Positions 1 to 64,000 of a stretch of DNA of 64,000 nucleotides are shown one piece after another. Position 1 is the first letter of the stretch; each line of letters opens with the position of its first letter. Source of the DNA: Actinotalea sp. JY-7876 (GTDB lineage Bacteria; Actinomycetota; Actinomycetes; Actinomycetales; Cellulomonadaceae); contig NZ_CP059493.1 in assembly GCF_014042015.1 (NCBI RefSeq), forward strand, positions 3,410,001 to 3,474,000. The letters run 5' to 3'. The translations under genes and the position numbers were made by a program. The notes under the pieces are model-generated. The model was given only the letters and a program-made list of their open reading frames with translations. It was not told the DNA's origin and searched no databases.

Positions 1-1
1 G

Positions 2-640
2 GCGCTCGCCACCGACGCGCCGGCCGATGCGGTCGCGGTCGCGGTCAACGTCACGGCGACGGCCGGGACCGCGCCCACCTCGTACCTGTCCGTGTACGAG
101 GCCGGAGACCCGTACGGGTGGGAGACCAGCACCCTCAACGCGTACCGCGGGGCCGACGTCGCCAACCTCGCCGTCGTCCCGCTGTCCGACGACGGAGCGA
201 TCGAGGTCTACAACAACAGCGGGAACCAGCACGTCGTCCTCGACGTGCAGGGCTGGTACACGCAGACGGACGGCCTCTCCTTCTGGCCGATGGACCACCG
301 TCGGACCGCATCGAGCGAGGGCCCGGCGCTCGGCCCGGGCGCCACCCGGGTCACGACGGACCCCGGTCGTGGGATCGAGGCGCCGGCCGGCGCCCAGGCC
401 GTGCTCCTCAACCTGACGAGCACCCGCGCGACGAGCCCGACGACGTTCGTGACCGCCCACCCCTCCGGCCAGGCACGGCCCTTCACCAGCAACGTGAACG
501 CCCGGCGGGGCATCGACCTCGCCAACAGTGCCGTCGTCGGTCTCGGAGTCGACGGGGGCTGGGCGCTGTACAACAACGCCGGCTCGGTGCGGCTCCTCGA
601 GGACGTCGCGGGATGGTTCGCCCCGAGCAAGGACGACTGA
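2..640 (+). CDS. C-terminal part of a secreted repeat-containing surface protein (5' end outside window)
   Basis: The frame is open from base 2, so the N-terminus lies upstream; 212 residues are visible. Two consecutive copies of a domain of about 95 residues can be seen. Each begins with a beta-rich N(V/L)T segment, runs through a TSN(V)NA or TSTLNA-like motif and AN.AVVPL or AN.AVVGL, and ends in YNN(S/A)GS/GN and DV.GWY/F. This repeat is common at the C-termini of large secreted actinobacterial enzymes and adhesins, so an extracellular or wall-associated place is likely. No catalytic domain is visible in the window. A hairpin terminator follows 30 bases after the stop. Confidence 0.7.
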   Translation, partial: ALATDAPADAVAVAVNVTATAGTAPTSYLSVYEAGDPYGWETSTLNAYRGADVANLAVVPLSDDGAIEVYNNSGNQHVVLDVQGWYTQTDGLSFWPMDHRRTASSEGPALGPGATRVTTDPGRGIEAPAGAQAVLLNLTSTRATSPTTFVTAHPSGQARPFTSNVNARRGIDLANSAVVGLGVDGGWALYNNAGSVRLLEDVAGWFAPSKDD

Positions 641-669
641 GCACCACGAGCGCGGAGCAGAGACGCGGC

Positions 670-701
670 GGCGAGCCCTCCGCGTCCTGAAGGGGCTCGC
701 C
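670..701. terminator. Hairpin terminator between convergent genes
   Basis: Perfect 9-bp arms GGCGAGCCC (670-678) and GGGCTCGCC (693-701) enclose a 14-base loop and are followed by TTCT on the + strand. It lies between the stop of the surface-protein gene (640) and the stop of the convergent small gene (730), so it may serve both directions. Confidence 0.6.
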
Positions 702-729
702 TTCTAGCGGCGCCGCGGTCGGGTCGGGC

Positions 730-945
730 TCAGCTCGCGCGGACCGCGCCCACCACGCGCACGTCGACGGGCACGCCGTCGACCCGGTCGGGCACCCCCG
801 TGCGGTCGCCGGGGTGCTCGACGTTCACGCGGAGCGCGTAGCCGTCGCCGTCGGGCCGGACGCCGATCCCGCGCACGCCCTCGTGCCCGGACAGGGCAGC
901 GCGCAGGTGGGACTTGGCGGTCCGCGCCTCGTTCAGGTCGGCCAT
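730..945 (-). CDS. 71-residue protein resembling the N-terminal domain of the adjacent protease
   Basis: The protein starts MADLNEARTAK and contains GVRGIGVRPDGDGYALRV. The same pattern (DLDEARRTKAEV, then LGLAPQPDGGYGLAVRY) forms the N-terminus of the trypsin-like protease encoded just upstream on the same strand. Both genes point the same way with a 68-base gap, so they may be cotranscribed, the protease first. The small protein has no signal peptide and no protease residues. It may be a free-standing copy of the protease N-domain, perhaps an inhibitor or partner; that role is inference. ATG was chosen because its N-terminus aligns with the domain in the neighbour. Confidence 0.65.
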   Translation of the reverse strand: MADLNEARTAKSHLRAALSGHEGVRGIGVRPDGDGYALRVNVEHPGDRTGVPDRVDGVPVDVRVVGAVRAS

Positions 946-1013
946 GGAGCACCTCGGGGTCGGCGAGCCCGGGGGCTCGCGCTGCGGCGGGGGGACCCGC
1001 GCCGGGGCCGGAC

Positions 1014-2099
1014 TCAGCCCACCAGCTCCGCCTCGAGGGCCTCGAGGACCGCGCCGATCGGGTTGAGGTACGTCAGCCCGGTCCCATTCTCGCCCCCGCT
1101 CTCGCTCCCGGCAAAGAGGAGGCCGACGGCGGCCGCCGCACCGCCGTCCGGCAGGTAGACCAGCGAGCCGCTGTCGCCGCCGCGCGAGAACGGTCCCGAC
1201 CCGAGCCCCTCGACCTCGATCTGGTCGTCGAAGGACAGCTCCCCCAGCTCCGCGCCGTAGCCCACGACGACGTCGTCCAGCTCGATCGCGGTGACCCTCC
1301 CGCGGGTCACGCCCGTGGTGCGGCCGATCTTCTCGACCTCCTCGGCGCCCAGCACCGGGGCCGTCGTCGTGACCGGGCCCGCCGGGTAGGTGGCATCGAC
1401 GTCGGCGTCGTCCAGCGCGGCGACCGCCGCGTCGACCAGGGCCGTGGTGCCGGGGACGAGGGGGACGAAGGCCGCGAGGGTGCCGACGCGGTCGCCCGGG
1501 TCCTGCCCGCCGTCCGCGGGACCCGGCTGCAGGACGGCGTCGCCCACGGACGCCGAGGGCGACCCGACCAGCACGTGGTAGTTCGACAGCGCGTGGAGGC
1601 GGCCCGCGACGGTCACGAACGCGCCCAGGGTGCCCGCGCTGACGTCGACGTGCGCGATGGAGATGCCCGGACGCAGCGGCCGCACGCGGCCGGTCTCGCC
1701 GACCGCCTGCGCGCTGACCACCGGCGGACGGGGGCCGCCGACCGACCGGGGCCGCGCGACGGGCGGGGCCGCGCCACCGGCCGCGACGGCGCGGATGCGC
1801 CCGGTCCGCCGGACGTCGACCGCGGGCCCGACCTGCTCGACCACCCGCCGCGCGACCATGCGCGCCGAGGGCACCCCGAGGCGGTACCGCACCGCGAGGC
1901 CGTAGCCGCCGTCGGGCTGCGGCGCGAGGCCGAGCGCGACGCCGGCGCGCGGACCCGCGGCGCTGCTGGCGACCTGCCGCTCCGCGAGCTCGCGGACGTA
2001 GGCCGCCACCTCGGCCTTGGTGCGGCGCGCCTCGTCGAGGTCCCAGCCGCCCGTCCCCGTCGCGCTCGCTACCCTGCCGCTCGTCGTCCTGCCGCTCAC
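1014..2099 (-). CDS. Trypsin-like serine protease with an N-terminal LxEAR domain
   Basis: A 361-residue protein. Residues about 15-60 form the small domain also found alone in the next gene. A chymotrypsin-fold protease follows: the His motif is SNYHVLVG, an Asp occurs in TTALVDAAVAAL, and the nucleophile sits in FSRGGDSGSLVY, the classic GDSG site. No signal peptide is obvious, so the enzyme may be cytoplasmic, which is unusual for this fold; a family of such NAL1-like or S1-like proteases exists in bacteria. GTG at 2099 was chosen for the AGGGGG element five bases upstream and the alignment of its N-terminus with the small paralogue. The substrate is unknown. Confidence 0.75.
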   Translation of the reverse strand: MSGRTTSGRVASATGTGGWDLDEARRTKAEVAAYVRELAERQVASSAAGPRAGVALGLAPQPDGGYGLAVRYRLGVPSARMVARRVVEQVGPAVDVRRTGRIRAVAAGGAAPPVARPRSVGGPRPPVVSAQAVGETGRVRPLRPGISIAHVDVSAGTLGAFVTVAGRLHALSNYHVLVGSPSASVGDAVLQPGPADGGQDPGDRVGTLAAFVPLVPGTTALVDAAVAALDDADVDATYPAGPVTTTAPVLGAEEVEKIGRTTGVTRGRVTAIELDDVVVGYGAELGELSFDDQIEVEGLGSGPFSRGGDSGSLVYLPDGGAAAAVGLLFAGSESGGENGTGLTYLNPIGAVLEALEAELVG

Positions 2100-2223
2100 G
2101 CATCCCCCTGTCGACACCGTGCGCCGAGTGTGCCGGGCGCCACCGACACCCGTACGGTGACGGCAGCGACCGTGCGGCGTCCACCACCTGTCCACCGCCG
2201 TCGCAGACACCCAGGAGGTACTG

Positions 2224-2724
2224 GTGCGGATCGAGCTCCCCCTCGACGAGGTGCTCACGCTCGCCACGACGCAGGGCGTCGTGCCGCCGTTCGTCCACGG
2301 CCTGCGCGCCGACGGCGAGACGCTGCGCCTGCGCGTCGACGCGGCGGAGGTCATGGGCCGCTCCGGAGGTCTGGGCCGCCTGCTCGGCGGGCTCGCCGGC
2401 GAGGTCCCGATCACGGCCCGCTTCACGGGCTGGGCCGACGGCGTGGTCACGCTCGCGGTCACCGCGGAGAGCCGCGGGATCCCGCTGCACCGCTTCATGC
2501 CGCTCGTCGAGAACAAGATCCGCGAGCGCCTGCGCGCGGCCGGCCTGCCGGACGGCGTGGTCGAGGTACGCACCGGCCCGAGCGACCCGGTCATCGCGGT
2601 CGACACGCGCCGGCTCCTCGCGGCGAAGGTGGCGGGCGTCGTGGTCACGGACGTGCGCGTGCACGACGCGACGCTCCACGTCGCGGCCGTGCTCGACCCC
2701 GAGGTGCCGTTCCGCCTGCTCTGA
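2224..2724 (+). CDS. Hypothetical protein, 166 residues
   Basis: Not recognised. The start GTG at 2224 has a strong AGGAGG ribosome site at 2213-2218. The protein is soluble, alternating beta and helix, with IELPLDEVLTLA at the N-terminus and a conserved-looking RFMPLVENKIRERLRAAGL stretch in the middle; it ends in VPFRLL. It has no signal peptide or membrane segment. It is divergent from the protease gene, with a 124-base shared upstream region, and is followed immediately by a hairpin, so it is probably a single-gene transcript. Confidence 0.7.
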   Translation: MRIELPLDEVLTLATTQGVVPPFVHGLRADGETLRLRVDAAEVMGRSGGLGRLLGGLAGEVPITARFTGWADGVVTLAVTAESRGIPLHRFMPLVENKIRERLRAAGLPDGVVEVRTGPSDPVIAVDTRRLLAAKVAGVVVTDVRVHDATLHVAAVLDPEVPFRLL

Positions 2725-2746
2725 CCGCACCTGCCCGAAGGTGCGG
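2725..2746 (+). terminator. Hairpin terminator after the 166-residue gene
   Basis: CCGCACCT (2725-2732) and AGGTGCGG (2739-2746) pair perfectly around the 6-base loop GCCCGA, starting one base after the stop codon. There is no T-tract, as is usual in GC-rich actinomycetes. Confidence 0.55.
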
Positions 2747-2825
2747 AGCATGGTGCTGGTGGGACCCGTGGGGCCCACGGGAGTCACCTGCGCCACTCTG
2801 GTCACACCCGTCACATGCTCCGCAC
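2741..2825. repeat. Long-range inverted repeat with an internal hairpin between convergent genes
   Basis: GTGCGGAGCATG (2741-2752) is repeated perfectly inverted as CATGCTCCGCAC (2814-2825). Inside lies a second perfect hairpin, CCCGTGG-GGC-CCACGGG (2765-2781). The element fills the gap between the stop of the 166-residue gene and the stop of the WYL regulator. It begins and ends like the triple repeat near 30.5 kb (GTGCGGAGC ... GCTCCGC), so it may belong to a dispersed family, perhaps bidirectional terminators. Confidence 0.6.
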
Positions 2826-2866
2826 ATTCCGCCGGGGCCGACGCGCGGCGAGGCCAGGGCGGGTCG

Positions 2867-3586
2867 TCAGCCGGTGCTCGCGGGGGCCGCGCCCGGGGGC
2901 GGCTCGCCCACGACGTCGACCGCGCGCGGCTCGTAGGGCTCTCGCGTCACGTCGGCCCGCTCGATGCGCGAGAGCCGGAACCAGCGCACGGCATCGCGGT
3001 CCGGATCCCAGGCGATGACGTTCCACCGGCCCCGCGCGTGGGCGAGCAGGATCGGCTCGACGTGGCGGCGCGTGACGGCCCCCGTCGCGGACCGGTAGCG
3101 GATCGCGAGCACGAGGTGCCGGCCGAGCGACTCCTCGACGGCGCGCAGCACGGCCGGCGCCGCCACCGGCTCGTCCGCGCCCGTCCCGGGCACCCGGCCG
3201 TCGAGCCAGATCCGGCCGGCGAGCTCGCCCGCGCGCTCCCGGTCGCCCGGTCCGAGGGCGTCGAAGACCTTGCCGCGCGCGGCGGCCCCGTCGGCGGAGA
3301 ACGGGCTGCCCGGCGGGAGCGCCGCGAGCGCGACCGCCACGGCGACGGCCTGCGCGGGCGTGAAGTTCACGGGCGGGAGCGAGGCGACGCTGTCCAGCAC
3401 GTAGCCGCCCCCCGGGCCGGCCTGCGCCCAGATGGGCAGCCCCGCCTGCTGGAGGGCAGAGACGTCGCGCTTGACGGTCCGCTCGCTGACCTCGAGCAGG
3501 CAGGCGAGCCGCGGGCCGGAGGTGCCGGCCGGTCCGGCGCGGCGCAGCTCCTCGGCGACGGCGTAGAGGCGCTCGGTCCGGTTCAC
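2867..3586 (-). CDS. YafY-type HTH/WYL-domain transcriptional regulator
   Basis: A 239-residue regulator. Residues about 1-60 form a winged helix-turn-helix (LACLLEVSERTVKRDVSALQ). The C-terminal half (about 125-225) is a WYL-type sensor domain with AIRYRSATG, RHVEPILLAHARGRWNVIAW and a conserved RWFRLSRIERA segment. Such proteins usually repress or activate a neighbouring gene. This gene is divergent from the alpha/beta hydrolase with only 68 bases between the two starts, and that gap holds a perfect inverted repeat suited to be its operator. The ligand is unknown. Confidence 0.85.
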   Translation of the reverse strand: MNRTERLYAVAEELRRAGPAGTSGPRLACLLEVSERTVKRDVSALQQAGLPIWAQAGPGGGYVLDSVASLPPVNFTPAQAVAVAVALAALPPGSPFSADGAAARGKVFDALGPGDRERAGELAGRIWLDGRVPGTGADEPVAAPAVLRAVEESLGRHLVLAIRYRSATGAVTRRHVEPILLAHARGRWNVIAWDPDRDAVRWFRLSRIERADVTREPYEPRAVDVVGEPPPGAAPASTG

Positions 3587-3612
3587 GCCACCTCCTCAGG
3601 TCCCGCGGCAAT

Positions 3613-3632
3613 GGTGACAGACCGGTGTCACC
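3613..3632. promoter_or_regulatory. Candidate operator of the WYL regulator
   Basis: GGTGACA (3613-3619) and TGTCACC (3626-3632) form a perfect inverted repeat with a 6-base spacer, midway between the divergent starts at 3586 and 3655. Its place and symmetry suit a dimeric regulator controlling both genes. Confidence 0.5.
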
Positions 3633-3654
3633 GAGGCGGCCCGAGACTCGTGCC

Positions 3655-4392
3655 ATGACTCTCCCCACCCCTGCGCCCGCTGCGGCCGCGCCCGCCGTCC
3701 ACGTCGTCCTCGTCCCCGGCTTCTGGCTCGGTGCGTGGGCATGGGACCGCGTGGTCCCGGGGCTGCGCGCCGCCGGCTTCGTCCCGCACGCCGTCACGCT
3801 GCCGGGCCTCGAGAGCGCCGACGCCGACCGCTCCGGCCTCACGCTCGACGACCACGTCGACGCCGTGCTCGACCTCGTGGCCGCGCTCGACGGCGACGTC
3901 GTGCTGGTGGGGCACAGCGGCGGCGCCGTGGTGGTCCAGCACGTGGTGGACCGGGTCCCGGACCGCGTCCGGCGCGTCGTCTACGTCGACGCCGGACCGC
4001 TGAGCGCGGGCCACGCGATCGCACCGGACGCGTCCGGCGCCGACCACCCGCTGCCGTCGTGGGAGCAGCTCGCCGAGCAGGGCAGCAGCGCGACGGGCCT
4101 GGACGACGCGCTGCGCGCCGAGCTCGAGAACCGCGCGGTGCCCCACCCGGCGGGCGTCGCCAACGCCCCGGCCCGGCGGGGCGACGCCCGCCGCCTCGCG
4201 GTCCCCGTCACGGTGGTCTGCACGAGCATCCCGTCGCCGGTGCTGCAGGACCTCGTGGCGGCGGGGCACATGCCGACGGACCTGCCCGAGAGCCACGACG
4301 TCACCTACGTCGACCTGCCCACCGGGCACTGGCCGATGCTGTCGCGGCCGGACGACCTCGCCGCGGCCGTCGCGGCGGCCGCGCGCGCCTGA
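3655..4392 (+). CDS. Alpha/beta hydrolase
   Basis: A 245-residue alpha/beta-hydrolase. An oxyanion-type VLVPGFWLGAWAW is at the N-terminus, the nucleophile elbow is GHSGGAV, an acid-bearing strand follows VTVVCTSI, and the catalytic His is in LPTGHWPMLSRP near the C-terminus. It resembles small salicylate-esterase or menaquinone-type hydrolases; the substrate cannot be deduced. ATG at 3655 was preferred to an in-frame upstream GTG at 3625 because that one lies inside the inverted repeat. It is divergent from the WYL regulator, which probably controls it. Confidence 0.8.
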   Translation: MTLPTPAPAAAAPAVHVVLVPGFWLGAWAWDRVVPGLRAAGFVPHAVTLPGLESADADRSGLTLDDHVDAVLDLVAALDGDVVLVGHSGGAVVVQHVVDRVPDRVRRVVYVDAGPLSAGHAIAPDASGADHPLPSWEQLAEQGSSATGLDDALRAELENRAVPHPAGVANAPARRGDARRLAVPVTVVCTSIPSPVLQDLVAAGHMPTDLPESHDVTYVDLPTGHWPMLSRPDDLAAAVAAAARA

Positions 4393-4446
4393 CGCCGCGC
4401 CGACGGCACCGGCCGCACCGCACGCCGAAAGATCTTGAAGCCTCCT

Positions 4447-4476
4447 GCATCCGAACGCTGCCCGGCGCCAGTAGTT
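4447..4476 (+). promoter_or_regulatory. Possible ECF-sigma promoter before the DUF4397 gene
   Basis: GCATCC (4447-4452) is separated by 18 bases from GTAGTT (4471-4476), about 50 bases before the start. In mycobacteria, SigK promoters carry a CCATCC-like -35 element; the sigma/RskA pair downstream makes an analogous motif plausible here. This is suggestive only. Confidence 0.3.
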
Positions 4477-4526
4477 CAGGTGTCAAGCAGTTCCCCAGCC
4501 CCTCGGGGCAGGACCCAGGAGGAATC

Positions 4527-5357
4527 ATGCGCGCACGACTTGCCACCGGCCTCGCCGGAACCGCAGCACTCGGACTCAGTGTCCTGGCGGCGCTCCCGGC
4601 CGCCGCCGCCACGAGCGACACCGCGCAGCTCTCGGTGCTCCACGGCGTCCCCGACCTGGTCGTCGACGTCTGGGTCAACGGCGAGCGCACGCTCGACGAC
4701 TTCCAGCCCGGGGACCTCGCCGGGCCCCTGGACCTGCCCGCCGGCACGTACAGCGTCGCGATCACCGCGGCCGACGCCGCCGACGCGAGCGCCCCGGCCA
4801 TCGGCCCCGTCGACCTGCCGCTCATGGGCGGCATGAACTACACCGCCGTCGCTCACCTCGACGCGTCCGGCGCCCCGACGGCGACGCTCTACACCAACGA
4901 CCTCACGCCCACGGCCGCCGGCCAGGGACGGCTGACGGTCCGCCACGACGCCGCGGCACCCGCCGTCGACGTGCTGGCGGGCGGCTCGCCGGTCATCACG
5001 AACCTCGCCAACCCGGGCGAGCAGTCACTCGACCTCCCGGCCGGCACGATCTCGGCCGCCGTCGCCGCGACCGGCACGACGACGCCCGTCATCGGCCCGA
5101 CCGACGTCACCGTGACCGAGGGCGTCAGCACGATCGTCTACGCGTGGGGCTCGCTCGACGCGGGCAACCTGCAGCTCGCGGTGCAGACCATCGAGGGCCT
5201 GCACTCCTCGCCCGCCGGCGTCCCGTCCGGCGAGCTCGGACTGGCGGACACCACGTCGTCCGCCCCCTGGCTGATCGGCGCGGCGCTGCTGACCGCCGCG
5301 GGCGGGGCCGTCCTGCTGGGGCGTCGCGCCTACGCGACGTCGACCGCGCGGGACTGA
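4527..5357 (+). CDS. DUF4397 domain-containing secreted protein with C-terminal membrane anchor
   Basis: A 276-residue exported protein. The signal peptide ends near ALPAAAATS (about residue 29). Two DUF4397-type units follow: one begins LSVLHGVPDLVVDVWVNG, the other LTVRHDAAAPAVDVLAGG, each with a DLPAGT motif. The C-terminus has a hydrophobic segment (about 245-265) followed by GRRAYATSTARD, a membrane anchor with positive tail; no clear LPxTG site is seen. AGGAGGA at 4517-4523 supports the ATG. It precedes a class F sortase, a pairing often seen in actinomycetes, and is probably a cell-envelope adhesin-like protein. Confidence 0.85.
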   Translation: MRARLATGLAGTAALGLSVLAALPAAAATSDTAQLSVLHGVPDLVVDVWVNGERTLDDFQPGDLAGPLDLPAGTYSVAITAADAADASAPAIGPVDLPLMGGMNYTAVAHLDASGAPTATLYTNDLTPTAAGQGRLTVRHDAAAPAVDVLAGGSPVITNLANPGEQSLDLPAGTISAAVAATGTTTPVIGPTDVTVTEGVSTIVYAWGSLDAGNLQLAVQTIEGLHSSPAGVPSGELGLADTTSSAPWLIGAALLTAAGGAVLLGRRAYATSTARD

Positions 5358-5372
5358 CCTGCCGCGATCAGG

Positions 5373-5408
5373 CCGGGCGCGGGTCCGCTTCGCCGGACCC
5401 GCGCCCGG
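5373..5408 (+). terminator. Strong intrinsic terminator after the DUF4397 gene
   Basis: Perfect 15-bp arms CCGGGCGCGGGTCCG (5373-5387) and CGGACCCGCGCCCGG (5394-5408) enclose the loop CTTCGC and are followed by TTCTCTCG. It lies 16 bases after the stop and should stop or attenuate transcription before the sortase gene. Confidence 0.75.
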
Positions 5409-5414
5409 TTCTCT

Positions 5415-5441
5415 CGTCCGGCCGCTCCGCGCGGCCGGACG
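5415..5441 (+). terminator. Second hairpin in the DUF4397-sortase gap
   Basis: CGTCCGGCCG (5415-5424) pairs with CGGCCGGACG (5432-5441) around a 7-base loop, only six bases after the first terminator. It may reinforce termination or form an alternative structure. Confidence 0.5.
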
Positions 5442-5500
5442 CTCGGCCTGACCGGCCGGACACACGAGCACCAGCACCACGCGCGGGGCAGGAGGACGAG

Positions 5501-6151
5501 ATGACCGCACGCAGCACGGCCCTCGCGCTCGCGGCCCTCCTCCTCCTCGGCGCGTGCACGGCGCCCGCGCCGTCGGGGGACGCCGAAGGGCTCACGCCCG
5601 CCCCCGCCACCTCCGCCCCGGCGTCGGCGGCCCCCGCGGCGCCCCTGCCCGACATCCCCGTCCGGTCCGCCGACCTCTCGGCCCTGACCGTCCCGGACGC
5701 CCCGGCCCCGACCGCGGTCCGCATCCCGTCCCTGGAGATCGACGTTCCCGTCGACCCGGTCGGCGTGCAGGCCGACGGCCAGATGGAGATCCCGCCCTTG
5801 GCCGAGCGCGCCGGCTGGTACCGCTACGGGGCCGCGCCGGGCGAGCCCGAGGGCACCGCCGTCATCGCGGCGCACGTGGACTCCGTCGCCTCCGCCGGCC
5901 TGGGACCCTTCGCCCGCCTGCGCGACCTCGCCCCGGGCGCGACCGTCGAGGTGAGCCTCGCCGACGGTGCCGTCGTGCCCTACGTCGTGACCTCGGTGAC
6001 CTCCGTCGCGAAGGACGACGCCGCCTGGGACACCGTCTTCACGCGCGAGGGCCCCGCCCGGCTGGTGCTCGTGACGTGCGGTGGTACGTTCCAGCGCGAG
6101 GCCTCCCGGTACTCGGACAACATCATCGTCACCGCCGACCCCGTCCGCTGA
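5501..6151 (+). CDS. Class F sortase (lipoprotein-like signal)
   Basis: A 216-residue sortase. The N-terminus is a lipoprotein signal with lipobox LLGAC followed by a Pro/Ala-rich linker. The catalytic domain begins at about residue 65 ([19 protein letters not shown]). The catalytic His is in VIAAHVDS, the Cys in [10 protein letters not shown], and the Arg in the [10 protein letters not shown] segment, as in actinobacterial class F sortases. ATG at 5501 has an AGGAGG site at 5490-5495. It presumably joins or processes surface proteins such as the DUF4397 protein before it; that link is inferred from gene order. The sigma gene overlaps its stop. Confidence 0.85.
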
Positions 6152-6837
6152 TGTCCTCCGCCGTCGAGTTCTCCGGTGGGACGCCACCCGGGCACGGCCC
6201 GCACCTGTGGCTCGGGCCCGGACCCACCCCCTTCGCAGGAAGGAGCGCTCCGCTGTCCTCGTCACCCGTCGCGCAGCTGCACGCGCCCGCCTCCTGGGCG
6301 GACGACGTCGTGGGGCGCGCGTTCGCCGGGGGCGACGAGACCGCGCTCGCGGAGGCGTTCCGGCGCTGGGCGCCCTTCGTCCACACGCTCGCCCTGCGCT
6401 CGCTCCGGGACGACGCCGACGCGCAGGACGTCACGCAGCAGGTGTTCGTCAGCGCGTGGCGCAGCCGGGGCGGCTTCGACCCCGCCCGCTCGCCGCTGCC
6501 CGCGTGGCTCACCGGCATCGCGCGGAACGCGGTCGCCGACGTGCACGCGCGGCGCGGCCGCGACCGCCGCAACGAGGTCGCCGTCGCGACGCGCACCGGC
6601 CCCGAGCCCGAGCCGGAGACGGCGGCGGTCGCGGAGCGCGTCACCGTCGCGGACGAGCTGACGCGCCTCGGCGAGCCGCAACGCACCATCATGGCTCTCG
6701 CGTTCTGGGAGGACCTCACGCACGACCAGATCGCCCAGCGGCTCGACCTGCCCCTGGGGACCGTCAAGAGCCACATCAGACGCAGCCTGCTGCGCCTGCG
6801 CGACCGGTTGGAGGTGGATGGTGGAGCACGTCGCTGA
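6151..6837 (+). CDS. ECF-family RNA polymerase sigma factor
   Basis: A 228-residue protein if it starts at the ATG overlapping the sortase stop by one base. Region 2 is seen at [19 protein letters not shown] with [16 protein letters not shown], and region 4 at [19 protein letters not shown] followed by [19 protein letters not shown]. The first 45 residues are not sigma-like; a stronger ribosome site (AGGAAGGAG near 6237) precedes a CTG codon, so the true start may be about 6253. The next gene encodes an RskA-like anti-sigma factor and overlaps by 20 bases, as for SigK-RskA pairs. Likely targets are this operon and envelope genes. Confidence 0.85.
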
Positions 6838-7597
6838 GGAGGACCTCGCGCTGCTCGCGCTCGGCGAGCCGGCGAGCGAGGCCGTCCGCGCCCACGTCGC
6901 CCGGTGCGAGGAGTGCGCCGCCGCGGTGGCCGAGCTGGCCGCGGTGGTCGCCGTCGGGCGCGCCGTGACGCCCGGTGACGCGCTCGTGCCGCCGCCCCCG
7001 CAGGTCTGGACGGGGATCCGCGACGAGCTCGGGCTGGCGGCGGACCTCGAGCCCGACGGGCGCTCGCGCGCCGTGACGGCTCCCGCCGTGGACGAGGCGC
7101 CCGCCGAGAGCGCGCCGACGGCGCCCGTCGTCGACCTCGCGGCGGCCCGCGGCCGCCGCGGCGCCCGGCTGCCCTGGATCGCGGCGGCCGCGGCGGCCGG
7201 CATCGTGGTCGGCGGCGTGGGCGCGACGTTCCTGTCCGGCGTGCGCGAGCGCGACGCCGACTCCGAGGTGCTCGCGCAGGCCAGGCTCGAGCCGCTCCCG
7301 GGCTGGGACGCGACCGGGGAGGCCGTCGTCGAGGTCACGCCCGACGGCTCGCGCGAGCTGGTCCTCTCGGTCGAGGACGCGGGCAGCGACGGCGACTTCC
7401 GCGAGGTGTGGCTCATCGACCGGGACGTCACGCGGCTGGTGAGCCTCGGCGTGCTGCAGGGATCCGAGGGTCGCTTCACCGTGCCCGAGGGGCTGGACCT
7501 GTCGGACTTCGCCGTCGTGGACGTGTCCGAGGAGCCGTTCGACGGGGACCCGGCCCACTCGGGCGACAGCATCGTGCGCGGCGTCCTCGACGCCTGA
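6818..7597 (+). CDS. RskA-type zinc-binding anti-sigma factor
   Basis: A 259-residue membrane protein. The N-terminal cytoplasmic domain holds a zinc-type motif [12 protein letters not shown]. One membrane segment is seen at about residues 122-142 ([20 protein letters not shown]). The external C-terminal domain has the RskA pattern [23 protein letters not shown] and [19 protein letters not shown]. It should hold the preceding sigma factor inactive until regulated proteolysis. ATG at 6818 lies inside the end of the sigma gene, indicating translational coupling. Confidence 0.88.
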
Positions 7598-7613
7598 GTC
7601 GGCCGGTCAGCAC

Positions 7614-7645
7614 GACGCCCGCACCACAGTCATGGCGCGGGCGTC
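7614..7645. terminator. Hairpin terminator between convergent genes
   Basis: GACGCCCGC (7614-7622) and GCGGGCGTC (7637-7645) pair perfectly around a 14-base loop, between the anti-sigma stop (7597) and the convergent DUF6458 stop (7675). Confidence 0.55.
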
Positions 7646-7674
7646 GGCGTCCTGGGTCGTGCAGGGGGTGCCGC

Positions 7675-7914
7675 TCAGACGGCGGGGCCGGCCGGCGGGG
7701 GGGTGCGCGTGTCGTACCGCTCGACCACCTCGCGGTGGCTGGTGTTGGCGCGCTGCTTGTTGTAGACCATGCCCATGATCAGGGAGATGATCCCCGCCGC
7801 GATCATGATGTAGCCGACCATGTTCAGGTTGACCACGTCCCACGTGTCGGGGGCGATGGCGAAGGCGAGGATCGCACCGACGACGATCAGGAAGATCCCG
7901 GTTCCGATACCCAT
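7675..7914 (-). CDS. Small DUF6458-type membrane protein
   Basis: 79 residues with two hydrophobic segments (GIFLIVVGAILAFAIA and MVGYIMIAAGIISLIMGMVY) separated by DTWDVVNLN, then a short charged tail with YDTRTPPP. This is the layout of the small actinobacterial DUF6458 membrane proteins, whose function is unknown. ATG at 7914 has an AGGAGGAGGA ribosome site seven bases upstream. Confidence 0.8.
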   Translation of the reverse strand: MGIGTGIFLIVVGAILAFAIAPDTWDVVNLNMVGYIMIAAGIISLIMGMVYNKQRANTSHREVVERYDTRTPPPAGPAV

Positions 7915-8103
7915 GCTCGTTCCTCCTCCTCGGCGGCCGGGCGACCCGGCCGGTTCAGGGACGAGCATGGCGGAGACCCCTCGCGCCCGCGCGTCGAGCG
8001 TCCGGGATCGCTCGTGCGGGTGACCACCGCCACCGTCCGGGTGGGCAGCTCGCGCAGCCGCGTGCGTCCTACAGTGGTCGAGAGCTCCGACGATCGAGGA
8101 ACC

Positions 8104-8343
8104 ATGTCCGACCAGCGCCGTCGTCCCTTCGGGATCCGCTTCACCGAGCGCTTCCTGCTGCCGTTCCTCGGCCCGGCGGAGGTCGGGGACCTGCGCCGCG
8201 GGCGGCCCGCGACGGACGCCGACCGCCGCCGCGAGAGCGAGCTGCGCACGACGCTCGAGCGCGTCGTCGGACCGGACGGCCGCAGCTACCTCGTCGAGCG
8301 CGGCGACGCCGATCGCGCCGAGCCGGGCGAGCCGCCCCGCTGA
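8104..8343 (+). CDS. Small hypothetical protein, 79 residues
   Basis: The protein begins MSDQRRRPFGIRFTERFLLP and is highly charged, with a GPAEVGDLRRG stretch and a C-terminal GPDGRSYLVER motif. No membrane segment or known domain is seen. GAGGA lies three bases before the ATG. It is convergent with the CopD/CtaG gene, only 28 bases away. Confidence 0.6.
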   Translation: MSDQRRRPFGIRFTERFLLPFLGPAEVGDLRRGRPATDADRRRESELRTTLERVVGPDGRSYLVERGDADRAEPGEPPR

Positions 8344-8371
8344 CAGCACTGCCGCAGCCCGCGCCGGCCGC

Positions 8372-10381
8372 TCAGCCGCGCCGCTGCCCCAACCGCTCGA
8401 GCATCGCGTTGTACTCCTCGAGCTCGGCGTCGCCGTCGCGGTCCGCGGCCCGGTCGCGGCGACGCGCGGTGCGCTCGTCGTCCCGCGTCCAGGCGATGGC
8501 GAGCGCGATGGCCAGCACGAGCATCGGCAGCTCGCTGATGCCCCACGCGATGGCGCCGCCGGTGTGCTGGTCCGCGAGGGCGGACGGCCCCCACGGTCGG
8601 CCCAGCAGCCCGAACCACCGCGGTGCGAGCAGCGCCTCGGAGCTGACGATCGCGAGCCCGAAGAAGGCGTGGAAGGCCATGGTCGCGAACAGCAGCAGCA
8701 GCCGCAGCGCGTAGCCCGGGCGCTTGGGCCCCGGGTCGACGCCGATGAGCCCGTTGACGAACAGGTACCCCGCCAGGGAGAAGTGGGCGATCATCAGCAG
8801 GTGCCCGACGTAGCTCGTCAGGGCCAGCTCGAAGGCGTCGGTGAAGTAGAAGACGAACATCGAGCCCGCGAAGTTGACCGCCGCCACCACGGGGTTCGCG
8901 AAGAACTGCGCCCACCGCGAGTGCACCAGGCCGAGCAGCCACTCGCGCGGGCCCCACGACCCGTCCGCCCGCGGCGGCAGGGCGCGCGCCGCGAGCGTCA
9001 CGGGCGCGCTGAGCACCACGAGGATCGGGATGACCATGACCAGCACCATGTGCTGGAGCATGTGCGCGCTGAACAGGACGTGGCCGTAGACGGCGAGCCC
9101 GCCCGACGTCGTCCACGCGAGCAGGACCATGCCCGCGACCAGGCACAGGGTGCGGTGCACCGGCCACGTGTCGCCGCGCCGCCGCAGGCGCGCGACCCAG
9201 CGCCCGTAGACGACGACGGCGGCGAGGCAGCCGAGCGCCGGGATCAGGTCCCACTGGAAGCTGGTGAGCCAGCGGTCGAACGACGGCTCGGGCGGCAGTG
9301 GGTGTCCCGTGACGATCTCGGCCGGCGTCGGCGCCGTCGGCGGCTCGAGGTCGGCCGGCGGCGCGGTCGAGCCGAGCGCGACGGCAACGCCGGAGACGGC
9401 ACCCATGACGGCGATCTCGACGGCGACCAGGCGCCAGAAGACGCCCGGCGCGCGCGGGGACGCGGGCGTCTCGGCCAGGCGCCGGACGACCGCGCGCCGG
9501 TGCAGCCAGCCCAGGACGCCCAGCACGGCGAACAGCGCGACCTTGGCCAGGAGGAGCACGCCGTAGGGCGTCGCGAGGTCGGCGACCTCGTCCATGCGGC
9601 CGACGGCGTTCACGGTCCCGGAGACGGCCACGGCGACGAAGCACCAGGCCGCGATCGAGGAGAACCGCGCGACCGACGGCGCGAGGTCGCGGCCGAGCCG
9701 CCCGCTGAGCAGTGCCAGGCCCGCGAGCGCGCCGATCCAGACCGCGGCACCGGCGAGGTGCAGGAACATCGAGGAGACGGCCAGCTCGTGGTTCGTCGCG
9801 CCGACGCTGTGCCCCGTGGTCGCGAGCATCACCAGGGCCGACGTCGCGAGCAGCGCGGCCGCGAAGGCCCCGAGCGGACGCGTCACCAGCAGCGCGACGA
9901 TGCAGGTCAGCGCCGCGACGACGGTCACGGCCAGGAGCGTGCGCCCCAGGCCGACGGACGTGACGAAGAGCCCGAGCTCCGAGCCGAAGCCCGCGCCGCC
10001 GACCGGACGGCCGACGATCGAGGCGTAGGTCAGCACGAGCTGCGCGACGTTCGCGAGGGCCCACACGCCGGCCGCGACGGAGGCCACCACGGGCGCCGTC
10101 GGCCAGGCGCGGCCCTCGCCCGGCGCGCGGCCGGCGGCGCGGGGCAGGACGAAGGCGGCGAGCGCGAGGGCGCCGAGCGTCACGGCAGCCGCCAGCTCCG
10201 AGGTCACCGTCGCGAGCGGCAGGCCCCAGCGCACCGCGGGACCCGGGTCGAGCAGCGCGGCGTCGACGGCGCCGGAGAACGCGACACCGAGGACGGCGGC
10301 CGCGAGCGCCAGGAGGAACCCGGAGACGAGCGCCGCGGCGGGGAGCCGGGCCGTGGTCGTCGGCACGCTCGGACCAGTCAC
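8372..10381 (-). CDS. CopD-CtaG fusion: copper-resistance and cytochrome c oxidase assembly membrane protein
   Basis: A 669-residue polytopic membrane protein. The N-terminal half (about 1-330) has a CopD-like pattern with a His-bearing TTGHSVGATNHEL and the helix FLHLAGAAVWIGALAGLALL. The C-terminal half is a Caa3-type CtaG domain: FQWDLIPALGCLAAVVVYG, HVLFSAHMLQHMVLVMVIP, then a HFSLAGYLFVNGLIGVDPGP segment and AFHAFFGLAIV, with the His residues typical of the family. It probably handles copper for cytochrome oxidase assembly at the membrane. This two-domain fusion is common in actinomycetes. The ATG at 10381 gives a typical first helix. Confidence 0.88.
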   Translation of the reverse strand: MTGPSVPTTTARLPAAALVSGFLLALAAAVLGVAFSGAVDAALLDPGPAVRWGLPLATVTSELAAAVTLGALALAAFVLPRAAGRAPGEGRAWPTAPVVASVAAGVWALANVAQLVLTYASIVGRPVGGAGFGSELGLFVTSVGLGRTLLAVTVVAALTCIVALLVTRPLGAFAAALLATSALVMLATTGHSVGATNHELAVSSMFLHLAGAAVWIGALAGLALLSGRLGRDLAPSVARFSSIAAWCFVAVAVSGTVNAVGRMDEVADLATPYGVLLLAKVALFAVLGVLGWLHRRAVVRRLAETPASPRAPGVFWRLVAVEIAVMGAVSGVAVALGSTAPPADLEPPTAPTPAEIVTGHPLPPEPSFDRWLTSFQWDLIPALGCLAAVVVYGRWVARLRRRGDTWPVHRTLCLVAGMVLLAWTTSGGLAVYGHVLFSAHMLQHMVLVMVIPILVVLSAPVTLAARALPPRADGSWGPREWLLGLVHSRWAQFFANPVVAAVNFAGSMFVFYFTDAFELALTSYVGHLLMIAHFSLAGYLFVNGLIGVDPGPKRPGYALRLLLLFATMAFHAFFGLAIVSSEALLAPRWFGLLGRPWGPSALADQHTGGAIAWGISELPMLVLAIALAIAWTRDDERTARRRDRAADRDGDAELEEYNAMLERLGQRRG

Positions 10382-10448
10382 CCGACCAGCCTACGGCGGC
10401 CCCGCGCACGCAGGTCCCGGTCACCTGTCGGCGTGGTCCGCGGGCGGC

Positions 10449-10568
10449 TCAGGGTTGCTGCTGGTCGGCGAAGAAGGTCTGGTCGACGAGCGCCCGCGCG
10501 AAGGCCTCGACGTCGGGCGTGCGACCCTGCGCCGGCCGGCCGGCGTACCGGCCCTGCTCAGGAGCCAT
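10449..10568 (-). CDS. Possible small protein, 39 residues, translationally coupled
   Basis: An ATG at 10568, inside the last codons of the preceding 104-residue gene, opens a frame ending at a TGA at 10449. The product is soluble and helix-prone, with TPDVEAFARALVDQTFF and the tail ADQQQP. The codon choice looks coding, with GC mostly in third positions. It may be a real last gene of this operon or the remnant of an extension of the gene before it. Confidence 0.4.
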   Translation of the reverse strand: MAPEQGRYAGRPAQGRTPDVEAFARALVDQTFFADQQQP

Positions 10569-10872
10569 AGCCGGGCACCCAGTCCAGCGCGAGCACGTCG
10601 TCCGTCCTGCCCGCCACGAGGAGCAGCGCCAGCCGCAGCCGCTCGTCCCGCGACAGGCCGCGCAGGTGCCGCTCCGTCCCCGGGTCCGCCTCGACGTCCT
10701 CGAGGACTGTCAGGTCGGTGAAGAGCTCGAGGTTCCACCCGCTCTCGTGGCTCACCGAGACGCTCGCGGACTCCTCGCCGGCGTGCCCCTCGAGGTCGTC
10801 GAGCAGGCGCTCGATCGCCTCGCGCGAGACGTCGTCGGTCTCGTGGGCGGCGACGTTCGTCAGGGAGCTCAT
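10558..10872 (-). CDS. Hypothetical protein, 104 residues
   Basis: Not recognised. An acidic soluble protein beginning MSSLTNVAAHETDDVSREA; the middle (ESGWNLELFTDLTVLEDVEA) looks like beta structure and the end contains DERLRLALLLVAGRTDD. It lies 13 bases after the 81-residue gene on the same strand and belongs to a run of small genes associated with a WXG100/EspC-like gene; it may be an immunity or chaperone-like component, which is inference only. Confidence 0.6.
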   Translation of the reverse strand: MSSLTNVAAHETDDVSREAIERLLDDLEGHAGEESASVSVSHESGWNLELFTDLTVLEDVEADPGTERHLRGLSRDERLRLALLLVAGRTDDVLALDWVPGYGS

Positions 10873-10885
10873 CCAGCCCTGCCGC

Positions 10886-11131
10886 TCAGCCGGTGAAGAC
10901 GGAGGCGTTGGCGGGCCACTCGCCGGTGCGCTGGAACTCCCGGTACGCCGTCGCCATCACGGCCGAGGCCATCCTCGGCCGGTCCCCACGCCCCTCGATG
11001 AACCAGGCGTCAGGATCCGTCGCCGGGATGACGAGGACGCCACGCTCGGGATCCTGCTCGTCGATCCCGTAGTCGTACCGCGCCCGTCCGTCCGAGGAGC
11101 TCAGACGGATGCCGAAAGCTCGCGAAGCCAT
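10886..11131 (-). CDS. Hypothetical protein, 81 residues
   Basis: Begins MASRAFGIRLSSSDGRARYD and ends TGEWPANASVFTG, with a central RGVLVIPATDPDAWFIEG. The sequence suggests a small beta-sheet protein of unknown family. The ATG at 11131 is preceded by GGAGAGG at nine bases; a GTG six codons upstream is possible. The gene sits in a same-strand run from 12319 to 10449. Confidence 0.6.
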   Translation of the reverse strand: MASRAFGIRLSSSDGRARYDYGIDEQDPERGVLVIPATDPDAWFIEGRGDRPRMASAVMATAYREFQRTGEWPANASVFTG

Positions 11132-11158
11132 GCCTGACACCCTCTCCACCGTCCCGGC

Positions 11159-11698
11159 TCAGAAGTAGCCCTGGCGCTTGAGCTGCTCGTAGACCTGCTC
11201 CTGGGTCATGCCTTCGTAGCCGGTCTGTGCGGGCTTGCCAGCCAGCGGTCCTCGGCCACGAGGGCCGGCGAGGCGCGCGACCTCGTCGAAGAAGCGGCGC
11301 TTCGCATCGTCGTAGGACGCCGAGGCGTACAAGCGTCTCTCGCGTCCCATGTCGCTGTAGGTGACGGTGTAGTCCGCCCCCTCGCACCCGAAGATGATCG
11401 ACTCGCTGCTGCCGTTGCCGGGCACCCCCCAGACGAAGAAGTCCATCCCGTAGACGAATCCCCGCGCCTCGCCCTCGGCGCGCAACGCGACGAACTCGGG
11501 CGGCGCCTGCGGCTGGTCGACCATGGTTCGGCTCCCCACCTTGCGAATGACGCCCAGACCGATCAGGTCCCCCTGAGAAAGCTCCTTGCCGGTCGGGCTG
11601 AAGAACCTGTACTGCATCCCGCCACCCTGCTGCCCGAACCAGGGTGCGATGTCCGAGCGCTCGACCGTGAGCCGCCCTGACTGCACGATCGCCGTCAC
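11159..11698 (-). CDS. Hypothetical protein, 179 residues
   Basis: Not recognised. The protein contains MQYRFFSPTGKELSQGDLI, then DFFVWGVPGNGSSESIIFG and TVTYSDMGRERRLYASAS, and ends with a possible helix TQEQVYEQLKRQGYF. The N-terminal half looks beta-rich. Its GTG start overlaps the stop of the EspC-like pseudogene (GTGA), so the two were translationally coupled. Lack of a signal peptide and the neighbouring WXG-like gene fit a type VII secretion-associated protein, but this is not proven. Confidence 0.65.
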   Translation of the reverse strand: MTAIVQSGRLTVERSDIAPWFGQQGGGMQYRFFSPTGKELSQGDLIGLGVIRKVGSRTMVDQPQAPPEFVALRAEGEARGFVYGMDFFVWGVPGNGSSESIIFGCEGADYTVTYSDMGRERRLYASASYDDAKRRFFDEVARLAGPRGRGPLAGKPAQTGYEGMTQEQVYEQLKRQGYF

Positions 11699-12008
11699 GG
11701 CAGCACTCCGGCGATCGTGTCCATCCGGCCCCGGACCCCGTCGTCCGCAGCGCGATAGTCCTCAGCCATCGCCACCACGCCGTCGACCATCGCCTCGAGC
11801 GTGTCCCGCGCCGCGCCGATGGCCCGACCCGTCTCCACTTCCGCCGTGTTGACGAACCCCGGCAGGAACGCGCACAGCAACCCGAACGCACCGTCGTGCA
11901 GGTCGACCTGGTTCGCGGCGTCGTGCGCCAGCGCACGGCATCGGCCACCATCGCCAACCTCGACCCGTGCGCCGTCAGCACCTGCGTATCGACCTCGAGC
12001 TCGCTCAT
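11695..12008 (-). pseudogene. EspC/WXG100-like gene broken by a one-base frameshift
   Basis: From ATG 12008 the frame reads MSELEVDTQVLTAHGSRLAM and VADAV, the typical start of an EspC-like ESX-associated protein. Near 11929-11936 the coding sense moves to another frame and continues LAHDAANQVDLHDGAFGLLC through RAIGAARDTLEAMVDGVVAM to GRMDTIAGVLP. Restoring one base (reading GTGGCGCTG where GTGCGCTG would be) gives a single protein of about 104 residues, normal for the family. It could be a true inactivating mutation or a sequencing error in a GC-rich run. The downstream gene overlaps its stop. Confidence 0.65.
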
Positions 12009-12088
12009 CCGCCCCCTCACGCGACCCACCGGAACCGGGACGAGTGTGACGCTCCACGACCGCTCAGCGGTAGGCCGGTCCACGATCC

Positions 12089-12319
12089 TCAGGTGTAGCG
12101 CTGCCCGATCTCGGCGCGCAGGTGCTGCGTGGTCGCCGGGTCCTCGCCGAAAGCCTCGGCCATCGCGGCGACGGCGCGCCCGCCGGCCTCGCGCTGCGCC
12201 GCGCGGACCGCGTCGATCTCGGCCTTGACCTGCTGCGCCTTCTCGGCGCGCTCGGCGGCCTGCGCGATGTCGCGCTGGACCTCGGCGAGCGCGGCGTCGG
12301 CGTCGTAGAAGGCGGTCAT
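12089..12319 (-). CDS. Small helical protein, 76 residues, at the head of the WXG-like gene run
   Basis: The sequence MTAFYDADAALAEVQRDIAQ followed by AERAEKAQQVKAEIDAVR is almost wholly alpha-helical and probably coiled-coil. It ends GEDPATTQHLRAEIGQRYT. It resembles small helical proteins found beside ESX-type substrates. The ribosome site is weak (GCCGGG). It is divergent from the MoxR ATPase gene and 80 bases before the broken EspC-like gene. Confidence 0.6.
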   Translation of the reverse strand: MTAFYDADAALAEVQRDIAQAAERAEKAQQVKAEIDAVRAAQREAGGRAVAAMAEAFGEDPATTQHLRAEIGQRYT

Positions 12320-12538
12320 CCCGGCACCGGCGAGCGCCGCCGCCCGTGCCCAGGTCTCGCACTGGACCGATCGGGCGACGCCGCGCCGCGCGCCAGCACG
12401 GGTCGGTCCACAGGTGCGCCGCCCCCCTGGCGGTCCGCGCGGCGACTGGCATACTCGCCGTCTGCCGCACCGCCACGCCGGGCTCGCCGAAGCCCTCGTC
12501 GAGCCGTGCGCCCCCAGCCGGCCACCGGAGGACCACGC

Positions 12539-13531
12539 ATGCTGACCGAGCCGATCAACGACACCGACCACGTCGAGGCGCGGCGCCTGCTGGACCGGAT
12601 CGACGCCGTCTTCGCCCAGCGCGTGGTGGGGCAGGACAACCTGCGGGTCGCGCTCGTCAGCACCCTCCTGGCCAGCGGCCACATCCTGCTCGAGAGCGTC
12701 CCCGGCCTCGCCAAGACGACGGCGGCGCAGACCTTGGCCGCCGCGGTGTCGGGCTCGTTCCACCGCATCCAGTGCACGCCCGACCTGATGCCCAACGACA
12801 TCGTCGGCACCCAGATCTTCAACTACGCGACGGGCGCGTTCTCCACCCAGCTCGGCCCCGTGCACGCGAACCTCGTGCTGCTGGACGAGATCAACCGCTC
12901 GAGCGCCAAGACGCAGTCGGCCATGCTCGAGGCGATGCAGGAGAAGCAGACCTCGATCGGCGGCGAGGTCTACCCCCTGCCGCGCCCCTTCATGGTGCTC
13001 GCGACGCAGAACCCCATCGAGGAGGAGGGCACCTACGTGCTGCCCGAGGCCCAGATGGACCGGTTCCTCGTCAAGGAGGTCCTCAGCTACCCGGATGCGG
13101 CGCAGGAGGTCGAGATCCTCGAGCGGATCTCCACCGGCCGGCAGACGGCCGCGATCACCGGTGAGCCCATCAGCCTCGCCGACCTCGAGCGGCTCCAGGC
13201 GATGGCCGACCGCGTGTACGTCGACGCCGCGATCAAGCGGTACGTCGTCGACCTGGTCGCGACCACCCGGGGCGGCGGCCCGCGCCCCATCCCCGGCATC
13301 GACCGCCTCATCCGCGTCGGCGCGAGCCCTCGAGGGTCGATCGCGCTGATGCGCATCGGGCAGGCCCTGGCGCTGCAGGCCGGCCGCAACTACGTCACGC
13401 CCGAGGACATCAAGGCGATGCGCCACCCCGTGCTGCGCCACCGCATCGTGCGGACCTTCGACGCGCTCGCCGACAACGTGCCCACCGAGCAGCTGGTCGA
13501 CGCGGTGTTCGACGCCGTGCCGACCCCCTGA
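12539..13531 (+). CDS. MoxR-family AAA+ ATPase
   Basis: 330 residues. The Walker A is SVPGLAKTTAA (about residue 55), the Walker B VLLDEINR with the MoxR-typical SSAKTQSAMLEAMQEKQ, and the sensor region ATQNPIEEEGTYVLPEAQMD. The lid domain follows (GASPRGSIALMRIGQALAL). MoxR proteins act as chaperones for VWA-domain partners, and two VWA genes follow in this operon. The ATG at 12539 has a GGAGGA site seven bases upstream. It heads a six-gene operon, with DUF58, membrane, VWA, VWA and Q/E-rich proteins, resembling Bat operons. Confidence 0.92.
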   Translation: MLTEPINDTDHVEARRLLDRIDAVFAQRVVGQDNLRVALVSTLLASGHILLESVPGLAKTTAAQTLAAAVSGSFHRIQCTPDLMPNDIVGTQIFNYATGAFSTQLGPVHANLVLLDEINRSSAKTQSAMLEAMQEKQTSIGGEVYPLPRPFMVLATQNPIEEEGTYVLPEAQMDRFLVKEVLSYPDAAQEVEILERISTGRQTAAITGEPISLADLERLQAMADRVYVDAAIKRYVVDLVATTRGGGPRPIPGIDRLIRVGASPRGSIALMRIGQALALQAGRNYVTPEDIKAMRHPVLRHRIVRTFDALADNVPTEQLVDAVFDAVPTP

Positions 13532-13545
13532 CCCCGGGCCCCACC

Positions 13546-14511
13546 GTGTCCTGGTCCCCCGTCGGCGGCGCCGCGCCCGCGACACCCCCGTACGCCGCGC
13601 CGAGCGCCGCCGCGGCGGCTCCGGCGCGCCGGTCGGCGTCGCGCTTCGCGCACCTGCGCTCGCGCCTCGAGCTGCCGCTCGCACGGCGCGCGACGGGGCT
13701 GCTCGACGGGCGCCACCGCTCGATCCTGCAAGGCCACGGCCAGGACTTCGACGACCTGTCGCTCTACAGCCCAGGCGACGACGTCGGCGACATCGACTGG
13801 AAGTCCAGCGCCCGGGCCGGCATCCCCGTCATCCGGCGCTTCGTGCGTCAGAGCAACCTGAGCCTCGTGCTGGCGGTGGACACCGGCCGCACCATGGCGG
13901 CGGCCGCCGCCGGCGGCGAGACCAAGGGCGCGGTCGCGCTCGACGCCGCGACGCTGGTCGCCTACCTCGCACGCGACCGCGGTGACCGCGTCGCGCTCGT
14001 GGCCGGCGACGAGGAGCGTCTGGTCCAGCTCCCCCCGCGCGCGGGCACGGGCCACCTGGAGCTCCTGCTGCGCCACGTCGAGCGCGCGTACGAGGTCAAG
14101 GCGCCGCCGTCCGACGTCGGCCGGCTGCTCGCCCGCGTCGGCGCGCTCACCCGCCGCTCCCTGGTCGTGCTGGTCACCGACGAGGCCAACCCGACCGTCG
14201 CCCACCACGACGCCCTGAAGACCGTGTGCCTGCACCACGAGGTCCTCGTCATCGCGGTGGCCGACGCCGACCCGTTCGAGGCCGTCCCGGGCACGACGCG
14301 CGACGTCGGCGACGGCTGGGCGGTCCCCGCGTGGCTGCGGGGCCGCGACGACGTCCGCCGCGCCGCGGCCGCCGCCCGCGCGCGGCGCTCCGCCGAGCGC
14401 GCCACCATGCTGCGCCGCCTGCAGGTGCACGACGTCGTCGTGCGCCACACCGACGACGTCGTGCCCGCGCTGATCTCGCTGCTGGACCGGAGCCACCGTG
14501 CCCGTCGATGA
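13546..14511 (+). CDS. DUF58 domain-containing protein
   Basis: A 321-residue soluble protein. After a Pro/Ala-rich start the core has the DUF58 signature GQDFDDLSLYSPGDDVGDID followed by WKSSARAG, then a VWA-like fold (LSLVLAVDTGRTM, RSLVVLVTDEANP). It starts at GTG 13546, 14 bases after MoxR, and overlaps the next gene by 14 bases. DUF58 proteins are standard partners of MoxR ATPases; their biochemical role is poorly known. No membrane segment is seen, unlike the other DUF58 protein in this window. Confidence 0.85.
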   Translation: MSWSPVGGAAPATPPYAAPSAAAAAPARRSASRFAHLRSRLELPLARRATGLLDGRHRSILQGHGQDFDDLSLYSPGDDVGDIDWKSSARAGIPVIRRFVRQSNLSLVLAVDTGRTMAAAAAGGETKGAVALDAATLVAYLARDRGDRVALVAGDEERLVQLPPRAGTGHLELLLRHVERAYEVKAPPSDVGRLLARVGALTRRSLVVLVTDEANPTVAHHDALKTVCLHHEVLVIAVADADPFEAVPGTTRDVGDGWAVPAWLRGRDDVRRAAAAARARRSAERATMLRRLQVHDVVVRHTDDVVPALISLLDRSHRARR

Positions 14512-14989
14512 GCTCAACGACCCCGTCCTGTACTCGTGGTGGGTCCCCGTGCTGGGCGTGCTGCTCATGGCGCTCGCGGTCGCGTACGTCGTGTGGGCCG
14601 TGCGGCACACGCGCCGCCGCCCCGAGCACGACGCGCCGCCGCCCCCGCCGATACGACGGCTCGGGCCGTACGACGACCCCTTCGCGACAGTGCGGCCCGT
14701 CTACCTGGCCAAGGTGGACGCGCTCGAGCAGCGCTTCGCCGCGGGCGAGCTCGACACGCGCGCGCTCCACCTCGAGCTCAGCGCGGTCGTGCGCGAGTTC
14801 GGCACCGTGCGGCGCGGCGTGGACACGCGTGTGCTGACGCTCAGCGACCTGCGCCGGGTCGACGGCACCCGGACCCTCGCCAACCTCATCGAGACGTACT
14901 ACCGCCCCGCGTTCGCCCGGTACGGCGCCCTCGGCGCGTCCAGCGAACGGGCGATCCAGGGCGCGCGGGAGGTGATCCGGCGATGGTGA
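14498..14989 (+). CDS. Membrane protein of a MoxR/VWA operon, 163 residues
   Basis: One hydrophobic segment (about 16-34, VPVLGVLLMALAVAYVVWAV) is followed by a cytoplasmic helical domain rich in Arg and Leu (LAKVDALEQRFAAGELDTRA, LANLIETYYRPAFARYG). The position equals that of the small DUF4381-type or BatC-type subunit in other MoxR operons. The GTG start lies inside the DUF58 gene; the stop overlaps the VWA gene start (ATG at 14983). Confidence 0.75.
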   Translation: MPVDELNDPVLYSWWVPVLGVLLMALAVAYVVWAVRHTRRRPEHDAPPPPPIRRLGPYDDPFATVRPVYLAKVDALEQRFAAGELDTRALHLELSAVVREFGTVRRGVDTRVLTLSDLRRVDGTRTLANLIETYYRPAFARYGALGASSERAIQGAREVIRRW

Positions 14990-16026
14990 CCTCGACCGTC
15001 TGGGACCTCGTGTGGCCGTGGCTCCTCGCCGTGGTGCTGCTCGCCGTCGCCGGCGCCGCGTTCTGGGGCTGGCGCACGCGTCCGGCCCGCACGGACGCCT
15101 CGCGGTGGGTGGCCCACACCGAGGAGCTCGAGGAGCTGCCCGAGGTGCGCCGCGCGGTGCGCCAGTACTCGATCGTGCGCGGGGCCGCCGTCGGCGCCCT
15201 CGCCCTCGCGCTCGTGAGCACCGCGGTCCTGGCCGCCCGGCCCGTCGACCGCGAGACGCGCACCGACACGTTCGGCACGCGCGACATCGTGCTGTGCCTG
15301 GACGTGTCGGGGTCGATGGTCCCCTTCGACTCGGAGATCGTGGCGACCTTCGCTGACCTCGTGGAGGGCTTCGACGGCGAGCGCATCGGGCTGTCGGTCT
15401 TCAACTCCACGTCGCGCACGGTCTTCCCGCTCACGGACGACTACGCGCTGGTCCTCGACGAGCTGGCGATCGCCGAGGAGGCGCTGCGGTTCGACATCGA
15501 GAACTTCGACCCGCTCGACCCGCTGACCTGGGACGGCATCGAGCCGCTGCTCGACTTCGTCGCGGGCACCGAGGGCGTCCCGGCGCAGGCCTCGCTCATC
15601 GGTGACGGCCTGGCGAGCTGCGCGCTGCTGTTCGACGAGCAGGACACCGAGCGGTCGCGCTCGATCATCCTGGCCACCGACAACGACCCCTACGGCGAGC
15701 CGGTGTACACCCTGCCGCAGGCCGTCGACCTCGTGAGCGACCGCGACGTCGACCTCTACGGGCTCTACGGCGGCGACGAGATGCTGCGCGGCTCGCCGCA
15801 GAACGAGGAGTTCACGAACGCGATCGAGGAGGCCGGGGGCATGTCCTGGTTCGCGGAGGACACCGCGGCGGTCGAGGCGGTCATCGAGGACGTCACCGAG
15901 CAGCAGGCCGTCGCGCTCGACGCCGAGGCCGAGCGCCTGGTGACGGACCGGCCGATGCCGTGGTTCGCGATCCTCGTCGTCGGGCTGCTGCTCCTGCTCG
16001 GCCTGCGCTGGCGGGTGGGCGAATGA
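14983..16026 (+). CDS. VWA-domain membrane protein (BatA-like)
   Basis: 347 residues. Two N-terminal membrane segments (about 9-28 and 66-86) precede a VWA domain starting at RDIVLCLDVSGSM, with an intact DxSxS metal site, and containing IILATDNDPYGEPVY. A last hydrophobic segment (WFAILVVGLLLLLGLRW) sits at the C-terminus. The VWA domain should face outside and bind a metal-dependent partner. The gene is coupled on both sides (overlaps of 7 and 4 bases). Confidence 0.85.
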   Translation: MVTSTVWDLVWPWLLAVVLLAVAGAAFWGWRTRPARTDASRWVAHTEELEELPEVRRAVRQYSIVRGAAVGALALALVSTAVLAARPVDRETRTDTFGTRDIVLCLDVSGSMVPFDSEIVATFADLVEGFDGERIGLSVFNSTSRTVFPLTDDYALVLDELAIAEEALRFDIENFDPLDPLTWDGIEPLLDFVAGTEGVPAQASLIGDGLASCALLFDEQDTERSRSIILATDNDPYGEPVYTLPQAVDLVSDRDVDLYGLYGGDEMLRGSPQNEEFTNAIEEAGGMSWFAEDTAAVEAVIEDVTEQQAVALDAEAERLVTDRPMPWFAILVVGLLLLLGLRWRVGE

Positions 16027-17024
16027 CGCTGCGACCCCTGATCCCGCTCTGGCTGCTGCTGCTCGTGCTGCTGCCGGTCCTCGCGTTCGCCGTCCGGCAG
16101 GCCGTCGCCGGACCGGCCGCGACGCGCGGCCGGTGGTGGCTGCGCGCGGGCACCGTCGTGGCCGTCACCGCCCTCGGGCTCGGGCCGTCCGTGCCCGCCG
16201 TCACCGACCAGCAGGTCGGCGTCGCGGTCGACGTGTTCTTCGTCGTGGACCGCACGGGCTCGATGGCCGCCGAGGACTGGTCCGCGGACGGCCTGCCGCG
16301 GCTCGACGGCGTCCGGCACGACCTGCCGGCGATCGTCGGCGCGATGCCCGGCGCCCGCTACTCGATCATCGCGTGGGACAGCCAGGCCAGCCGGCAGCTG
16401 CCGCTGACCACCGACGCGCGCGCCGTGCGGTCGTGGACGCAGACGGTGCGCCAGGAGGCCACCGACTTCTCGACCGGCTCGCTGGTCGACCGCCCCCTCG
16501 AGCCCCTGTCGCGCGCGCTGACCGGCGCCCAGGAGCGCAACCCCGGCCACGTGCGCCTCGTGTTCTTCCTGTCCGACGGCGAGCAGACGACCGACGGCGT
16601 GCCGGAGTCCTACGAGGCGCTCGCGCCGCTGATCGACGGCGGCGCGGTGCTCGGCTACGGCACGGCCGAGGGCGGGCGCATGCGCTCGTACGACGGGTCC
16701 CTCGACCCGGCCCCCGACGCGCCCTACATCGTCGACCCCGACACCGGGTCCGAGGCCGTCTCCGTCATCGACGAGGCCGCGCTGCAGACCGTCGCCGACC
16801 AGCTCGGCGTGCCCTACGCGCACCGGGGCGGGCCCGACGATGTCGCGCCGCTGCTCGAGGGCATCGACCCCGAGGAGATCGCGACCGACGGCCGGCGCGA
16901 CACGCACCTGTGGCGGGCGATGACCTGGCCGCTCGCGCTCGTCGTGGCGGGGCTGCTCGGCGCCGAGGCCTGGCTGACCGCGCGCGGCTGGGTGCCCCTG
17001 CGCCGAGGGAGGGCCGACGCATGA
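16023..17024 (+). CDS. Second VWA-domain membrane protein (BatB-like)
   Basis: 333 residues. It has N-terminal membrane segments (LIPLWLLLLVLLPVLAFAV and a second at about 44-60), a VWA domain with a variant site VVDRTGSMA (DxTxS instead of DxSxS), RLVFFLSDGEQTTDG, and a C-terminal membrane helix (PLALVVAGLLGAEAWL). The ATG overlaps the previous stop (ATGA). With the previous gene it forms the usual BatA/BatB-type pair served by MoxR. Confidence 0.85.
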   Translation: MTLRPLIPLWLLLLVLLPVLAFAVRQAVAGPAATRGRWWLRAGTVVAVTALGLGPSVPAVTDQQVGVAVDVFFVVDRTGSMAAEDWSADGLPRLDGVRHDLPAIVGAMPGARYSIIAWDSQASRQLPLTTDARAVRSWTQTVRQEATDFSTGSLVDRPLEPLSRALTGAQERNPGHVRLVFFLSDGEQTTDGVPESYEALAPLIDGGAVLGYGTAEGGRMRSYDGSLDPAPDAPYIVDPDTGSEAVSVIDEAALQTVADQLGVPYAHRGGPDDVAPLLEGIDPEEIATDGRRDTHLWRAMTWPLALVVAGLLGAEAWLTARGWVPLRRGRADA

Positions 17025-17839
17025 CCGTCACACCGCTCGAGCGGCAGCGCCGCGTGCGCCGACGCTGGCTGGTCTGGGCGACCCTGCCCCTCTGGCTCGG
17101 CGCCTTCGTCTTCGGGACGCACCTCGCGGTGATGAACATCGTCGCCGCGACGGCGCGTGGGCAGTACCACGACGGCAGCATCGGCGGCGCCGCCGTCGGC
17201 TGGACGTTCCTCAAGAGCACCGACCCGGTCGAGAAGTGGAAGGCGCCGTTCGGCCTGGGCACCACCCTGACCAAGGGCGAGGACGGCATCCTCGGCCAGT
17301 TCTACCTGGTGGACGCGCTCGAGGTGGCACCCGACGACCCGACGACCCAGTGCCTCATCCTCATCAACTACGCGATCGCGCTCGAGATGACGGGCGACGA
17401 GGCGCTCGCGTCCGCCAAGGAGCTCGCGGCGTGGGCCGACGAGGCGCAGAGCTATGTGGACGCCGGGCAGGAGTACCCGCCCGGCGTGCCGTGGTCCGAC
17501 GCGACGCCCGAGGAGCTCCGCGCCGACGCCGCCGAGGAGGCCGAGTGGGCCGAGCGCGACTACGCGGAGGCCGTCCAGGCGCGCGAGGAGTGCGAGCCCG
17601 AGGGCCAGTCGTCCGAGCAGCAGCAGCAGAACGAGGAGAGCAGCGAGCGCCTGGAGGAGAAGCAGGAGGAGGCGCAGGGCGAGCAGGAGCAGCAGGAGCA
17701 GGAGCAGGAGCAGGACCAGAGCGAGGAGGAGCGGCGCCAGGAAGAGCTCGAGCAGCGCAACCGCGAGGCGCAGCAGCAGGCCGAGCGCGAGCGCCAGGAG
17801 CAGGAGGGCGAGGGCGGCGCCGGCACCAAGAACTGGTGA
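17021..17839 (+). CDS. Membrane-anchored protein with Gln/Glu-rich coiled-coil tail (BatC-like position)
   Basis: 272 residues. An N-terminal membrane segment (about 16-40, LVWATLPLWLGAFVFGTHLA) is followed by a folded helical region (QFYLVDALEVAPDDPTTQCL, ALEMTGDEALASAKELAAWA), perhaps TPR-like. From about residue 195 the protein is nearly all Gln, Glu, Arg, for example EQQEQEQEQDQSEEERRQ, which should form a long charged coil. The last gene of the Bat-like operon; the low-complexity tail is unusual. Confidence 0.75.
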   Translation: MTVTPLERQRRVRRRWLVWATLPLWLGAFVFGTHLAVMNIVAATARGQYHDGSIGGAAVGWTFLKSTDPVEKWKAPFGLGTTLTKGEDGILGQFYLVDALEVAPDDPTTQCLILINYAIALEMTGDEALASAKELAAWADEAQSYVDAGQEYPPGVPWSDATPEELRADAAEEAEWAERDYAEAVQAREECEPEGQSSEQQQQNEESSERLEEKQEEAQGEQEQQEQEQEQDQSEEERRQEELEQRNREAQQQAERERQEQEGEGGAGTKNW

Positions 17840-17919
17840 CGGACGGGCCCCCGGAACCTCCGGGCGCCACGCGCGTCGATCCGTTCGGGACGGCGCGCCG
17901 TGAGACCCACGTCACCGGA

Positions 17920-17925
17920 TAGGTT
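17920..17925 (+). promoter_or_regulatory. Possible -10 element for the TelA/PknG operon
   Basis: TAGGTT (17920-17925) fits TANNNT about 50 bases before the TelA start; no good -35 box is visible. It lies in the only gap longer than 50 bases between 17839 and 30467, the natural place for the operon promoter. Confidence 0.35.
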
Positions 17926-17973
17926 GGCACGCACGCGGACCGCCCTCCGGCGGACCGCAGGAAGGGACGAGCG

Positions 17974-19224
17974 ATGAGCACCCAGGACCCGAATGCGGCG
18001 CAGGCCGCGCGGCTGGCCCCGCCCGCCACGGTCGAGCAGCCGCTCGTCCTCTCGGCGCCCGAGCCGATCAGGCCCGTCGCGGCGACGGCGGCCCCCGCCA
18101 TGGCGCCCGCCGTCGACGCGGCGGCGATCCCGGGGCTGGACGCGAAGGTCGACACCTACCTCTCGTCGCTGCTCGCGGCCGAGGCCGCCTCGCCCGCGTT
18201 CGCCGCCCAGGCCGCCGACGTGCGGACGATGGGCGACCGTGACATCCGCTCGGCCGCCGAGTCCTCCAACCGGCTGCTGCAGACCCCGGTCCGCGCCATC
18301 ACCGAGGGCGGTCTCGCGTCGGGCTCCAAGGTCGGCAGCACGCTGCTCGAGCTGCGGCGCACGGTCGAGGACCTGGACCCGTCCGAGGCGTCGGCGACGA
18401 AGAAGTTCCTGGGCATCTTCCCGTTCGGCGAGAAGCTGACCGACTACTTCCGCAAGTACCAGTCCGCGCAGTCGCACCTCAACGCGATCATGCACTCGCT
18501 GCGCGACGGGCAGGACGAGCTCCGCAAGGACAACGTCTCGCTGAACATGGAGAAGACGGCGCTGTGGGAGGCCATGGCGCGGCTCAACCAGTACGTCTAC
18601 GTCTCCGAGCGGCTCGACGCACGCCTGTCGGCGACCATCGCCGACCTCGAGGCCACCGACCCCGACAAGGCCCGCGCCCTGCGCGACGACGTGCTCTTCT
18701 ACGTCCGCCAGAAGCACCAGGACCTGCTGACCCAGCTGGCGGTCTCGATCCAGAACTACCTCGCGATCGACATCCTCATCCGCAACAACATCGAGCTCAT
18801 CAAGGGCGTGGACCGCGCGTCGACCACGACGCTCTCGGCGCTGCGCACGGCCGTCATCGTCTCCCAGGCGCTGACGAACCAGAAGCTCGTCCTGGACCAG
18901 ATCACCGCCCTGAACACGACGACATCGAACCTCATCGAGCGCACGTCGCAGATGCTCAAGGACAACTCGGCCGCGATCCAGGAGCAGGCGGCCTCGGCGA
19001 CGATCGGCCTGCCGCAGCTCCAGACCGCGTTCGCGAACATCTACGCCACGATGGACGCGATCGACACCTTCAAGGTCGAGGCGCTCGACTCGATGGCGAC
19101 GACGATCGGCACGCTCCAGACCGAGGTCACCAAGTCGCAGTCGTACCTCGACCGCGTCCGGCAGCACGACGAGCGGACCGCCGCCGGCAGCCTCGACCTC
19201 GACGGCACGGGCGGCGGCCGGTGA
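17974..19224 (+). CDS. TelA-family protein (toxic anion resistance family)
   Basis: 416 residues, mostly long helices. Typical TelA features are KKFLGIFPFGEKLTDYFRKY, then LNQYVYVSERLDARL, QNYLAIDILIRNNIELIKGV and a TLSALRTAVIVSQALTNQK helix. The family name comes from tellurite resistance, but its usual role is unclear and seems linked to envelope stress. It is followed by an XpaC-like protein, as in Bacillus (xpaC-yaaN). A GGAAGGGA site precedes the ATG. First gene of the ten-gene PknG operon. Confidence 0.88.
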   Translation: MSTQDPNAAQAARLAPPATVEQPLVLSAPEPIRPVAATAAPAMAPAVDAAAIPGLDAKVDTYLSSLLAAEAASPAFAAQAADVRTMGDRDIRSAAESSNRLLQTPVRAITEGGLASGSKVGSTLLELRRTVEDLDPSEASATKKFLGIFPFGEKLTDYFRKYQSAQSHLNAIMHSLRDGQDELRKDNVSLNMEKTALWEAMARLNQYVYVSERLDARLSATIADLEATDPDKARALRDDVLFYVRQKHQDLLTQLAVSIQNYLAIDILIRNNIELIKGVDRASTTTLSALRTAVIVSQALTNQKLVLDQITALNTTTSNLIERTSQMLKDNSAAIQEQAASATIGLPQLQTAFANIYATMDAIDTFKVEALDSMATTIGTLQTEVTKSQSYLDRVRQHDERTAAGSLDLDGTGGGR

Positions 19225-19266
19225 CGGTGGGGGCGCGCCCGCAGGCGGCCACGAGGTCCGGGACGG

Positions 19267-19863
19267 GTGCGCATGGGCGCGTTCGGTGACCTGCTGGCGC
19301 GCCTGACCGGACGCAGCGCGCAGCCGTCCCCGCCCCCGGGGCCCACGGTGCCCGCGGTGCCGACCGCCGCGGACCTGCTGGCGGCGCTCGACCGGGTGGA
19401 GGCGCTCGTGGCCGACGGCGCGGTGCCCGGCCCGGTCGCGTCGCGCGTCGGCCGGGTGGTGCGCGTGGTCCGCGACGCCGTCCCGCGCCTCGAGCGCCTC
19501 GGCGCGGGCAGCGAGACGGCGTACGTCGTCATGGCCACCGCGACCGACTACCTGCCCGAGGCCGTGACGAGCTACCTGCGCCTGCCCCGCGAGTGGGCGA
19601 ACTCGCGCCCCGTCGACAACGGGCGGACGTCGCTCATGGTGCTCATCGACCAGCTCGACCTGCTCGGCCGCACGATGGACCAGGTGCTCGACGCGGTGAA
19701 CCGCTCGGACGCGGCGGCCCTGGTCGCGCACGGCCGCTTCCTCACCGAGAAGTTCGGCCACGCCTCCTCGGGCGGCGCGCTCGACGTCGGCACGGGCGGC
19801 GGCACGCCGGGTCCCGACGGCGCGGACGACGGCCGCCTGCGACCGCCCGGGAGCGTCGCGTGA
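19267..19863 (+). CDS. XpaC-like helical partner of TelA, 198 residues
   Basis: A soluble helical protein. The central part AADLLAALDRVEALVADG, then ATDYLPEAVTSYLRLP and SLMVLIDQLDLLGRTMDQVL, resembles the helical domain of XpaC-type proteins that are encoded beside TelA in other bacteria. The C-terminus is a Gly-rich tail. The start is GTG 19267 or ATG 19273, and its stop overlaps the AAA+ gene start. The assignment rests on gene order and a weak pattern match. Confidence 0.6.
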   Translation: MRMGAFGDLLARLTGRSAQPSPPPGPTVPAVPTAADLLAALDRVEALVADGAVPGPVASRVGRVVRVVRDAVPRLERLGAGSETAYVVMATATDYLPEAVTSYLRLPREWANSRPVDNGRTSLMVLIDQLDLLGRTMDQVLDAVNRSDAAALVAHGRFLTEKFGHASSGGALDVGTGGGTPGPDGADDGRLRPPGSVA

Positions 19864-21323
19864 CCGGCCTCGCCGCGGCGCTCGACGCCCTGGCCGACGT
19901 CGGCCGAGGTGCCGGCCTGCCCGACGACGCCGTGCGCGCCGAGGGCGCGGCGCTCGCCGCGACGCTGGCCGAGTCCGCGCCCGGGGCGCCGGCGGACTGG
20001 GCGACGGCGGTCGACCCGTCGCCGCTGCCCGCGAGCCAGGCGTTCTTCGACGCGGCCGCCCGGGGTCGGCGGTGGCGCACGGCGCCCACGGACCTGCTCG
20101 CGCGGCTCGCGACCGAGGGCTCGGACCGCACGGACGCCTACGCCGACGCGCTGCTCGGCGTCGCGACGGCGGCGTGCACGCTCGGCACCCCGACCGAGCG
20201 CGTGGTGGCCAACGCGACGCGCGCGTGCGCGGCCCAGATCGCCGCCGTGCCCGGCCGCAGCCTCGCGGACCTGACCCGGGTGGGGGCGGCCGGGCCGACG
20301 GCGCCCGGCACCGCGGACCGGGGGGCGCCCGGCGCCGTCCGGACCGCCCCTGCCGGCACCGCCGAGCCCGAGCCGGAGCCCGAGCCGGAGCGCCGCTCGG
20401 TCGAGGAGCTCCTGGCCGAGCTCGACGCGCTCGTCGGCCTCACCGACGTCAAGCGCGAGGTGCACCAGCAGGCCGCCGTCCTGCGGATGGAGAAGCTGCG
20501 CGCGGCGCACGGCCTGCGCACCCCCGCGATCTCGCGGCACCTCGTCTTCACCGGCAACCCCGGCACGGGCAAGACGACCGTCGCGCGGCTCGTCTGCGGC
20601 ATCTACGCCGCCCTCGGGCTGCTGGCCAAGGGGCACCTCGTCGAGGTCGACCGCTCCGAGCTCGTCGGCCAGTACCTCGGGGAGACCGCGGTCAAGACCT
20701 CGGCGGTCGTCGCGAGCGCCATCGACGGGGTGCTGTTCATCGACGAGGCCTACGCGCTCGCCGGCGACCAGTACGGCCGCGAGGCGGTCGACACCCTGGT
20801 CAAGGAGATGGAGGACCACCGCGAGGACCTCGTCGTGATCGTGGCGGGCTACCCCGGTCCCATGGCGCGCTTCGTGGACAGCAACCCCGGCCTCGAGAGC
20901 CGGTTCCGCACGACGGTGCAGTTCGCGGACTACTCCGACGAGGAGCTCGAGGCGATCTTCGTGCGGCTCGCCGAGGCCGCGGACTTCACGCCGACGCCGG
21001 AGTGCCTCGTGCGGTTCCGGGAGATCCTCGCGGCGACCCCGCGCGGCGAGGGCTTCGGCAACGGCCGCTTCGCGCGGAACGTGCTCGAGGGCGCCATCGG
21101 CCGCCACGCCTGGCGCCTGCGCGACGTCGCCGAGCCGACGGCGGACGACCTGCGCCTGCTGCTGCCGCGCGACCTCGAGGAGCGCCCGGACGAGCCCCTC
21201 GCCGTCGGGACCGACGCGGGGACCGACACCGCGACCGGCACGGGCCCCGACGCCGACGCCGCACCGACCGCCGAGCCGACGATCGCACCCACCGAGCCGA
21301 CCGCCCAAGGAGGCGCCGCGTGA
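19860..21323 (+). CDS. CbxX/SpoVK-type AAA+ ATPase
   Basis: 487 residues. An N-terminal helical region (about 1-150) ends in a Pro/Glu linker. The AAA+ core has LDALVGLTDVKREVHQQAAV, Walker A VFTGNPGTGKTTVA, Walker B GVLFIDEAYALAGD and an arginine finger segment NPGLESRFRTTVQF, all typical of the CbxX/CfxQ (SpoVK) family. A low-complexity Asp/Thr tail follows residue 445. These ATPases act as remodelling activators in rubisco activation and in type VII secretion (EccA). GTG 19860 overlaps the preceding stop. Its client here may be the neighbouring TelA or signalling proteins, which is inference. Confidence 0.88.
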   Translation: MTGLAAALDALADVGRGAGLPDDAVRAEGAALAATLAESAPGAPADWATAVDPSPLPASQAFFDAAARGRRWRTAPTDLLARLATEGSDRTDAYADALLGVATAACTLGTPTERVVANATRACAAQIAAVPGRSLADLTRVGAAGPTAPGTADRGAPGAVRTAPAGTAEPEPEPEPERRSVEELLAELDALVGLTDVKREVHQQAAVLRMEKLRAAHGLRTPAISRHLVFTGNPGTGKTTVARLVCGIYAALGLLAKGHLVEVDRSELVGQYLGETAVKTSAVVASAIDGVLFIDEAYALAGDQYGREAVDTLVKEMEDHREDLVVIVAGYPGPMARFVDSNPGLESRFRTTVQFADYSDEELEAIFVRLAEAADFTPTPECLVRFREILAATPRGEGFGNGRFARNVLEGAIGRHAWRLRDVAEPTADDLRLLLPRDLEERPDEPLAVGTDAGTDTATGTGPDADAAPTAEPTIAPTEPTAQGGAA

Positions 21324-22705
21324 CCGCTACGGCCCCACCCGGACGGCCCGCCCCGCCCGCGGCCTGGCCGGGACCGCCCGGGCAGCGCCCCGGCGCCCCG
21401 ACGGGCGCCCGCGCGACCGGCGCCGCGCTGAGCACCACGGGCGGCACCGGCACGGCCGTCGCCACCGTGCCGGGCACCTCGGTCCCCCTGCCCACCGGCC
21501 GCCCGACGCCCCGCCGGATGCGGCTCGTCGCCCTCGGGCTGGTCGCCGTGGGAGTGCTCGTCGGGCTCGTCGGCGCCTGGTCGTTCAGCAACGCGGACGC
21601 GGCGCTCGAGCGCGCCGACGCCAACGCGGCCCAGCTGGTCCGCCTCCAGGAGCTGCAGACCCGGCTCGTCAGCGCCGACGCGAGCGCGACCAACGCCTTC
21701 CTCGTGGGCGGGCTCGAGCCGCCGGACCGGCGCGCGGTCTACGACGACGCGATGACGACCGCCGCCGAGCTGGTGGCGCAGGCCGCGCGCGCGCAGCCGG
21801 CCGACGGCACCGCCCTCGCGGCCCTGAACGTGGCGATGCTCGACTACGCCGCCGACGTCGAGCAGGCCCGGGCCGCGAACCGCCAGGGCCTGCCGGTGGG
21901 GGCGCAGTACCTGCGCAACGCCAGCGCCACGCTGCGCGCTGACGCGCTGCCGGTCCTCGCCGCGCTGATCGAGGCCAACGAGGACCGCGTGAGCTCGGAG
22001 TTCGGTGCCGCCCGGGCGGCCTGGATCCCGGTGGTCCTGGTCTCGCTGCTGGCCCTCGGCGCCGTCGTCGCCGCCTCGGTGTGGCTCGCGCGCCGCACGC
22101 ACCGCTACCTCAACCTGCGGCTCGTCGGGGCGGGCGTGGTGCTGCTCGTGCTGCTCGTCGGGTCCACCGTGACCCTGGGCTCGGTGTCCACGGCCGTCGA
22201 CCGCACGCGCGTCGGGGACTTCGCGGCCGCCAGCGCCCTGTCCCGCGCGCGCCTCGCGGCCTACGACGCCAAGGCGAACGAGAGCCTCACGCTCATCTCG
22301 CGCGGGTCCGGCGCCGCGTTCGACGAGGCGTGGGAGGCGTCGAGCGCCATCACGCTCGACACCCTGCGCGACGCGCACGTCGCCGGCGCGGAGGACCTCC
22401 GGTCCGCGTGGGACACCTACGCCACCAGCCACTACCTGGTGCGCGACGCCGACGCCGCGGGTGAGTGGGACCTCGCCGTCGAGGACGCGACGAGCGACGC
22501 CGAGGACTCCGTCAACGCGACCTTCGCCGCGTTCGACGCCCGGACGGCCGACGCGCTCGCGGAGGCCTCGCAGGGGACGTCGGACACCCTGGCGGAGGCG
22601 CGCAGCGGGCTCGGCCTCGCCGTGTGGCTCGCCGCCCTCGCCGGGCTCGCGGTGGCCGGGCTGTCCTGGACCGGCTTCGCCCGACGGATCGAGGAGTACC
22701 GGTGA
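21320..22705 (+). CDS. glnX: GlnX-like membrane sensor protein
   Basis: 461 residues. After a Pro-rich start there are four membrane segments at about 68-90, 235-257, 266-290 and 430-453. The first loop (LVRLQELQTRLVSADASATN) and the second (SALSRARLAAYDAKANESL) are long external helical bundles, like ligand-sensing modules. In mycobacteria and corynebacteria, GlnX has this topology and passes the state of the binding protein GlnH to kinase PknG. Here the GlnH-like gene follows with a four-base overlap and PknG is two genes downstream, so the identification is strong by context. AAGGAGG precedes the GTG start. Confidence 0.75.
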   Translation: MTATAPPGRPAPPAAWPGPPGQRPGAPTGARATGAALSTTGGTGTAVATVPGTSVPLPTGRPTPRRMRLVALGLVAVGVLVGLVGAWSFSNADAALERADANAAQLVRLQELQTRLVSADASATNAFLVGGLEPPDRRAVYDDAMTTAAELVAQAARAQPADGTALAALNVAMLDYAADVEQARAANRQGLPVGAQYLRNASATLRADALPVLAALIEANEDRVSSEFGAARAAWIPVVLVSLLALGAVVAASVWLARRTHRYLNLRLVGAGVVLLVLLVGSTVTLGSVSTAVDRTRVGDFAAASALSRARLAAYDAKANESLTLISRGSGAAFDEAWEASSAITLDTLRDAHVAGAEDLRSAWDTYATSHYLVRDADAAGEWDLAVEDATSDAEDSVNATFAAFDARTADALAEASQGTSDTLAEARSGLGLAVWLAALAGLAVAGLSWTGFARRIEEYR

Positions 22706-23691
22706 GCGCGACCACCCGAGGAACCCGCGGCGTCACGATCCGCCGCGCCGTCGCCGCGCTCGCGGTGGCGGCCGCGACCGTGCTGACGGGCTGCACGTCC
22801 GGGGCGTACCCGGAGACGGCGGTGCCGACCCCCGAGCCGACGGCGCCGGCCGACCCCCCGGCCGCCGCCGAGCCCGCGCAGTGCGCCGACCCGCTCATGT
22901 CCTACGCCCCGCAGGGGCCCCCGCCCCCGCCCGGCCAGGTGCCCGACGGGTCGACGATGGCGGAGATCCGTGACTCCGGCCGCCTGGTCGTCGGGGTCTC
23001 GGCCGACTCGCTCCTGCTGGGTGCGCGCGACCCGATCTCGGGCCAGATCCAGGGCTTCGACATCGACATGGCCCGGCTGGTCGCCGAGGCGGTCACGGGC
23101 AGTGCCGACCGCCTCGAGCTGCGGGTCATCACGGCCGCCCAGCGCCTGCCGCTGCTCCAGGACGGCACCGTGCACCTCGTGGCGCGCAACCTGAGCATCA
23201 CGTGCGACAGGTGGGAGGAGATCGCGTTCTCCGCCGAGTACTACCGCTCGGGCCAGAAGCTCCTCGTGCCGCTCGAGTCGACCGCGATGTCGCTGGACGA
23301 CCTGGCCGGCCAGCGCGTGTGCGCTCCCGCGGGCTCGACGAGCCTCGCCAAGCTCGAGGAGTTCGAGCAGGTCGAGGCCGTGCCGGCGGCCACCCACACC
23401 GACTGCCTGGTGCGCTTCCAGCAGGGCGAGGTCGACGCCATCACGGGTGACGACACCGTCCTGGCCGGACTCGTCGCGCAGGACCCCTACGCCAAGGTCG
23501 TCGGCGAGGCGTTCACCGCCGAGCACTACGGCCTGGGCATGAACGCGGACGACGTCGACCTCGTGCGCTTCGTCAACGCCGTGCTGGACCAGGCGAAGGC
23601 CGACGGCACCTGGACGGCGTCGTACGACCGGTGGCTCGCCGACGCCCTCGGCGCCGCCCCCGCGCCCCCGGCGTCGGTGTACGGACGATGA
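22702..23691 (+). CDS. glnH: GlnH-like solute-binding lipoprotein (family 3, Glu/Asp type)
   Basis: 329 residues. Signal peptide with lipobox VLTGC (Cys at about 31), a Pro-rich linker, then a family 3 binding fold: IRDSGRLVVGVSADSLLLGA, then QGFDIDMARLVAEAVTG, DRWEEIAFSAEYYRSGQKLL and EHYGLGMNADDVDL. No permease or ATPase genes are adjacent, so it is more likely a sensor subunit than a transporter part. This matches GlnH of the GlnX-GlnH-PknG system, which senses aspartate/glutamate. GTG start within GTGAGCGCG, the same start context as three other genes in this operon. Confidence 0.85.
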   Translation: MSATTRGTRGVTIRRAVAALAVAAATVLTGCTSGAYPETAVPTPEPTAPADPPAAAEPAQCADPLMSYAPQGPPPPPGQVPDGSTMAEIRDSGRLVVGVSADSLLLGARDPISGQIQGFDIDMARLVAEAVTGSADRLELRVITAAQRLPLLQDGTVHLVARNLSITCDRWEEIAFSAEYYRSGQKLLVPLESTAMSLDDLAGQRVCAPAGSTSLAKLEEFEQVEAVPAATHTDCLVRFQQGEVDAITGDDTVLAGLVAQDPYAKVVGEAFTAEHYGLGMNADDVDLVRFVNAVLDQAKADGTWTASYDRWLADALGAAPAPPASVYGR

Positions 23692-23712
23692 CGCGTGCGA
23701 GCCGGTGACACC

Positions 23713-24876
23713 GTGAGCGCGCCGCCCGTCGCGCCCGACGCGCCCGCCGCGTGGGGTCGCCCGGTCGCGCCCACCGCCATGGCGGGCTACCTCGAGCGGC
23801 TCGCGGCGTGGCGCGACGCGCGCCGGTCCGAGCTCGACGCGCTGGACCGGGCGGCGCTCGCCTCCACCGACGACCTCACGGGTGACGTCACGCTCGCGAT
23901 GGCCCTGTGGCAGTCCGTGGCCACGCGCCACGACGAGCTCGTGCGCGTGTGGGACGGCGGGCGCGTCGGCAGGGTCGAGCTCGCCCGCCTCAGCGCGATG
24001 ATCTGGGGCCGGTCCGACGCCGCCGTGGTCGCCACGGGCGGCGCCGCGCCCGCGACCACGGGGGTGTCCCTGCCCGAGGCGTGCCGCCTGTCCGACGCCG
24101 TGACCGCCCAGCTGCGCCGCCGGCTCGCGCTCGAGACCGTGTCCGCCGACCTCGCCGGGCACCTCGCGGCGCTCCGCGCGAGCGTCGAGCGGATCCGGGA
24201 CCTCGTCGCGGCCGCACCCGCGGGCCGCGCCCGCACCGAGGCGACCGCCGTGCTCGGGCGGCTCTCGGAGCGGGTCGACGACGTCACGGCGCGCGCCCGG
24301 CGGGGCGCCGACGTCGGCGGCCTGGTCGGACCGCTCGAGACCGACGTCGCGCACGCCGAGCGGGATCTCATCGTGGGCGCCGCCACGCGGCGGGACGACG
24401 AGCGCGACCTCGAGCGCGCGCGCGCCTGGCGCACCGAGCTCGACGCCCGCGACGACGAGGTGGCCGCGCTCGCCGACCGCTGCGTCGCGCAGGTCGCCCC
24501 GGCGCCGGTCCTCGGCATCCCGCGCGTCGACGCGCTCGGCCCCGTGCCGAGCGACGCGGGCGAGGTCGACGCCTACCTCGTGCGCCTCGACGCCGTCGAG
24601 CGCGCCCTGGCGCGGGCGCAGGAGGCGTACGCCGCCCCGCTCGCCGAGCTCACGGACCTGCGGGGGCTGCTCGACGCGTCGCGCGCGCAGGCCGCCGCGC
24701 GCGGGCGCGACCGCTACCCCGAGGTGGCGGCGCTCGCCGGGCACGCCGCCGCGGTGCTGGCCGCCGCGCCCGTCGACCTGCCGCGCGCACGCGCGGTCGT
24801 CGGCGCCTACCGCAACCTCATCGACGCGCCGCCGCCGGCGCTGGCCCCCGACGCCACCCCTGGACGGAGCTCATGA
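23713..24876 (+). CDS. Hypothetical helical protein between GlnH and PknG, 387 residues
   Basis: Not recognised. Nearly all helical, Ala/Arg/Asp-rich, with coiled-coil-like stretches (VSADLAGHLAALRASVERIR, RLDAVERALARAQEAYAAPL) and no Cys-rich or membrane part. The start chosen is GTG 23713, which shares the GTGAGCGCG context of neighbouring starts; an in-frame GTG at 23695 is possible. The stop overlaps the PknG start (ATGA). Its place suggests a scaffold or adaptor linking the membrane sensor to the kinase, which is inference. Confidence 0.7.
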   Translation: MSAPPVAPDAPAAWGRPVAPTAMAGYLERLAAWRDARRSELDALDRAALASTDDLTGDVTLAMALWQSVATRHDELVRVWDGGRVGRVELARLSAMIWGRSDAAVVATGGAAPATTGVSLPEACRLSDAVTAQLRRRLALETVSADLAGHLAALRASVERIRDLVAAAPAGRARTEATAVLGRLSERVDDVTARARRGADVGGLVGPLETDVAHAERDLIVGAATRRDDERDLERARAWRTELDARDDEVAALADRCVAQVAPAPVLGIPRVDALGPVPSDAGEVDAYLVRLDAVERALARAQEAYAAPLAELTDLRGLLDASRAQAAARGRDRYPEVAALAGHAAAVLAAAPVDLPRARAVVGAYRNLIDAPPPALAPDATPGRSS

Positions 24877-27137
24877 CCTGCACCCAGCCCGGTTGCACCG
24901 GCACGATCGTCGACGGCTACTGCGACGTCTGCGGCTCCCCGCCCGACGCCGCACCCGCCGCGGCCGCCGGGTCCGGCACCACGCCCGCCCGCGCGGCGGC
25001 CGGCGCCGCCCCGGACGCCGGACCCGCGGGGGCCGACGGCGCGACGTCGACCCGCACGTCCAGCCGCCTCGCCTCGACCGCCATGGGCTCCGCGCGCACG
25101 GGACGGACCACCGGCGTCACCCGGCGCGTCGGCGGCTCGTCCAAGCGCCTGCGCGCCGCGCGCCTCGGCGCCGGCCTGACGACCATCGCGCCCGCACCGC
25201 CGATCGACGCCGCGACGGCGATCATGGCGAACCCCGAGGTGGCCGAGCACAAGCGGTTCTGCCCCTCGTGCGGCGCCGAGGTCGGCCGCTCCGTCGACGG
25301 GCGGCCCGGGCGCACGGAGGGCTTCTGCCCGCAGTGCCGCTCGCCCTACTCGTTCACGCCCAAGCTGAAGCCCGGCGACCTCGTCGGCGGGCAGTACGAG
25401 GTCGCCGGCGCGCTGGCCCACGGCGGGCTGGGCTGGATCTACCTCGCGCGCGACAAGAACGTCTCCGACCGGTGGGTGGTCCTCAAGGGCCTGCTCAACA
25501 CCGGTGACGCCGACGCGCTCGCCGCCGCGATCGCCGAGAGCCAGTTCCTGGCCCAGGTGGAGCACCCGCGCATCGTCGAGATCTACAACTTCGTCACGCA
25601 CGAGGGCGCCGGCTACACCGTCATGGAGTACGTCGGCGGGCACTCCCTCAAGGGCCTGCTCAAGGAGCGCATGGAGGCGGCGGGCGGACGGTACGACCCG
25701 TTCCCCCTCGACCAGGCGATCGCGTACGTGCTCGAGATCCTGCCCGCGTTCGAGTACCTGCACGACCTCGGCCTCGTGTACTGCGACTTCAAGCCGGACA
25801 ACCTCATCCAGATCGGCGACGACGTCAAGCTCATCGACCTCGGCGGCGTGCGCCGGATCGACGACCAGGACTCGGCGATCTACGGCACGGTCGGGTACCA
25901 GGCGCCCGAGGTCGCCGAGATCGGCACGTCGGTCGCCTCCGACATCTACACGCTCGGCCGCACGCTGCTGGTGCTCGCGATGGAGTTCCGCGGGTACCAG
26001 TCGACGTACGTGGCGAGCCTGCCGCCCGTGGACCAGACGCCGCTGTTCCAGCGGTACGACTCCTTCTACCGGCTCGTGGCCAAGGCGTGCGCGCCCGACC
26101 CGGCGGACCGGTTCGCCACCGTGGCCGAGCTCCGCGTCCAGCTCCACGGCGTCCTGCGCGAGGTCGTCGCGATCGACCGCGCCGCGGGCGACACCGACGC
26201 CGCCGCGACCGACGCGGCTCCCTCCCTGCTGTTCCACGGGCCGGACTCGGCGACCGCCGTCGCGGGCTGGCAGGACCTGCCGGCGCTGCGCGTGGACACC
26301 GGCGACCCCCAGACGGGCTGGCTGGCGACGGTCGACGTCCGGGACCCGCAGGCGCGCCTGGTCCAGCTCGAGCGCGCTCCCGAGCGGTCCGCCGAGGTGC
26401 TGCTCGCCATCGCGCGTGCCGCGCTCGACGCCGGCCGCCGCGACCTCGTCTCCAAGGCGGTCGACGAGCTGCTCGCGGCGGACCCGTGGGAGTGGCGGGC
26501 GGTGTGGTTCCAGGGGCTCGCGGCGCTCGCCGCGGGCGACGGCCACGGGGCGCAGGCGTCCTTCAACGCCGTCTACGGGCAGGTGCCGGGCGAGCTCGCG
26601 CCCAAGCTCGCGCTCGCGCTGGCCTGCGAGGCGAGCGGCGAGCCCGAGATCGCCGAGTCCCTCTACGCGACGTGCGCGCGGACCGACGCCGCCTACGTCC
26701 CGCCGTCGGCCTTCGCGATGGCGCGCATCCGGGCCGCGCGCGGCACGGTCCGCGAGGCCGTCGCCGCCCTCGACCTGGTCCCCGCGACGTCGCGCGCGTA
26801 CACCGAGGCGCGGCGCCAGCGCGCCGCCCTGCTCGTCGCGTCCGACGGCGGGCTGCCGGCGCTCGCGGAGGCGATGACGTCGCTGCACGACGTCGGCATC
26901 GACCCCGCCGAGCGCACGCGGCTCACGGCCGGCGCCCTGGAGGCGGCGCTCGCGCACGTCCGCGAGCACGGTCCGCAGAAGGCGGTGACCATCGGGACGT
27001 GGCCCGCCGAGGAGAAGTCGCTGCGCGACGGGCTCGAGCGCACCTACCGCGAGCTCGCGGCGGCGGCGGCCACGCCGGCCGAGCGCATCGCGCTGGTCGA
27101 CGCCGCCAACGGCGTGCGGCGCTGGACGCTGCGGTGA
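24873..27137 (+). CDS. pknG: PknG-type serine/threonine protein kinase with zinc ribbon and TPR domain
   Basis: 754 residues, close to mycobacterial PknG (about 750). A short zinc ribbon comes first (Cys 3, 8, 17, 20; DGYCDVCG). A rubredoxin-like site follows (FCPSCG at about 130 and FCPQC at about 150). The kinase domain runs from about 168 to 430, with Lys205 in VVLKGLL, catalytic Asp305 in YCDFKPDN and a DLG instead of DFG at 322-324, as in PknG. The C-terminal 280 residues are TPR-like helices. PknG is cytosolic and controls 2-oxoglutarate metabolism through FHA protein GarA/OdhI. The extra first ribbon matches ribbons in the phosphatase and FHA genes that follow. Confidence 0.92.
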   Translation: MTCTQPGCTGTIVDGYCDVCGSPPDAAPAAAAGSGTTPARAAAGAAPDAGPAGADGATSTRTSSRLASTAMGSARTGRTTGVTRRVGGSSKRLRAARLGAGLTTIAPAPPIDAATAIMANPEVAEHKRFCPSCGAEVGRSVDGRPGRTEGFCPQCRSPYSFTPKLKPGDLVGGQYEVAGALAHGGLGWIYLARDKNVSDRWVVLKGLLNTGDADALAAAIAESQFLAQVEHPRIVEIYNFVTHEGAGYTVMEYVGGHSLKGLLKERMEAAGGRYDPFPLDQAIAYVLEILPAFEYLHDLGLVYCDFKPDNLIQIGDDVKLIDLGGVRRIDDQDSAIYGTVGYQAPEVAEIGTSVASDIYTLGRTLLVLAMEFRGYQSTYVASLPPVDQTPLFQRYDSFYRLVAKACAPDPADRFATVAELRVQLHGVLREVVAIDRAAGDTDAAATDAAPSLLFHGPDSATAVAGWQDLPALRVDTGDPQTGWLATVDVRDPQARLVQLERAPERSAEVLLAIARAALDAGRRDLVSKAVDELLAADPWEWRAVWFQGLAALAAGDGHGAQASFNAVYGQVPGELAPKLALALACEASGEPEIAESLYATCARTDAAYVPPSAFAMARIRAARGTVREAVAALDLVPATSRAYTEARRQRAALLVASDGGLPALAEAMTSLHDVGIDPAERTRLTAGALEAALAHVREHGPQKAVTIGTWPAEEKSLRDGLERTYRELAAAAATPAERIALVDAANGVRRWTLR

Positions 27138-28288
27138 GCGCGCCGACGACGGACGGTCCCGTGGTCTGCGCCGGCTGCGGCACGGTCGCGCCCCTCGGGG
27201 CCCGCTTCTGCGAGGAGTGCGGGGCCGACCTGCCCCTGGTGGCCGCCCCGCCGCCGCAGCCGGACGTCCGGCGGGAGTCGGCGCCCACGGTGCCGACAGT
27301 CGCGCTCCGCTCCTCCGCCCGCGGCGGGCGCCGGGCGGCGGCGGTCGCACCGCCGGTGACGCGCGCGTGCGCCGAGTGCGGAGGCGACGTCGACGCCGAC
27401 GGCTACTGCACCCAGTGCGGGACCAAGGCGCCGCTGCCGCGCGACCACATGATCGAGCAGCCCCAGCCGTGGGTCGCGTCGGTGAGCGACAGGGGCCGCC
27501 GCCACCACCGCAACGAGGACGCCGCGGCGGTCGACGCCGCGCCCGTGCCCGGGACGTGGGCCGCCCTCGTCGTGTGCGACGGCGTCTCGAGCTCCGAGGC
27601 CTCGGACGTGGCCTCGCTCGCGGCGGCGCGCGCGGCGTGCGACGTGCTCGTGCGCGAGCGCGGCGCCGGTCTGGCGCAGGGCTCAGCGCTCGCCGCGCTC
27701 GCCGCCAAGCGGCTGGCCGCGGCCGGCGCGGCCGCCGCCAAGGCGGTCGAGGAGGTGACGCACGACGAGCACGGCGACAGCCCGCCGTCGTGCACCTTCG
27801 TGGCCGCCGTGCTGGACGGCGAGCGGCTCACGGTCGGCAACGTCGGCGACAGCCGGGCGTACTGGCTGCCCGACGCGGGCGAGCCGGCCGTGCTCACCAC
27901 CGACGACTCGTGGGCCGCCGAGCAGATCGCCGACGGCGTCCCGCAGGCGGACGCCGAGGCGGGCCCGCAGGCCCACGCCATCACGCGCTGGCTCGGCGTC
28001 GACGCGCACGACCAGGTCCCCCGCGTCACCCACCTGACGCTCGACGGCCCGGGCTGGCTGCTGCTGTGCTCGGACGGCCTGTGGAACTACTGCTCGGAGC
28101 CGACGGCGGCGGCGGGCGTGGTCGCTCGGGCCGCGGCGGGAGCGGGCGGCGAACCGCTCGCGACCGCGCAGGCCCTGGTGCGGTGGGCGAACGCGCAGGG
28201 CGGCAAGGACAACATCACCGTCGCGCTGGCGAGGCTCGACACCCCTACGGTTGCGACAGCACGGACCCACGAAGGAGACCCGGCATGA
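27134..28288 (+). CDS. PP2C-type protein phosphatase with two N-terminal zinc ribbons
   Basis: 384 residues. Two zinc ribbons lead: CAGCG with FCEECG (residues 12-29), and CAECGGDVDADGYCTQCG (about 80-97). The PP2C domain starts at SVSDRGRRHHRNEDAAAVD and has VVCDGVSSSE, VGNVGDSRAYWL, LLLCSDGLWNY and GGKDNITVALA, with all metal-binding Asp residues apparent. It should reverse phosphorylation by the PknG encoded just before it; the GTG start overlaps the kinase stop. The second ribbon is very similar to the kinase ribbon. Confidence 0.9.
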   Translation: MSAPTTDGPVVCAGCGTVAPLGARFCEECGADLPLVAAPPPQPDVRRESAPTVPTVALRSSARGGRRAAAVAPPVTRACAECGGDVDADGYCTQCGTKAPLPRDHMIEQPQPWVASVSDRGRRHHRNEDAAAVDAAPVPGTWAALVVCDGVSSSEASDVASLAAARAACDVLVRERGAGLAQGSALAALAAKRLAAAGAAAAKAVEEVTHDEHGDSPPSCTFVAAVLDGERLTVGNVGDSRAYWLPDAGEPAVLTTDDSWAAEQIADGVPQADAEAGPQAHAITRWLGVDAHDQVPRVTHLTLDGPGWLLLCSDGLWNYCSEPTAAAGVVARAAAGAGGEPLATAQALVRWANAQGGKDNITVALARLDTPTVATARTHEGDPA

Positions 28289-29568
28289 CGAGCTTCACCG
28301 CGGCGGTGTACCAGAACGAGTTCCTGGCGGACGGCAGCACGGACGTGCACGCGATCGTCACGGTCGAGTGCAGCGGGGCCGGCCAGGCCGGGCAGAGCGG
28401 CGGCGGGGGCGCGGCCGAGCTGGTCCTCATCGACACCTCCGGCTCGATGGGCCACGAGGGCGTGCGGGCCGCGCAGGAGGCCGCGAACGCCGCGCTCGAC
28501 CAGGTGGTCGAGGGCACGTGGTTCGCGGTCATCGCGGGCAGCCACGTCGCGCGCCTCGTGTACCCGACGGACGTGCGCGAGGGCGCGATGACGCGCATGG
28601 ACCGGCGCACGCGCGAGGAGGCGCGGCGCGCCATCGCGACGCTCGCGCCCGACGGCGGCACGGCCATGGGGACGTGGCTCGAGCTGGCGGCGCGCGTGGC
28701 GACGTCGGTGCCGGGCGTGACGCAGCGCCACGCGATCCTGCTCACCGACGGCAAGAACCAGCACGAGTCGCCGCAGGAGCTGGACGCGCGCCTGCGCTCC
28801 GCGATCGGCGTCTTCCAGTGCGACTGCCGCGGGGTCGGCGCGGCGTGGGAGGTCGGCGAGGTGCGCCGCATCGCGCAGGCGCTCATGGGCACGGTCGACC
28901 TCATCCCGCGGCCGGACCAGATGGCCGCGGAGTTCGCGTCGCTCATGCGGGCGGCGATGAGCCGGGGCGTCGCTGCGGCGGACCTGCGGGTGTGGGCGCC
29001 GCAGGGCGCGCAGGTGCTCTTCGTCCGGCAGGTCTCGCCGTCGGTGGAGGACCTGACGCCGCGCCGGCGCGAGGTCAACCCGCTCACGGGCGCGTACCCG
29101 ACCGGCAGCTGGGGCGACGAGTCGCGCGACTTCCACGTCGCGGTCCGGCTGCCCGCGTCGCGCGCCGTCGGCCAGGAGCAGCTCGCGGCGCGCGTGCAGC
29201 TCGTCGTCGGCGACGAGGTCACCGCCCAGGGCCTGGTCAAGGCGCAGTGGTCGGACAACAGCGAGCTGACGGCGCAGATCAACCCCGAGGTCGCGCACTA
29301 CACGGGCCAGGCCGAGCTCGCCCAGGTCATCCAGGACGGCCTCGCGGCGCGCGCGATGGGCGACGAGCGGACCGCGACGGCGAAGCTCGGGCGCGCCGCA
29401 CAGCTCGCGGCGCAGACGGGCAACGAGGAGGCGACGTCGAAGCTGCGTCGCGTGGTCGAGATCGACGAGCCGGCGACCGGCAAGGTACGGCTCAAGAAGG
29501 ACGTCGCCAAGCTCGACGAGATGGCGCTCGACACGGCCTCGACCAAGACGACGCGGGTGCGCAAGTGA
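28285..29568 (+). CDS. VWA-domain protein of the PknG operon
   Basis: 427 residues, no membrane segment. The VWA domain (about 40-215) has an intact metal site LVLIDTSGSMG and RHAILLTDGKNQHES. Residues 225-350 look like a beta-rich domain (DFHVAVRLPASRAVGQEQ), followed by a helical C-terminus with KLGRAAQLAAQTGNEEAT. Its ATG overlaps the phosphatase stop and has an AAGGAG site at 28272-28277. This architecture occurs beside FHA and PP2C genes in actinomycetes; it could be a phospho-controlled adhesin-like or assembly partner of the AAA+ ATPase. The function is unknown. Confidence 0.85.
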   Translation: MTSFTAAVYQNEFLADGSTDVHAIVTVECSGAGQAGQSGGGGAAELVLIDTSGSMGHEGVRAAQEAANAALDQVVEGTWFAVIAGSHVARLVYPTDVREGAMTRMDRRTREEARRAIATLAPDGGTAMGTWLELAARVATSVPGVTQRHAILLTDGKNQHESPQELDARLRSAIGVFQCDCRGVGAAWEVGEVRRIAQALMGTVDLIPRPDQMAAEFASLMRAAMSRGVAAADLRVWAPQGAQVLFVRQVSPSVEDLTPRRREVNPLTGAYPTGSWGDESRDFHVAVRLPASRAVGQEQLAARVQLVVGDEVTAQGLVKAQWSDNSELTAQINPEVAHYTGQAELAQVIQDGLAARAMGDERTATAKLGRAAQLAAQTGNEEATSKLRRVVEIDEPATGKVRLKKDVAKLDEMALDTASTKTTRVRK

Positions 29569-30467
29569 GCGCGGTCTGCCCCCAGGGGCACACGAGCGCG
29601 TCGACGGACTACTGCGACACCTGCGGCGCGCCGATCGCCGCGGGCGCGGCGGGCGGTGGTGCGGGTGCGGGAGGCGCGGCCCCGGCGCGCCCGGCGGCTC
29701 CCGCGCCGTCGGTGCTGTCGGGCGGGGTCGCGTGCCCCAACTGCCAGACGAACAACGTCGACGGCGCCCTGTTCTGCGAGGCGTGCGGGTACGACTTCAC
29801 GACCGGGGCGCTCCCGCGCGGCAGCGCGCCGGCGGGCAGTCCGGCGGGCGGTTCGGTCGCTGGTCCGGCGGGTGCGCCGGCGGGTGGCGGTGCGCTCGGC
29901 GGTGCGGAGGGCGGTGCCGCGGCCGGTGGTCCGGCTGGTGAGCCGGCTCCGGGTGCGGCGTCGACGGGTGCTCCGGCCGGTGGCGGCTCCGCGGGCGCAG
30001 GGGCGGCCGGCGCGGCGGCGTCGTCGGGCCCCGGGCCTGTCGCGCCCGCCGTCCCGCTCGAGTGGGTCGCCGAGGTGTGGGTGGACCCGGACTGGTACGC
30101 GGAGCAGGACCAGGCCGACCAGCCGTGCCCGTCGCCGGGCCTGCCGACGACGGTGCCGCTGACGGTCCGGTCGCTCCTCGTGGGTCGCGTCTCGCGCAGC
30201 CGGAACATCCACCCGGAGATCGACTGCGGCACCGACGCGGCCGTGAGCCGCCGCCAGGCGCAGCTCACCACCGACGGGTCGCGCTGGTTCGTGGAGGACC
30301 TCCAGTCCTCCAACGGCACGTACGTCGGCTCGGCGGGCGGCCCGCTCCCGACGCAGGCCCTGGTGCCGGGTCAGCGGCGCGAGCTCGCCGAGGACGACCG
30401 CGTCTACGTCGGGGCGTGGACCCGCATCGTCATCCGCAGGGCCACCCCGGAGGAGCGCACCGCCTGA
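29565..30467 (+). CDS. FHA-domain protein with two N-terminal zinc ribbons
   Basis: 300 residues. The first ribbon is CPQGHTSASTDYCDTCG (residues 5-21), the second CPNCQTNNVDGALFCEACG (about 57-75). A long Gly/Ala/Pro linker follows. The FHA domain (about 195-295) has VRSLLVGRVSRSRNIHPEID, then AAVSRRQAQLT and FVEDLQSSNGTYVG, with the phosphothreonine-binding GR, S and N residues in place (SRRQ instead of SRRH). It is the last gene of the operon and should read phosphorylated partners of the upstream kinase. It lacks the N-terminal phosphosite segment of GarA/OdhI, so it is a different reader. Confidence 0.88.
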   Translation: MSAVCPQGHTSASTDYCDTCGAPIAAGAAGGGAGAGGAAPARPAAPAPSVLSGGVACPNCQTNNVDGALFCEACGYDFTTGALPRGSAPAGSPAGGSVAGPAGAPAGGGALGGAEGGAAAGGPAGEPAPGAASTGAPAGGGSAGAGAAGAAASSGPGPVAPAVPLEWVAEVWVDPDWYAEQDQADQPCPSPGLPTTVPLTVRSLLVGRVSRSRNIHPEIDCGTDAAVSRRQAQLTTDGSRWFVEDLQSSNGTYVGSAGGPLPTQALVPGQRRELAEDDRVYVGAWTRIVIRRATPEERTA

Positions 30468-30477
30468 CGCCCCGAGC

Positions 30478-30710
30478 GCGGAGCGTCGTGGCGAGACACA
30501 CCGGCGTGTCCGGGCACCACGCTCCACACGGGCGCACCCACCACGCCACCACCGCACCACCCCATCAGCGCGGAGCGTCGTGGCGAGACACACCGGCGTG
30601 TCCGGGCACCACGCTCCACACGGGCGCACCCCACCACCGCACCACCGCACCAGCCCATCAGTGCGGAGCGTCGTGGCGAGACACACCGGCGTGTCCGGGC
30701 ACCACGCTCC
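30478..30710. repeat. Three tandem copies of a 48-bp hairpin-forming repeat
   Basis: Copies at 30478-30525, 30570-30617 and 30663-30710 are almost identical and spaced 92 and 93 bases; the spacers are also related (ACACGGGCGCACCC then CCACC-rich). Each copy can fold: GGAGC...GTGG with CCAC...GCTCC outside and GACAC-ACCGGC-GTGTC inside. They fill the gap between the convergent FHA and flavoprotein genes. A simple GGTGCCGGTGTTGGTG-type repeat follows at about 30719-30757. The likely role is bidirectional termination or a dispersed REP-like element. Confidence 0.8.
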
Positions 30711-30762
30711 GCGCTGCGGTGCCGGTGCCGGTGTTGGTGCCGGTGTTGGTGATGGGTGGGCG

Positions 30763-32037
30763 TCAGGGGGGCCCGGGGTCGCCCGGATCCGCCGGGCGGG
30801 CCAGCCACGCGAGCGCGCCGTGGGCCGCCGCGACGCCCGTGCTGAACGACGCCTGGAGCAGGTAGCCGCCGGTCGGGGCCTCCCAGTCGAGCATCTCGCC
30901 GGCGACGAACGTGCCCGGCAGCCGCCGCAGCATCAGCGACTCGTCGACCTCCGACCACGCGACCCCACCGGCCGACGAGATGGCACGGTCGATGGGCATC
31001 GTCCCCGTGACCGCGACGGGCACGGCCTTGACCAGCGCTGCCACGGCCGCCGGGTCACTGGGCAGGGCGCCGCCCACGGACTCGCGGAGCAGGGCCGCCG
31101 CCACCGGGTCCAGCCCGAGCGCGCGCCGCAGCGCCGTGGCCGTGGAGTCCTTGGGCCGACGCCGACCCCAGCGCTCCGCCAGCTGGGTGGCGCTGCGGTC
31201 GGGGCGGAGGTCGACCTCGAGCACGCAGCGCCCGTCGGCGTCGAGCGCGTCGCGCACGGCGGCGCCGATCGCGTACACCGGGCCACCCTCGATCCCGCTG
31301 CGGGTCAGCATCGCGTCACCGCGCGCCGTCGCGCCGGACCGCCCCCGCACCGACACCTGCACGTTCTTCACCGGCGACCCGGCGCACCGGTCGGCGAAGC
31401 CGGGCGACCAGACCACGCACAGCCCGACGTTGGCCGCGCGCAGCGGCGTCACCGCGACGCCCCGCTCGGCGAAGGGGCCGACCCAGCCGCCGTCCGCACC
31501 GAGTCGCGGCCAGGACGCCCCGCCCAGGGCGAAGAGCGTGACGTCGGCGGCGGCCACCTCGGTCACCGTGCCGTCGGGGGCGACGAGCCGGAGCCCGTCC
31601 CCGTCGGTCCACCCGGTCCAGCGCCGGCGCCGCTCGATGCGCACCCCGAGGTCGGCCAGCCGCGCCAGCCAGGCCCGGACCAGCGGCGTCGCACGAAAGG
31701 AGCGCGGGAACACGCGCCCGCTCGACCCGACGAAGGTCTCCTCGCCGAGCCCGGCGCACCACGCGCGCAGGTCCTGGGGACCGAACGCCTCGAGCATCGG
31801 GCGCAGGCGGTCCGCGGCCGCGCCGTAGCGGGCCACGAACCGCTCGGCGGGCTCGGTGTGGGTGAGGTTGAGCCCGCCGTGACCGGCCAGCATGAACTTG
31901 CGCGCCACCGACGGCATCGCGTCGTACACCGTGACGGCCACCCCCGCCTCCGCGAGGCGCTCGGCGGCGATCAGCCCGGCCGGCCCCCCGCCGACGACGG
32001 TCGCGGTCCTGCCCCGGACGACGTCGGCCGCGGTCAC
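30763..32037 (-). CDS. BaiN/TIGR03862-type NAD(P)/FAD-dependent oxidoreductase
   Basis: 424 residues. An N-terminal FAD site ATVVGGGPAGLIAAERLAEA is followed by the family signature KFMLAGHGGLNLTHTEP and FVGSSGRVFPRSFRATPLVR. Near the C-terminus are ISSAGGVAWSEVDESLMLRR and GEMLDWEAPTGGYLLQASFS, all typical of the HI0933-like flavoprotein family. The substrate is unknown. GTG 32037 was chosen because the FAD motif follows about a dozen residues later and the length fits the family; the sequence further upstream does not look coding. Confidence 0.88.
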   Translation of the reverse strand: MTAADVVRGRTATVVGGGPAGLIAAERLAEAGVAVTVYDAMPSVARKFMLAGHGGLNLTHTEPAERFVARYGAAADRLRPMLEAFGPQDLRAWCAGLGEETFVGSSGRVFPRSFRATPLVRAWLARLADLGVRIERRRRWTGWTDGDGLRLVAPDGTVTEVAAADVTLFALGGASWPRLGADGGWVGPFAERGVAVTPLRAANVGLCVVWSPGFADRCAGSPVKNVQVSVRGRSGATARGDAMLTRSGIEGGPVYAIGAAVRDALDADGRCVLEVDLRPDRSATQLAERWGRRRPKDSTATALRRALGLDPVAAALLRESVGGALPSDPAAVAALVKAVPVAVTGTMPIDRAISSAGGVAWSEVDESLMLRRLPGTFVAGEMLDWEAPTGGYLLQASFSTGVAAAHGALAWLARPADPGDPGPP

Positions 32038-32180
32038 CGGGGTGTCCGCACGGGTGCGACGCGGGAGGGCATCCCGCGACGGTAGTCGAGGCCGGCGCCG
32101 CCGTGCCCCGCCGCCCGGCCCGACGGCGAGCTCGGCGAGCCCCCGGAGGTCCGCGGCGGCGGTGTGGGAGCCTACGGGGC

Positions 32181-32579
32181 GTGCGACACGGATCGAGGGT
32201 GCCCCTGCCGGGCCGGACGCGAGCCCGACGACGTCGTCGGGGCCCGGTGCTCGCGCCGCTCGCGGTGACGCTGCTCGCCCTCGCGGCGGGCTGCGCGGCG
32301 TCCGACCCACCGTCCGGTCCACCGCCGGAGCACGAGATCCCCTCGCTCGGGCCCGACCAGGTCTGGGTCGTCGCGATCTCCGACCCCCGCGGCGACCTGG
32401 GCGACTGCGCGCAGGACGCGGCCGTCGCACAGGCCCTCATGACGACGGACGAGCCGGCCTCGCACATCTCGATGGTGCTCGTCGCCGAGGCGACACAGGC
32501 CGACGTCGAGCGCGTCCTGACGTGCGTCGACGACGCACTGACGAGCGGCGACGTGACCGTCACCACCACGCCGGGCTGA
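32181..32579 (+). CDS. Small lipoprotein, 132 residues
   Basis: An Arg-rich N-terminus is followed by a hydrophobic stretch LAPLAVTLLALAAGC with a lipobox, then a short mature domain: GPDQVWVVAISDPRGDLGDC, ASHISMVLVAEATQADVERV and LTCVDDALTSGD. Two Cys (in GDC and LTC) may form a disulfide. The domain resembles small DUF-type periplasmic folds but I cannot name it. The start is GTG 32181 or GTG 32199. It is divergent from the flavoprotein gene. Confidence 0.65.
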   Translation: MRHGSRVPLPGRTRARRRRRGPVLAPLAVTLLALAAGCAASDPPSGPPPEHEIPSLGPDQVWVVAISDPRGDLGDCAQDAAVAQALMTTDEPASHISMVLVAEATQADVERVLTCVDDALTSGDVTVTTTPG

Positions 32580-32600
32580 CCGCTTCGCGGCGGGACCGCC

Positions 32601-32606
32601 TAGACT
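32601..32606 (+). promoter_or_regulatory. Possible -10 element of the MFS gene
   Basis: TAGACT (32601-32606) lies 74 bases before the start codon; CTGACC at 32576-32581 could be a -35 box with a rather long 19-base spacer. Transcription from here would include the leader hairpin at 32633-32680. Confidence 0.4.
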
Positions 32607-32632
32607 GGCAGCGCTAAGTGGGCAGTTCCGTG

Positions 32633-32680
32633 TGTGGGGTCGGGCGCACGGGTACTCGACGTACCCGGAGACACCCCACA
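32633..32680 (+). promoter_or_regulatory. Leader hairpin reaching the start codon of the MFS gene
   Basis: TGTGGGGT (32633-32640) pairs with ACCCCACA (32673-32680), whose last A is the A of the ATG. Inside, GGGTAC (32650-32655) pairs with GTACCC (32661-32666). The GGAG ribosome site (32667-32670) lies in the internal loop. The fold could control translation of the transporter. Confidence 0.5.
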
Positions 32681-33930
32681 TGACGCAGGACCTTCAGACC
32701 TCACCCCCGCGCGCCACGCGCGCCGCCTCGGACCGCCCCTCGCTCGTCCGGGCGGGTGGCCTCCCCTTCCTCACGACGGCGCTCCTCGGACGCCTCCCGT
32801 CGTCGACGATCCAGCTCGGGCTGCTGATGTTCGTGGCCGCGTCCGGCCTCGGGGTCGGCCTCGGCGGGCTCACGGTGGCCGCGGTCGGCGTCGGCACCGC
32901 GATCGGGGCACCGCTCGTCGGCCGCTCGGTCGACCGCTGGGGACCGTTCCCCGTCGTCGTCGCGGCGACGGCCGTGCAGGTCAGCGCGCTGCTCGGGGTG
33001 CTGGCCGCGACCTCGACCCACGCCCCGACGTGGCTGCTCATCGTGAGCGCCGGACTGGTCGGCGCCGCGAACCCCCAGGTCGGCTCGATCGCGCGGTCGC
33101 GCTGGTCGCACCTCGCGCGCCGCACCGGGCGCCCGGACCTCGTGCACCGGGCACTCGGCTACGAGGTGGCCGCGGACGAGGTCGGGTTCGTCGTCGGCCC
33201 CGTCGCCGCGAGCCTGCTCGTCGCGTTCCTCGGACCGGTGCCGGCGCTGTGGGTGCTGATCGGCTTCGCGCTCCTGGGCCAGGGGGCGTTCGCCGTCCAC
33301 CTGCGCGGCGACCGCGCCTCCTGGGTCTCGCGCGCGACGACGTCGGCGGGCCTCCTGCCCGGCGCCGGCCAGCGCCTGCGCCTCGCCCCGCTCGTCGCGC
33401 CCCTGCTCGCGTGCCTCGCGGTCGGCATGGCGTTCGGGTCGACCCAGACCGGGCTGACCGCCGTCAACGAGCTGCGCGGCACGGAGGCACTGACCGGCGT
33501 CATCTACGGCTGCGCGGGCCTCGGCAGCGGGATCGCGAGCCTGGCGGTGACGCGCTTCGCCCGTCGGTTCGGGCTCGGCGCGCGCGTCGTCGTCGGCGGG
33601 GCCGCGGTGCTGCTCGGTGCGCTCGGTCTCGGGACGCTGCCGGGCGCCCTCGGCGCCGCCGCCTACGCCACCCTGCTCGGGCTCGGCGCGGGGACGCTCC
33701 TGGTCAGCAGCTACTCACGCGGCGAGGCCGTCGCGCCGCCGCGCCTCGTCGCCTCGACCATGACCCTGCTCGCGACAGCGCTCGTGCTCGGGGTCTCGGC
33801 CGGTGCGGCACTCAGCGGCGTGCTCGCCGCCACGCCCGCGTACGCGTTCGTGCCGGCGGCCGCGGCCGGCGTCCTCGGGATCGTCACGGGCCTGGCCCTC
33901 CGCAACCACCGCGACCGAACCCAGGCCTGA
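32680..33930 (+). CDS. MFS transporter
   Basis: 416 residues with about 12 hydrophobic helices. The loop between helices 2 and 3 carries the MFS motif GRSVDRWGPF; the helix after it (VVVAATAVQVSALLGVLAA) and the matching second half (GAGTLLVSSYSRGEAVAPP) fit a drug- or sugar-exporter type of MFS protein. The substrate is unknown. ATG 32680 has a GGAG site nine bases upstream; a GTG at 32632 is in frame but would place the leader hairpin inside the gene. Confidence 0.85.
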   Translation: MTQDLQTSPPRATRAASDRPSLVRAGGLPFLTTALLGRLPSSTIQLGLLMFVAASGLGVGLGGLTVAAVGVGTAIGAPLVGRSVDRWGPFPVVVAATAVQVSALLGVLAATSTHAPTWLLIVSAGLVGAANPQVGSIARSRWSHLARRTGRPDLVHRALGYEVAADEVGFVVGPVAASLLVAFLGPVPALWVLIGFALLGQGAFAVHLRGDRASWVSRATTSAGLLPGAGQRLRLAPLVAPLLACLAVGMAFGSTQTGLTAVNELRGTEALTGVIYGCAGLGSGIASLAVTRFARRFGLGARVVVGGAAVLLGALGLGTLPGALGAAAYATLLGLGAGTLLVSSYSRGEAVAPPRLVASTMTLLATALVLGVSAGAALSGVLAATPAYAFVPAAAAGVLGIVTGLALRNHRDRTQA

Positions 33931-33962
33931 GCCCCGCCGGCCACGACCGACCTCCGCCCGCT

Positions 33963-34028
33963 GAGCACGTCCGTTCCACGCCACTGCGTCCTGCGCAGCC
34001 GACGTGGTGGCGTGGAACGGACGTGCTC
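33963..34028. terminator. 22-bp perfect inverted repeat between convergent genes
   Basis: The arms at 33963-33984 (starting GAGCACGTCCG) and 34007-34028 (ending CGGACGTGCTC) are perfectly complementary over 22 bases with a 22-base loop. It lies 33 bases after the MFS stop and 28 bases before the E2 stop, so it probably ends both transcripts. Confidence 0.7.
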
Positions 34029-34055
34029 GCCCAGGGGTCGGGCGGGCGGGGGGCG

Positions 34056-35429
34056 TCAGCCCCAGACCAGGCCCTGGCCCGGCTCCTGGAGGACGGCGGC
34101 GACGTCGGCAAGGAAGCGCGAGCCGAGCGCGCCGTCGACCAGGCGGTGGTCGAACGACAGCGCGAGCTGCGTCACGTGGCGCTTGCGGATCTTGCCCTTG
34201 TGCACCCACGGCTGCTCGCGGATCGCGCCGAACGCGAGGATCGCGGACTCGCCGGGGTTGAGGATGGGCGTGCCGGAGTCGATGCCGAAGACGCCGACGT
34301 TGGTGATCGTGATGGTGCCGTCGGCCATGTCGGCGGGCTGCGTCCGGCCGGCGCGCGCGGTCGACGTCAGGTCCGCGAGCGCGACCGCCAGCCCGTGCAG
34401 GTCCAGCCGGTGCGCGTCCTTGATGTTGGGCACGATCAGCCCGCGGGGCGTCTGGGCCGCGATCCCCAGGTTGACGTAGTGCTTGTAGACGATCTCCTGC
34501 GCCTCGTCGTCCCAGGACGCGTTGATCTCCGGGTGGCGCCGCACCGCGAGCAGCACCGCCTTCATGGCCACGAGCAGCGGCGTCACCCGCACGTCCGCGA
34601 ACTCGCGGTCGTCGCGCAGGCGGGCGACCAGGCGCATCGTCTTGGTGACGTCGACCGTGTGGAACACCGACACGTGCGGGGCGGTGAACGCGCTCGCGAC
34701 CATCACCTCGGCCGTGCGCTTGCGCACCGAGCGCACCGGGACGCGCGTGGCCCGTCCGTCCGGGGTCACCGTGCCCGACGCGAGCCACGGCTGGTCGTCC
34801 GCCGGGTACGTCACCAGCGGCTGCACCTGGTTGGCCTGCGAGCGCGCGATCACGTCCTCGCGCGTGACGATCCCGCCCGGACCGGTCGGGCGCACCGTCG
34901 CGAGGTCCACGTTCAGGTCGCGCGCGAGTTTGCGGACGGGCGGCTTGGCCAGGATCTGGCGCGACTGCTCCGTGCGCTCGGCGGCCGACGGCGGCACGGG
35001 CGCCGACGCCGGCTCCGGCGCGGTCCGGCGCGCACGCCGGGTCGCGCTCTGCCCGCTGACGCCGTAGCCGACGAGGACCGCCCCGCTCGCGCCGTCGTCG
35101 GCGGCGGGCGGCTCGGGCGCGGCGTCCACCGCGCCGCCGGCGGCCGCGCCACCCTCGGACGCTCCGGGGTCGGGCGCCCCGTGCGGGTCGGTGTCGACGG
35201 TGATGATCGCCGTCCCGACCTCGACCGTCGTGCCGGGCTCGGCCAGCAGCGCGGTCACGACGCCGGCCCACGGACACGGCAGCTCGACCAGCGACTTCGC
35301 GGTCTCGATCTCCACGATCGGCTGGTTCACGACGACGGTGTCGCCGACGGCGACGTGCCAGGCCACGATCTCGGCCTCGGTCAGGCCCTCGCCGGCGTCG
35401 GGAAGGCGGAACTGCTCGTACGTCGGCAC
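34056..35429 (-). CDS. bkdC: Dihydrolipoamide acyltransferase (E2) of a 2-oxoacid dehydrogenase complex
   Basis: 457 residues. A lipoyl domain comes first (FRLPDAGEGLTEAEIVAWHV; lipoyl Lys in EIETAKSLVELP). A linker and a peripheral subunit-binding domain follow (PPVRKLARDLNVDLATV, GPGGIVTREDV). The C-terminal catalytic acyltransferase domain ends with the active site SFDHRLVDGALGS. With the E1 genes before it, it forms a branched-chain 2-oxoacid dehydrogenase. GTG 35429 has a GAGGAGAGG site. It is the third gene of a same-strand operon; E3 is not in the window. Confidence 0.92.
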   Translation of the reverse strand: MPTYEQFRLPDAGEGLTEAEIVAWHVAVGDTVVVNQPIVEIETAKSLVELPCPWAGVVTALLAEPGTTVEVGTAIITVDTDPHGAPDPGASEGGAAAGGAVDAAPEPPAADDGASGAVLVGYGVSGQSATRRARRTAPEPASAPVPPSAAERTEQSRQILAKPPVRKLARDLNVDLATVRPTGPGGIVTREDVIARSQANQVQPLVTYPADDQPWLASGTVTPDGRATRVPVRSVRKRTAEVMVASAFTAPHVSVFHTVDVTKTMRLVARLRDDREFADVRVTPLLVAMKAVLLAVRRHPEINASWDDEAQEIVYKHYVNLGIAAQTPRGLIVPNIKDAHRLDLHGLAVALADLTSTARAGRTQPADMADGTITITNVGVFGIDSGTPILNPGESAILAFGAIREQPWVHKGKIRKRHVTQLALSFDHRLVDGALGSRFLADVAAVLQEPGQGLVWG

Positions 35430-35451
35430 GGGGGCCCTCTCCTCGGTCGGG

Positions 35452-36459
35452 TCAGAACGCCAGCGCGCGGTCGACGGCGTCGAGGACGCGGTCGAGGCTC
35501 GGCAGGTACTCGTGCTCGAGCCGCGCGACCGGGTACGGCGCGTGGAACCCGCCCACCCGCAGCACCGGCGCCTCGAGGTGGAAGAAGCACTCCTCGGTGA
35601 TGCGCGCCGCGACCTCGCCGCCGGTGCCGTACAGGACGGGCGCCTCGTGGACGACGACGCAGCGGCCGGTCCGGCGCACCGAGGCGGCGATCGTCGCGGT
35701 GTCCAGCGGGGAGATGGTGCGCAGGTCGACGACCTCGATGCTGGTGCCGTCGGCGGCGGCCGCCTGGGCGGCCCGCAGCGCGGTGGCGACGGTGGGACCG
35801 TGCGCGACGAGCGTGAGGTCGGTGCCCGGCCGGGCGATGCGCGCACGGTCCAGGCCGTCGCTCGTCGCCGTGCCGTAGGAGAAGCCGCGGTCGACGTCGC
35901 CCTTGTCCCAGTACCGGCCCTTCGGCTCGAAGAAGAGCACGGGGTCCGGCGAGGCGATGGCCTCCTGGATCATGGTGAACGCGTCCGCAGGGCTCGCGGG
36001 CGTCACCACGCGCAGGCCGGCGGTGTGCGCGAAGAGCACCTCGGGCGACTCGCTGTGGTGCTCGACCGCGCCGATGCCGCCGCCGTACGGCACGCGGATG
36101 ACCACGGGCAGGGCGAGCCGGCCCCGCGAGCGGTAGCGCATCTTGGCGAGCTGCGTGGTGATCTGGTCGAACGCCGGGAAGATGAAGCCGTCGAACTGGA
36201 TCTCGCACACGGGCCGGTACCCGCCCAGCGCGAGGCCGATCGCGGTGCCGACGATGCCGGACTCGGCGAGCGGCGTGTCCACCACCCGGTCCGGGCCGAA
36301 GTCCTTCTGCAGGCCGTCGGTGACGCGGAAGACGCCGCCGAGCCGGCCGATGTCCTCGCCCATGAGCAGGACCTTCGGGTCCTCCTCGAGCGCGGCGCGC
36401 AGGCCGAGGTTGATCGCCTTGGCGAGCGTGACCCGCTCGACCTCGGGGACGGCGCTCAT
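35452..36459 (-). CDS. bkdB: 2-oxoacid dehydrogenase E1 component, beta subunit
   Basis: 335 residues, a thiamine-diphosphate transketolase-type subunit: LAKAINLGLRAALEEDPKVL, the MGEDIGRLGGVFRVTDGL signature, then FAHTAGLRVVTPASPADAF and LVAHGPTVATALRAAQAA. It ends with a transketolase C domain (GRCVVVHEAPVLYGTGGEVA). The ATG at 36459 overlaps the E1-alpha stop by four bases. The family includes pyruvate and branched-chain enzymes; the branched-chain reading follows from the E1-alpha type and gene order. Confidence 0.92.
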   Translation of the reverse strand: MSAVPEVERVTLAKAINLGLRAALEEDPKVLLMGEDIGRLGGVFRVTDGLQKDFGPDRVVDTPLAESGIVGTAIGLALGGYRPVCEIQFDGFIFPAFDQITTQLAKMRYRSRGRLALPVVIRVPYGGGIGAVEHHSESPEVLFAHTAGLRVVTPASPADAFTMIQEAIASPDPVLFFEPKGRYWDKGDVDRGFSYGTATSDGLDRARIARPGTDLTLVAHGPTVATALRAAQAAAADGTSIEVVDLRTISPLDTATIAASVRRTGRCVVVHEAPVLYGTGGEVAARITEECFFHLEAPVLRVGGFHAPYPVARLEHEYLPSLDRVLDAVDRALAF

Positions 36460-37577
36460 CGGCGTGCCTCCGCTCCGGGAGCGGCCTCGAACGAGGCCTC
36501 GTACTGCTCGAACCAGGCACGCTCGGCGTCGACGACGGCGTGGGGACCCGCGTAGACGTGCTCGAAGAGGGTCGACGTCGGCGGCCGGTCCATCGCGCGG
36601 ACCGCCGCGCGCAAGTGCTCGCCGAGCGCCTCGCCCTCCGCGTCCAGCGCGGCGACGAACGCGGCGTCGAGCTCGCCGAGCGCCTCGAGGTGCAGCCGCA
36701 GGCGGTCGATCGGGTCGCGCCGGCGCCACGCCTCCTCCTCGGCGGCGGAGCGGTAGCGCGTCGGGTCGTCCGACGTCGTGTGCGCGCCCATTCGGTAGGT
36801 GTAGGCCTCGATGAAGGTCGGCCCGTTGCCCGAGTGCGCGCGCTCGAGCGCCTCGGCGGTGACGGCGTAGCAGGCCAGGACGTCGTTGCCGTCGACCCGC
36901 ACGCTCGGCACGCCGAAGCCCTTGCCGCGCTCGACCAGCGGCACGCGCGACTGGTTCTCGGTGGGCTCCGAGATCGCCCACTGGTTGTTCTGGCAGAACA
37001 GGACCAGCGGCGCGTTGTTCACGGCCGCGAAGACGAACGCCTCGTTGGTGTCGCCCTGGCTCGTGGCGCCGTCACCGAAGTACGTCACGACGGCGGCGTC
37101 GCGCGCGGGGTCGCCCGTGCCGACGGCGCCGTCGCGCTGCAGGGCCATCGCGTACCCGGTGGCGTGCAGCGTGTGCGAGCCGATGACCAGCGTGTAGAGG
37201 TGGAAGTTGTGCGCGCGGGTGTCCCAGCCGCCGTGGTCGACGCCGCGGAACTGCCGCAGGATGTCGACCAGGTCGAGGCCGCGCGTGTGGGCGACGCCGT
37301 GCTCGCGGTAGGACGGGAACACGTAGTCCTGCGGGGCCAGCGCGCGGCCCGAGCCGACCTGCGCGGCCTCCTGGCCGAGCGCCTGCGGGAAGAGGCCCAG
37401 CTCGCCCTGGCGCTGGAGCGCCGTGGACTCGGTGTCGAACCGGCGCACGAGGACCATGTCCCGGTACAGCCCGCGCAGCGCCTCGGCGTCCAGGTGCTCG
37501 ATGCGGCGGTCGTACTCGGGGTGGGCGACCCGCTCCCCGGTCGGGGTGAGCAGCTGGATCATGTCGGGCTCGTTCAC
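36456..37577 (-). CDS. bkdA: 2-oxoacid dehydrogenase E1 component, alpha subunit
   Basis: 373 residues. ThDP-binding motif VVTYFGDGATSQGDTNEAF and FCQNNQWAISEPTENQSR are visible, with YTYRMGAHTTSDDPTRYR as the phosphorylation-loop region. The protein is of the branched-chain/PdhA type. GTG 37577 has a GGAAGGA site eight bases upstream. It starts an E1alpha-E1beta-E2 operon, and an operator-like palindrome lies 48 bases before the start. The complex would feed isobutyryl-, isovaleryl- and 2-methylbutyryl-CoA to fatty-acid priming. Confidence 0.9.
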   Translation of the reverse strand: MNEPDMIQLLTPTGERVAHPEYDRRIEHLDAEALRGLYRDMVLVRRFDTESTALQRQGELGLFPQALGQEAAQVGSGRALAPQDYVFPSYREHGVAHTRGLDLVDILRQFRGVDHGGWDTRAHNFHLYTLVIGSHTLHATGYAMALQRDGAVGTGDPARDAAVVTYFGDGATSQGDTNEAFVFAAVNNAPLVLFCQNNQWAISEPTENQSRVPLVERGKGFGVPSVRVDGNDVLACYAVTAEALERAHSGNGPTFIEAYTYRMGAHTTSDDPTRYRSAAEEEAWRRRDPIDRLRLHLEALGELDAAFVAALDAEGEALGEHLRAAVRAMDRPPTSTLFEHVYAGPHAVVDAERAWFEQYEASFEAAPGAEARR

Positions 37578-37624
37578 GCAGGGTCCTTCCGGTGACGGCC
37601 TGGGCTAACTTACGTCAGCGTAGG

Positions 37625-37638
37625 CTACGGAACCGTAG
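37625..37638. promoter_or_regulatory. Candidate operator before the dehydrogenase operon
   Basis: CTACGG-AA-CCGTAG is a perfect palindrome in the upstream region of the E1-alpha gene; TTACG-TCA-GCGTA beside it (37610-37622) is a related imperfect copy. This TACGG..CCGTA form resembles sites of TetR-type regulators of acyl-CoA metabolism in actinomycetes; no such regulator is in the window. Confidence 0.5.
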
Positions 37639-37700
37639 GTTTGGCCTGTCGGCCGCCGACAACGTCGGCGGGCCCGCCGTTGTGACGACTCTCCAACTCC

Positions 37701-37736
37701 GGGCGCCGCCGCGCACCCCGACACGCGGCGGCGCCC
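37701..37736 (-). terminator. Terminator after the UreI/AmiS channel gene
   Basis: GGGCGCCGCCGCG (37701-37713) and CGCGGCGGCGCCC (37724-37736) pair perfectly over 13 bp around a 10-base loop, four bases after the stop of the minus-strand channel gene. Confidence 0.7.
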
Positions 37737-37740
37737 CTGC

Positions 37741-38448
37741 TCAGGCGGGGGTCGGCGAGGGGTCGAGCGCCTCCTGCCGCTCCGGCGTCGGCGCCGCGGT
37801 CGTCGGCGCGGAAGACGTCGGTGCGGAGGACGTCGGTGCCGACGTCGCCGGTGCCGGCCGCCGCGCCAGGGCGACGGAGGCCGCCGTCGCGAGCGCCAGG
37901 GCCGCGAGCGCCGCGACGCCCGCCGCGGGGCTCGTGCTCCACCTGCCCGCCATGATGAGCAGGGCCGGGACGGTGCAGGTCGGGATCCCCAGCAGCACGA
38001 GGAACCAGCCGGCGAACCGGCCGAGGTCCAGCGTGCCCACGTGCGTGCGGCCCAGGCCGAGCAGGAGGAAGAACAGGGTCCACATCACCGCCCACGTCGC
38101 CCAGATCACGGCGAACGCCGGATCCGTCGCGACGGTCGTCACGGCGTAGTACGTCGCGATCCCCGCCACGAAGATGCTGTACCAGCCGAAGCCCTGCGGC
38201 TCGATCCTGAAGACGGTCAGCAGCCCGAACCACAGGTACGTGATGCCGAACAGGTAGCTGGGCCACGTGGCCTGCAGCACCCCCGGCTCGGTGCCGTGCT
38301 GGACCAGCACGATCGTCGGGAGCAGGACCTGCGCGGTCCCGACGAAGAAGTTCAGCGGCGCGGCGCTGCGTGCGGGCACGACCCCGAGGGTCGACAGCCC
38401 GTTGACGAAGAGCACGACGCCGACGAGGAGCAGGCCGACGTCGCCCAT
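37741..38448 (-). CDS. AmiS/UreI-family amide or urea channel
   Basis: 235 residues with six hydrophobic helices. The first is LLLVGVVLFVNGLSTLGVV, followed by NFFVGTAQVLLPTIVLVQHG, SYLFGITYLWFGLLTVFRIE and GWYSIFVAGIATYYAVTTVA. These are the UreI/AmiS pattern of urea/short amide channels (FFVG and LWFG motifs). The Pro/Thr/Ala-rich C-terminus contains three short SAPT repeats. The ATG overlaps the stop of the hydrolase gene by one base (TGATG), so the two are coupled: hydrolase plus entry channel for its substrate or exit for ammonia. Confidence 0.85.
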   Translation of the reverse strand: MGDVGLLLVGVVLFVNGLSTLGVVPARSAAPLNFFVGTAQVLLPTIVLVQHGTEPGVLQATWPSYLFGITYLWFGLLTVFRIEPQGFGWYSIFVAGIATYYAVTTVATDPAFAVIWATWAVMWTLFFLLLGLGRTHVGTLDLGRFAGWFLVLLGIPTCTVPALLIMAGRWSTSPAAGVAALAALALATAASVALARRPAPATSAPTSSAPTSSAPTTAAPTPERQEALDPSPTPA

Positions 38449-39191
38449 CAGCGCGCCACCAGCCCGGCGAAGGTCTCCGAGGAGATCACCGGCGCGAAGA
38501 AGCTCGTGATGCGCTCGAACGCCGCCGCCTCCTGGTCCGGGCGCTGGGCACCGGTGGCGTCGCCGATGACGATCGGGAGCAGGCCGTGGTCCCGCGCGGC
38601 CCGCGCGTTGCCCTCGATGCACCAGTCGAGGTGGATGCCGGTGATGACGACGACCTCGACCCGCTTGCGCGCCAGCTCGAGCGGCAGGTCGGTGCCGACG
38701 AACGCGGTCTGCAACGCCTTCTCGGAGAGCTCGTTGTCGCCGGGCTCGACGAGCGCGCGCAGGTCCCCGACGAGCTCGTCGTCCCACGCGACCTGCTCGG
38801 GCGTCGCGTCGATCGCACCCGTCCAGGACGCGTACTGGGCGCGGTCGAAGTCGGACTGCGGGTAGCCGTCCCGGAAGACCGAGTAGCCGATCCAGTTGAA
38901 CGAGACGAAGTTGGGCGCGCGGCGCGCGGCCCGCACGGCGCGAACCGTCGCGGGCAGGCTGCCGCGGAAGGCGTGCCCCTCGGCGTACTGGACGCCCCCG
39001 GGCTCGTAGAGCGAGTTGGACTGGCTCACGGACAGGAAGGCGGCGGGTCGGCTGAGGATCTCGCGCAGGTCCAGCCCGGCCCAGTGCGCGGGCAGCGGCG
39101 GGATCTGGTCGACGTTGGTCCCGGGGAAGTCGGCCGGGTCGAGCGGCACGGGCGCCAGCGGCGTGGTGCGGCGGGTGTCGAGAGCGGTCAT
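38448..39191 (-). CDS. Isochorismatase-family cysteine hydrolase
   Basis: 247 residues. The isochorismatase fold is indicated by PAAFLSVSQSNSLYEPGG near the start, FVGTDLPLELARKRVEVVVI with a Lys/Arg segment in the middle, and the likely nucleophile in TGIHLDWCIEGNARAARD followed by PIVIGDATGA. The family includes biuret, ureidoacrylate and N-carbamoyl hydrolases. Coupling to a UreI/AmiS channel supports an amide or ureido substrate releasing ammonia, which is inference. ATG 39191 has GGAGAC upstream. Several family proteins have Asp early in the fold, not clear here; the start may be less reliable. Confidence 0.78.
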   Translation of the reverse strand: MTALDTRRTTPLAPVPLDPADFPGTNVDQIPPLPAHWAGLDLREILSRPAAFLSVSQSNSLYEPGGVQYAEGHAFRGSLPATVRAVRAARRAPNFVSFNWIGYSVFRDGYPQSDFDRAQYASWTGAIDATPEQVAWDDELVGDLRALVEPGDNELSEKALQTAFVGTDLPLELARKRVEVVVITGIHLDWCIEGNARAARDHGLLPIVIGDATGAQRPDQEAAAFERITSFFAPVISSETFAGLVAR

Positions 39192-39654
39192 GGTGTCTCC
39201 TCGGCGGCGCGTGAGGGCGGCGCTGGGTCGGGTCGAGCTGAGCTGGGCGGGGACGGTCCGAGCGGTGGTGGACCGGTCCGGCGGCGCGGCAACGCGGCCG
39301 GGTGCCCGCGCGCGGCGGTCGGCTGCGGCGGGCGGGATGCGCGCGGGCGGGCTCGGGTCGGGATCGAGCGGCCGCGCGGCGGCGGGGGCGCCGGGTCCCC
39401 GTCGGGGAGGGCGCCGAGTCCTCGCAGGACTCAGCCGGGCATTCGACAGCTGCGCACGGCGCAGGCGGAGCACCGGCGGTCGGCCGCCGGGAGGGCGCGA
39501 CACGACCGCGACGACGACGTCGTCCCCGGCCGGGTCCCTCGCGAGGTGCTCACGCGGGCGAACCTACCCGCGCGGCGCCGCGTGGGGCAGCCCTGGGCCG
39601 CGGGTTCTCGCCCACCGAGACCGGCGCCCGACCGGCCTGCCGCGGCGCGGGCCG
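39192..39654. other. 463-base gap with no gene seen
   Basis: Both strands have only open frames typical of GC-rich noncoding DNA. One clear structure is the palindrome GAGTCCT-CGC-AGGACTC at 39416-39432, a hairpin or operator upstream of the hydrolase gene. The promoter of that gene must lie here, but no convincing boxes are visible. Confidence 0.5.
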
Positions 39655-40728
39655 TCAGGCCTCGGCGACCCACCGCTGCGCGAGGGCCAGGACGGCGTCG
39701 TTCGCGGCGGCGTCGCCGACCGTGATGCGCACACCCTCGCCGGCGAACGGGCGCACCAGCACGCCGTGCGCGGCGGCGTCGGCCGCGACGTCGAGGGTGC
39801 GCGCCCCGAGCGGGAGCCACACGAAGTTGCCCTGGGCGTCGGGCACGGCCCAGCCCTGCGCGCGGAGCCCGGCGAGCAGGCCGCCGCGCGCCGCGACGAC
39901 GGCGTCCACGCGGGCCCGGAGCTCGTCCTGCGCCCGCAGCGAGGCGAGCGCGGCGACCTGGGCGAGGTGGTTGACGCCGAAGGGCGTGGAGGCCGTGCGG
40001 ATCGCGCTCGCGACCTCGGGCCGCGCGACGGCGTACCCGACCCGCAGCGCCGCCAGCCCGTAGGCCTTGGAGAACGTGCGCAGCACCACGACGTTCGGGT
40101 GCGCCGCGAGCAGCGCGCCGGAGTCGACGGCGTCGTCCTGCCGGACGAACTCCACGTACGCCTCGTCGAGCACCACCAGCACGCGCGGGGGCACCGCGGC
40201 GAGGAACGCCGCGACCTCCGCGTGGCGCAGCGCCGGGCCCGTGGGGTTGTTCGGCGAGCACACCAGCACCGCGCGCGTGCGCTCGGTGACCGCGGCCGCC
40301 ATCGCGGCGAGGTCGTGACGACCGTCCGCGGTGAGCGGCACCGGCACGCCGACGGCGCCCTGGAGGCCGATGAGGATCGGGTAGGCCTCGAAGGACCGCC
40401 ACGCGTGGACCACCTCGTCCCCGGCGTCGCAGAAGGCCTGGAGCGCGTGACCGAGCACCGCGACCGAGCCGCACCCGGCGACGACCGCGGCGGGCTCGAC
40501 GCCGTGCCGCGCGGCGAGGGCCTCACCGAGCTCCGTGGCGAACATGTCCGGGTAGCGGTTGAGCCCGCTCGCCGCCTCGGCGACCGCCTCGCGCACGGCC
40601 GGCAGCGGCGGGAAGGGGTTCTCGTTCGACGACAGCTTGTGCGCGCCGCGCTCGACCGCGGCCCGGGCACCGGGGACGTACGCCGGCAGGCTCCGGACGA
40701 CCGCGCGGGGGACGAGGGGGGAGGTCAC
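39655..40728 (-). CDS. hisC: Histidinol-phosphate/aromatic aminotransferase (HisC/Pat type)
   Basis: 357 residues, PLP fold type I. Seen are KLSSNENPFPPLPAVREAV, the PNNPTG motif in VLVCSPNNPTGPALR, VLVVLDEAYVEF, and the PLP Lys in FSKAYGLAALRVGYA. The length fits HisC. In actinomycetes a second HisC-like enzyme acts as aromatic aminotransferase (Pat); no other his gene is nearby, which favours that reading. GTG 40728 has TGGAG upstream. It is divergent from a small membrane protein gene. Confidence 0.88.
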   Translation of the reverse strand: MTSPLVPRAVVRSLPAYVPGARAAVERGAHKLSSNENPFPPLPAVREAVAEAASGLNRYPDMFATELGEALAARHGVEPAAVVAGCGSVAVLGHALQAFCDAGDEVVHAWRSFEAYPILIGLQGAVGVPVPLTADGRHDLAAMAAAVTERTRAVLVCSPNNPTGPALRHAEVAAFLAAVPPRVLVVLDEAYVEFVRQDDAVDSGALLAAHPNVVVLRTFSKAYGLAALRVGYAVARPEVASAIRTASTPFGVNHLAQVAALASLRAQDELRARVDAVVAARGGLLAGLRAQGWAVPDAQGNFVWLPLGARTLDVAADAAAHGVLVRPFAGEGVRITVGDAAANDAVLALAQRWVAEA

Positions 40729-40792
40729 CGCTCCAGCATGCCACCGCGCCACAGGCGTTCCCGTGGCGGGTCCCGCGGTGGGAGCATGACGT

Positions 40793-41182
40793 ATGAGCTT
40801 CCTCGTGAGGGTCCTCATCAACGCCGCCGCGATCTGGTTCGCGACCCAGGTCCTCGGCGGGATCGAGGTCGTGAGCGGGGGCGGCACGACCTCGCGGATC
40901 CTCACCCTGCTCGCCGTCGCGCTGGTCTTCGGTCTGGTCAACGCGGTGGTCAAGCCGGTCGTCGCGCTGCTCTCGCTGCCGCTGTACATCCTCACGCTCG
41001 GCCTGTTCACGCTGATCGTCAACGCGCTCATGCTCATGCTGACCAGCTGGCTCACGGGCTTCTGGGAGTACGGCCTGCGGATCGAGGACTTCGGCCAGGC
41101 GATCCTGGGCGCGCTGCTCATCTCGGTCGTCAGCTTCCTGCTCAGCCTCGTCATCCCCGGGGCGCGCGGCGACGACCGGTAG
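40793..41182 (+). CDS. Phage holin family (DUF/YvlD-like) membrane protein
   Basis: 129 residues with four hydrophobic helices (LINAAAIWFATQVLGGIEVV, ILTLLAVALVFGLVNAVVKP, LYILTLGLFTLIVNALMLML, AILGALLISVVSFLLSLVIP). It has the YvlD/holin_4-family pattern with the G.VNAVVKP motif and LPLYILTLG. No phage genes are near, so it is a household membrane protein, probably envelope-stress related. GGGAG precedes the ATG. Confidence 0.85.
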   Translation: MSFLVRVLINAAAIWFATQVLGGIEVVSGGGTTSRILTLLAVALVFGLVNAVVKPVVALLSLPLYILTLGLFTLIVNALMLMLTSWLTGFWEYGLRIEDFGQAILGALLISVVSFLLSLVIPGARGDDR

Positions 41183-41193
41183 GCGACGCCCGG

Positions 41194-42705
41194 TCAGGAC
41201 CCGGGCACGCGGACCCCGACGTAGCGCTGGGTGGTCACGCGCGTGCGCCCGTCGCCCACCAGGGCGGCCACGGCGGCGTCGAACGCGCGCAGGGACGGGT
41301 GGTCCGTGGTGGCCAGCCGCTCGGCCGTGCGCGCGTAGACGTCGATGCCGTGCGCCGTCACCGGCGACCCGGCGGCCGCCCGGTCGACGGGATCGGGCGC
41401 GACCGCCAGGTCCGCCGACACGGTCGTCCGGCCCGGCGTCGCGGGGTTCGCCGCGCCGTCCAGGGTCCACACGTAGTCGCCGTCGTGCTGCAGGTGCAGC
41501 GCGGCGACGCCGGCCGGCAGGTCCACGGCCGCGACCGGCGAGCCGGCCGTGAGGACCGCCGCGACGGCGAAGCGCTCGGCCAGTGCCGGGTCCGCGGCGA
41601 TCGCGGTCGCCACCATGCCGCCCTGGCTGTGGCCCGCCAGGAGCACCGGCTCGCCCGGGGCGACCCCCGCCTGCGTCATGGCCTCCACGACCGTGCGGGT
41701 CGCGTCGTCCGGCGCGCCGCCGATGATCGCGAAGTTCGACGACAGGCTCATCGGGTTCGGCCCCGCGACGGGCGACCAGTCCTGCGTCCCCGGGATCGCC
41801 ACGACCCACGTGCGTCGGCCGTCGTCGTGGTCGAGCCGCTGGACGCCGACCGTCCCGGGGATGCCGCCGGTCCCGGCGCCCGGCGCGTCGTCGGGGTGCG
41901 GGTAGAGCGCGTGGACGTGCCGGAGCACGTCGGCGGCCGACGTCGGCCGCGGGGCGTCGCGCGACGGGCCGCGGGCGGCACCCGGCCGGACCACCGGCGC
42001 GACGACGAGGCCGGGCCGCGGCGTCCCGGCGTGGGTGGTCACCAGGGCCGACGCGACGCCGAGAGCGCGCGCGGCGCCGGGCACGGGCGCGGACGTGACG
42101 GCCTGCCGCCCGGGGGCGGCGTGCCGCAGGAACGCCGCCAGGCCCGGCATCAGCAGCTGCACCGTGCCGGACGAGGGCAGGCGGTGGCCGCCCCCACCGA
42201 GCGCCGAGAGCACGAGCAGCGGCGGCGCCGCGGCGACCGCGAGCGCGCCCGCCGCGACCCAGCCCGGCGGGCCGGCCTCCCCCAGGAGGCCACCCACCCA
42301 GGTCCCCGCGGCGCTCACCGCCTGGCCGACGACGCGCGCGACGTGCGCGTCCGTCTCCCGGTAGAGCTGCGCGGCCCCGCGGACCGCGGCGGCCCGGTCC
42401 CGCAGCCGCGCCGCCGCCGGCCCGGGCGCCGACCACGACGAGCGCAGCGGGCCGAGCACCGACCAGGCCGCCGGCGCCGTGGCCGGCGACCACGGCGAGG
42501 CGGCCTCGACGACGCCCTGCAGGCGCAGGACCTCGATCGCGGCGTCCGCGAGCGCGTCGGCCGCGCGGTCGAGCGCGGCGGCGGCCGCCGCCAGGTCCTC
42601 GAGGTGGGCGAGGGTGCCCCCGGCGCCGCCGGCCACGCGGACGCCCCCCGGCAGCACGACGTCGTCGGGCGCCGGGAGCGGTGGCGCACCGCGCAGGGCG
42701 GTCAT
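41194..42705 (-). CDS. Alpha/beta hydrolase with N-terminal ESX-like helical domain
   Basis: 503 residues. Residues about 20-130 form Ala-rich helices (LAAAAAALDRAADALADAAI), ending in a LYRETDAHVARV segment, like a WXG100-type domain. Then comes a hydrophobic stretch (about 140-165). The C-terminal part is a lipase-like hydrolase with nucleophile Ser360 in LLAGHSQGGMVA and TWVVAIPGTQDW. The same operon starts with a WXG-like protein. This suggests a secreted toxin or lipase of a type VII system, with the WXG protein as partner; inference. Confidence 0.75.
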   Translation of the reverse strand: MTALRGAPPLPAPDDVVLPGGVRVAGGAGGTLAHLEDLAAAAAALDRAADALADAAIEVLRLQGVVEAASPWSPATAPAAWSVLGPLRSSWSAPGPAAARLRDRAAAVRGAAQLYRETDAHVARVVGQAVSAAGTWVGGLLGEAGPPGWVAAGALAVAAAPPLLVLSALGGGGHRLPSSGTVQLLMPGLAAFLRHAAPGRQAVTSAPVPGAARALGVASALVTTHAGTPRPGLVVAPVVRPGAARGPSRDAPRPTSAADVLRHVHALYPHPDDAPGAGTGGIPGTVGVQRLDHDDGRRTWVVAIPGTQDWSPVAGPNPMSLSSNFAIIGGAPDDATRTVVEAMTQAGVAPGEPVLLAGHSQGGMVATAIAADPALAERFAVAAVLTAGSPVAAVDLPAGVAALHLQHDGDYVWTLDGAANPATPGRTTVSADLAVAPDPVDRAAAGSPVTAHGIDVYARTAERLATTDHPSLRAFDAAVAALVGDGRTRVTTQRYVGVRVPGS

Positions 42706-43076
42706 CCGCCGGCTCCCGGTGGCCCCGCCGGCACGCCTGCCCGGCGGCGTCCGGTCCCGATCGCCAGCGCGTCGTCGACCCACGCGGCGAGGGTCGCGGC
42801 CCGGCGCGCCTCCTCCGCGGCCGCGGCGGCGCGCGCCACCTCCGCCGCCCGCACGTGGCGCAGCACCACCACCTCGGCGGCGTCGACGGCGCCGGCCACC
42901 CGCGCCGCGTCGGCGAGCGCGTCGTCGAGCACCGCCTGGTAGGCGTCGGCGGCGGCGGACACCCACCCCACCGCGCCCGCGGCGAGCAGCGCCGCGCGCG
43001 CCCGCCCGACGGCGTCGCGCGCACTGGCGGTCGCCCGCAGCACCGCGCCGGCGGAGAGCCCCGGCTCGTCGGACAT
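42702..43076 (-). CDS. WXG100-like helical protein, 124 residues
   Basis: The sequence AVGWVSAAADAYQAVLDDAL carries the W...Y spacing of WXG100-type proteins, flanked by long Ala-rich helices; it lacks a clear Gly in the W-x-G position. ATG 43076 has AAGGGGG six bases upstream and its stop overlaps the hydrolase start (ATGA). It probably pairs with the N-terminal helices of the hydrolase. No secretion ATPase gene is in the window. Confidence 0.65.
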   Translation of the reverse strand: MSDEPGLSAGAVLRATASARDAVGRARAALLAAGAVGWVSAAADAYQAVLDDALADAARVAGAVDAAEVVVLRHVRAAEVARAAAAAEEARRAATLAAWVDDALAIGTGRRRAGVPAGPPGAGG

Positions 43077-43198
43077 CACGCCCCCTTCCCTCGCCCGCGA
43101 CGCTAGGCGGGCACCGGACCAGGCCCCGACCGGGACCCTCGGGCCTGTGGATGACGACGCCGCCGTCCCCGGTGGGCCCGGCGCGCCCCGGCCCGGCC

Positions 43199-43204
43199 TA
43201 GGCT
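43199..43204 (+). promoter_or_regulatory. -10 element giving a probably leaderless EamA transcript
   Basis: TAGGCT (43199-43204) ends six bases before the GTG at 43211, so transcription should start at the start codon. No ribosome site precedes the gene, which agrees with a leaderless mRNA. Confidence 0.55.
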
Positions 43205-43210
43205 CCGCGC

Positions 43211-44176
43211 GTGACCACCTCCGCGCGCCGCACCGCCGCGGGCGTCGCGGCCGTCGTCGTCGCGTCGCTGCTGTTCGCCGTGAACGGGACCGTGTCCAAG
43301 CTCGCGATGCAGGCCGGCCTGAGCCCGACGCGCCTCGTGGAACTGCGCTCGCTGGGCTCGGCGGTCGTGCTCGTCGTCGTGCTGCTCGCCCTGGCCCCGC
43401 GCACGCGCCTGCCGCGCGGGCGGGAGCTCGCGGCCCTCGCCGTGCTCGGCACGGTCGGGATGGCGATGGTCCAGTGGCTGTACTTCGTCGCGATCTCGCG
43501 CCTGCCGGTGGGGCTCGCGCTGCTCGTCGAGTACACGGCGCCCCTGCTGGTGGCGCTGTGGGCGAGGTTCGTGCTCCGCGAGGAGGTGCGGGCGCGCGTG
43601 TGGTGGGCGCTCGCGGCGTGCCTGGCCGGGCTCACGCTCGTCGCCCAGGTGGGCGAGGGCGTGCGGCTGGACGTGCTCGGTCTCGTGGCGGCCGCCGGGG
43701 CCGCCGTCTCCCTCGCCACGTACTACCTGCTCGGCGACCGCCTCGTCCGCCACCGGGACCCGCTGTCGACCCAGACGTGGTCGATGGTGTTCGCGGCGCT
43801 GTTCTGGGTCGCGGTCCAACCGCTGTGGACGTTCGACGCGCGCGTCCTGGCCGACGACGTCGCGCTGCCCGGAGCCCTCGCGGGCGCCGAGCTGCCGCTG
43901 TGGGTGCTGCTCGCGTACGTCGTGGTGCTCGGGACCGTGGTGCCGTACGTGCTGATCCTCGTGGGGGTCGTGCGCCTCGGCGCGGCGCGGACCGGGATCA
44001 TCGGCATGATCGAGCCGGTCGGCGCGGCCGCCGCGGCGTGGCTCGTGCTCTCCGAGGCCATGACGTGGGTGCAGCTGGTCGGCGGGGCCGTGGTGCTCGC
44101 GGGCGTCGCGCTCGCCGAGACGGCCCGCCGGCGGCCGCGGGCGACCCCGGCGCCCGACGCCGTCGCGGCGCACTGA
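43211..44176 (+). CDS. EamA/DMT-family transporter
   Basis: 321 residues with ten hydrophobic helices in two homologous EamA halves: VVVASLLFAVNGTVSKLAMQ begins the first, AAGAAVSLATYYLLGDRLVR the second, and the final helices carry GMIEPVGAAAAAWLVLSEAM, a signature of the family. It is likely a metabolite exporter; the substrate is unknown. Convergent with the next gene, six bases away. Confidence 0.9.
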   Translation: MTTSARRTAAGVAAVVVASLLFAVNGTVSKLAMQAGLSPTRLVELRSLGSAVVLVVVLLALAPRTRLPRGRELAALAVLGTVGMAMVQWLYFVAISRLPVGLALLVEYTAPLLVALWARFVLREEVRARVWWALAACLAGLTLVAQVGEGVRLDVLGLVAAAGAAVSLATYYLLGDRLVRHRDPLSTQTWSMVFAALFWVAVQPLWTFDARVLADDVALPGALAGAELPLWVLLAYVVVLGTVVPYVLILVGVVRLGAARTGIIGMIEPVGAAAAAWLVLSEAMTWVQLVGGAVVLAGVALAETARRRPRATPAPDAVAAH

Positions 44177-44181
44177 CGAGG

Positions 44182-45795
44182 TCAGCTGTGGGCACCCACC
44201 ACCGCGACGAGCTCGCGCGCCTGGGCGACGACGGCGTCGCGCCACGCCTCGAACGTCGCGTCCGTCACGGCGAACTCGGTGTCGAAGTGCTGCATGTCGG
44301 GGGTGTGGATGTGCCCCGCCGGGATGTCGAGCCCCGCCCGGTCGCGCAGCAGCGTGTTGCGGTAGCCCGACTCGTTCGAGAGGTAGGCACCCCCGCCGCC
44401 GCTGCGCGCGCAGGAGTCCTCGGGCGGGGGCGTCGGCTCGACGGCGGGCGGGTAGGCGTCCTCCCGCTGGAAGACGTCCTCCAGGTCGCGGGAGTCGCAG
44501 CGGGGGAAGTACGTGAAGCTCGTGTTCCACAGCACGCCGAACGCCACCGACTCGTCCTCCCACGTGTCGCCCGGCGGGCGGGGGACGTCCGCGCCCGTGC
44601 GCGCCGCGATCATCTGCTCGATCGGCAGCGTCGACGCGGTCCACTGGGGCGGGTCCGTCAGCGACTCCCCGCCACCCCAGCGCTCCGGCACCTGGATGTT
44701 GCAGCCGGGGTTGTCCTTCGCCAGCTGCGGGGCGCCCGTCAGACCGGTCGGCGGGCACGGCGCGACGTCGTCGTTGCCGGCGATGTCGCCGTGGTAGCGG
44801 CCGTTCCACTGCTCCAGGGCGAACGCCGAACCGCCCCCCTGGCTCATGGTGATCGACGCATCCACGCGCGCGTCACCGGGCTCCAGCAGCGGGCCCACCG
44901 CGTCCTCCAGGTACCCGCGCTCGAACTCGGCGTAGTTCACCGGCAACGTGACTGCCTCGTAGTGCACGGTGGTGCCGTCGGGCGCCGTCGTCGTCGTCCC
45001 GTCGATCGCCAGGGCGGTCGCGCCGGACGGGTTGCCGTGGCGGATCTGGTTGCCGACCGTTCCCCGGGCGCGGCCCGTGGTGCCGCCGTCGAGGCTGAAG
45101 GGGTCGAACCCGCTCACCAGCACCCGCGTCACCTGGTCGCCCGCCGGCAGGTCGATGTCGCCCATGCCGCGGGACGCCCGGTCGAAGGCCTCGACCAGCG
45201 ACGCCCTCTCCCCGGTGGCGAGCGCGACGTCGGGGCTCCACTGGTGGAGCACGGCCATGGCCTCCAGCCGCGTCCAGTACAGCGGGCGGTCGTCGCTCGC
45301 CGGCAGCTCCCCGGTGACGCCGTCGGTGGACTGGGCCCGGGCCACGGCGTCCCGCCACAGCGCGGTGCCCAGGCGCTCGACGACGGTCGTCGCACCGGCG
45401 AGCGACTGCTGGCCGCAGACCTCGTCCGCGAAGGCGGCGGTGAACTCACCGAACCCGGCGCCCTCCACCATCGCGCGTGCGAACGTCCGGTCGGCCGGCC
45501 GGGACGGGTCGGCCTGGTCCGGCAGGACGGCGGCGAGGCGCTCCTCCTCGACCGTGACGGGCAGCGAGGCGTCCGTGCAGCCCTCGGGGGCGAATCCGGC
45601 GACGATCGCGCCGATCTCGTCGGACGCCGGGTGCAGGGCGGTGGTCGACCGCTCCTCCGCGGTGAGCTCCGCGGGGGAGCAGCCGACCAGCAGCACGGAA
45701 CCGAGCGCCAGGGCCAGCCCGGCAGCGACCGGCGCCGTCCGGCCCGGGCGTGCACCTGGTCGGGCGTTCGGACAGTGGCCGGGGCTGAGGGGCAT
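44182..45795 (-). CDS. Pyroglutamyl-peptidase-like (C15) lipoprotein lacking the usual catalytic Cys
   Basis: 537 residues. Signal with lipobox ALGSVLLVGC. The C15 signature VLVSGFDPFSLDGG is at about residues 226-239, with IRHGNPSGATALAIDG after it and LPVNYAEF as in the family. The C-terminal site reads LSNESGYRNTLLRD and GHIHTPDM: the His is kept, but Cys in the usual SxxAGxxxCN site is replaced by Arg. The long N-terminal part and several Cys are additions compared with the 210-residue cytosolic enzyme. It may be an inactive or altered secreted relative. ATG 45795 has GGAAGGA upstream. Confidence 0.72.
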   Translation of the reverse strand: MPLSPGHCPNARPGARPGRTAPVAAGLALALGSVLLVGCSPAELTAEERSTTALHPASDEIGAIVAGFAPEGCTDASLPVTVEEERLAAVLPDQADPSRPADRTFARAMVEGAGFGEFTAAFADEVCGQQSLAGATTVVERLGTALWRDAVARAQSTDGVTGELPASDDRPLYWTRLEAMAVLHQWSPDVALATGERASLVEAFDRASRGMGDIDLPAGDQVTRVLVSGFDPFSLDGGTTGRARGTVGNQIRHGNPSGATALAIDGTTTTAPDGTTVHYEAVTLPVNYAEFERGYLEDAVGPLLEPGDARVDASITMSQGGGSAFALEQWNGRYHGDIAGNDDVAPCPPTGLTGAPQLAKDNPGCNIQVPERWGGGESLTDPPQWTASTLPIEQMIAARTGADVPRPPGDTWEDESVAFGVLWNTSFTYFPRCDSRDLEDVFQREDAYPPAVEPTPPPEDSCARSGGGGAYLSNESGYRNTLLRDRAGLDIPAGHIHTPDMQHFDTEFAVTDATFEAWRDAVVAQARELVAVVGAHS

Positions 45796-45969
45796 GCGGG
45801 GGTCCTTCCGGGCGGCGAGCGTGACGACGATGATCGATCTCGCTCGAACCTCCCACGCGTCGCGCCGCTGGCGGTACCACCTGCGGAGGTAGCGCGGGAC
45901 GGCGCGTACCTCTCACGAGGGACCACGGGTACTGCTCACGACCGAGCGCGGGGCGGGCGAGGCCGGCCG

Positions 45970-46614
45970 TCAGTCCTCGCCCCGGCGCCAGCCGTCGCGC
46001 AGCCACCCGCGCGGCACGACCAGCAGCGTCACGCCGACCACCGCGACGACGGCGAGCACGCGCAGCCAGCCCTGGCCGGCCTGCGCGCCCACGGGCCCGG
46101 AGCGCAGCCACACGACCGCGAGCAGGGCGCCCTGAACCACGAGCTGGACGCCCAGCACCGAGCGGCCGACGGCGGCGAGCAGCGCCAGGTCCACCACGCC
46201 CCGCCACGCGATGCGGCTCGCGAGCTCGGTGAGCCGCAGCGCGACGTGGCAGCCCAGGACGAGCGCGGCGGCGCGCCAGAGCCCCGGCGTCTCGCCCGGA
46301 CGGGGCGCCGCGAGCAGGTCCGGCCCGGCCAGCACCACGAACCCGGCGAGCAGCACCACGACGGGGACGACCGGCCAGGCCGGGCGCCACAGCACGCCGG
46401 CCGCGGCGACGGCGCCCAGGACCACCCCGACGGTCCGGCCACCGGTGACGAGCACCACCACGCCCACGACGACGAGGGCCGCGGCGATCCGCACGACGGA
46501 TCCCGGGACGGCGCCGTCGAGGAGCACCTCGACCCGCGGCGGCGAGGGCACCCCGCGGCGCGCGGGCAGCCCGAGCGCGCGCCGCACGCGGTCGCCCGCG
46601 CCGCGCCCCGGCAT
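45970..46614 (-). CDS. Membrane protein at the end of a MoxR/DUF58 operon, 214 residues
   Basis: A short Arg-rich cytoplasmic start is followed by about six hydrophobic segments (VVRIAAALVVVGVVVLVTGG, AWPVVPVVVLLAGFVVLAGP, VVDLALLAAVGRSVLGVQLV, LRVLAVVAVVGVTLLVVP). Not recognised as a named family. The ATG overlaps the DUF58 stop by one base, so it belongs to the second MoxR operon. Confidence 0.75.
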   Translation of the reverse strand: MPGRGAGDRVRRALGLPARRGVPSPPRVEVLLDGAVPGSVVRIAAALVVVGVVVLVTGGRTVGVVLGAVAAAGVLWRPAWPVVPVVVLLAGFVVLAGPDLLAAPRPGETPGLWRAAALVLGCHVALRLTELASRIAWRGVVDLALLAAVGRSVLGVQLVVQGALLAVVWLRSGPVGAQAGQGWLRVLAVVAVVGVTLLVVPRGWLRDGWRRGED

Positions 46615-47942
46615 CAGCCGACCCCCCGCCCGGGCCGCCGGTGCGAGAGCCGGGCGAGCGCCGCGAGGCGTGCCGGGGCGGCGTCGTCGGACCACCGCAC
46701 GAGCTCGGCGCCCGCGGCGACGACGTCGGCCAGGCGGTCGGAGCGCTCGATCGTCACGATCCGCAGGGCCAGGCGCTCGCGCCGGTCGAGGCCGCGCACG
46801 TGCGGGCGCGGGAGCACGTCGACCGCGACGACGCGGTGACCCGCGCGGCGCCATCCGCGCGCGAGCTCGGCCGCCTCCGGGTCGAGGAACGTGCTGAACA
46901 GCAGCACCAGGCTGCCGGCGGTGACGTGCGGTGCGCGCACGCGACGCGACGGCGCGCCCTCGGGCCGCAGGAGCGCGAGCTGGTGCACGACGCGCTCGAG
47001 CTGGCGCCGCCCGGCACCCGGGCGCAGCGCGCGCCGCCGCACGCCGAGGTCCTCGACGCCCACCCGGTCGCCGGACGCGAGGTAGCCCTGGGCGACGGTG
47101 GCCGCCGCCTGGCGCGCGAGGTCCAGGGACGTCGCGTCGTCGGGCCGGATCGGACGGATGCCGCTCCACGTGCGAGGGTCCGGCCCCACGTCGTCGCGCG
47201 AGTCGACCACCAGGGTGACGACGGCCTCGGACATCGCGAGGGTCCGGCGCACGTAGAGCTGCTCCAGGTGCGGCGAGCGGCGGGCGGTCGCGCGCCAGTC
47301 GATGCGTCGCGGCGTGTCCCCCGGCTGGAACGGGTGGATGTCGCGCAGGCCGCCGCCCTCGCCGGCGCGCCGTGCCTCGTGCTGGCCGCCCTGGCCGCGC
47401 AGGCGGGCCGGGAGCGGGAGCGCGGCGACGGCACGGGGACGCGGCAGCACGAGCACCGTCGGCGCCGCCTCCGCCGCCACGGGGCCGACGAGGAACCCGC
47501 CCGGCCCGACGCCCTGGTGCTCGACGCGCACGACCTCCTGCGGCCCCGTGCGCACGGACCGCGCCCGCAGCCCGACGGTGCGACGGCCCGGGACCCGGAC
47601 GAGCGCCTCGGTCGCGCCGTGCCCGCTGCGGGTCAGCCGCAGACGGACCGCCTCCGTGCCGGGCGGCGCGGCGAGGTGGAGGTCGCCCGTGATCGCGGCC
47701 GCCTCCCCGGCGGTGGGCACGACGTCGGCCCACACCGCGCCGCGCGGTCGGGCGATCACCGCGCCGAGGGCGCCGAGCACCGCGGGCGTCCCGACGAGGG
47801 CCACGTCGGGACGGCCCCCCAGGACCCCCAGGACGAGCAGCACGAGGCCCACGCCCACCGCCCACACGAGGCCCGGCGTCGGCGCCCACGGCGCTGGCGC
47901 GCCCGGCCCGGGCTGCGCGGCGTCCCGCCCGCCCGCCCTCAC
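46614..47942 (-). CDS. DUF58 domain-containing membrane protein
   Basis: 442 residues. Two hydrophobic segments (about 25-60) lead to a beta-rich extracellular-type part (PTAGEAAAITGDLHLAAPP), then the DUF58 core: GLRDIHPFQPGDTPRRIDWR with ATARRSPHLEQLYVR, and a VWA-like LVVDSRDDVGPDPRTW. The start is GTG 47942, ten bases after the MoxR stop. DUF58 and MoxR pair in actinomycetes next to a DUF4129 protein, as here. Confidence 0.85.
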   Translation of the reverse strand: MRAGGRDAAQPGPGAPAPWAPTPGLVWAVGVGLVLLVLGVLGGRPDVALVGTPAVLGALGAVIARPRGAVWADVVPTAGEAAAITGDLHLAAPPGTEAVRLRLTRSGHGATEALVRVPGRRTVGLRARSVRTGPQEVVRVEHQGVGPGGFLVGPVAAEAAPTVLVLPRPRAVAALPLPARLRGQGGQHEARRAGEGGGLRDIHPFQPGDTPRRIDWRATARRSPHLEQLYVRRTLAMSEAVVTLVVDSRDDVGPDPRTWSGIRPIRPDDATSLDLARQAAATVAQGYLASGDRVGVEDLGVRRRALRPGAGRRQLERVVHQLALLRPEGAPSRRVRAPHVTAGSLVLLFSTFLDPEAAELARGWRRAGHRVVAVDVLPRPHVRGLDRRERLALRIVTIERSDRLADVVAAGAELVRWSDDAAPARLAALARLSHRRPGRGVG

Positions 47943-47952
47943 GGCGTCCCGC

Positions 47953-48993
47953 TCACCGCTGCGGCACCGTCGCCGGCCCGGGCACGCGCGCCACGACCTC
48001 GGCCACGACGTCCTGCGCCGCAACGCCGGCCGCCCACGTCGCGGGCGTCAGGGTGAGCCGGTGCGCGAGGGCGGGCACCGCGACGGCCTTGACGTCCTCG
48101 GGCGCCACGAACGCGCGGCCCGACAGCACGGCGAGCGCGCGGGCGACGAGCAGCAGCGCCTGGGACCCGCGCGGCGACGCGCCGACGTCGACCGCGTCGT
48201 GCGCGCGGGTCGCGGCGGCCAGGTCGACGCAGTACAGGACGACGTCGTCGTCCACCTCGACCGCCTCGACGCCCGCCTGCATCGCGAGCAGGGTGGCGGG
48301 GTCCACCACGCGCTGCACGGGCGCGGCCTCCTGACGCCGGCCCAGGCGCCGGCCCAGGACGTCCGCCTCCGCCTCGCGGCCGGGGTAGCCGACGGCCAGC
48401 CGCACCATGAAGCGGTCGAGCTGCGCCTCGGGCAGGGGGTAGGTGCCCTCGTACTCGACCGGGTTCGAGGTGGCCATGACGTGGAACGGCCGCGCCATCG
48501 GGTACGTCTCGCCGTCGACGGTGACCTGGCGCTCGGCCATCGCCTCGAGCAGCGCGGACTGCGTCTTGGGCGCGGTGCGGTTGATCTCGTCCGCGAGCAG
48601 CAGGCCCGTGAACACGGGCCCCGGCCGGAAGCGGAAGGACGTGCTCTGCGGGTCGTAGACCGCCGAGCCGGTGATGTCGGACGGCAGCAGGTCGGGCGTG
48701 CACTGGATCCGCCGGAAGTCGAGCCCCAGCGCCGTCGCGAGGCTGCGGGCCGCCAGCGTCTTGCCGAGCCCGGGGACGTCCTCGAAGAGCACGTGCCCGC
48801 CCGCGAGGACCGCGGCGAGCGCGATGCGCAGCGGCTCGGCCATGCCGACGACGGCGGTGCCGACCTCGCGCAGCACGGCGTCGGCCCGGACGGCGACCTC
48901 GGACGGGGACAGCGGCGCGGCCTCGGCCGGCCCGACGGCGTCGGCGCCCGTCGGGGCGGCCGGCGGGGTGGGCGGCGGGGTGGGTGCGGTCAC
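47953..48993 (-). CDS. MoxR-family AAA+ ATPase (second)
   Basis: 346 residues. Walker A is EDVPGLGKTLAARS, Walker B LLLADEINRTAPKTQSALLE, and ATSNPVEYEGTYPLPEAQLD is the sensor region; the lid has GASPRGSQALLLVARALAVL. It is the second MoxR in the window and keeps the canonical GKT, whereas the first has AKT. It starts at GTG 48993, overlapping the previous stop. It should act with the DUF58 protein downstream and the DUF4129 protein upstream. Confidence 0.92.
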   Translation of the reverse strand: MTAPTPPPTPPAAPTGADAVGPAEAAPLSPSEVAVRADAVLREVGTAVVGMAEPLRIALAAVLAGGHVLFEDVPGLGKTLAARSLATALGLDFRRIQCTPDLLPSDITGSAVYDPQSTSFRFRPGPVFTGLLLADEINRTAPKTQSALLEAMAERQVTVDGETYPMARPFHVMATSNPVEYEGTYPLPEAQLDRFMVRLAVGYPGREAEADVLGRRLGRRQEAAPVQRVVDPATLLAMQAGVEAVEVDDDVVLYCVDLAAATRAHDAVDVGASPRGSQALLLVARALAVLSGRAFVAPEDVKAVAVPALAHRLTLTPATWAAGVAAQDVVAEVVARVPGPATVPQR

Positions 48994-49574
48994 GAGGTGG
49001 GCCCTTCGGTCGGACGTGCTGGCGGTTCGGCGGGCGCGGGGGCGCCGAGGCGTTCGATGACGTCGACGCAGTGCGCGACGTCGGCGAGCGACGGCATCCA
49101 GCCGCCGGACGCGGTCAGGGCCGCCCAGGCGCGGTCCCCCAGCGCGGCGCGCGCACGGGCGCGGGCGCGGTCACGCGCCTCGTCCGGAAGCGCTCCGGCG
49201 GGCAGCGGCGTGAGGTCGTCGACGTCGGCGAGGTCCAGGCGCGCGAGGCGCCGGCCCGCGAGCCCGCGAAGGTGTCGCACGGCGGCCTCGCTCACGCGCC
49301 CGTCCCGGCCGACGAAGGCCCAGGTCAGGACGGACAGCTCGCTGCGGGTGCCGGCCGCGTCGTCCGGACGGCCCGGTCGCCACGGGTCCTCCTGGCCGCC
49401 CGGGAGCGCGAGCCACACCGTGGCCAGCACCAGGGTGACGAGCCCGACGAGGAGCGCGTCGACGGGGCGCAGGCCGACCCCGGCCCCGACCAGGCCCGCG
49501 ACGACCGCGGCCACGAAGGGCCAGGCCCACCGGGGCAGGGCCCACCGGGGCAGGGCCGGCGCCAGCAGCCTCAC
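48990..49574 (-). CDS. Membrane protein in the MoxR/DUF4129 operon, 194 residues
   Basis: N-terminal hydrophobic stretch with two segments (FVAAVVAGLVGAGVGLRPVD and ALLVGLVTLVLATVWLALPG), then a cytoplasmic helical domain with RLARLDLADVDDLTPLPAG and SLADVAHCVDVIERLG. Overlaps the DUF4129 stop and the MoxR start. A gene in this place is typical of such operons; the function is unknown. Confidence 0.75.
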   Translation of the reverse strand: MRLLAPALPRWALPRWAWPFVAAVVAGLVGAGVGLRPVDALLVGLVTLVLATVWLALPGGQEDPWRPGRPDDAAGTRSELSVLTWAFVGRDGRVSEAAVRHLRGLAGRRLARLDLADVDDLTPLPAGALPDEARDRARARARAALGDRAWAALTASGGWMPSLADVAHCVDVIERLGAPAPAEPPARPTEGPTS

Positions 49575-50347
49575 GGGGCGTCACCTCGCTCGGCGAGGCC
49601 GGCGGCGAGGGTGCGCACCGCGGTCGTGGCCGCCGCGACGTCGTCCGCACCGAGCGGCTCCGTGCTGAAGCGGGCGCGCAGGTAGAGCGCCAGGAGCACG
49701 CGGCCGGCGGCCGGGTCGACGGGCGTGCGGTCCAGGACGTCGAGCGTGAACTCCGTGGGCGTGGCGGCGGGGTCGCGCGGGACGCCCGAGCGCTGGGCGG
49801 CCTCCTCGAGCGCGACCCAGGCGGCGATCACGGCGTCCGCGGGCGGGACGCGCGCGGCGAGGTGCGTGTCGGCGCCCCGGACGGCATCGCGCAGGGTCTG
49901 CAGGTCGGGCTCGGCCGCGCGCACGGACACCGTGCCCGCGCCCTCGACACCGGCGTCGTCGGGCGCGTCCTCGCCGCGGCGGGGCGGCAGGGCGCGGACG
50001 ACCCGGTAGGCCAGGTAGGCCAGACCGGCGAGCGCCGCGACGGCGAGGACGACGCCCAGCCACGTCAGGTCCCACGGCTCGCTGTCGACCTGCTCGAGGG
50101 CCTCCCGGATCGGGTCCGGCTCGGGGGTCGCCGCGGGCGCCTGCGTCACGGCCGGCAGGGGCAGGTCCGCCCCGCGCAGGGGCGGGTCCCACGGCCCGGC
50201 GAGCGACGCGGCGAGGACGGCGGTGACCAGGAGCACGACGACGAGCGCCCCGCGCCCGAGCGCCGGTGGCGGCTCGCCCGCGCCGCCGGACGCGCGGCGG
50301 GCGCCCGGGGCGCGCGACGCGTCACCGGTCCTCGCCGTCGGGTCCAT
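49571..50347 (-). CDS. DUF4129 domain-containing membrane protein
   Basis: 258 residues. Membrane helices are at about 33-53 and 95-120, with a Pro/Ala extracellular part between. The cytoplasmic C-terminus is a DUF4129 domain: IAAWVALEEAAQRSGVPRD, PTEFTLDVLDRTPVDP, and LLALYLRARFSTEPLGADDV. ATG 50347 was chosen over an earlier in-frame start because its length suits the family and the sequence before it does not look coding. First gene of the second MoxR operon (DUF4129, membrane, MoxR, DUF58, membrane). Confidence 0.8.
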   Translation of the reverse strand: MDPTARTGDASRAPGARRASGGAGEPPPALGRGALVVVLLVTAVLAASLAGPWDPPLRGADLPLPAVTQAPAATPEPDPIREALEQVDSEPWDLTWLGVVLAVAALAGLAYLAYRVVRALPPRRGEDAPDDAGVEGAGTVSVRAAEPDLQTLRDAVRGADTHLAARVPPADAVIAAWVALEEAAQRSGVPRDPAATPTEFTLDVLDRTPVDPAAGRVLLALYLRARFSTEPLGADDVAAATTAVRTLAAGLAERGDAP

Positions 50348-50432
50348 CGGCACATCATCGACGACGAAGCGGCGCCGCGGAACGCGACCCGGCGTTCTCA
50401 CCCGCGGTCGCGCGGCGCGTCGCCTCCGCGCC

Positions 50433-50873
50433 TCAGCGGTCCACGCCCGCCGTCGAGCGGGGCAGGGACGCGGAGGCGAACCCGAGGACGAGCTCCAGCA
50501 GCAGGGGCACGCCGGCGAAGAAGGCCAGGGGTGCCGTCACCGGCTCGTCGGCCCCGTCGACGGCCACCGCCACGACGACCGCCAGCAGGACGAGAGCGGC
50601 CACCGACGTGGCCGCGGCGGCGGCACGGGCTGCCGCGCTGGGCGCCGCTCCCGCGCGTGCCGCGCGCCGCGCCGCGACGGCGACCGCGAGCAGGACGGCG
50701 CCCAGCACGACCGCGAGGCCCGCGACGCCGGCCAGCACCGCAGCGCGGTCGCCCTCGGTCGGGACGGCGCGCCAGAGCAGGACCGCCATGGCCACCGAGA
50801 GCACCACGGCCAGCACGGCATACGCGACGCGCGCGGCCAGCACCCGGCGCCGCGCGGCGTCCGCGTGCGTCAC
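50433..50873 (-). CDS. Four-helix membrane protein, 146 residues
   Basis: Hydrophobic helices at ARVAYAVLAVVLSVAMAVLL, AVLAGVAGLAVVLGAVLLAV, AATSVAALVLLAVVVAVAV and LAFFAGVPLLLELVLGFAS. Not recognised. The GTG at 50873 overlaps the stop of the WXG100-like gene by four bases, so it follows it in the same operon and may be the membrane partner of the WXG100 protein. Confidence 0.7.
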   Translation of the reverse strand: MTHADAARRRVLAARVAYAVLAVVLSVAMAVLLWRAVPTEGDRAAVLAGVAGLAVVLGAVLLAVAVAARRAARAGAAPSAAARAAAAATSVAALVLLAVVVAVAVDGADEPVTAPLAFFAGVPLLLELVLGFASASLPRSTAGVDR

Positions 50874-51574
50874 GACACGGCGCCCGCGGGCCAGTGCCCG
50901 TTGAGGAACCCCGTGTTCTCGTTGATGACCTTCTGCTCGAGCGTGTTGCGGGCGGACGTGCAGTCCGACTTGAGCTTCGTCCCGCCGCCCCAGATCGCCC
51001 CGAGGGCGATGCCGTACGCGCCGGCCGCGATGAAGATGCCCGCGGGGATGCCGAAGATCGTCGCCGAGGAGGCGAGGGCCCCCACGATGCCCGCGATCAG
51101 CGCGAGGAGCGCGCCAACCATCGCCGCCCAGAAGACGTAGATGCCGGTCTTCACGGCGTCGAGGGCGGTGGTGATGCCGTCGGTCATGCTCGACTTGATC
51201 TTGTCGAGCGCCGTCTTGTGGAGGCTGATGCGCTGCGCGTACGTCTGCGCCGCGGAGCCCGTCCACGTGTCGTCGACCTCGAGGTTGCCCGCCTCGGCGA
51301 CCTGGACCTGGGCACTCACGGTGCCGCCGACGCTCGTGTTCCACGAGCTCGCGGTGGACGAGATCAGGCCTGGTTCTCCCAGGTTCTGGGCGATGAACGA
51401 GACGTTGTCCCAGAACTCCTGGGCCTTCTCCATCAGCCAGTTCCACGCGTCCATGATCTTGTCGCCCACCCAGGAGGCCCAGCTGGGGATCTTGCCGAGC
51501 CAGTGGTTGACGTTGTCGGCCAGGTCGTGGACCGCCTGGTCGACCTCGTCGAGCAGGTCGAGGATCTGCTGCAT
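50870..51574 (-). CDS. WXG100-like protein with membrane segments, 234 residues
   Basis: The first 70 residues are helical (QQILDLLDEVDQAVHDLADN, then WLEKIP-like Trp-rich helices). A WXG-type helix pair follows with DDTWTGSAAQTYAQRISLHK, where the W-T-G matches the WXG turn. Then two hydrophobic segments (about 155-200, VFWAAMVGALLALIAGIVGA, IFGIPAGIFIAAGAYGIALG). A GGAAGG site precedes the ATG. This is like WXG100 effector-type proteins of actinomycetes. No secretion machine is nearby. Confidence 0.75.
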   Translation of the reverse strand: MQQILDLLDEVDQAVHDLADNVNHWLGKIPSWASWVGDKIMDAWNWLMEKAQEFWDNVSFIAQNLGEPGLISSTASSWNTSVGGTVSAQVQVAEAGNLEVDDTWTGSAAQTYAQRISLHKTALDKIKSSMTDGITTALDAVKTGIYVFWAAMVGALLALIAGIVGALASSATIFGIPAGIFIAAGAYGIALGAIWGGGTKLKSDCTSARNTLEQKVINENTGFLNGHWPAGAVS

Positions 51575-51629
51575 CGTGGTGCCTTCCGCTGTCGTTCGGG
51601 GTGTCGGGGGTACGGCGGGCGAGCCGGCG

Positions 51630-51944
51630 CTACTTCGGCTGCCAGAGGCCCGCGAAGGCGGCGCGCTGCGCCGCGTCGTTCGACTCGTAGGCCGCCTTGA
51701 CCTGCTTGAGCGTCGTGGAGATCGTCTCGGTCTCCGTCGCGCCCTCGCTGAGCAGCGTCTGCAGCCGCGCGCGGGCGGCCTCGTACACGGGGACCAGGCC
51801 AACGACCTCCGCGGCCCACGAGAGCTCGCTCGTGACGAGGGTCATCCCGACCGTGGTGGAGCTCGCCGTGGAGAGCACGTCGGAGACCCCTCCCCACATG
51901 CCCGCGTCCTTGCTCAGCGCCTCGAGCGCGACATCCAACGACAT
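51630..51944 (-). CDS. EspC/WXG100-superfamily small helical protein, 104 residues
   Basis: The sequence begins MSLDVALEALSKDAGMWGGV and ends AAQRAAFAGLWQPK, with MTLVTSELSWAAEVVGLVPV and LKQVKAAYESNDAAQ between; two long helices of about 40 residues are implied. Length (about 100) and helix pattern fit type VII secretion substrates. It sits between the double YbaB-like gene and the WXG100-like gene, all on one strand. Confidence 0.7.
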   Translation of the reverse strand: MSLDVALEALSKDAGMWGGVSDVLSTASSTTVGMTLVTSELSWAAEVVGLVPVYEAARARLQTLLSEGATETETISTTLKQVKAAYESNDAAQRAAFAGLWQPK

Positions 51945-52020
51945 GCTGCTCCCCCTCCTCGACGGTGACCGGGGCGCGTGCCCCGGTCGGACTACACCTT
52001 GGCCGAGCCGGCGGCTCGTG

Positions 52021-52773
52021 TCACCGGGTCATGCGAAGTCGGCGCGCGAGCGCCTCCGGGTCGTTCGCGAGCCGCTCGAGCTCGCCCAGCCGCGTGCCCG
52101 CGACCACCGAGGCCGGCGTGCGGCCGCCCGCCGCCCGCAGCGCGGCGGCCTGCGCCTGGACCGTCTCGCGTCCGATGTTGGCCGGGTGCGCGCGCTCGAG
52201 CCAGCCCTCGTCGTAGCGCACGCCGACGACGTCGCCCGTGCCGTTGACGACGACGCGCACGTGCCCGGCCTCGCTCGTGCCGACGATCTCGGCGCTCTGC
52301 GCACGCGCAACCTCCGCCTTCGCCTCGTCGATGCTCGCGAGCACCTCGCGCAGGAACTCCGCGAACGCGTCGGTCGTGGCCTGCGCCTCCTCCGGGGAGG
52401 CGTGACGCGTCACGTACTCATCGATCCGGCCGGCCAGGGACTCGTAGGCCGGGGGCAGCGGGCGCGTCGCGGGCGCCGGCGCGTCGAGCTCGTCGGCGAC
52501 CGCCTCGCCCCACTGCGCCATGCGCGCCATGGCGGCTTCGGTGCGTGCGTCCATGACGGCTGGGGCCAGGCCCTCGGGCGCGAGCTCGTCGCGCCACGTC
52601 ACGGGCACACGGACCTCGACGAAGTGGCCCGTCGGCGTGACGACGACCGTCACCGTGCCCGTCGCGTCGGTGCCCGTGAAGGTGCCCTCCGCCGCGCCGC
52701 TCGCGCGCTCGAAGCGCTGCTGCATGCGGTCGATCTCGTCGCGGCGGTCCGCGAACGCCTCGATCTGGTCCAC
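52021..52773 (-). CDS. Protein with two YbaB/EbfC-like domains, 250 residues
   Basis: Two similar units can be seen. One starts with the helix IDRMQQRFERASGAAEGTFT and continues TGTVTVVVTPTGHFVEVRV. The other starts VLASIDEAKAEVARAQSAEI and continues GHVRVVVNGTGDVVGVRYD. Each is helix, beta-meander and helix, as in the nucleoid-type YbaB fold. Such tandem proteins are encoded beside ESX-like genes in actinomycetes. GTG 52773 has AAGGGGGC upstream. It is the first gene of the WXG run (52773 to 50433) and divergent from purB. Confidence 0.72.
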   Translation of the reverse strand: MDQIEAFADRRDEIDRMQQRFERASGAAEGTFTGTDATGTVTVVVTPTGHFVEVRVPVTWRDELAPEGLAPAVMDARTEAAMARMAQWGEAVADELDAPAPATRPLPPAYESLAGRIDEYVTRHASPEEAQATTDAFAEFLREVLASIDEAKAEVARAQSAEIVGTSEAGHVRVVVNGTGDVVGVRYDEGWLERAHPANIGRETVQAQAAALRAAGGRTPASVVAGTRLGELERLANDPEALARRLRMTR

Positions 52774-52940
52774 CCGTCTGCCCCCTTGTCCTCGCCCTCC
52801 GCGCGGTCGCGCGTGGCACGGATCACAGCAGAGCATGGCCCCGAAGGGAAGGGAGCGCAGCACGACGGGGCCGTGATCACCCGATCGAGCGTCGTGGACG
52901 CGGGCCGCGGGCGCCGACGTCCGTCTGGGAGGATCGCGTC

Positions 52941-54437
52941 ATGTCTGCGACCGATCCCCACCGGACCGACCACGCCGCGCAGCCCGCTGGGGCCGCCGCC
53001 CCGCTCCGCGCACGGCGCAGCCTCGCGGAGCAGACGCCCGCGATCGCGCTCGGCCCGCTCGACGGCCGCTACCGCGGCACCGTGGCGCCGCTCGTCGACC
53101 ACCTCTCGGAGGCCGCGCTGAACCGCGAGCGGCTGCACGTCGAGGTCGAGTGGCTCATCCACCTCGCGGCGCAGCGCGTGCTGCCGGGAGCCCCGGCCCT
53201 CGCGGACGCGGACGTGGCGTACCTGCGCGACGTCGTCCTGGACTTCGACGCGAGCACCGTCGCCGAGCTCGCGGCCACCGAGCGGGTCACGGTGCACGAC
53301 GTCAAGGCCGTCGAGTACCTGCTCAAGGAGCGCATCGCCGCCGCGCCCGCGGTCCTCGGCGAGGGCACGGTGCTGCCGCAGGTCACCGAGCTCGTCCATT
53401 TCGGGTGCACGAGCGAGGACGTCAACAACCTGTCCTACGCCCTCATGGTCCAGGGCGCGGTGCGCGACGTCTGGCTGCCCGCGGCGCGCGCGCTCGTCGA
53501 CGAGGTCGCCGCCATGGCCCGGGAGCACGCCGCGGTGCCGATGCTGGCCCGCACCCACGGTCAGCCGGCGACGCCGACGACGCTCGGCAAGGAGCTCGCC
53601 GTGCTCGCGCACCGCCTGCGCCGCCAGCTGCGCCGCATCGAGGGCGCCGAGTACCTGGGCAAGCTCAACGGTGCGACGGGCACCTACGGCGCCCACCTCG
53701 CCGCGGTCCCCGACGCCGACTGGGTCGAGGTCTCGCGCACGTTCGTCGAGCACCTGGGCCTCACCTGGAACCCGCTGACGACGCAGATCGAGTCCCACGA
53801 CTGGCAGGCCGAGCTCTACGCCGACGTCGCGCGCTTCAACCGCGTGCTGCACAACCTCGCGACGGACGTGTGGACGTACATCTCCCTCGGCTACTTCGCG
53901 CAGGTCCGCGGGCAGGGCACCGTCGGCTCGTCGACCATGCCGCACAAGGTCAACCCGATCCGCTTCGAGAACGCCGAGGCCAACCTCGAGATCTCGTGCG
54001 CCCTGCTCGACAGCCTCGGGGCCACACTCGTGACGTCCCGGCTCCAGCGGGACCTGACGGACTCGACGACGCAGCGCAACATCGGACCCGCGTTCGGCCA
54101 CTCCCTGCTCGCGATCGACAACGTGCGCCGGGGCCTCGCCGGTCTCGACGTCGACGCCGCCGCGATGGCGCGCGACCTCGACGCCAACTGGGAGGTGCTC
54201 GGCGAGGCCGTCCAGTCGGCCATGCGCGCCGCCGGCGTCGCGGGCGTGCCGGGCATGGACGAGCCGTACGAGCGCCTCAAGGAGCTCACGCGGGGCCGCC
54301 GCATCACGGGCGACGACCTGCGCACCTTCGTCCTGGGCCTCGGCCTGCCCGACGACGTCGCCGCACGCCTCGCCGCGATGACGCCGGCCACCTACACGGG
54401 CGCGGCCGCGGACCTGGTGCGGTTCCTCGACGCCTGA
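52941..54437 (+). CDS. purB: Adenylosuccinate lyase
   Basis: 498 residues. The fumarase/aspartase superfamily signature GSSTMPHKVNPIRFENAEAN is intact, with the active-site His segment ARTHGQPATPTTLGKELAVL and LVHFGCTSEDVNNLSYA. It converts adenylosuccinate to AMP and SAICAR to AICAR in purine synthesis, in the cytosol. The first 30 residues extend the usual start and may not be needed. GGGAGG precedes ATG 52941. No other pur gene is near. Confidence 0.95.
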   Translation: MSATDPHRTDHAAQPAGAAAPLRARRSLAEQTPAIALGPLDGRYRGTVAPLVDHLSEAALNRERLHVEVEWLIHLAAQRVLPGAPALADADVAYLRDVVLDFDASTVAELAATERVTVHDVKAVEYLLKERIAAAPAVLGEGTVLPQVTELVHFGCTSEDVNNLSYALMVQGAVRDVWLPAARALVDEVAAMAREHAAVPMLARTHGQPATPTTLGKELAVLAHRLRRQLRRIEGAEYLGKLNGATGTYGAHLAAVPDADWVEVSRTFVEHLGLTWNPLTTQIESHDWQAELYADVARFNRVLHNLATDVWTYISLGYFAQVRGQGTVGSSTMPHKVNPIRFENAEANLEISCALLDSLGATLVTSRLQRDLTDSTTQRNIGPAFGHSLLAIDNVRRGLAGLDVDAAAMARDLDANWEVLGEAVQSAMRAAGVAGVPGMDEPYERLKELTRGRRITGDDLRTFVLGLGLPDDVAARLAAMTPATYTGAAADLVRFLDA

Positions 54438-54453
54438 CGGCGTCCGGCCGGAG

Positions 54454-55272
54454 TCACCCCTGCGGGGCGCCGGCCCCGGGCCCGTCGCGCCGCGAGAGCC
54501 GCCGGATCCGCTCCTCGATGCTGGTCGCTGCGGTCGGGGTCGGGGTCGAGGTCGGGGTCGGTGGCGCAGCGGGCCGCGGCTCGTCGTCATAGGGGGCGTC
54601 GGTCACCGGCACCTCGGGATCGAACAGCTCGCCCTCCGGCTCCTCGCCGGTGCGGAGCCGCTCGAGGTGGTCGATGAGGGCGAGCACCTCGTCGAGCGTC
54701 GCCCACCCGTGCGCGACCGTCCCCCGGCGCGGCACGAGCAGCAGCCGCTCGCCGCCCGCCTCGAGCGCCGCGGCCGGCGCCGTCGCGCTGCCCGCGGTGT
54801 GCGACGCGGCGGGCATCACCGCCTCGACGCGGTGCCACGGCACGCTCGCGCGGAGCTGAGGACGGCGGCCCCCGAACCACAGCTCGAGGCCGGACCCGTC
54901 GACCGCGAGGGTGGCCTGCGGCAGCAGGCCGGTCGCGACGTAGAAAGGGTCCACGCCGAGCGCCTCGAGGCCGTCGTGGTACCCGTCGCCGAGCGCGACC
55001 TGAGCCAGGTCGTGCAGGGGACGCTCGACCCCGACGGCGTGGAACCGGTCGGCAGAACGCAGGCCACCGCGGAGCATCGCGACCCCGAAGAGGCCCACGA
55101 ACGCGCCCGCGAGGACGCGCCCGGCGCCGTCCGCGCCGCCTGCCGTGGCTCCCAGCACGCCGACGAGCCCCATCAGGCCCGCCAGGCCGACGGCTGCGCC
55201 CACCGTCACGATCACCGCACCGGGCACCGCCCAGCGCCACGCCGAGACGCGTCCGACACCCGATGAGGTCAT
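54454..55272 (-). CDS. Membrane protein of unknown function, 272 residues
   Basis: Two hydrophobic segments near the start (WRWAVPGAVIVTVGAAVGLA, VLAGAFVGLFGVAML) and then a cytoplasmic PH-like or beta domain (QATLAVDGSGLELWFGGRRP, SVPWHRVEAVMPAASH, ERLLLVPRRGTVAHGWATLD). The tail is Pro/Thr-rich and ends in a basic helix. Not recognised. Convergent with purB, with a 16-base gap. Confidence 0.7.
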   Translation of the reverse strand: MTSSGVGRVSAWRWAVPGAVIVTVGAAVGLAGLMGLVGVLGATAGGADGAGRVLAGAFVGLFGVAMLRGGLRSADRFHAVGVERPLHDLAQVALGDGYHDGLEALGVDPFYVATGLLPQATLAVDGSGLELWFGGRRPQLRASVPWHRVEAVMPAASHTAGSATAPAAALEAGGERLLLVPRRGTVAHGWATLDEVLALIDHLERLRTGEEPEGELFDPEVPVTDAPYDDEPRPAAPPTPTSTPTPTAATSIEERIRRLSRRDGPGAGAPQG

Positions 55273-55334
55273 GGCTGCTCCGAGGGCTCGTCCGGCGGGT
55301 GGGGGTGGTCCGGCAGCCGCAGACCCGTCAGGCC

Positions 55335-56675
55335 TCAGTCAGCACGGTGCCGAGGGGCGGACCGGTCAGCCCGCACGGCCGGTGCGCCGTCGCGCGGCAC
55401 GTCGACGCCGAAGACCACCTCGACCGCGTCACGGTACTCCGCGTGCCGACCGCGCCGCGCGTGCTCGCGGGCGCGGACCGCGGGGGTGTGGAGCATCGCG
55501 GCCGCGAAGCGGCGCAGCGCGCGCTCGGCGAGGTCCGCGCCCGCCTCGTCGCCCCGCGCCCGCGCCGCGGCCCGCGCCCGCTGGACCTCGGTGTCGAGCA
55601 CCTGCTCCACGTGGCTGCGCAGCGCGACGACCGCGGGGACGGCGCTCTGCTCGGCGAGCGTCGCCTCGAGCTCCGCGACGCGCTCCTCGACGATCGCGAG
55701 CCCGGCCTCGACCTCGGGGGTGACGGTCGTCGGTGAGTGACGTTGCACGGCGGCGAGGTCGATCAGCACGACCCCGGGCACGTGCGCGACATCCGGGTCG
55801 ATGTCGTGGTGGAGCGCGAGGTCGACGAGGACCGTGGGACGCGGCGCGCCCACCGTTGCCGAGCGCTCGCGCGCCGCGGCGACCATGGCGGCGTCGACCA
55901 CCGGACCGAGCGCGCCGCTGCACGAGACGACGACGTCGACCTCCGCGAGCGTCTCGCCGAGCCCGCCGGCCTCGACCGCGCGCAGCCCGCGGTCCGCCGC
56001 GAACGCCTGCGCCCGGCCCGACGGCGAGTACACGGCCACGTCGGTCACACCGCGCGCGCGCAGCGCCGTGAGGCTCGCGCCGGCGTACGAGCCCGTGCCG
56101 ATGAGGAGCACGCGGGCGCGGGAGAGGTCCACCGCCTGGCCCGCGAGGTCCAGCGCGACGCCCACGACCGAGCGCCCCGCGCTGCCGAGGCCCGTCTGCG
56201 ACCCCACGGCCCGCGACGTGCGCGAGGCGACCTGGAAGAGGCGCTCCAGGGTGGGCGACGTCGTGCCGTCGCGGCGGGCCGTGCCGAGCGCGCGGCGCAC
56301 CTGGCCGGCGACCTCGCGCTCCCCCACCACCATCGAGTCGAGCCCGGAGGCGACGGTGAACAGGTGTCGCGGCACGGCCGGCCCCGAGCGCAGCTGGAGC
56401 GAGGCGGCGACGTCCTCGTGCGCCAGGCCGCTCGCGGCGGCGACCGCATCGACGGCGTCCCGCGCCACGTCCGCGAGGGCCGCGTCGTCGTCGGGCGCGG
56501 CGGCGACGTCCAGGTACACCTCGAACCGGTTGCAGGTGGCGAGCACCACGCAACCGGTGACGTCTGGGCTGTCAGCGACGACCATCGCCCCCACCGAGTG
56601 CCCCCCGGAGCTCAGCTGCTCCAGCACGTCGAGGTCGAGGTCGCGGTGACTCGCCGTGAGGGTCAGGAGCACCAC
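55335..56675 (-). CDS. hemA: Glutamyl-tRNA reductase
   Basis: 446 residues. Typical start [20 protein letters not shown], catalytic Cys in [15 protein letters not shown], and the [20 protein letters not shown] signature; an NADP-binding domain has [20 protein letters not shown]. It reduces glutamyl-tRNA in the first step of heme synthesis. GTG 56675 was chosen (a second GTG follows at once); a TTG at 56690 would add five residues but lacks a ribosome site. It is divergent from hemE, with a palindrome in the shared upstream region. Ribosome sites are absent, so the mRNA may be leaderless. Confidence 0.92.
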
Positions 56676-56687
56676 AACGTCGCGATT

Positions 56688-56709
56688 CAATCATTCGCGA
56701 GAATGGTTG
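56688..56709. promoter_or_regulatory. Palindrome between divergent hemA and hemE
   Basis: CAATCATTC-GCGA-GAATGGTTG is an inverted repeat with 8 of 9 arm positions matching. It is AT-richer than its surroundings and lies where both promoters must be, so it may bind a heme- or iron-related repressor. Confidence 0.45.
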
Positions 56710-56710
56710 G

Positions 56711-56716
56711 CACAAT
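56711..56716 (+). promoter_or_regulatory. Possible -10 element of the heme operon
   Basis: CACAAT (56711-56716) resembles TANNNT and ends six bases before the GTG start of hemE (56723), which suggests leaderless transcription. Confidence 0.35.
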
Positions 56717-56722
56717 CGCGGG

Positions 56723-57805
56723 GTGACGCTGCCTCAGGAACACCCCATGATCGACGGCCGCACGACGCATTCCGCGCTGGTCCGCGCTTTTCGCGGCGAG
56801 GCCGGACGCATTTCGAGTGACGCGGAACACATTCCTGCGCCGGTGTGGTTCATGCGCCAGGCCGGGCGGTCGCTGCCCGAGTACCGCGAGGTGCGCCAGG
56901 GCGTGACGATGCTGGCGTCGTGCCTCGAGCCGGAGCTCGCGAGCGAGATCACGCTGCAGCCCGTCCGCCGCCACGGCGTCGACGCCGCGATCTTCTTCAG
57001 CGACATCGTGGTGCCCCTGCTGCTGGCGGGCGTGGACGTCGACATCGTCCCCGGCACGGGCCCCGTCTTCGCCGAGCCGGTCCGCACGGCCGCGGACGTC
57101 GCGCGGCTCGCGCCGCTCGACCCGGACGCGCTCGCCCCGGTCACGGAGGCCGTCGCCCGCACCGTCGCGGCGCTGGGCGGCACGCCGCTGATCGGCTTCG
57201 GCGGCGCACCGTTCACCCTCGCGAGCTACCTCGTCGAGGGCGGGCCCTCCAAGGACCAGCTGCGTGCCCGCACGCTCATGCACGCGGAGCCGCAGACCTG
57301 GCGCGCGCTCATGGACTGGGCGGCCGACGTCACGGGCGTGTTCCTGCGGGCCCAGGTGCTGGCCGGGGCGAGCGCGGCCCAGCTCTTCGACTCGTGGGCC
57401 GGCTCCCTGTCGCTGGCGGACTACGAGGAGCACGTCGCGCCCGCGTCGAGCCGCGCGTTGTCGCACGTGGTCGACCTCGGCGTCCCGATCGTGCACTTCG
57501 GCACCGGGACGGGCGAGCTGCTGCGGGCGATGCGCGACGTGGGCGCCGACGTCGTCGGCGTGGACCACCGCATCCCGCTCGACGAGGCGAACCGCCGCCT
57601 CGGCGGCACCACACCGCTGCAGGGCAACATCGACCCGGCCTACCTCGGCGCACCGTGGCCGGTGCTCGAGGCGCACGTGCGCGACGTGCTGCGCCGCGGC
57701 GCCACCGCGCCCGGGCACGTGCTCAACCTGGGCCACGGCGTCCCGCCCCAGACCGACCCCGACGTGCTCACGCGCATCGTGCGGCTCGCCCACGGCGAGG
57801 AGTGA
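56723..57805 (+). CDS. hemE: Uroporphyrinogen decarboxylase
   Basis: 360 residues. The signature [20 protein letters not shown] is complete, followed by [20 protein letters not shown], then [17 protein letters not shown], and [19 protein letters not shown] near the C-terminus. It makes coproporphyrinogen III from uroporphyrinogen III. GTG 56723 is six bases after a CACAAT -10 box and has no ribosome site. The stop overlaps the next gene by four bases. Confidence 0.95.
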
Positions 57806-59277
57806 CGGCCGTGCCCGGGGACGCTGACGTCGTCGTCGTGGGGGGCGGGGTCGCCGGGCTCGTCGTGGCGCGGGAGTGCGTGCGCGCCGGGCGCCGCGTC
57901 CTGCTGCTCGAGGCCGGCGACCGCCTCGGCGGCTGCGTCGCGGGCGTCGAGGTGGCCGGGCTGACGCTGGACGCCGGCGCCGAGTCGTTCGCGACCCGGT
58001 CGAGCGCGGTGCCGGACCTGCTGGCCGACCTCGGCCTGGCCGACGACGTCGTCGTCCCCGCGGCCCGCAGCGCGTGGCTCCAGCTGCCCCGGCGCGCGCT
58101 GCCCCTGCCGCGCACGGGCGTGATGGGCATCCCCGGGGACCCGTGGGCGGCGGACGTCCGGCGGGCGATCGGGCTGGTCGGGGCGCTGCGCGCGTCCCTG
58201 GACCGGGTGCTCCCGGCGCGCGTCGGCGGGGGTGACGCGGGCGGCGCGAGCGTCGGTCACCTCGTCCGCACCCGCATGGGGTCGCGCGTCCTCGAGCGGC
58301 TCGTCGCCCCCGTGGTCGGCGGCGTGCACTCGGCGCACCCCGACGACGTCGACCTCGACGCGGTCCTGCCGGGGATCCGCGACCGCCTCGCGCGCCACGG
58401 CTCGCTCGCCGCGGCCGTCGCGGCGGTGCGGGCGGCGGCACCGGCCGGGTCGGCGGTCGCGGGCCTCGACGGCGGGATGCACCGGTTGGTCACGGCGCTG
58501 GAGCGCGACCTGCGCGCCCGTGGCGGCGAGGTGCGCCTCGCCGCCCGCGTCACCTCGCTGCGAGGGCTGGCGCCCGACGCCGCCCCGGACGCCCGCTGGG
58601 AGGTCGGCCTCGCCGACGGGACGGCCGTGCGCGCCCGGGACGTGGTCGTCGCCGCGCCCGGGCCCGCGGCGCTCGGGCTCCTGCGCGACCTCGCGCCGAC
58701 GGCAGGGCTCGGAGCCGCCGCCGAGACCGGCGTCGTGCTCGCGACCCTCGTCCTCCGGGCCCCCGCGCTGGCCGACGCCCCCCGGGGCACCGGTCTCCTC
58801 GTGGCGGCCGGCGCGCGTGCCGCGACCGGCATCCGCGCGAAGGCGCTCACGCACGCGACGGCGAAGTGGCCGTGGCTCGCCGCCCGCGCGCAAGGGCTGG
58901 AGGTGGTGCGCCTCTCCTACGGGATCGCGGCCGGCGCGGAGCCGGCCGGCACCGAGCCGGCCGGCACGCCCGCCGAGGCGCAGGACCCCCGGTCGATGAC
59001 CGAGGAGGCCCTGCGCGCCGTCGCCACGCGTGACGCGGCCCGCCTCCTGGGTGTCGACCTCGGGCCCGACGACGTCGTCGGCTTCGCGCGCACGGCGTGG
59101 CCGGCCGGACTGCCGCACGCCCGCCCCGGGCACCGGGAGCGCGTCGCGCGGGTGCGCTCCGCCCTGGCCGACCGACCGGGCCTCGAGGCCTGCGGTGCGT
59201 GGCTGGCCGGCACGGGGCTGGCCGCCGTGGTCGCCGACGCGAGAAGGACCGCCGCGCGCGTCGTCGATCACGCATGA
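57802..59277 (+). CDS. hemY: Coproporphyrinogen/protoporphyrinogen oxidase (HemY/CgoX type)
   Basis: 491 residues. FAD motif [19 protein letters not shown], then [20 protein letters not shown] and [19 protein letters not shown], as in HemY-type oxidases; [20 protein letters not shown] is also typical. In actinomycetes this enzyme oxidises coproporphyrinogen III to coproporphyrin III (the coproporphyrin-dependent pathway), shown here by the neighbouring hemQ and ferrochelatase. GTG 57802 overlaps the hemE stop. Short AGxEPAG repeats occur in a linker near residue 380. Confidence 0.92.
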
Positions 59278-59320
59278 CAATGTTCTGACCGCTCGTCAGA
59301 ACGTTCTGACGCATTGTCAT
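59274..59320. promoter_or_regulatory. Nested palindrome before hemQ, probable operator or attenuator
   Basis: ATGACAATG (59274-59282) and CATTGTCAT (59312-59320) are perfect inverted arms. Between them lie GTTCTGAC (59282-59289), GTCAGAAC (59295-59302) and GTTCTGAC (59303-59310), the last two forming a 16-base perfect palindrome. The element overlaps the hemY stop and lies 70 bases before the hemQ start. Confidence 0.65.
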
Positions 59321-59377
59321 GTCATTTCTCCGCGGGGCCCGGCGCGGCAGCGATTTCCGCATTTCCGGGACGTCGCG

Positions 59378-59383
59378 CAGACT
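59378..59383 (+). promoter_or_regulatory. Possible internal -10 element before hemQ
   Basis: CAGACT (59378-59383) ends six bases before the hemQ ATG, again a leaderless arrangement. It would give a second, separately controlled promoter inside the heme operon, beneath the nested palindrome. Confidence 0.4.
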
Positions 59384-59389
59384 TTGAGC

Positions 59390-60088
59390 ATGACCTCCCC
59401 CGCCACACCTCCGCAGCCGCAGCAGCACGGGTCGACCCCCGGCGCCTGGACCCTGTGGACCGTGCTGGGCCGACCGACCGGCGAACCCCGACCGGGCCCG
59501 ACGGCGCCGCCCGTCACCGAGGCCGCGGGCAACCTGCCCGACGGCGTCGTGCTCCGCGGCGCCTACGACGTGTCCGGGCTGCGCGCCGGCGCCGACCTCC
59601 TCGTGTGGCTGCACGGCGACGCCCCCGAGGACCTCCAGCGGGCCGCGCGCACCCTGCGGCGCTCGCAGGAGCTCGCCCCCCTCGTGCCGGTGTGGTCCGG
59701 CATGGGCGTGCACCGGCCGGCCGAGTTCGCGCGCGACCACCAGCCCGCGTACATGCGCGACACCGAGCCGAAGCCGTGGTTCACGCTCTACCCCTTCGTG
59801 CGGTCCTACGAGTGGTACCTGCTGCCGGCGGACGAGCGGCGCGCGATGCTCATCGAGCACGGCGTCAAGGGCCGCGACTACCCGCAGGTCCTGTCCAACA
59901 CGGTCGCGTCGTTCGCCCTGGGCGACTACGAGTGGCTGCTGGCGTTCGAGGCCGACGAGCTGACGGAGCTCGTGGACCTCATGCGCCACCTGCGCGAGAC
60001 CGAGGCGCGCCGCCACGTGCGCGAGGAGGTCCCGTTCTTCACGGGCCGCCGCATCGAGCTCGACGAGATCACGGAGGTCATCCGATGA
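59390..60088 (+). CDS. hemQ: Coproheme decarboxylase (HemQ, chlorite dismutase family)
   Basis: 232 residues. After a Pro/Gln-rich start, the fold shows DLLVWLHGDAPEDLQRAART, then TLYPFVRSYEWYLLPADERR with the Tyr that equals the catalytic Tyr, MLIEHGVKGRDYPQVL with a candidate heme-ligand His, and FALGDYEWLLAFEADELTEL. It removes two propionate groups from coproheme to give heme b, the last step. A 112-base gap with a nested palindrome precedes it, unlike the overlapping genes around. ATG 59390 has no strong ribosome site. Confidence 0.92.
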   Translation: MTSPATPPQPQQHGSTPGAWTLWTVLGRPTGEPRPGPTAPPVTEAAGNLPDGVVLRGAYDVSGLRAGADLLVWLHGDAPEDLQRAARTLRRSQELAPLVPVWSGMGVHRPAEFARDHQPAYMRDTEPKPWFTLYPFVRSYEWYLLPADERRAMLIEHGVKGRDYPQVLSNTVASFALGDYEWLLAFEADELTELVDLMRHLRETEARRHVREEVPFFTGRRIELDEITEVIR

Positions 60089-61326
60089 GCGTCTGCGATC
60101 CCACCACCCTGCCCGACCGCGACCCGCAGCCGCCGGCGCCGTACGACGCCGTCCTCCTGGTCTCGTTCGGTGGGCCCGAGGGCCAGGACGACGTGCTGCC
60201 CTTCCTGCGCAACGTCACCGCGGGCCGCGGCATCCCGGACGAGCGCCTCGAGGAGGTCGCGCACCACTACCGCCACTTCGGCGGCGTGAGCCCGATCAAC
60301 GCCCAGAACCGTGAGCTCCAGGCCGCGCTGCGCGCCGAGCTCGACGCGCGCGGGCTCGACCTGCCCGTGCTGTGGGGCAACCGCAACTGGGACCCCTACC
60401 TCGCCGACGCGCTGCGCGAGGCGCACGCGGCCGGCCACCGCCGCCTGCTCGCCGTCGTGACCAGCGCGTACAGCTCGTACTCCTCGTGCCGCCAGTACCG
60501 CGAGGACCTCGCGGCGGCGCTCGCCGAGACCGGCCTGGCGGGCGAGATGGTCATCGACAAGGTGCGCCAGTACTTCGACCACCCCGGCTTCGTCACGCCG
60601 TTCGTGGACGGCGTCCGCGACGCGCTCACGCGCGCCCACGTGGCCCTCGTGGAGCGGGACGGCGACGCCGACCTCTCGCGCGACGCGCACGTCCTGTTCG
60701 TGACGCACTCGATCCCGACGTCGACCGCCGTCGCGTCCGGCCCGCGCGGCGCCGAGCTGGGCGAGGACGGCGCCTACGGCGCCCAGCACCGCGCGGTGGC
60801 CGACGTCGTCATGGCGAGCCTGGGCAGCAGCGACGGTCCCGTCGCGGGCTCGACCGCCGGGGCGCGCGGCGCCTCGCTCGCGGGCGTCCCGTGGTCGCTC
60901 GTCTACCAGTCCCGCAGCGGCGCCCCCACGACGCCGTGGCTCGAGCCGGACATCAACGACGCGATCACCGAGCTCGCCGGCCAGGGCGTCAAGGCCGTCG
61001 TCATCGCGCCCATCGGCTTCGTGTCCGACCACATGGAGGTCCTGTGGGACCTGGACGAGGAGGCGCTCGAGACCGCGCGCGACGCGGGCCTGCTGGCCGA
61101 GCGCGCCCCGACGCCCGGGGTGCACCCGGCGTTCGTCGCCGGCCTGGTGGACCTCGTCCAGGAGCGCCTCGCCGGGCAGACTGAGGCCATGACCTCGGCA
61201 CCGCGCCCGCGTCCCGCGCTCACACCGCTCGGGCCCTGGTACGACGTGTGCCGGCCGGGCTGCTGCCTCAACCCCGCGGCGCGCGAGCCGGAGCCACGGC
61301 CGGCGGTGGCGGGCCTGGCACCGTGA
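60085..61326 (+). CDS. hemH: Coproporphyrin ferrochelatase with [2Fe-2S] cysteines
   Basis: 413 residues. Seen are LLVSFGGPEGQDDVLPFLRN, AVVTSAYSSYSSCRQYREDL and VTHSIPTST with the metal-site His, and PIGFVSDHMEVLWDLDEEAL with the catalytic Glu. An actinobacterial extension at the end contains WYDVCRPGCCLNP; its Cys residues with the one in SSCRQY fit a [2Fe-2S] cluster. It inserts iron into coproporphyrin III. The ATG overlaps the hemQ stop. Confidence 0.93.
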   Translation: MSVCDPTTLPDRDPQPPAPYDAVLLVSFGGPEGQDDVLPFLRNVTAGRGIPDERLEEVAHHYRHFGGVSPINAQNRELQAALRAELDARGLDLPVLWGNRNWDPYLADALREAHAAGHRRLLAVVTSAYSSYSSCRQYREDLAAALAETGLAGEMVIDKVRQYFDHPGFVTPFVDGVRDALTRAHVALVERDGDADLSRDAHVLFVTHSIPTSTAVASGPRGAELGEDGAYGAQHRAVADVVMASLGSSDGPVAGSTAGARGASLAGVPWSLVYQSRSGAPTTPWLEPDINDAITELAGQGVKAVVIAPIGFVSDHMEVLWDLDEEALETARDAGLLAERAPTPGVHPAFVAGLVDLVQERLAGQTEAMTSAPRPRPALTPLGPWYDVCRPGCCLNPAAREPEPRPAVAGLAP

Positions 61327-62435
61327 CGGCCGAGGGGCGGCCCGCGGACCGGTCGGCGCTGCGGCTCGGTACGCGCGGCAGCGCCCTGGCGACGACCCAG
61401 ACCGGGATGGTCGCGGACGCGCTGCGCCGCCTCGCCGGCCTGGCCGCGGACGACCTCGTGCAGGTGCGGGTGCGGACCGACGGCGACCGCCTCACCGGGT
61501 CCCTCGCGTCCCTCGGCGGCACCGGCGTCTTCGTCGCCGCGCTGCGTGAGGCCGTGCTCGACGACCGGTGCGACCTCGCCGTCCACTCCCTCAAGGACCT
61601 GCCGACGGCGCCCGCACCCGGTCTGGTCGTGGCCGCTGTCCCCGAGCGCGTCGACCCGCGCGACGCGCTGTGCGCGCGCGACGGCCTCACGCTCGCGACG
61701 CTGCCCCCGGGTGCCCGCGTCGGGACCGGGTCGCCGCGGCGCGCCGCCCAGCTGCGCGCGCTGCGCCCCGACCTGGTGGTCGAGGACATCCGCGGCAACG
61801 TCGACACGCGCCTGGGCCGCGTGGCCGGAGGCGCCGCGGGCGGGCCGGGCGCCGGCGGTGACCTCGACGCGGTCGTGCTCGCGGCCGCCGGTCTGGCGCG
61901 CCTCGGCCGCCTTTCCGCCGTCACCGACCTGCTGGACCCCGAGCACATGGCGCCCGCGCCCGGTCAGGGCGCGCTCGCCGTCGAGTGCCGGCCGGAGCTG
62001 CTCGAGGGCGCCGGGCCCGTCGCGGAGGCGCTGCGCGCGCTCGACCACCTGCCCACACGGCTGGCCGTGACCGCCGAGCGGACGCTGCTGACGGTGCTCG
62101 AGGCCGGGTGCGCGGCCCCCATCGGCGCGCTCGGGTCCGTGGAGAGGGCCACCGGCGCCGCGCGGCACGGCGCCGGTCAGCGGCTGCGCCTCGACGCCGT
62201 GGTGTGCGCGCCCGACGGCGCCGGCCAGGTGCGCTCGTCGGCGTCGGTGCCGCTGCCCGCCCAGCGCGAGGCGCAGGTCGCGGCGGCACGCCGCCTCGGG
62301 GAGGAGGTCGCGCGGCACCTGCTCCTCGCCGGCGCCGCCGAGCTCGCGGACCTGCCCGGGACGCTGGGCCCCGTCGACGGCGGGGCGCCCTCGGTCGGGG
62401 CACGCGCGGGACGCCCGGGCGAGGACGACGCGTGA
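61323..62435 (+). CDS. hemC: Hydroxymethylbilane synthase (porphobilinogen deaminase)
   Basis: 370 residues. The start RLGTRGSALATTQTGMVADA, then CDLAVHSLKDLPTAPAPGLV, GTGSPRRAAQLRALRPDLVV, IRGNVDTRLGRV and the cofactor Cys in LLTVLEAGCAAPIGALGSV are all present. It polymerises four porphobilinogen units. The protein is somewhat longer than the usual 310, owing to insertions and a C-terminal tail. GTG 61323 overlaps the hemH stop. Confidence 0.94.
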   Translation: MTAEGRPADRSALRLGTRGSALATTQTGMVADALRRLAGLAADDLVQVRVRTDGDRLTGSLASLGGTGVFVAALREAVLDDRCDLAVHSLKDLPTAPAPGLVVAAVPERVDPRDALCARDGLTLATLPPGARVGTGSPRRAAQLRALRPDLVVEDIRGNVDTRLGRVAGGAAGGPGAGGDLDAVVLAAAGLARLGRLSAVTDLLDPEHMAPAPGQGALAVECRPELLEGAGPVAEALRALDHLPTRLAVTAERTLLTVLEAGCAAPIGALGSVERATGAARHGAGQRLRLDAVVCAPDGAGQVRSSASVPLPAQREAQVAAARRLGEEVARHLLLAGAAELADLPGTLGPVDGGAPSVGARAGRPGEDDA

Positions 62436-63319
62436 CGCCCGATCTCGCCGGCTGGCGTGTGCTCGTCCCCCGCGGTGGCGAGTGGGGCGAGCGGGTGGCC
62501 GGGATGCTGCACCAGCACGGTGCCGAGAGCGTCGTCGTACCCCTCATCGAGTTCGCACCGCCGCAGGACCTCACGCCGTTCGACTCCGTCCTCAACCGCC
62601 TCGCGCGCGGCGACTACGACTGGCTGGTCGTCACCAGCGCCACCACGGTGCAGTCGCTCTCGGGTCGCGTGGTGACGCTGGTCAACCGGGGCCGCGAGAC
62701 GCCCGCGACGGCGCTGGCCACGTTCGTGGGCGACACGAGCGTGGCCGCCGTCGGCCCCGGCACCGCGCGGGCGCTCGAGCGCGCCGCGGTGACGCCGTCC
62801 CTCGTGCCCACCGGCGAGCGGTCCGCCCGCGGCCTGCTCGCGGAGTTCCCGCGCCCCGAGGACGTCGTCCGCCTGCCCGGCCGGCCCGGGCGGGTCCTGC
62901 TCCCGCAGTCCGACCTCGCCGAGCCGACGCTCGCCGACGGGCTGCGTGGGCTCGGCTGGGAGGTCGACGTCGTCGTGGCCTACCGGACGCTGTCCGGACC
63001 GGTGCCCGGCGAGGGCCTGCGCACGCAGGTGCGGACCGGCGAGTTCGACGCCGTCCTGCTCAGCTCCGCGAGCACGGTCGCCAACCTGCTCGAGCTCGTC
63101 GGCACCCCGCCGCCCACCACGGTCGTGTGCTGCATCGGCCCGCGCACCGAGCAGGCGGCCCGGGAGCACGGGCTGCCCGTGCACGTCGTCCCCGCCCAGG
63201 CGTCGGGCGAGGAGCTCGTCGACGCGCTCGCCGCCTACGCGGCGGGGCGGGCGCCGTCGGCCCCGCCGGGGGTCTCGACCGCGGCCCCGCCGTCACCCCG
63301 TCCCCCCGAGGAGTCCTGA
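62432..63319 (+). CDS. hemD: Uroporphyrinogen-III synthase
   Basis: 295 residues. The fold is less conserved; seen are WRVLVPRGGEWGERVAGMLH, DYDWLVVTSATTVQSLSGRV, AVGPGTARALE, FDAVLLSSASTVANLLELVG and CCIGPRTEQAAREHGLPV, the usual HemD pattern. It closes hydroxymethylbilane to the III isomer. A Pro/Ala tail ends the protein. GTG 62432 overlaps the hemC stop, and its own stop overlaps the hemB start by one base. Confidence 0.92.
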   Translation: MTPDLAGWRVLVPRGGEWGERVAGMLHQHGAESVVVPLIEFAPPQDLTPFDSVLNRLARGDYDWLVVTSATTVQSLSGRVVTLVNRGRETPATALATFVGDTSVAAVGPGTARALERAAVTPSLVPTGERSARGLLAEFPRPEDVVRLPGRPGRVLLPQSDLAEPTLADGLRGLGWEVDVVVAYRTLSGPVPGEGLRTQVRTGEFDAVLLSSASTVANLLELVGTPPPTTVVCCIGPRTEQAAREHGLPVHVVPAQASGEELVDALAAYAAGRAPSAPPGVSTAAPPSPRPPEES

Positions 63320-64000
63320 TGCCGTTCCCCGCGGTCCGTCCGCGCCGCCTGCGCACCACCCCCGCGATGCGCCGCCTGGTCGCGCAGGCCCACGTCACGC
63401 CGGCGCAGCTGGTGCTGCCCCTGTTCGTGCGCGAGGGGGCGAGCGAGCCCGTGCCGATCGGCTCCATGCCCGGCGTCGTGCAGCACAGCCGGGACAGCCT
63501 GCGTGCCGTGGCCGCGCGCGCGGCGACCGCCGGCCTCGGCGGCGTCATGCTCTTCGGCGTCCCCACCACGCGCGACGCCACCGGCAGCGCCGCCTGCGAC
63601 CCCGCGGGCGTGCTCAACCGCGCGATCGCCGACGTCGTCGCGGAGGTGGGCGACGCCGTCGTCGTGCAGGCGGACCTGTGCCTCGACGAGTTCACCGACC
63701 ACGGCCACTGCGGCGTCCTGGACGCGCACGGGCGGGTGGACAACGACGCGACGCTCGAGCAGTACCGGGCGATGGCGCTCGCGCAGGCCGAGGCCGGCGC
63801 CCACCTGCTGGGGCTCAGCGGCATGATGGACGGCCAGGTGGCCGCGGTGCGCGACGCGCTCGACGGCGCCGGCCGGTCCGACGTCGCGCTGCTGGGCTAC
63901 GCGGCCAAGTACGCGTCGGCGTTCTACGGGCCGTTCCGCGAGGCCGTCGAGTCCACCCTCGAGGGCGACCGGCGCACGTACCAGCTGGACCCGGCGAACC
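63319..64000 (+). CDS. hemB: Porphobilinogen synthase (3' end outside window)
   Basis: 227 residues are visible up to the window edge. The start PFPAVRPRRLRTTPAMRRLV is typical, with LPLFVREGASEPVPIGSMPG, the metal loop DLCLDEFTDHGHCGVL with Cys residues, and the Schiff-base Lys in GYAAKYASAFYGPF. It condenses two 5-aminolevulinate molecules. The last gene seen of the heme operon; hemL may follow outside. Confidence 0.93.
   Translation, partial: MPFPAVRPRRLRTTPAMRRLVAQAHVTPAQLVLPLFVREGASEPVPIGSMPGVVQHSRDSLRAVAARAATAGLGGVMLFGVPTTRDATGSAACDPAGVLNRAIADVVAEVGDAVVVQADLCLDEFTDHGHCGVLDAHGRVDNDATLEQYRAMALAQAEAGAHLLGLSGMMDGQVAAVRDALDGAGRSDVALLGYAAKYASAFYGPFREAVESTLEGDRRTYQLDPAN

Follow-up and report, generated by a model that had tools for sequence, protein, structure and literature searches.

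A conserved actinobacterial gene cluster places TelA and an AAA+ ATPase beside the GlnX-GlnH-PknG signalling module

Introduction

The protein kinase PknG has been much studied, and the literature consulted here treats it as part of a three-gene GlnX-GlnH-PknG operon that steers 2-oxoglutarate metabolism, with the kinase controlled by GlnH and GlnX (PMC6069109, PMC9769921) and its known role described as metabolic control via OdhI/GarA (PMC8546545). In the stretch of DNA analyzed here (the window, 64,000 nucleotides from Actinotalea sp. JY-7876), these three genes lie within a row of ten that also encodes the toxic-anion-resistance protein TelA, an AAA+ ATPase, a phosphatase and proteins with von Willebrand (VWA) and FHA domains. 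Is this larger row a conserved unit or a chance neighbourhood, and what could connect TelA and its ATPase to the kinase?

Results

Ten co-directional genes behind a likely promoter region

All ten genes of the original prediction were found on the + strand between positions 17974 and 30467, in the order TelA, small protein, AAA+, GlnX, GlnH, Hyp6, PknG, PP2C, VWA and FHA. The coordinates also bear out the spacing it described, namely overlaps of a few bases with short gaps after TelA and before 23713. Seven of the nine junctions are 4-base overlaps (small protein/AAA+, AAA+/GlnX, GlnX/GlnH and the last four, from Hyp6 through FHA), while the small protein begins 42 bp after TelA (48 bp with the ATG at 19273) and Hyp6 begins 21 bp after GlnH (3 bp if its start is 23695). 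Judged from its sequence, the intergenic region 5' of TelA (17840..17973, + strand), which contains the -10-like element TAGGTT, is likely the promoter region. The -10-like pattern TANNNT was enriched upstream of TelA, occurring in 68% of 60 upstream regions compared to 34% in shuffles, and a sigma-70 scan upstream of TelA found no site.

Sensor and kinase genes

GlnX (21320..22705), a GlnX-family transmembrane signal transducer with four hydrophobic segments (65-92, 228-258, 262-293 and 427-453), scored 288 bits with NF058618 (cut-off 250) and fell far short of the stricter equivalog NF041460 (93 bits, cut-off 780). GlnH (22702..23691) is a solute-binding lipoprotein (PF00497, SBP_bac_3, with a lipobox pattern) that matches the M. 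tuberculosis GlnH structures 6h2t/6h1u with an E value of 1.4e-64. At the side-chain contacts of the M. tuberculosis protein, the window GlnH keeps Arg147, with Thr162 replaced by Asn and Trp232 by His; across 56 sequences (the window and 55 loci), the Arg is present in 55, the Thr in 14 and the Trp in 1. The backbone contacts Ser164, Arg169 and Asp250 are retained in the window, and Ser164 is Thr in 47 of the 56 sequences. The predicted aspartate/glutamate sensing module is upheld in its protein families and left in doubt as to its ligand; because Trp232 is His here, the aspartate/glutamate assignment cannot be carried over as it stands to the window GlnH.

PknG (24873..27137) carries an N-terminal zinc-ribbon pattern followed by rubredoxin, kinase and C-terminal TPR domains, with PF16919, PF00069 and PF16918 each over cut-off. 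It is the only PknG_TPR match in the genome at E<=0.001, and the catalytic-loop pattern was found in 66 of 79 homologues. Directly before it lies Hyp6 (23713..24876), an all-helical protein (AlphaFold2 mean pLDDT 92.1) for which searches of Pfam, NCBIfam and, at E<=0.001, Foldseek returned no match. Elsewhere in the genome (G000:C1:1734283) is an OdhI/GarA homologue that scored 165 bits, below the 200-bit cut-off, and whose TT site reads DTTISF, not ETTS.

Downstream of the kinase, the PP2C-type phosphatase (27134..28288; PF13672, PF00481) has an N-terminal double zinc ribbon (PF12773), with GDSR in all 71 homologues and DGVS in 56 of the 71. The VWA protein (28285..29568; PF13768, PF18571) combines a MIDAS motif, with DxSGSM in 69 of 71 homologues, and a VWA_3_C domain. 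The FHA-domain protein (29565..30467; PF00498, PF13240, PF12773) has N-terminal zinc ribbons and shows GRxS in 68 of 68 homologues and the narrower SRR pattern in 23 of 68; no ETTS site like that of GarA stood out in it. The window is included in the homologue counts for these three proteins.

Gene order is conserved among relatives

The comparison of gene order in relatives, on which the original prediction had staked its claim, was carried out, and the claim survived. Of 80 PknG loci, 63 had more than 7.5 kb before PknG and more than 4.5 kb after it; all ten genes occurred in the same order in 46 of these 63 relatives, and none of the 63 held a partial set that broke the order, which is maintained over several actinobacterial orders and families. 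Soil genera such as Kribbella, Nocardioides and Cellulomonas have the complete cluster. Of 52 loci measured, 51 had an overlap between the AAA+ gene and glnX. Among 198 sampled genomes of the order, TelA was present in 23 of the 24 PknG genomes (the window's included), and in 20 of the 24 it was located within 10 kb of PknG on the same strand. TelA was found in 39 of the 174 genomes without PknG, a difference with a Fisher p of 1.7e-12 uncorrected for ancestry. The ordered sets and this co-occurrence support the prediction that the ten genes are not chance neighbours.

The set is not invariant. GlnH is missing in a branch of the Propionibacteriaceae in which the other cluster genes, including TelA, AAA+ and PknG, stay together, and other lineages have a PknG core that lacks TelA and AAA+ as well as the small protein. 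In addition, three PknG loci without TelA (L117, L119 and L081) are placed among TelA-bearing loci. As the core occurs without TelA and AAA+ in other lineages, their link to it is lineage-specific: GlnX-GlnH-Hyp6-PknG-PP2C-VWA-FHA looks like an older core that TelA, the small protein and AAA+ joined within one branch. Regarding the prediction of one signalling-and-remodelling machine, the linkage agrees with it, and a shared function is something that this linkage suggests. The proposed machine separates into parts, as seen in the core without TelA and AAA+, in TelA-AAA+ pairs without PknG (below) and in the loss of GlnH.

TelA and its AAA+ partner

TelA (17974..19224) scored 306 bits with PF05816 (cut-off 30) and is predicted to form a long helical hairpin with no transmembrane segment; the model has middling confidence (mean pLDDT 72.7), and its fold matches lie within the range usual for helical bundles. 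In a tree built without any Firmicutes TelA, the PknG-linked copies form one clade (support 100/100) on a long branch, separate from ordinary actinobacterial TelA. The window protein contains the N-terminal motif APAMAP at residues 40-45, and the general form APx(M/I/L)AP is found in 59 of 60 linked copies and 0 of 12 ordinary copies (1% expected in shuffles). The sole linked TelA without this motif, at locus L073, also lacks the AAA+ gene.

The ATPase itself (19860..21323; PF00004, PF17866) has an extra N-terminal region. Its NCBIfam scores, TIGR02881 (SpoVK) 260/423, EccA 232/467 and CbbX 218/459 bits, are all under cut-off, which on sequence places it in the CbxX/SpoVK/EccA group, yet as none of these three named proteins. 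All 66 homologues, the window protein among them, have both GNPGTGKTT and NPGLxSRF, and 55 of the 66 have the pore pattern.

The overlap of the AAA+ gene with glnX might indicate that the partner of the ATPase is Hyp6, GlnX or the kinase complex, leaving TelA as a passive PknG substrate. We regard this as highly improbable, since the TelA motif tracks the presence of the AAA+ gene and since two genomes of one genus (G117 and G227) keep AAA+ paired with TelA, with no profile hits for GlnX, Hyp6 or PknG near the pair and no PknG_TPR match at E<=0.001. The pairing without PknG comes from this one genus, and the motif and the AAA+ gene are missing together at one locus, so each counts as a single event.

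A more ordinary explanation is that the locus is a PknG nutrient-sensing operon in which TelA and AAA+ are housekeeping neighbours on a common promoter, co-expressed as cargo and functionally uncoupled from PknG. It draws on the metabolic task described for PknG (PMC8546545) with its OdhI homologue in trans, and on the occurrence of TelA-AAA+ without PknG and of the core without TelA. However, the order has been held over several actinobacterial families and orders, the linked TelA has its own long-branched clade, and TelA, AAA+ and PknG remain together even where GlnH is gone, so that we consider uncoupled cargo somewhat unlikely.

The small protein beside TelA

The product of 19267..19863 (alternative ATG 19273) had been called XpaC-like by its position beside TelA, a label that its sequence does little to support. 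It has no Pfam family and no transmembrane segment, and 0 of 27 family members matched PF10112 (the XpaC model, Halogen_Hydrol); nothing exceeded the PF10112 cut-off in any of 8 genomes, 2 of which gave weak matches elsewhere. The profile of its own family did match small proteins (22-68 bits) adjoining ordinary TelA genes, in 9 of 12 cases examined; 8 of these 9 proteins were scanned, and none matches PF10112.

Discussion

Gene content, order, conservation, the linked-TelA clade, the TelA-AAA+ pairing and the motif link these ten genes. That they constitute a conserved signalling cluster, with a sensor-kinase switch and a TelA/AAA+ output arm, is a reading to which we give an even chance. Within it we infer every physical interaction, as well as the role at the envelope and the phosphorylation of proteins from the cluster. 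GlnH, where present, would bind a small ligand on the outer side of the membrane and act on GlnX, which would turn on PknG on the inner side. PknG would then phosphorylate threonines of OdhI/GarA, as established in other actinobacteria and here encoded elsewhere in the genome, and possibly threonines of partners from its own cluster. PP2C would remove the phosphate and the zinc-ribbon FHA protein would read it, with the VWA protein and Hyp6 as putative scaffolds. The output arm, apparently gained in one actinobacterial branch, would comprise the elongated, helical TelA as its envelope-stress protein and an AAA+ dedicated to TelA that may engage the N-terminal APx(M/I/L)AP tag to pull TelA apart or recycle it.

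A bolder version, which we offer as speculation and think rather unlikely to hold in full, has PknG driving nutrient- or envelope-gated membrane remodelling, in which TelA polymers would be mechanical, AAA+ would be a tag-reading TelA unfoldase analogous to Vps4 acting on ESCRT-III, and threonine phosphorylation through PknG, PP2C, FHA and VWA would set the timing.

The conserved cluster provides named candidate partners for PknG, including a likely phosphatase, a phosphothreonine reader, a VWA partner and the TelA-AAA+ arm, and this context suggests that PknG may control more than metabolism. To our knowledge, no mechanism of TelA has been established, and the ATPase partner and short motif make one approachable.

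Comparison with known systems

The best reading of GlnH, GlnX, PknG, PP2C, FHA and VWA is by analogy, as a putative threonine-phosphorylation switch resembling TerY-P and the type VI secretion system (T6SS) pathway. TerY-P triads are described as a VWA protein, a PP2C and a zinc-ribbon Ser/Thr kinase associated with tellurite resistance, with SpoVK-family AAA+ proteins near some triads and some CoCoNuT neighbours (PMC11090510). The window likewise has adjoining kinase, PP2C and VWA genes (24873-29568) with zinc ribbons, and an AAA+ of the SpoVK kind. It could accordingly be asked whether the locus belongs to TerY-P or an anti-phage kinase system, in which kinase, PP2C and VWA would trigger a defence or stress response, and PADLOC did match PknG to PD-T4-6 kinase models (up to 128 bits), AAA+ to IetA (33 bits) and PP2C to PDC-M21C (20 bits). 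Yet the best PD-T4-6 match spans only the PknG kinase domain (residues 172-437), the kinase is a PknG with rubredoxin and TPR whose zinc-ribbon pattern is N-terminal rather than C-terminal, and no PADLOC model matches the VWA protein, which has a VWA_3_C domain. A membrane sensor is attached, the Pfam search gave no nuclease match for any of the ten proteins, and the locus is stable across families. Membership in TerY-P or an anti-phage kinase system is, in our judgement, very unlikely.

The switch reading shares with the T6SS threonine phosphorylation pathway (TagQRST, PpkA, PppA, Fha) an envelope sensor, a kinase, a PP2C and an FHA reader. The AAA+ protein of the T6SS is ClpV. The output of that pathway is described as an assembled machine (PMC10482370), and PpkA is reported to have a VWA domain (PMC1262709). 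The resemblance is one of logic, compared at the level of domain types: kinase family, sensor and output all differ, no secretion genes occur among the ten, and the FHA protein, with a weak match to TagH (17.7/120 bits), is the only one of the ten to match a T6SS model.

In the Firmicutes TelA-XpaC pairs (Listeria lmo1966-1967, Lactococcus llmg_1115-1116), TelA also adjoins a small protein in what is presented as an envelope-stress context: mutation of the TelA-like lmo1967 is reported to raise sensitivity to nisin and tellurite (PMC12791056), and a Lactococcus membrane-stress transcriptome table lists XpaC-like and telA1 genes with cesSR (PMC3139573). In contrast, the window TelA carries the APxMAP motif, has an AAA+ partner and stands apart from ordinary actinobacterial TelA, and its small neighbour lacks a match to the XpaC model.

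Finally, the Mycobacterium/Corynebacterium GlnX-GlnH-PknG operon has the same three families in the same relative order, with a PknG of rubredoxin, kinase and TPR, and its OdhI/GarA in trans has a putative counterpart in the genome of the window. The window differs from it in seven additional genes, among them Hyp6 between glnH and pknG, in the extra N-terminal zinc-ribbon pattern of PknG, and in a GlnH pocket with His for Trp232 and Asn for Thr162.

Gene content and conserved order

Ten co-directional genes on the + strand of the window (17974-30467) encode TelA, a small protein, an AAA+ protein, GlnX, GlnH, an unnamed helical protein (Hyp6), PknG, PP2C, VWA and FHA proteins. The tight spacing originally noted for these genes was confirmed by comparison of starts and stops, with four-base overlaps at seven of the nine junctions and gaps only after TelA (42-48 bp) and before 23713 (21 bp). 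Pfam and NCBIfam named TelA, an AAA+ of the CbxX/SpoVK/EccA group, GlnX, a family 3 solute-binding protein, PknG, PP2C, VWA and FHA, and gave no family for the small protein (19267) or Hyp6 (23713). By hydropathy, GlnX has four transmembrane segments, GlnH a signal-sequence region and Hyp6 a single borderline hydrophobic stretch, with no transmembrane segment or signal-sequence region in the remaining seven proteins. N-terminal zinc-ribbon patterns occur in the PknG, PP2C and FHA proteins.

Relatives were taken as the best 80 loci from a bacterial genome scan with a four-sequence PknG alignment, a sample biased to the window's relatives because only the best matches were kept. Profiles for each of the ten families, built from these same loci, were used to score them. 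All ten genes stand in the window's order in 46 of the 63 loci with enough flank on both sides and none of the 63 breaks that order, in agreement with the prediction that the arrangement is not due to chance. Nine loci lack only GlnH, and from four the TelA, small-protein and AAA+ genes are all absent. Of the remaining four, L068 lacks GlnX and GlnH, L073 lacks AAA+ and GlnH, L074 lacks TelA and the small protein, its locus having a scaffold gap there, and L081 has PknG alone. Genes overlap at several junctions in the majority of loci (e.g., AAA+/GlnX, 51/52; GlnX/GlnH, 46/51). In L056 (6437-7651) and L060, the part of AAA+ that precedes Walker A is apparently shorter (170 and 185 residues vs a median of 240), the start codons being uncertain.

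Cluster borders

The 130 bases before TelA contain TANNNT, most commonly as TAGATT, in 68% of 60 loci vs 34% in single-base shuffles, a count from related loci with some uncertain start codons. A strict sigma-70 scan of 17000-31000 yielded no site. A MoxR-DUF58-VWA-VWA set (12122-17839) on the same strand ends 134 bp before TelA, and none of the 80 PknG loci contains a match to the five upstream MoxR-type genes. Further upstream, a weak TNT domain match (PF14021, 30.6 bits; 11159-11698, minus strand) lies beside small unnamed genes. At and directly after the FHA stop is an 81-nt repeat in three copies with a near-palindromic core (30445-30710); allowing up to 3 mismatches, its 46-base core recurs in the genome only once (G000:C1:880130, 3 mismatches).

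TelA is linked to PknG and carries a motif that follows AAA+

In a set of 198 genomes from the window's order, which includes the window's genome, PknG_TPR (E<=1e-15) was found in 24 and TelA (E<=1e-20) in 62. TelA is present in 23/24 PknG genomes vs 39/174 without PknG (Fisher p 1.7e-12, not corrected for ancestry and assuming that both searches drew the same genomes), and in 20 of the 24 the two genes are at most 10 kb apart on the same strand. Contig edges truncate the clusters of two of the other four, G239 and G300. In the third, G260, the cluster is reduced to GlnX-GlnH-PknG-FHA and an ordinary TelA is encoded at another place in the genome; in the fourth, the fragmented assembly G290, TelA, Hyp6 and VWA are missing from the cluster. 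Of 75 TelA proteins placed in a tree, 63 cluster-linked ones (including L122, L133 and L134) are separated from 12 ordinary TelA by a branch supported at 100/100, the ancestral side depending on the root.

Near the N-terminus, 59 of 60 linked TelA carry APx(M/I/L)AP (1% expected from shuffles), which is absent from all 12 ordinary TelA and from the distant L123. In two genomes of one genus (G117 and G227), TelA adjoins AAA+, with frames overlapping by 4 bases in G117; neither genome has a PknG_TPR match at E<=0.001, and no further cluster profile matched nearby. Both of these TelA proteins have the motif, and the sole motif-less linked TelA belongs to L073, also the sole locus among the 60 without an AAA+ gene. 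The motif therefore follows AAA+ rather than PknG, the two telling cases representing one event each, and may be the site gripped by the AAA+ ATPase.

Age and spread of the parts

Beyond the relatives described above, three tentatively Streptomyces-like loci contain GlnX-GlnH-Hyp6-PknG-PP2C-VWA-FHA, and Nonomuraea has the same seven genes, but with GlnX-GlnH at the opposite end; Hyp6 matches are weak in these loci (34-46 bits) and, at 36 bits, in L078 and L082, both from Micromonosporaceae. Only GlnX-GlnH-PknG is present in Nocardia farcinica, Tsukamurella and one Mycobacterium-like locus, and another Nocardia plasmid has PknG alone. A PknG tree was built from 95 rows, of which 70 have TelA parts, 19 have none and 6 are cut. 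Four changes are needed to explain the TelA label on it, which fits a single gain followed by losses in L117, L119 and L081, although long branches make these placements unsure. From these locus contents and this tree, the seven-gene core appears to be older than the rest, with TelA, the small protein and AAA+ apparently added in the branch of Micrococcales, Kineosporiaceae, Kribbella, Nocardioides and Propionibacteriaceae.

In the same tree the window's PknG groups, at a support of 91, with relatives from Terrabacter and Intrasporangium, and that of G207, from the window's family, falls with Cellulomonas; on these placements, the whole cluster (17974-30467) may have been transferred. Large genomes of the same class have a second, divergent PknG adjoining a VWA gene (L110, 6611-10278; L112, 5978-10124; L114, 6061-10179), with no GlnX, GlnH or PP2C profile matches at these loci.

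The sensor side varies

Around Propionibacteriaceae, the PknG tree has a branch with 16 rows, in which 13 of the 14 loci covering the GlnH slot lack the gene (the nine lacking only GlnH, L073 and three cut loci), and L062 keeps it; GlnX is retained but divergent, with some matches down to 34-140 bits. Outside this branch, in L068 (Ornithinimicrobium), the GlnX slot (7229-8815) is occupied by a membrane protein that matches neither the GlnX profile nor Pfam, a possible sensor swap.

In mycobacteria and corynebacteria the GlnX-GlnH-PknG module is established as sensing aspartate/glutamate. The window's GlnH retains the residues that hold the amino-acid backbone, and the arginine contacting the side chain is present in 55/56 GlnH, but the position of Trp232 of M. 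tuberculosis GlnH is histidine in 42/56 and tryptophan in one. Sensing of these ligands is therefore plausible here, and the ligand is not transferable from the M. tuberculosis protein.

A proposed phosphorylation switch

In the available parts of three reports (PMC6069109, PMC9769921, PMC8546545), PknG is controlled by GlnH and GlnX, and OdhI/GarA, which PknG phosphorylates, is recruited when the FHA domain of OdhI/GarA binds autophosphorylated threonines of PknG. An OdhI/GarA homologue is encoded in trans in the window's genome. By analogy, the FHA protein of the cluster would be a candidate for reading either PknG or one of its substrates, with PP2C as the putative eraser. On the TelA side, available text describes raised nisin and tellurite sensitivity in a Listeria TelA-like mutant (PMC12791056), and a Lactococcus transcriptome table lists XpaC-like and telA1 genes with cesSR (PMC3139573). 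The predicted TelA structure has two very long helices, and its fold comparison returned mostly elongated helical proteins, many membrane-active, at scores within the chance range for helical bundles. Together, these observations suggest a phosphorylation switch with envelope output.

Comparison with known systems

Neither the ten-gene nor the seven-gene cluster was found described in the literature searched. As far as the available text of each source describes them, the type VI secretion threonine phosphorylation pathway (PMC10482370) and TerY-P triads (PMC11090510) match the cluster in logic. Because some of their defining features differ, we class the cluster as a GlnX-GlnH-PknG module in extended form, the GlnH pocket being the stated exception.
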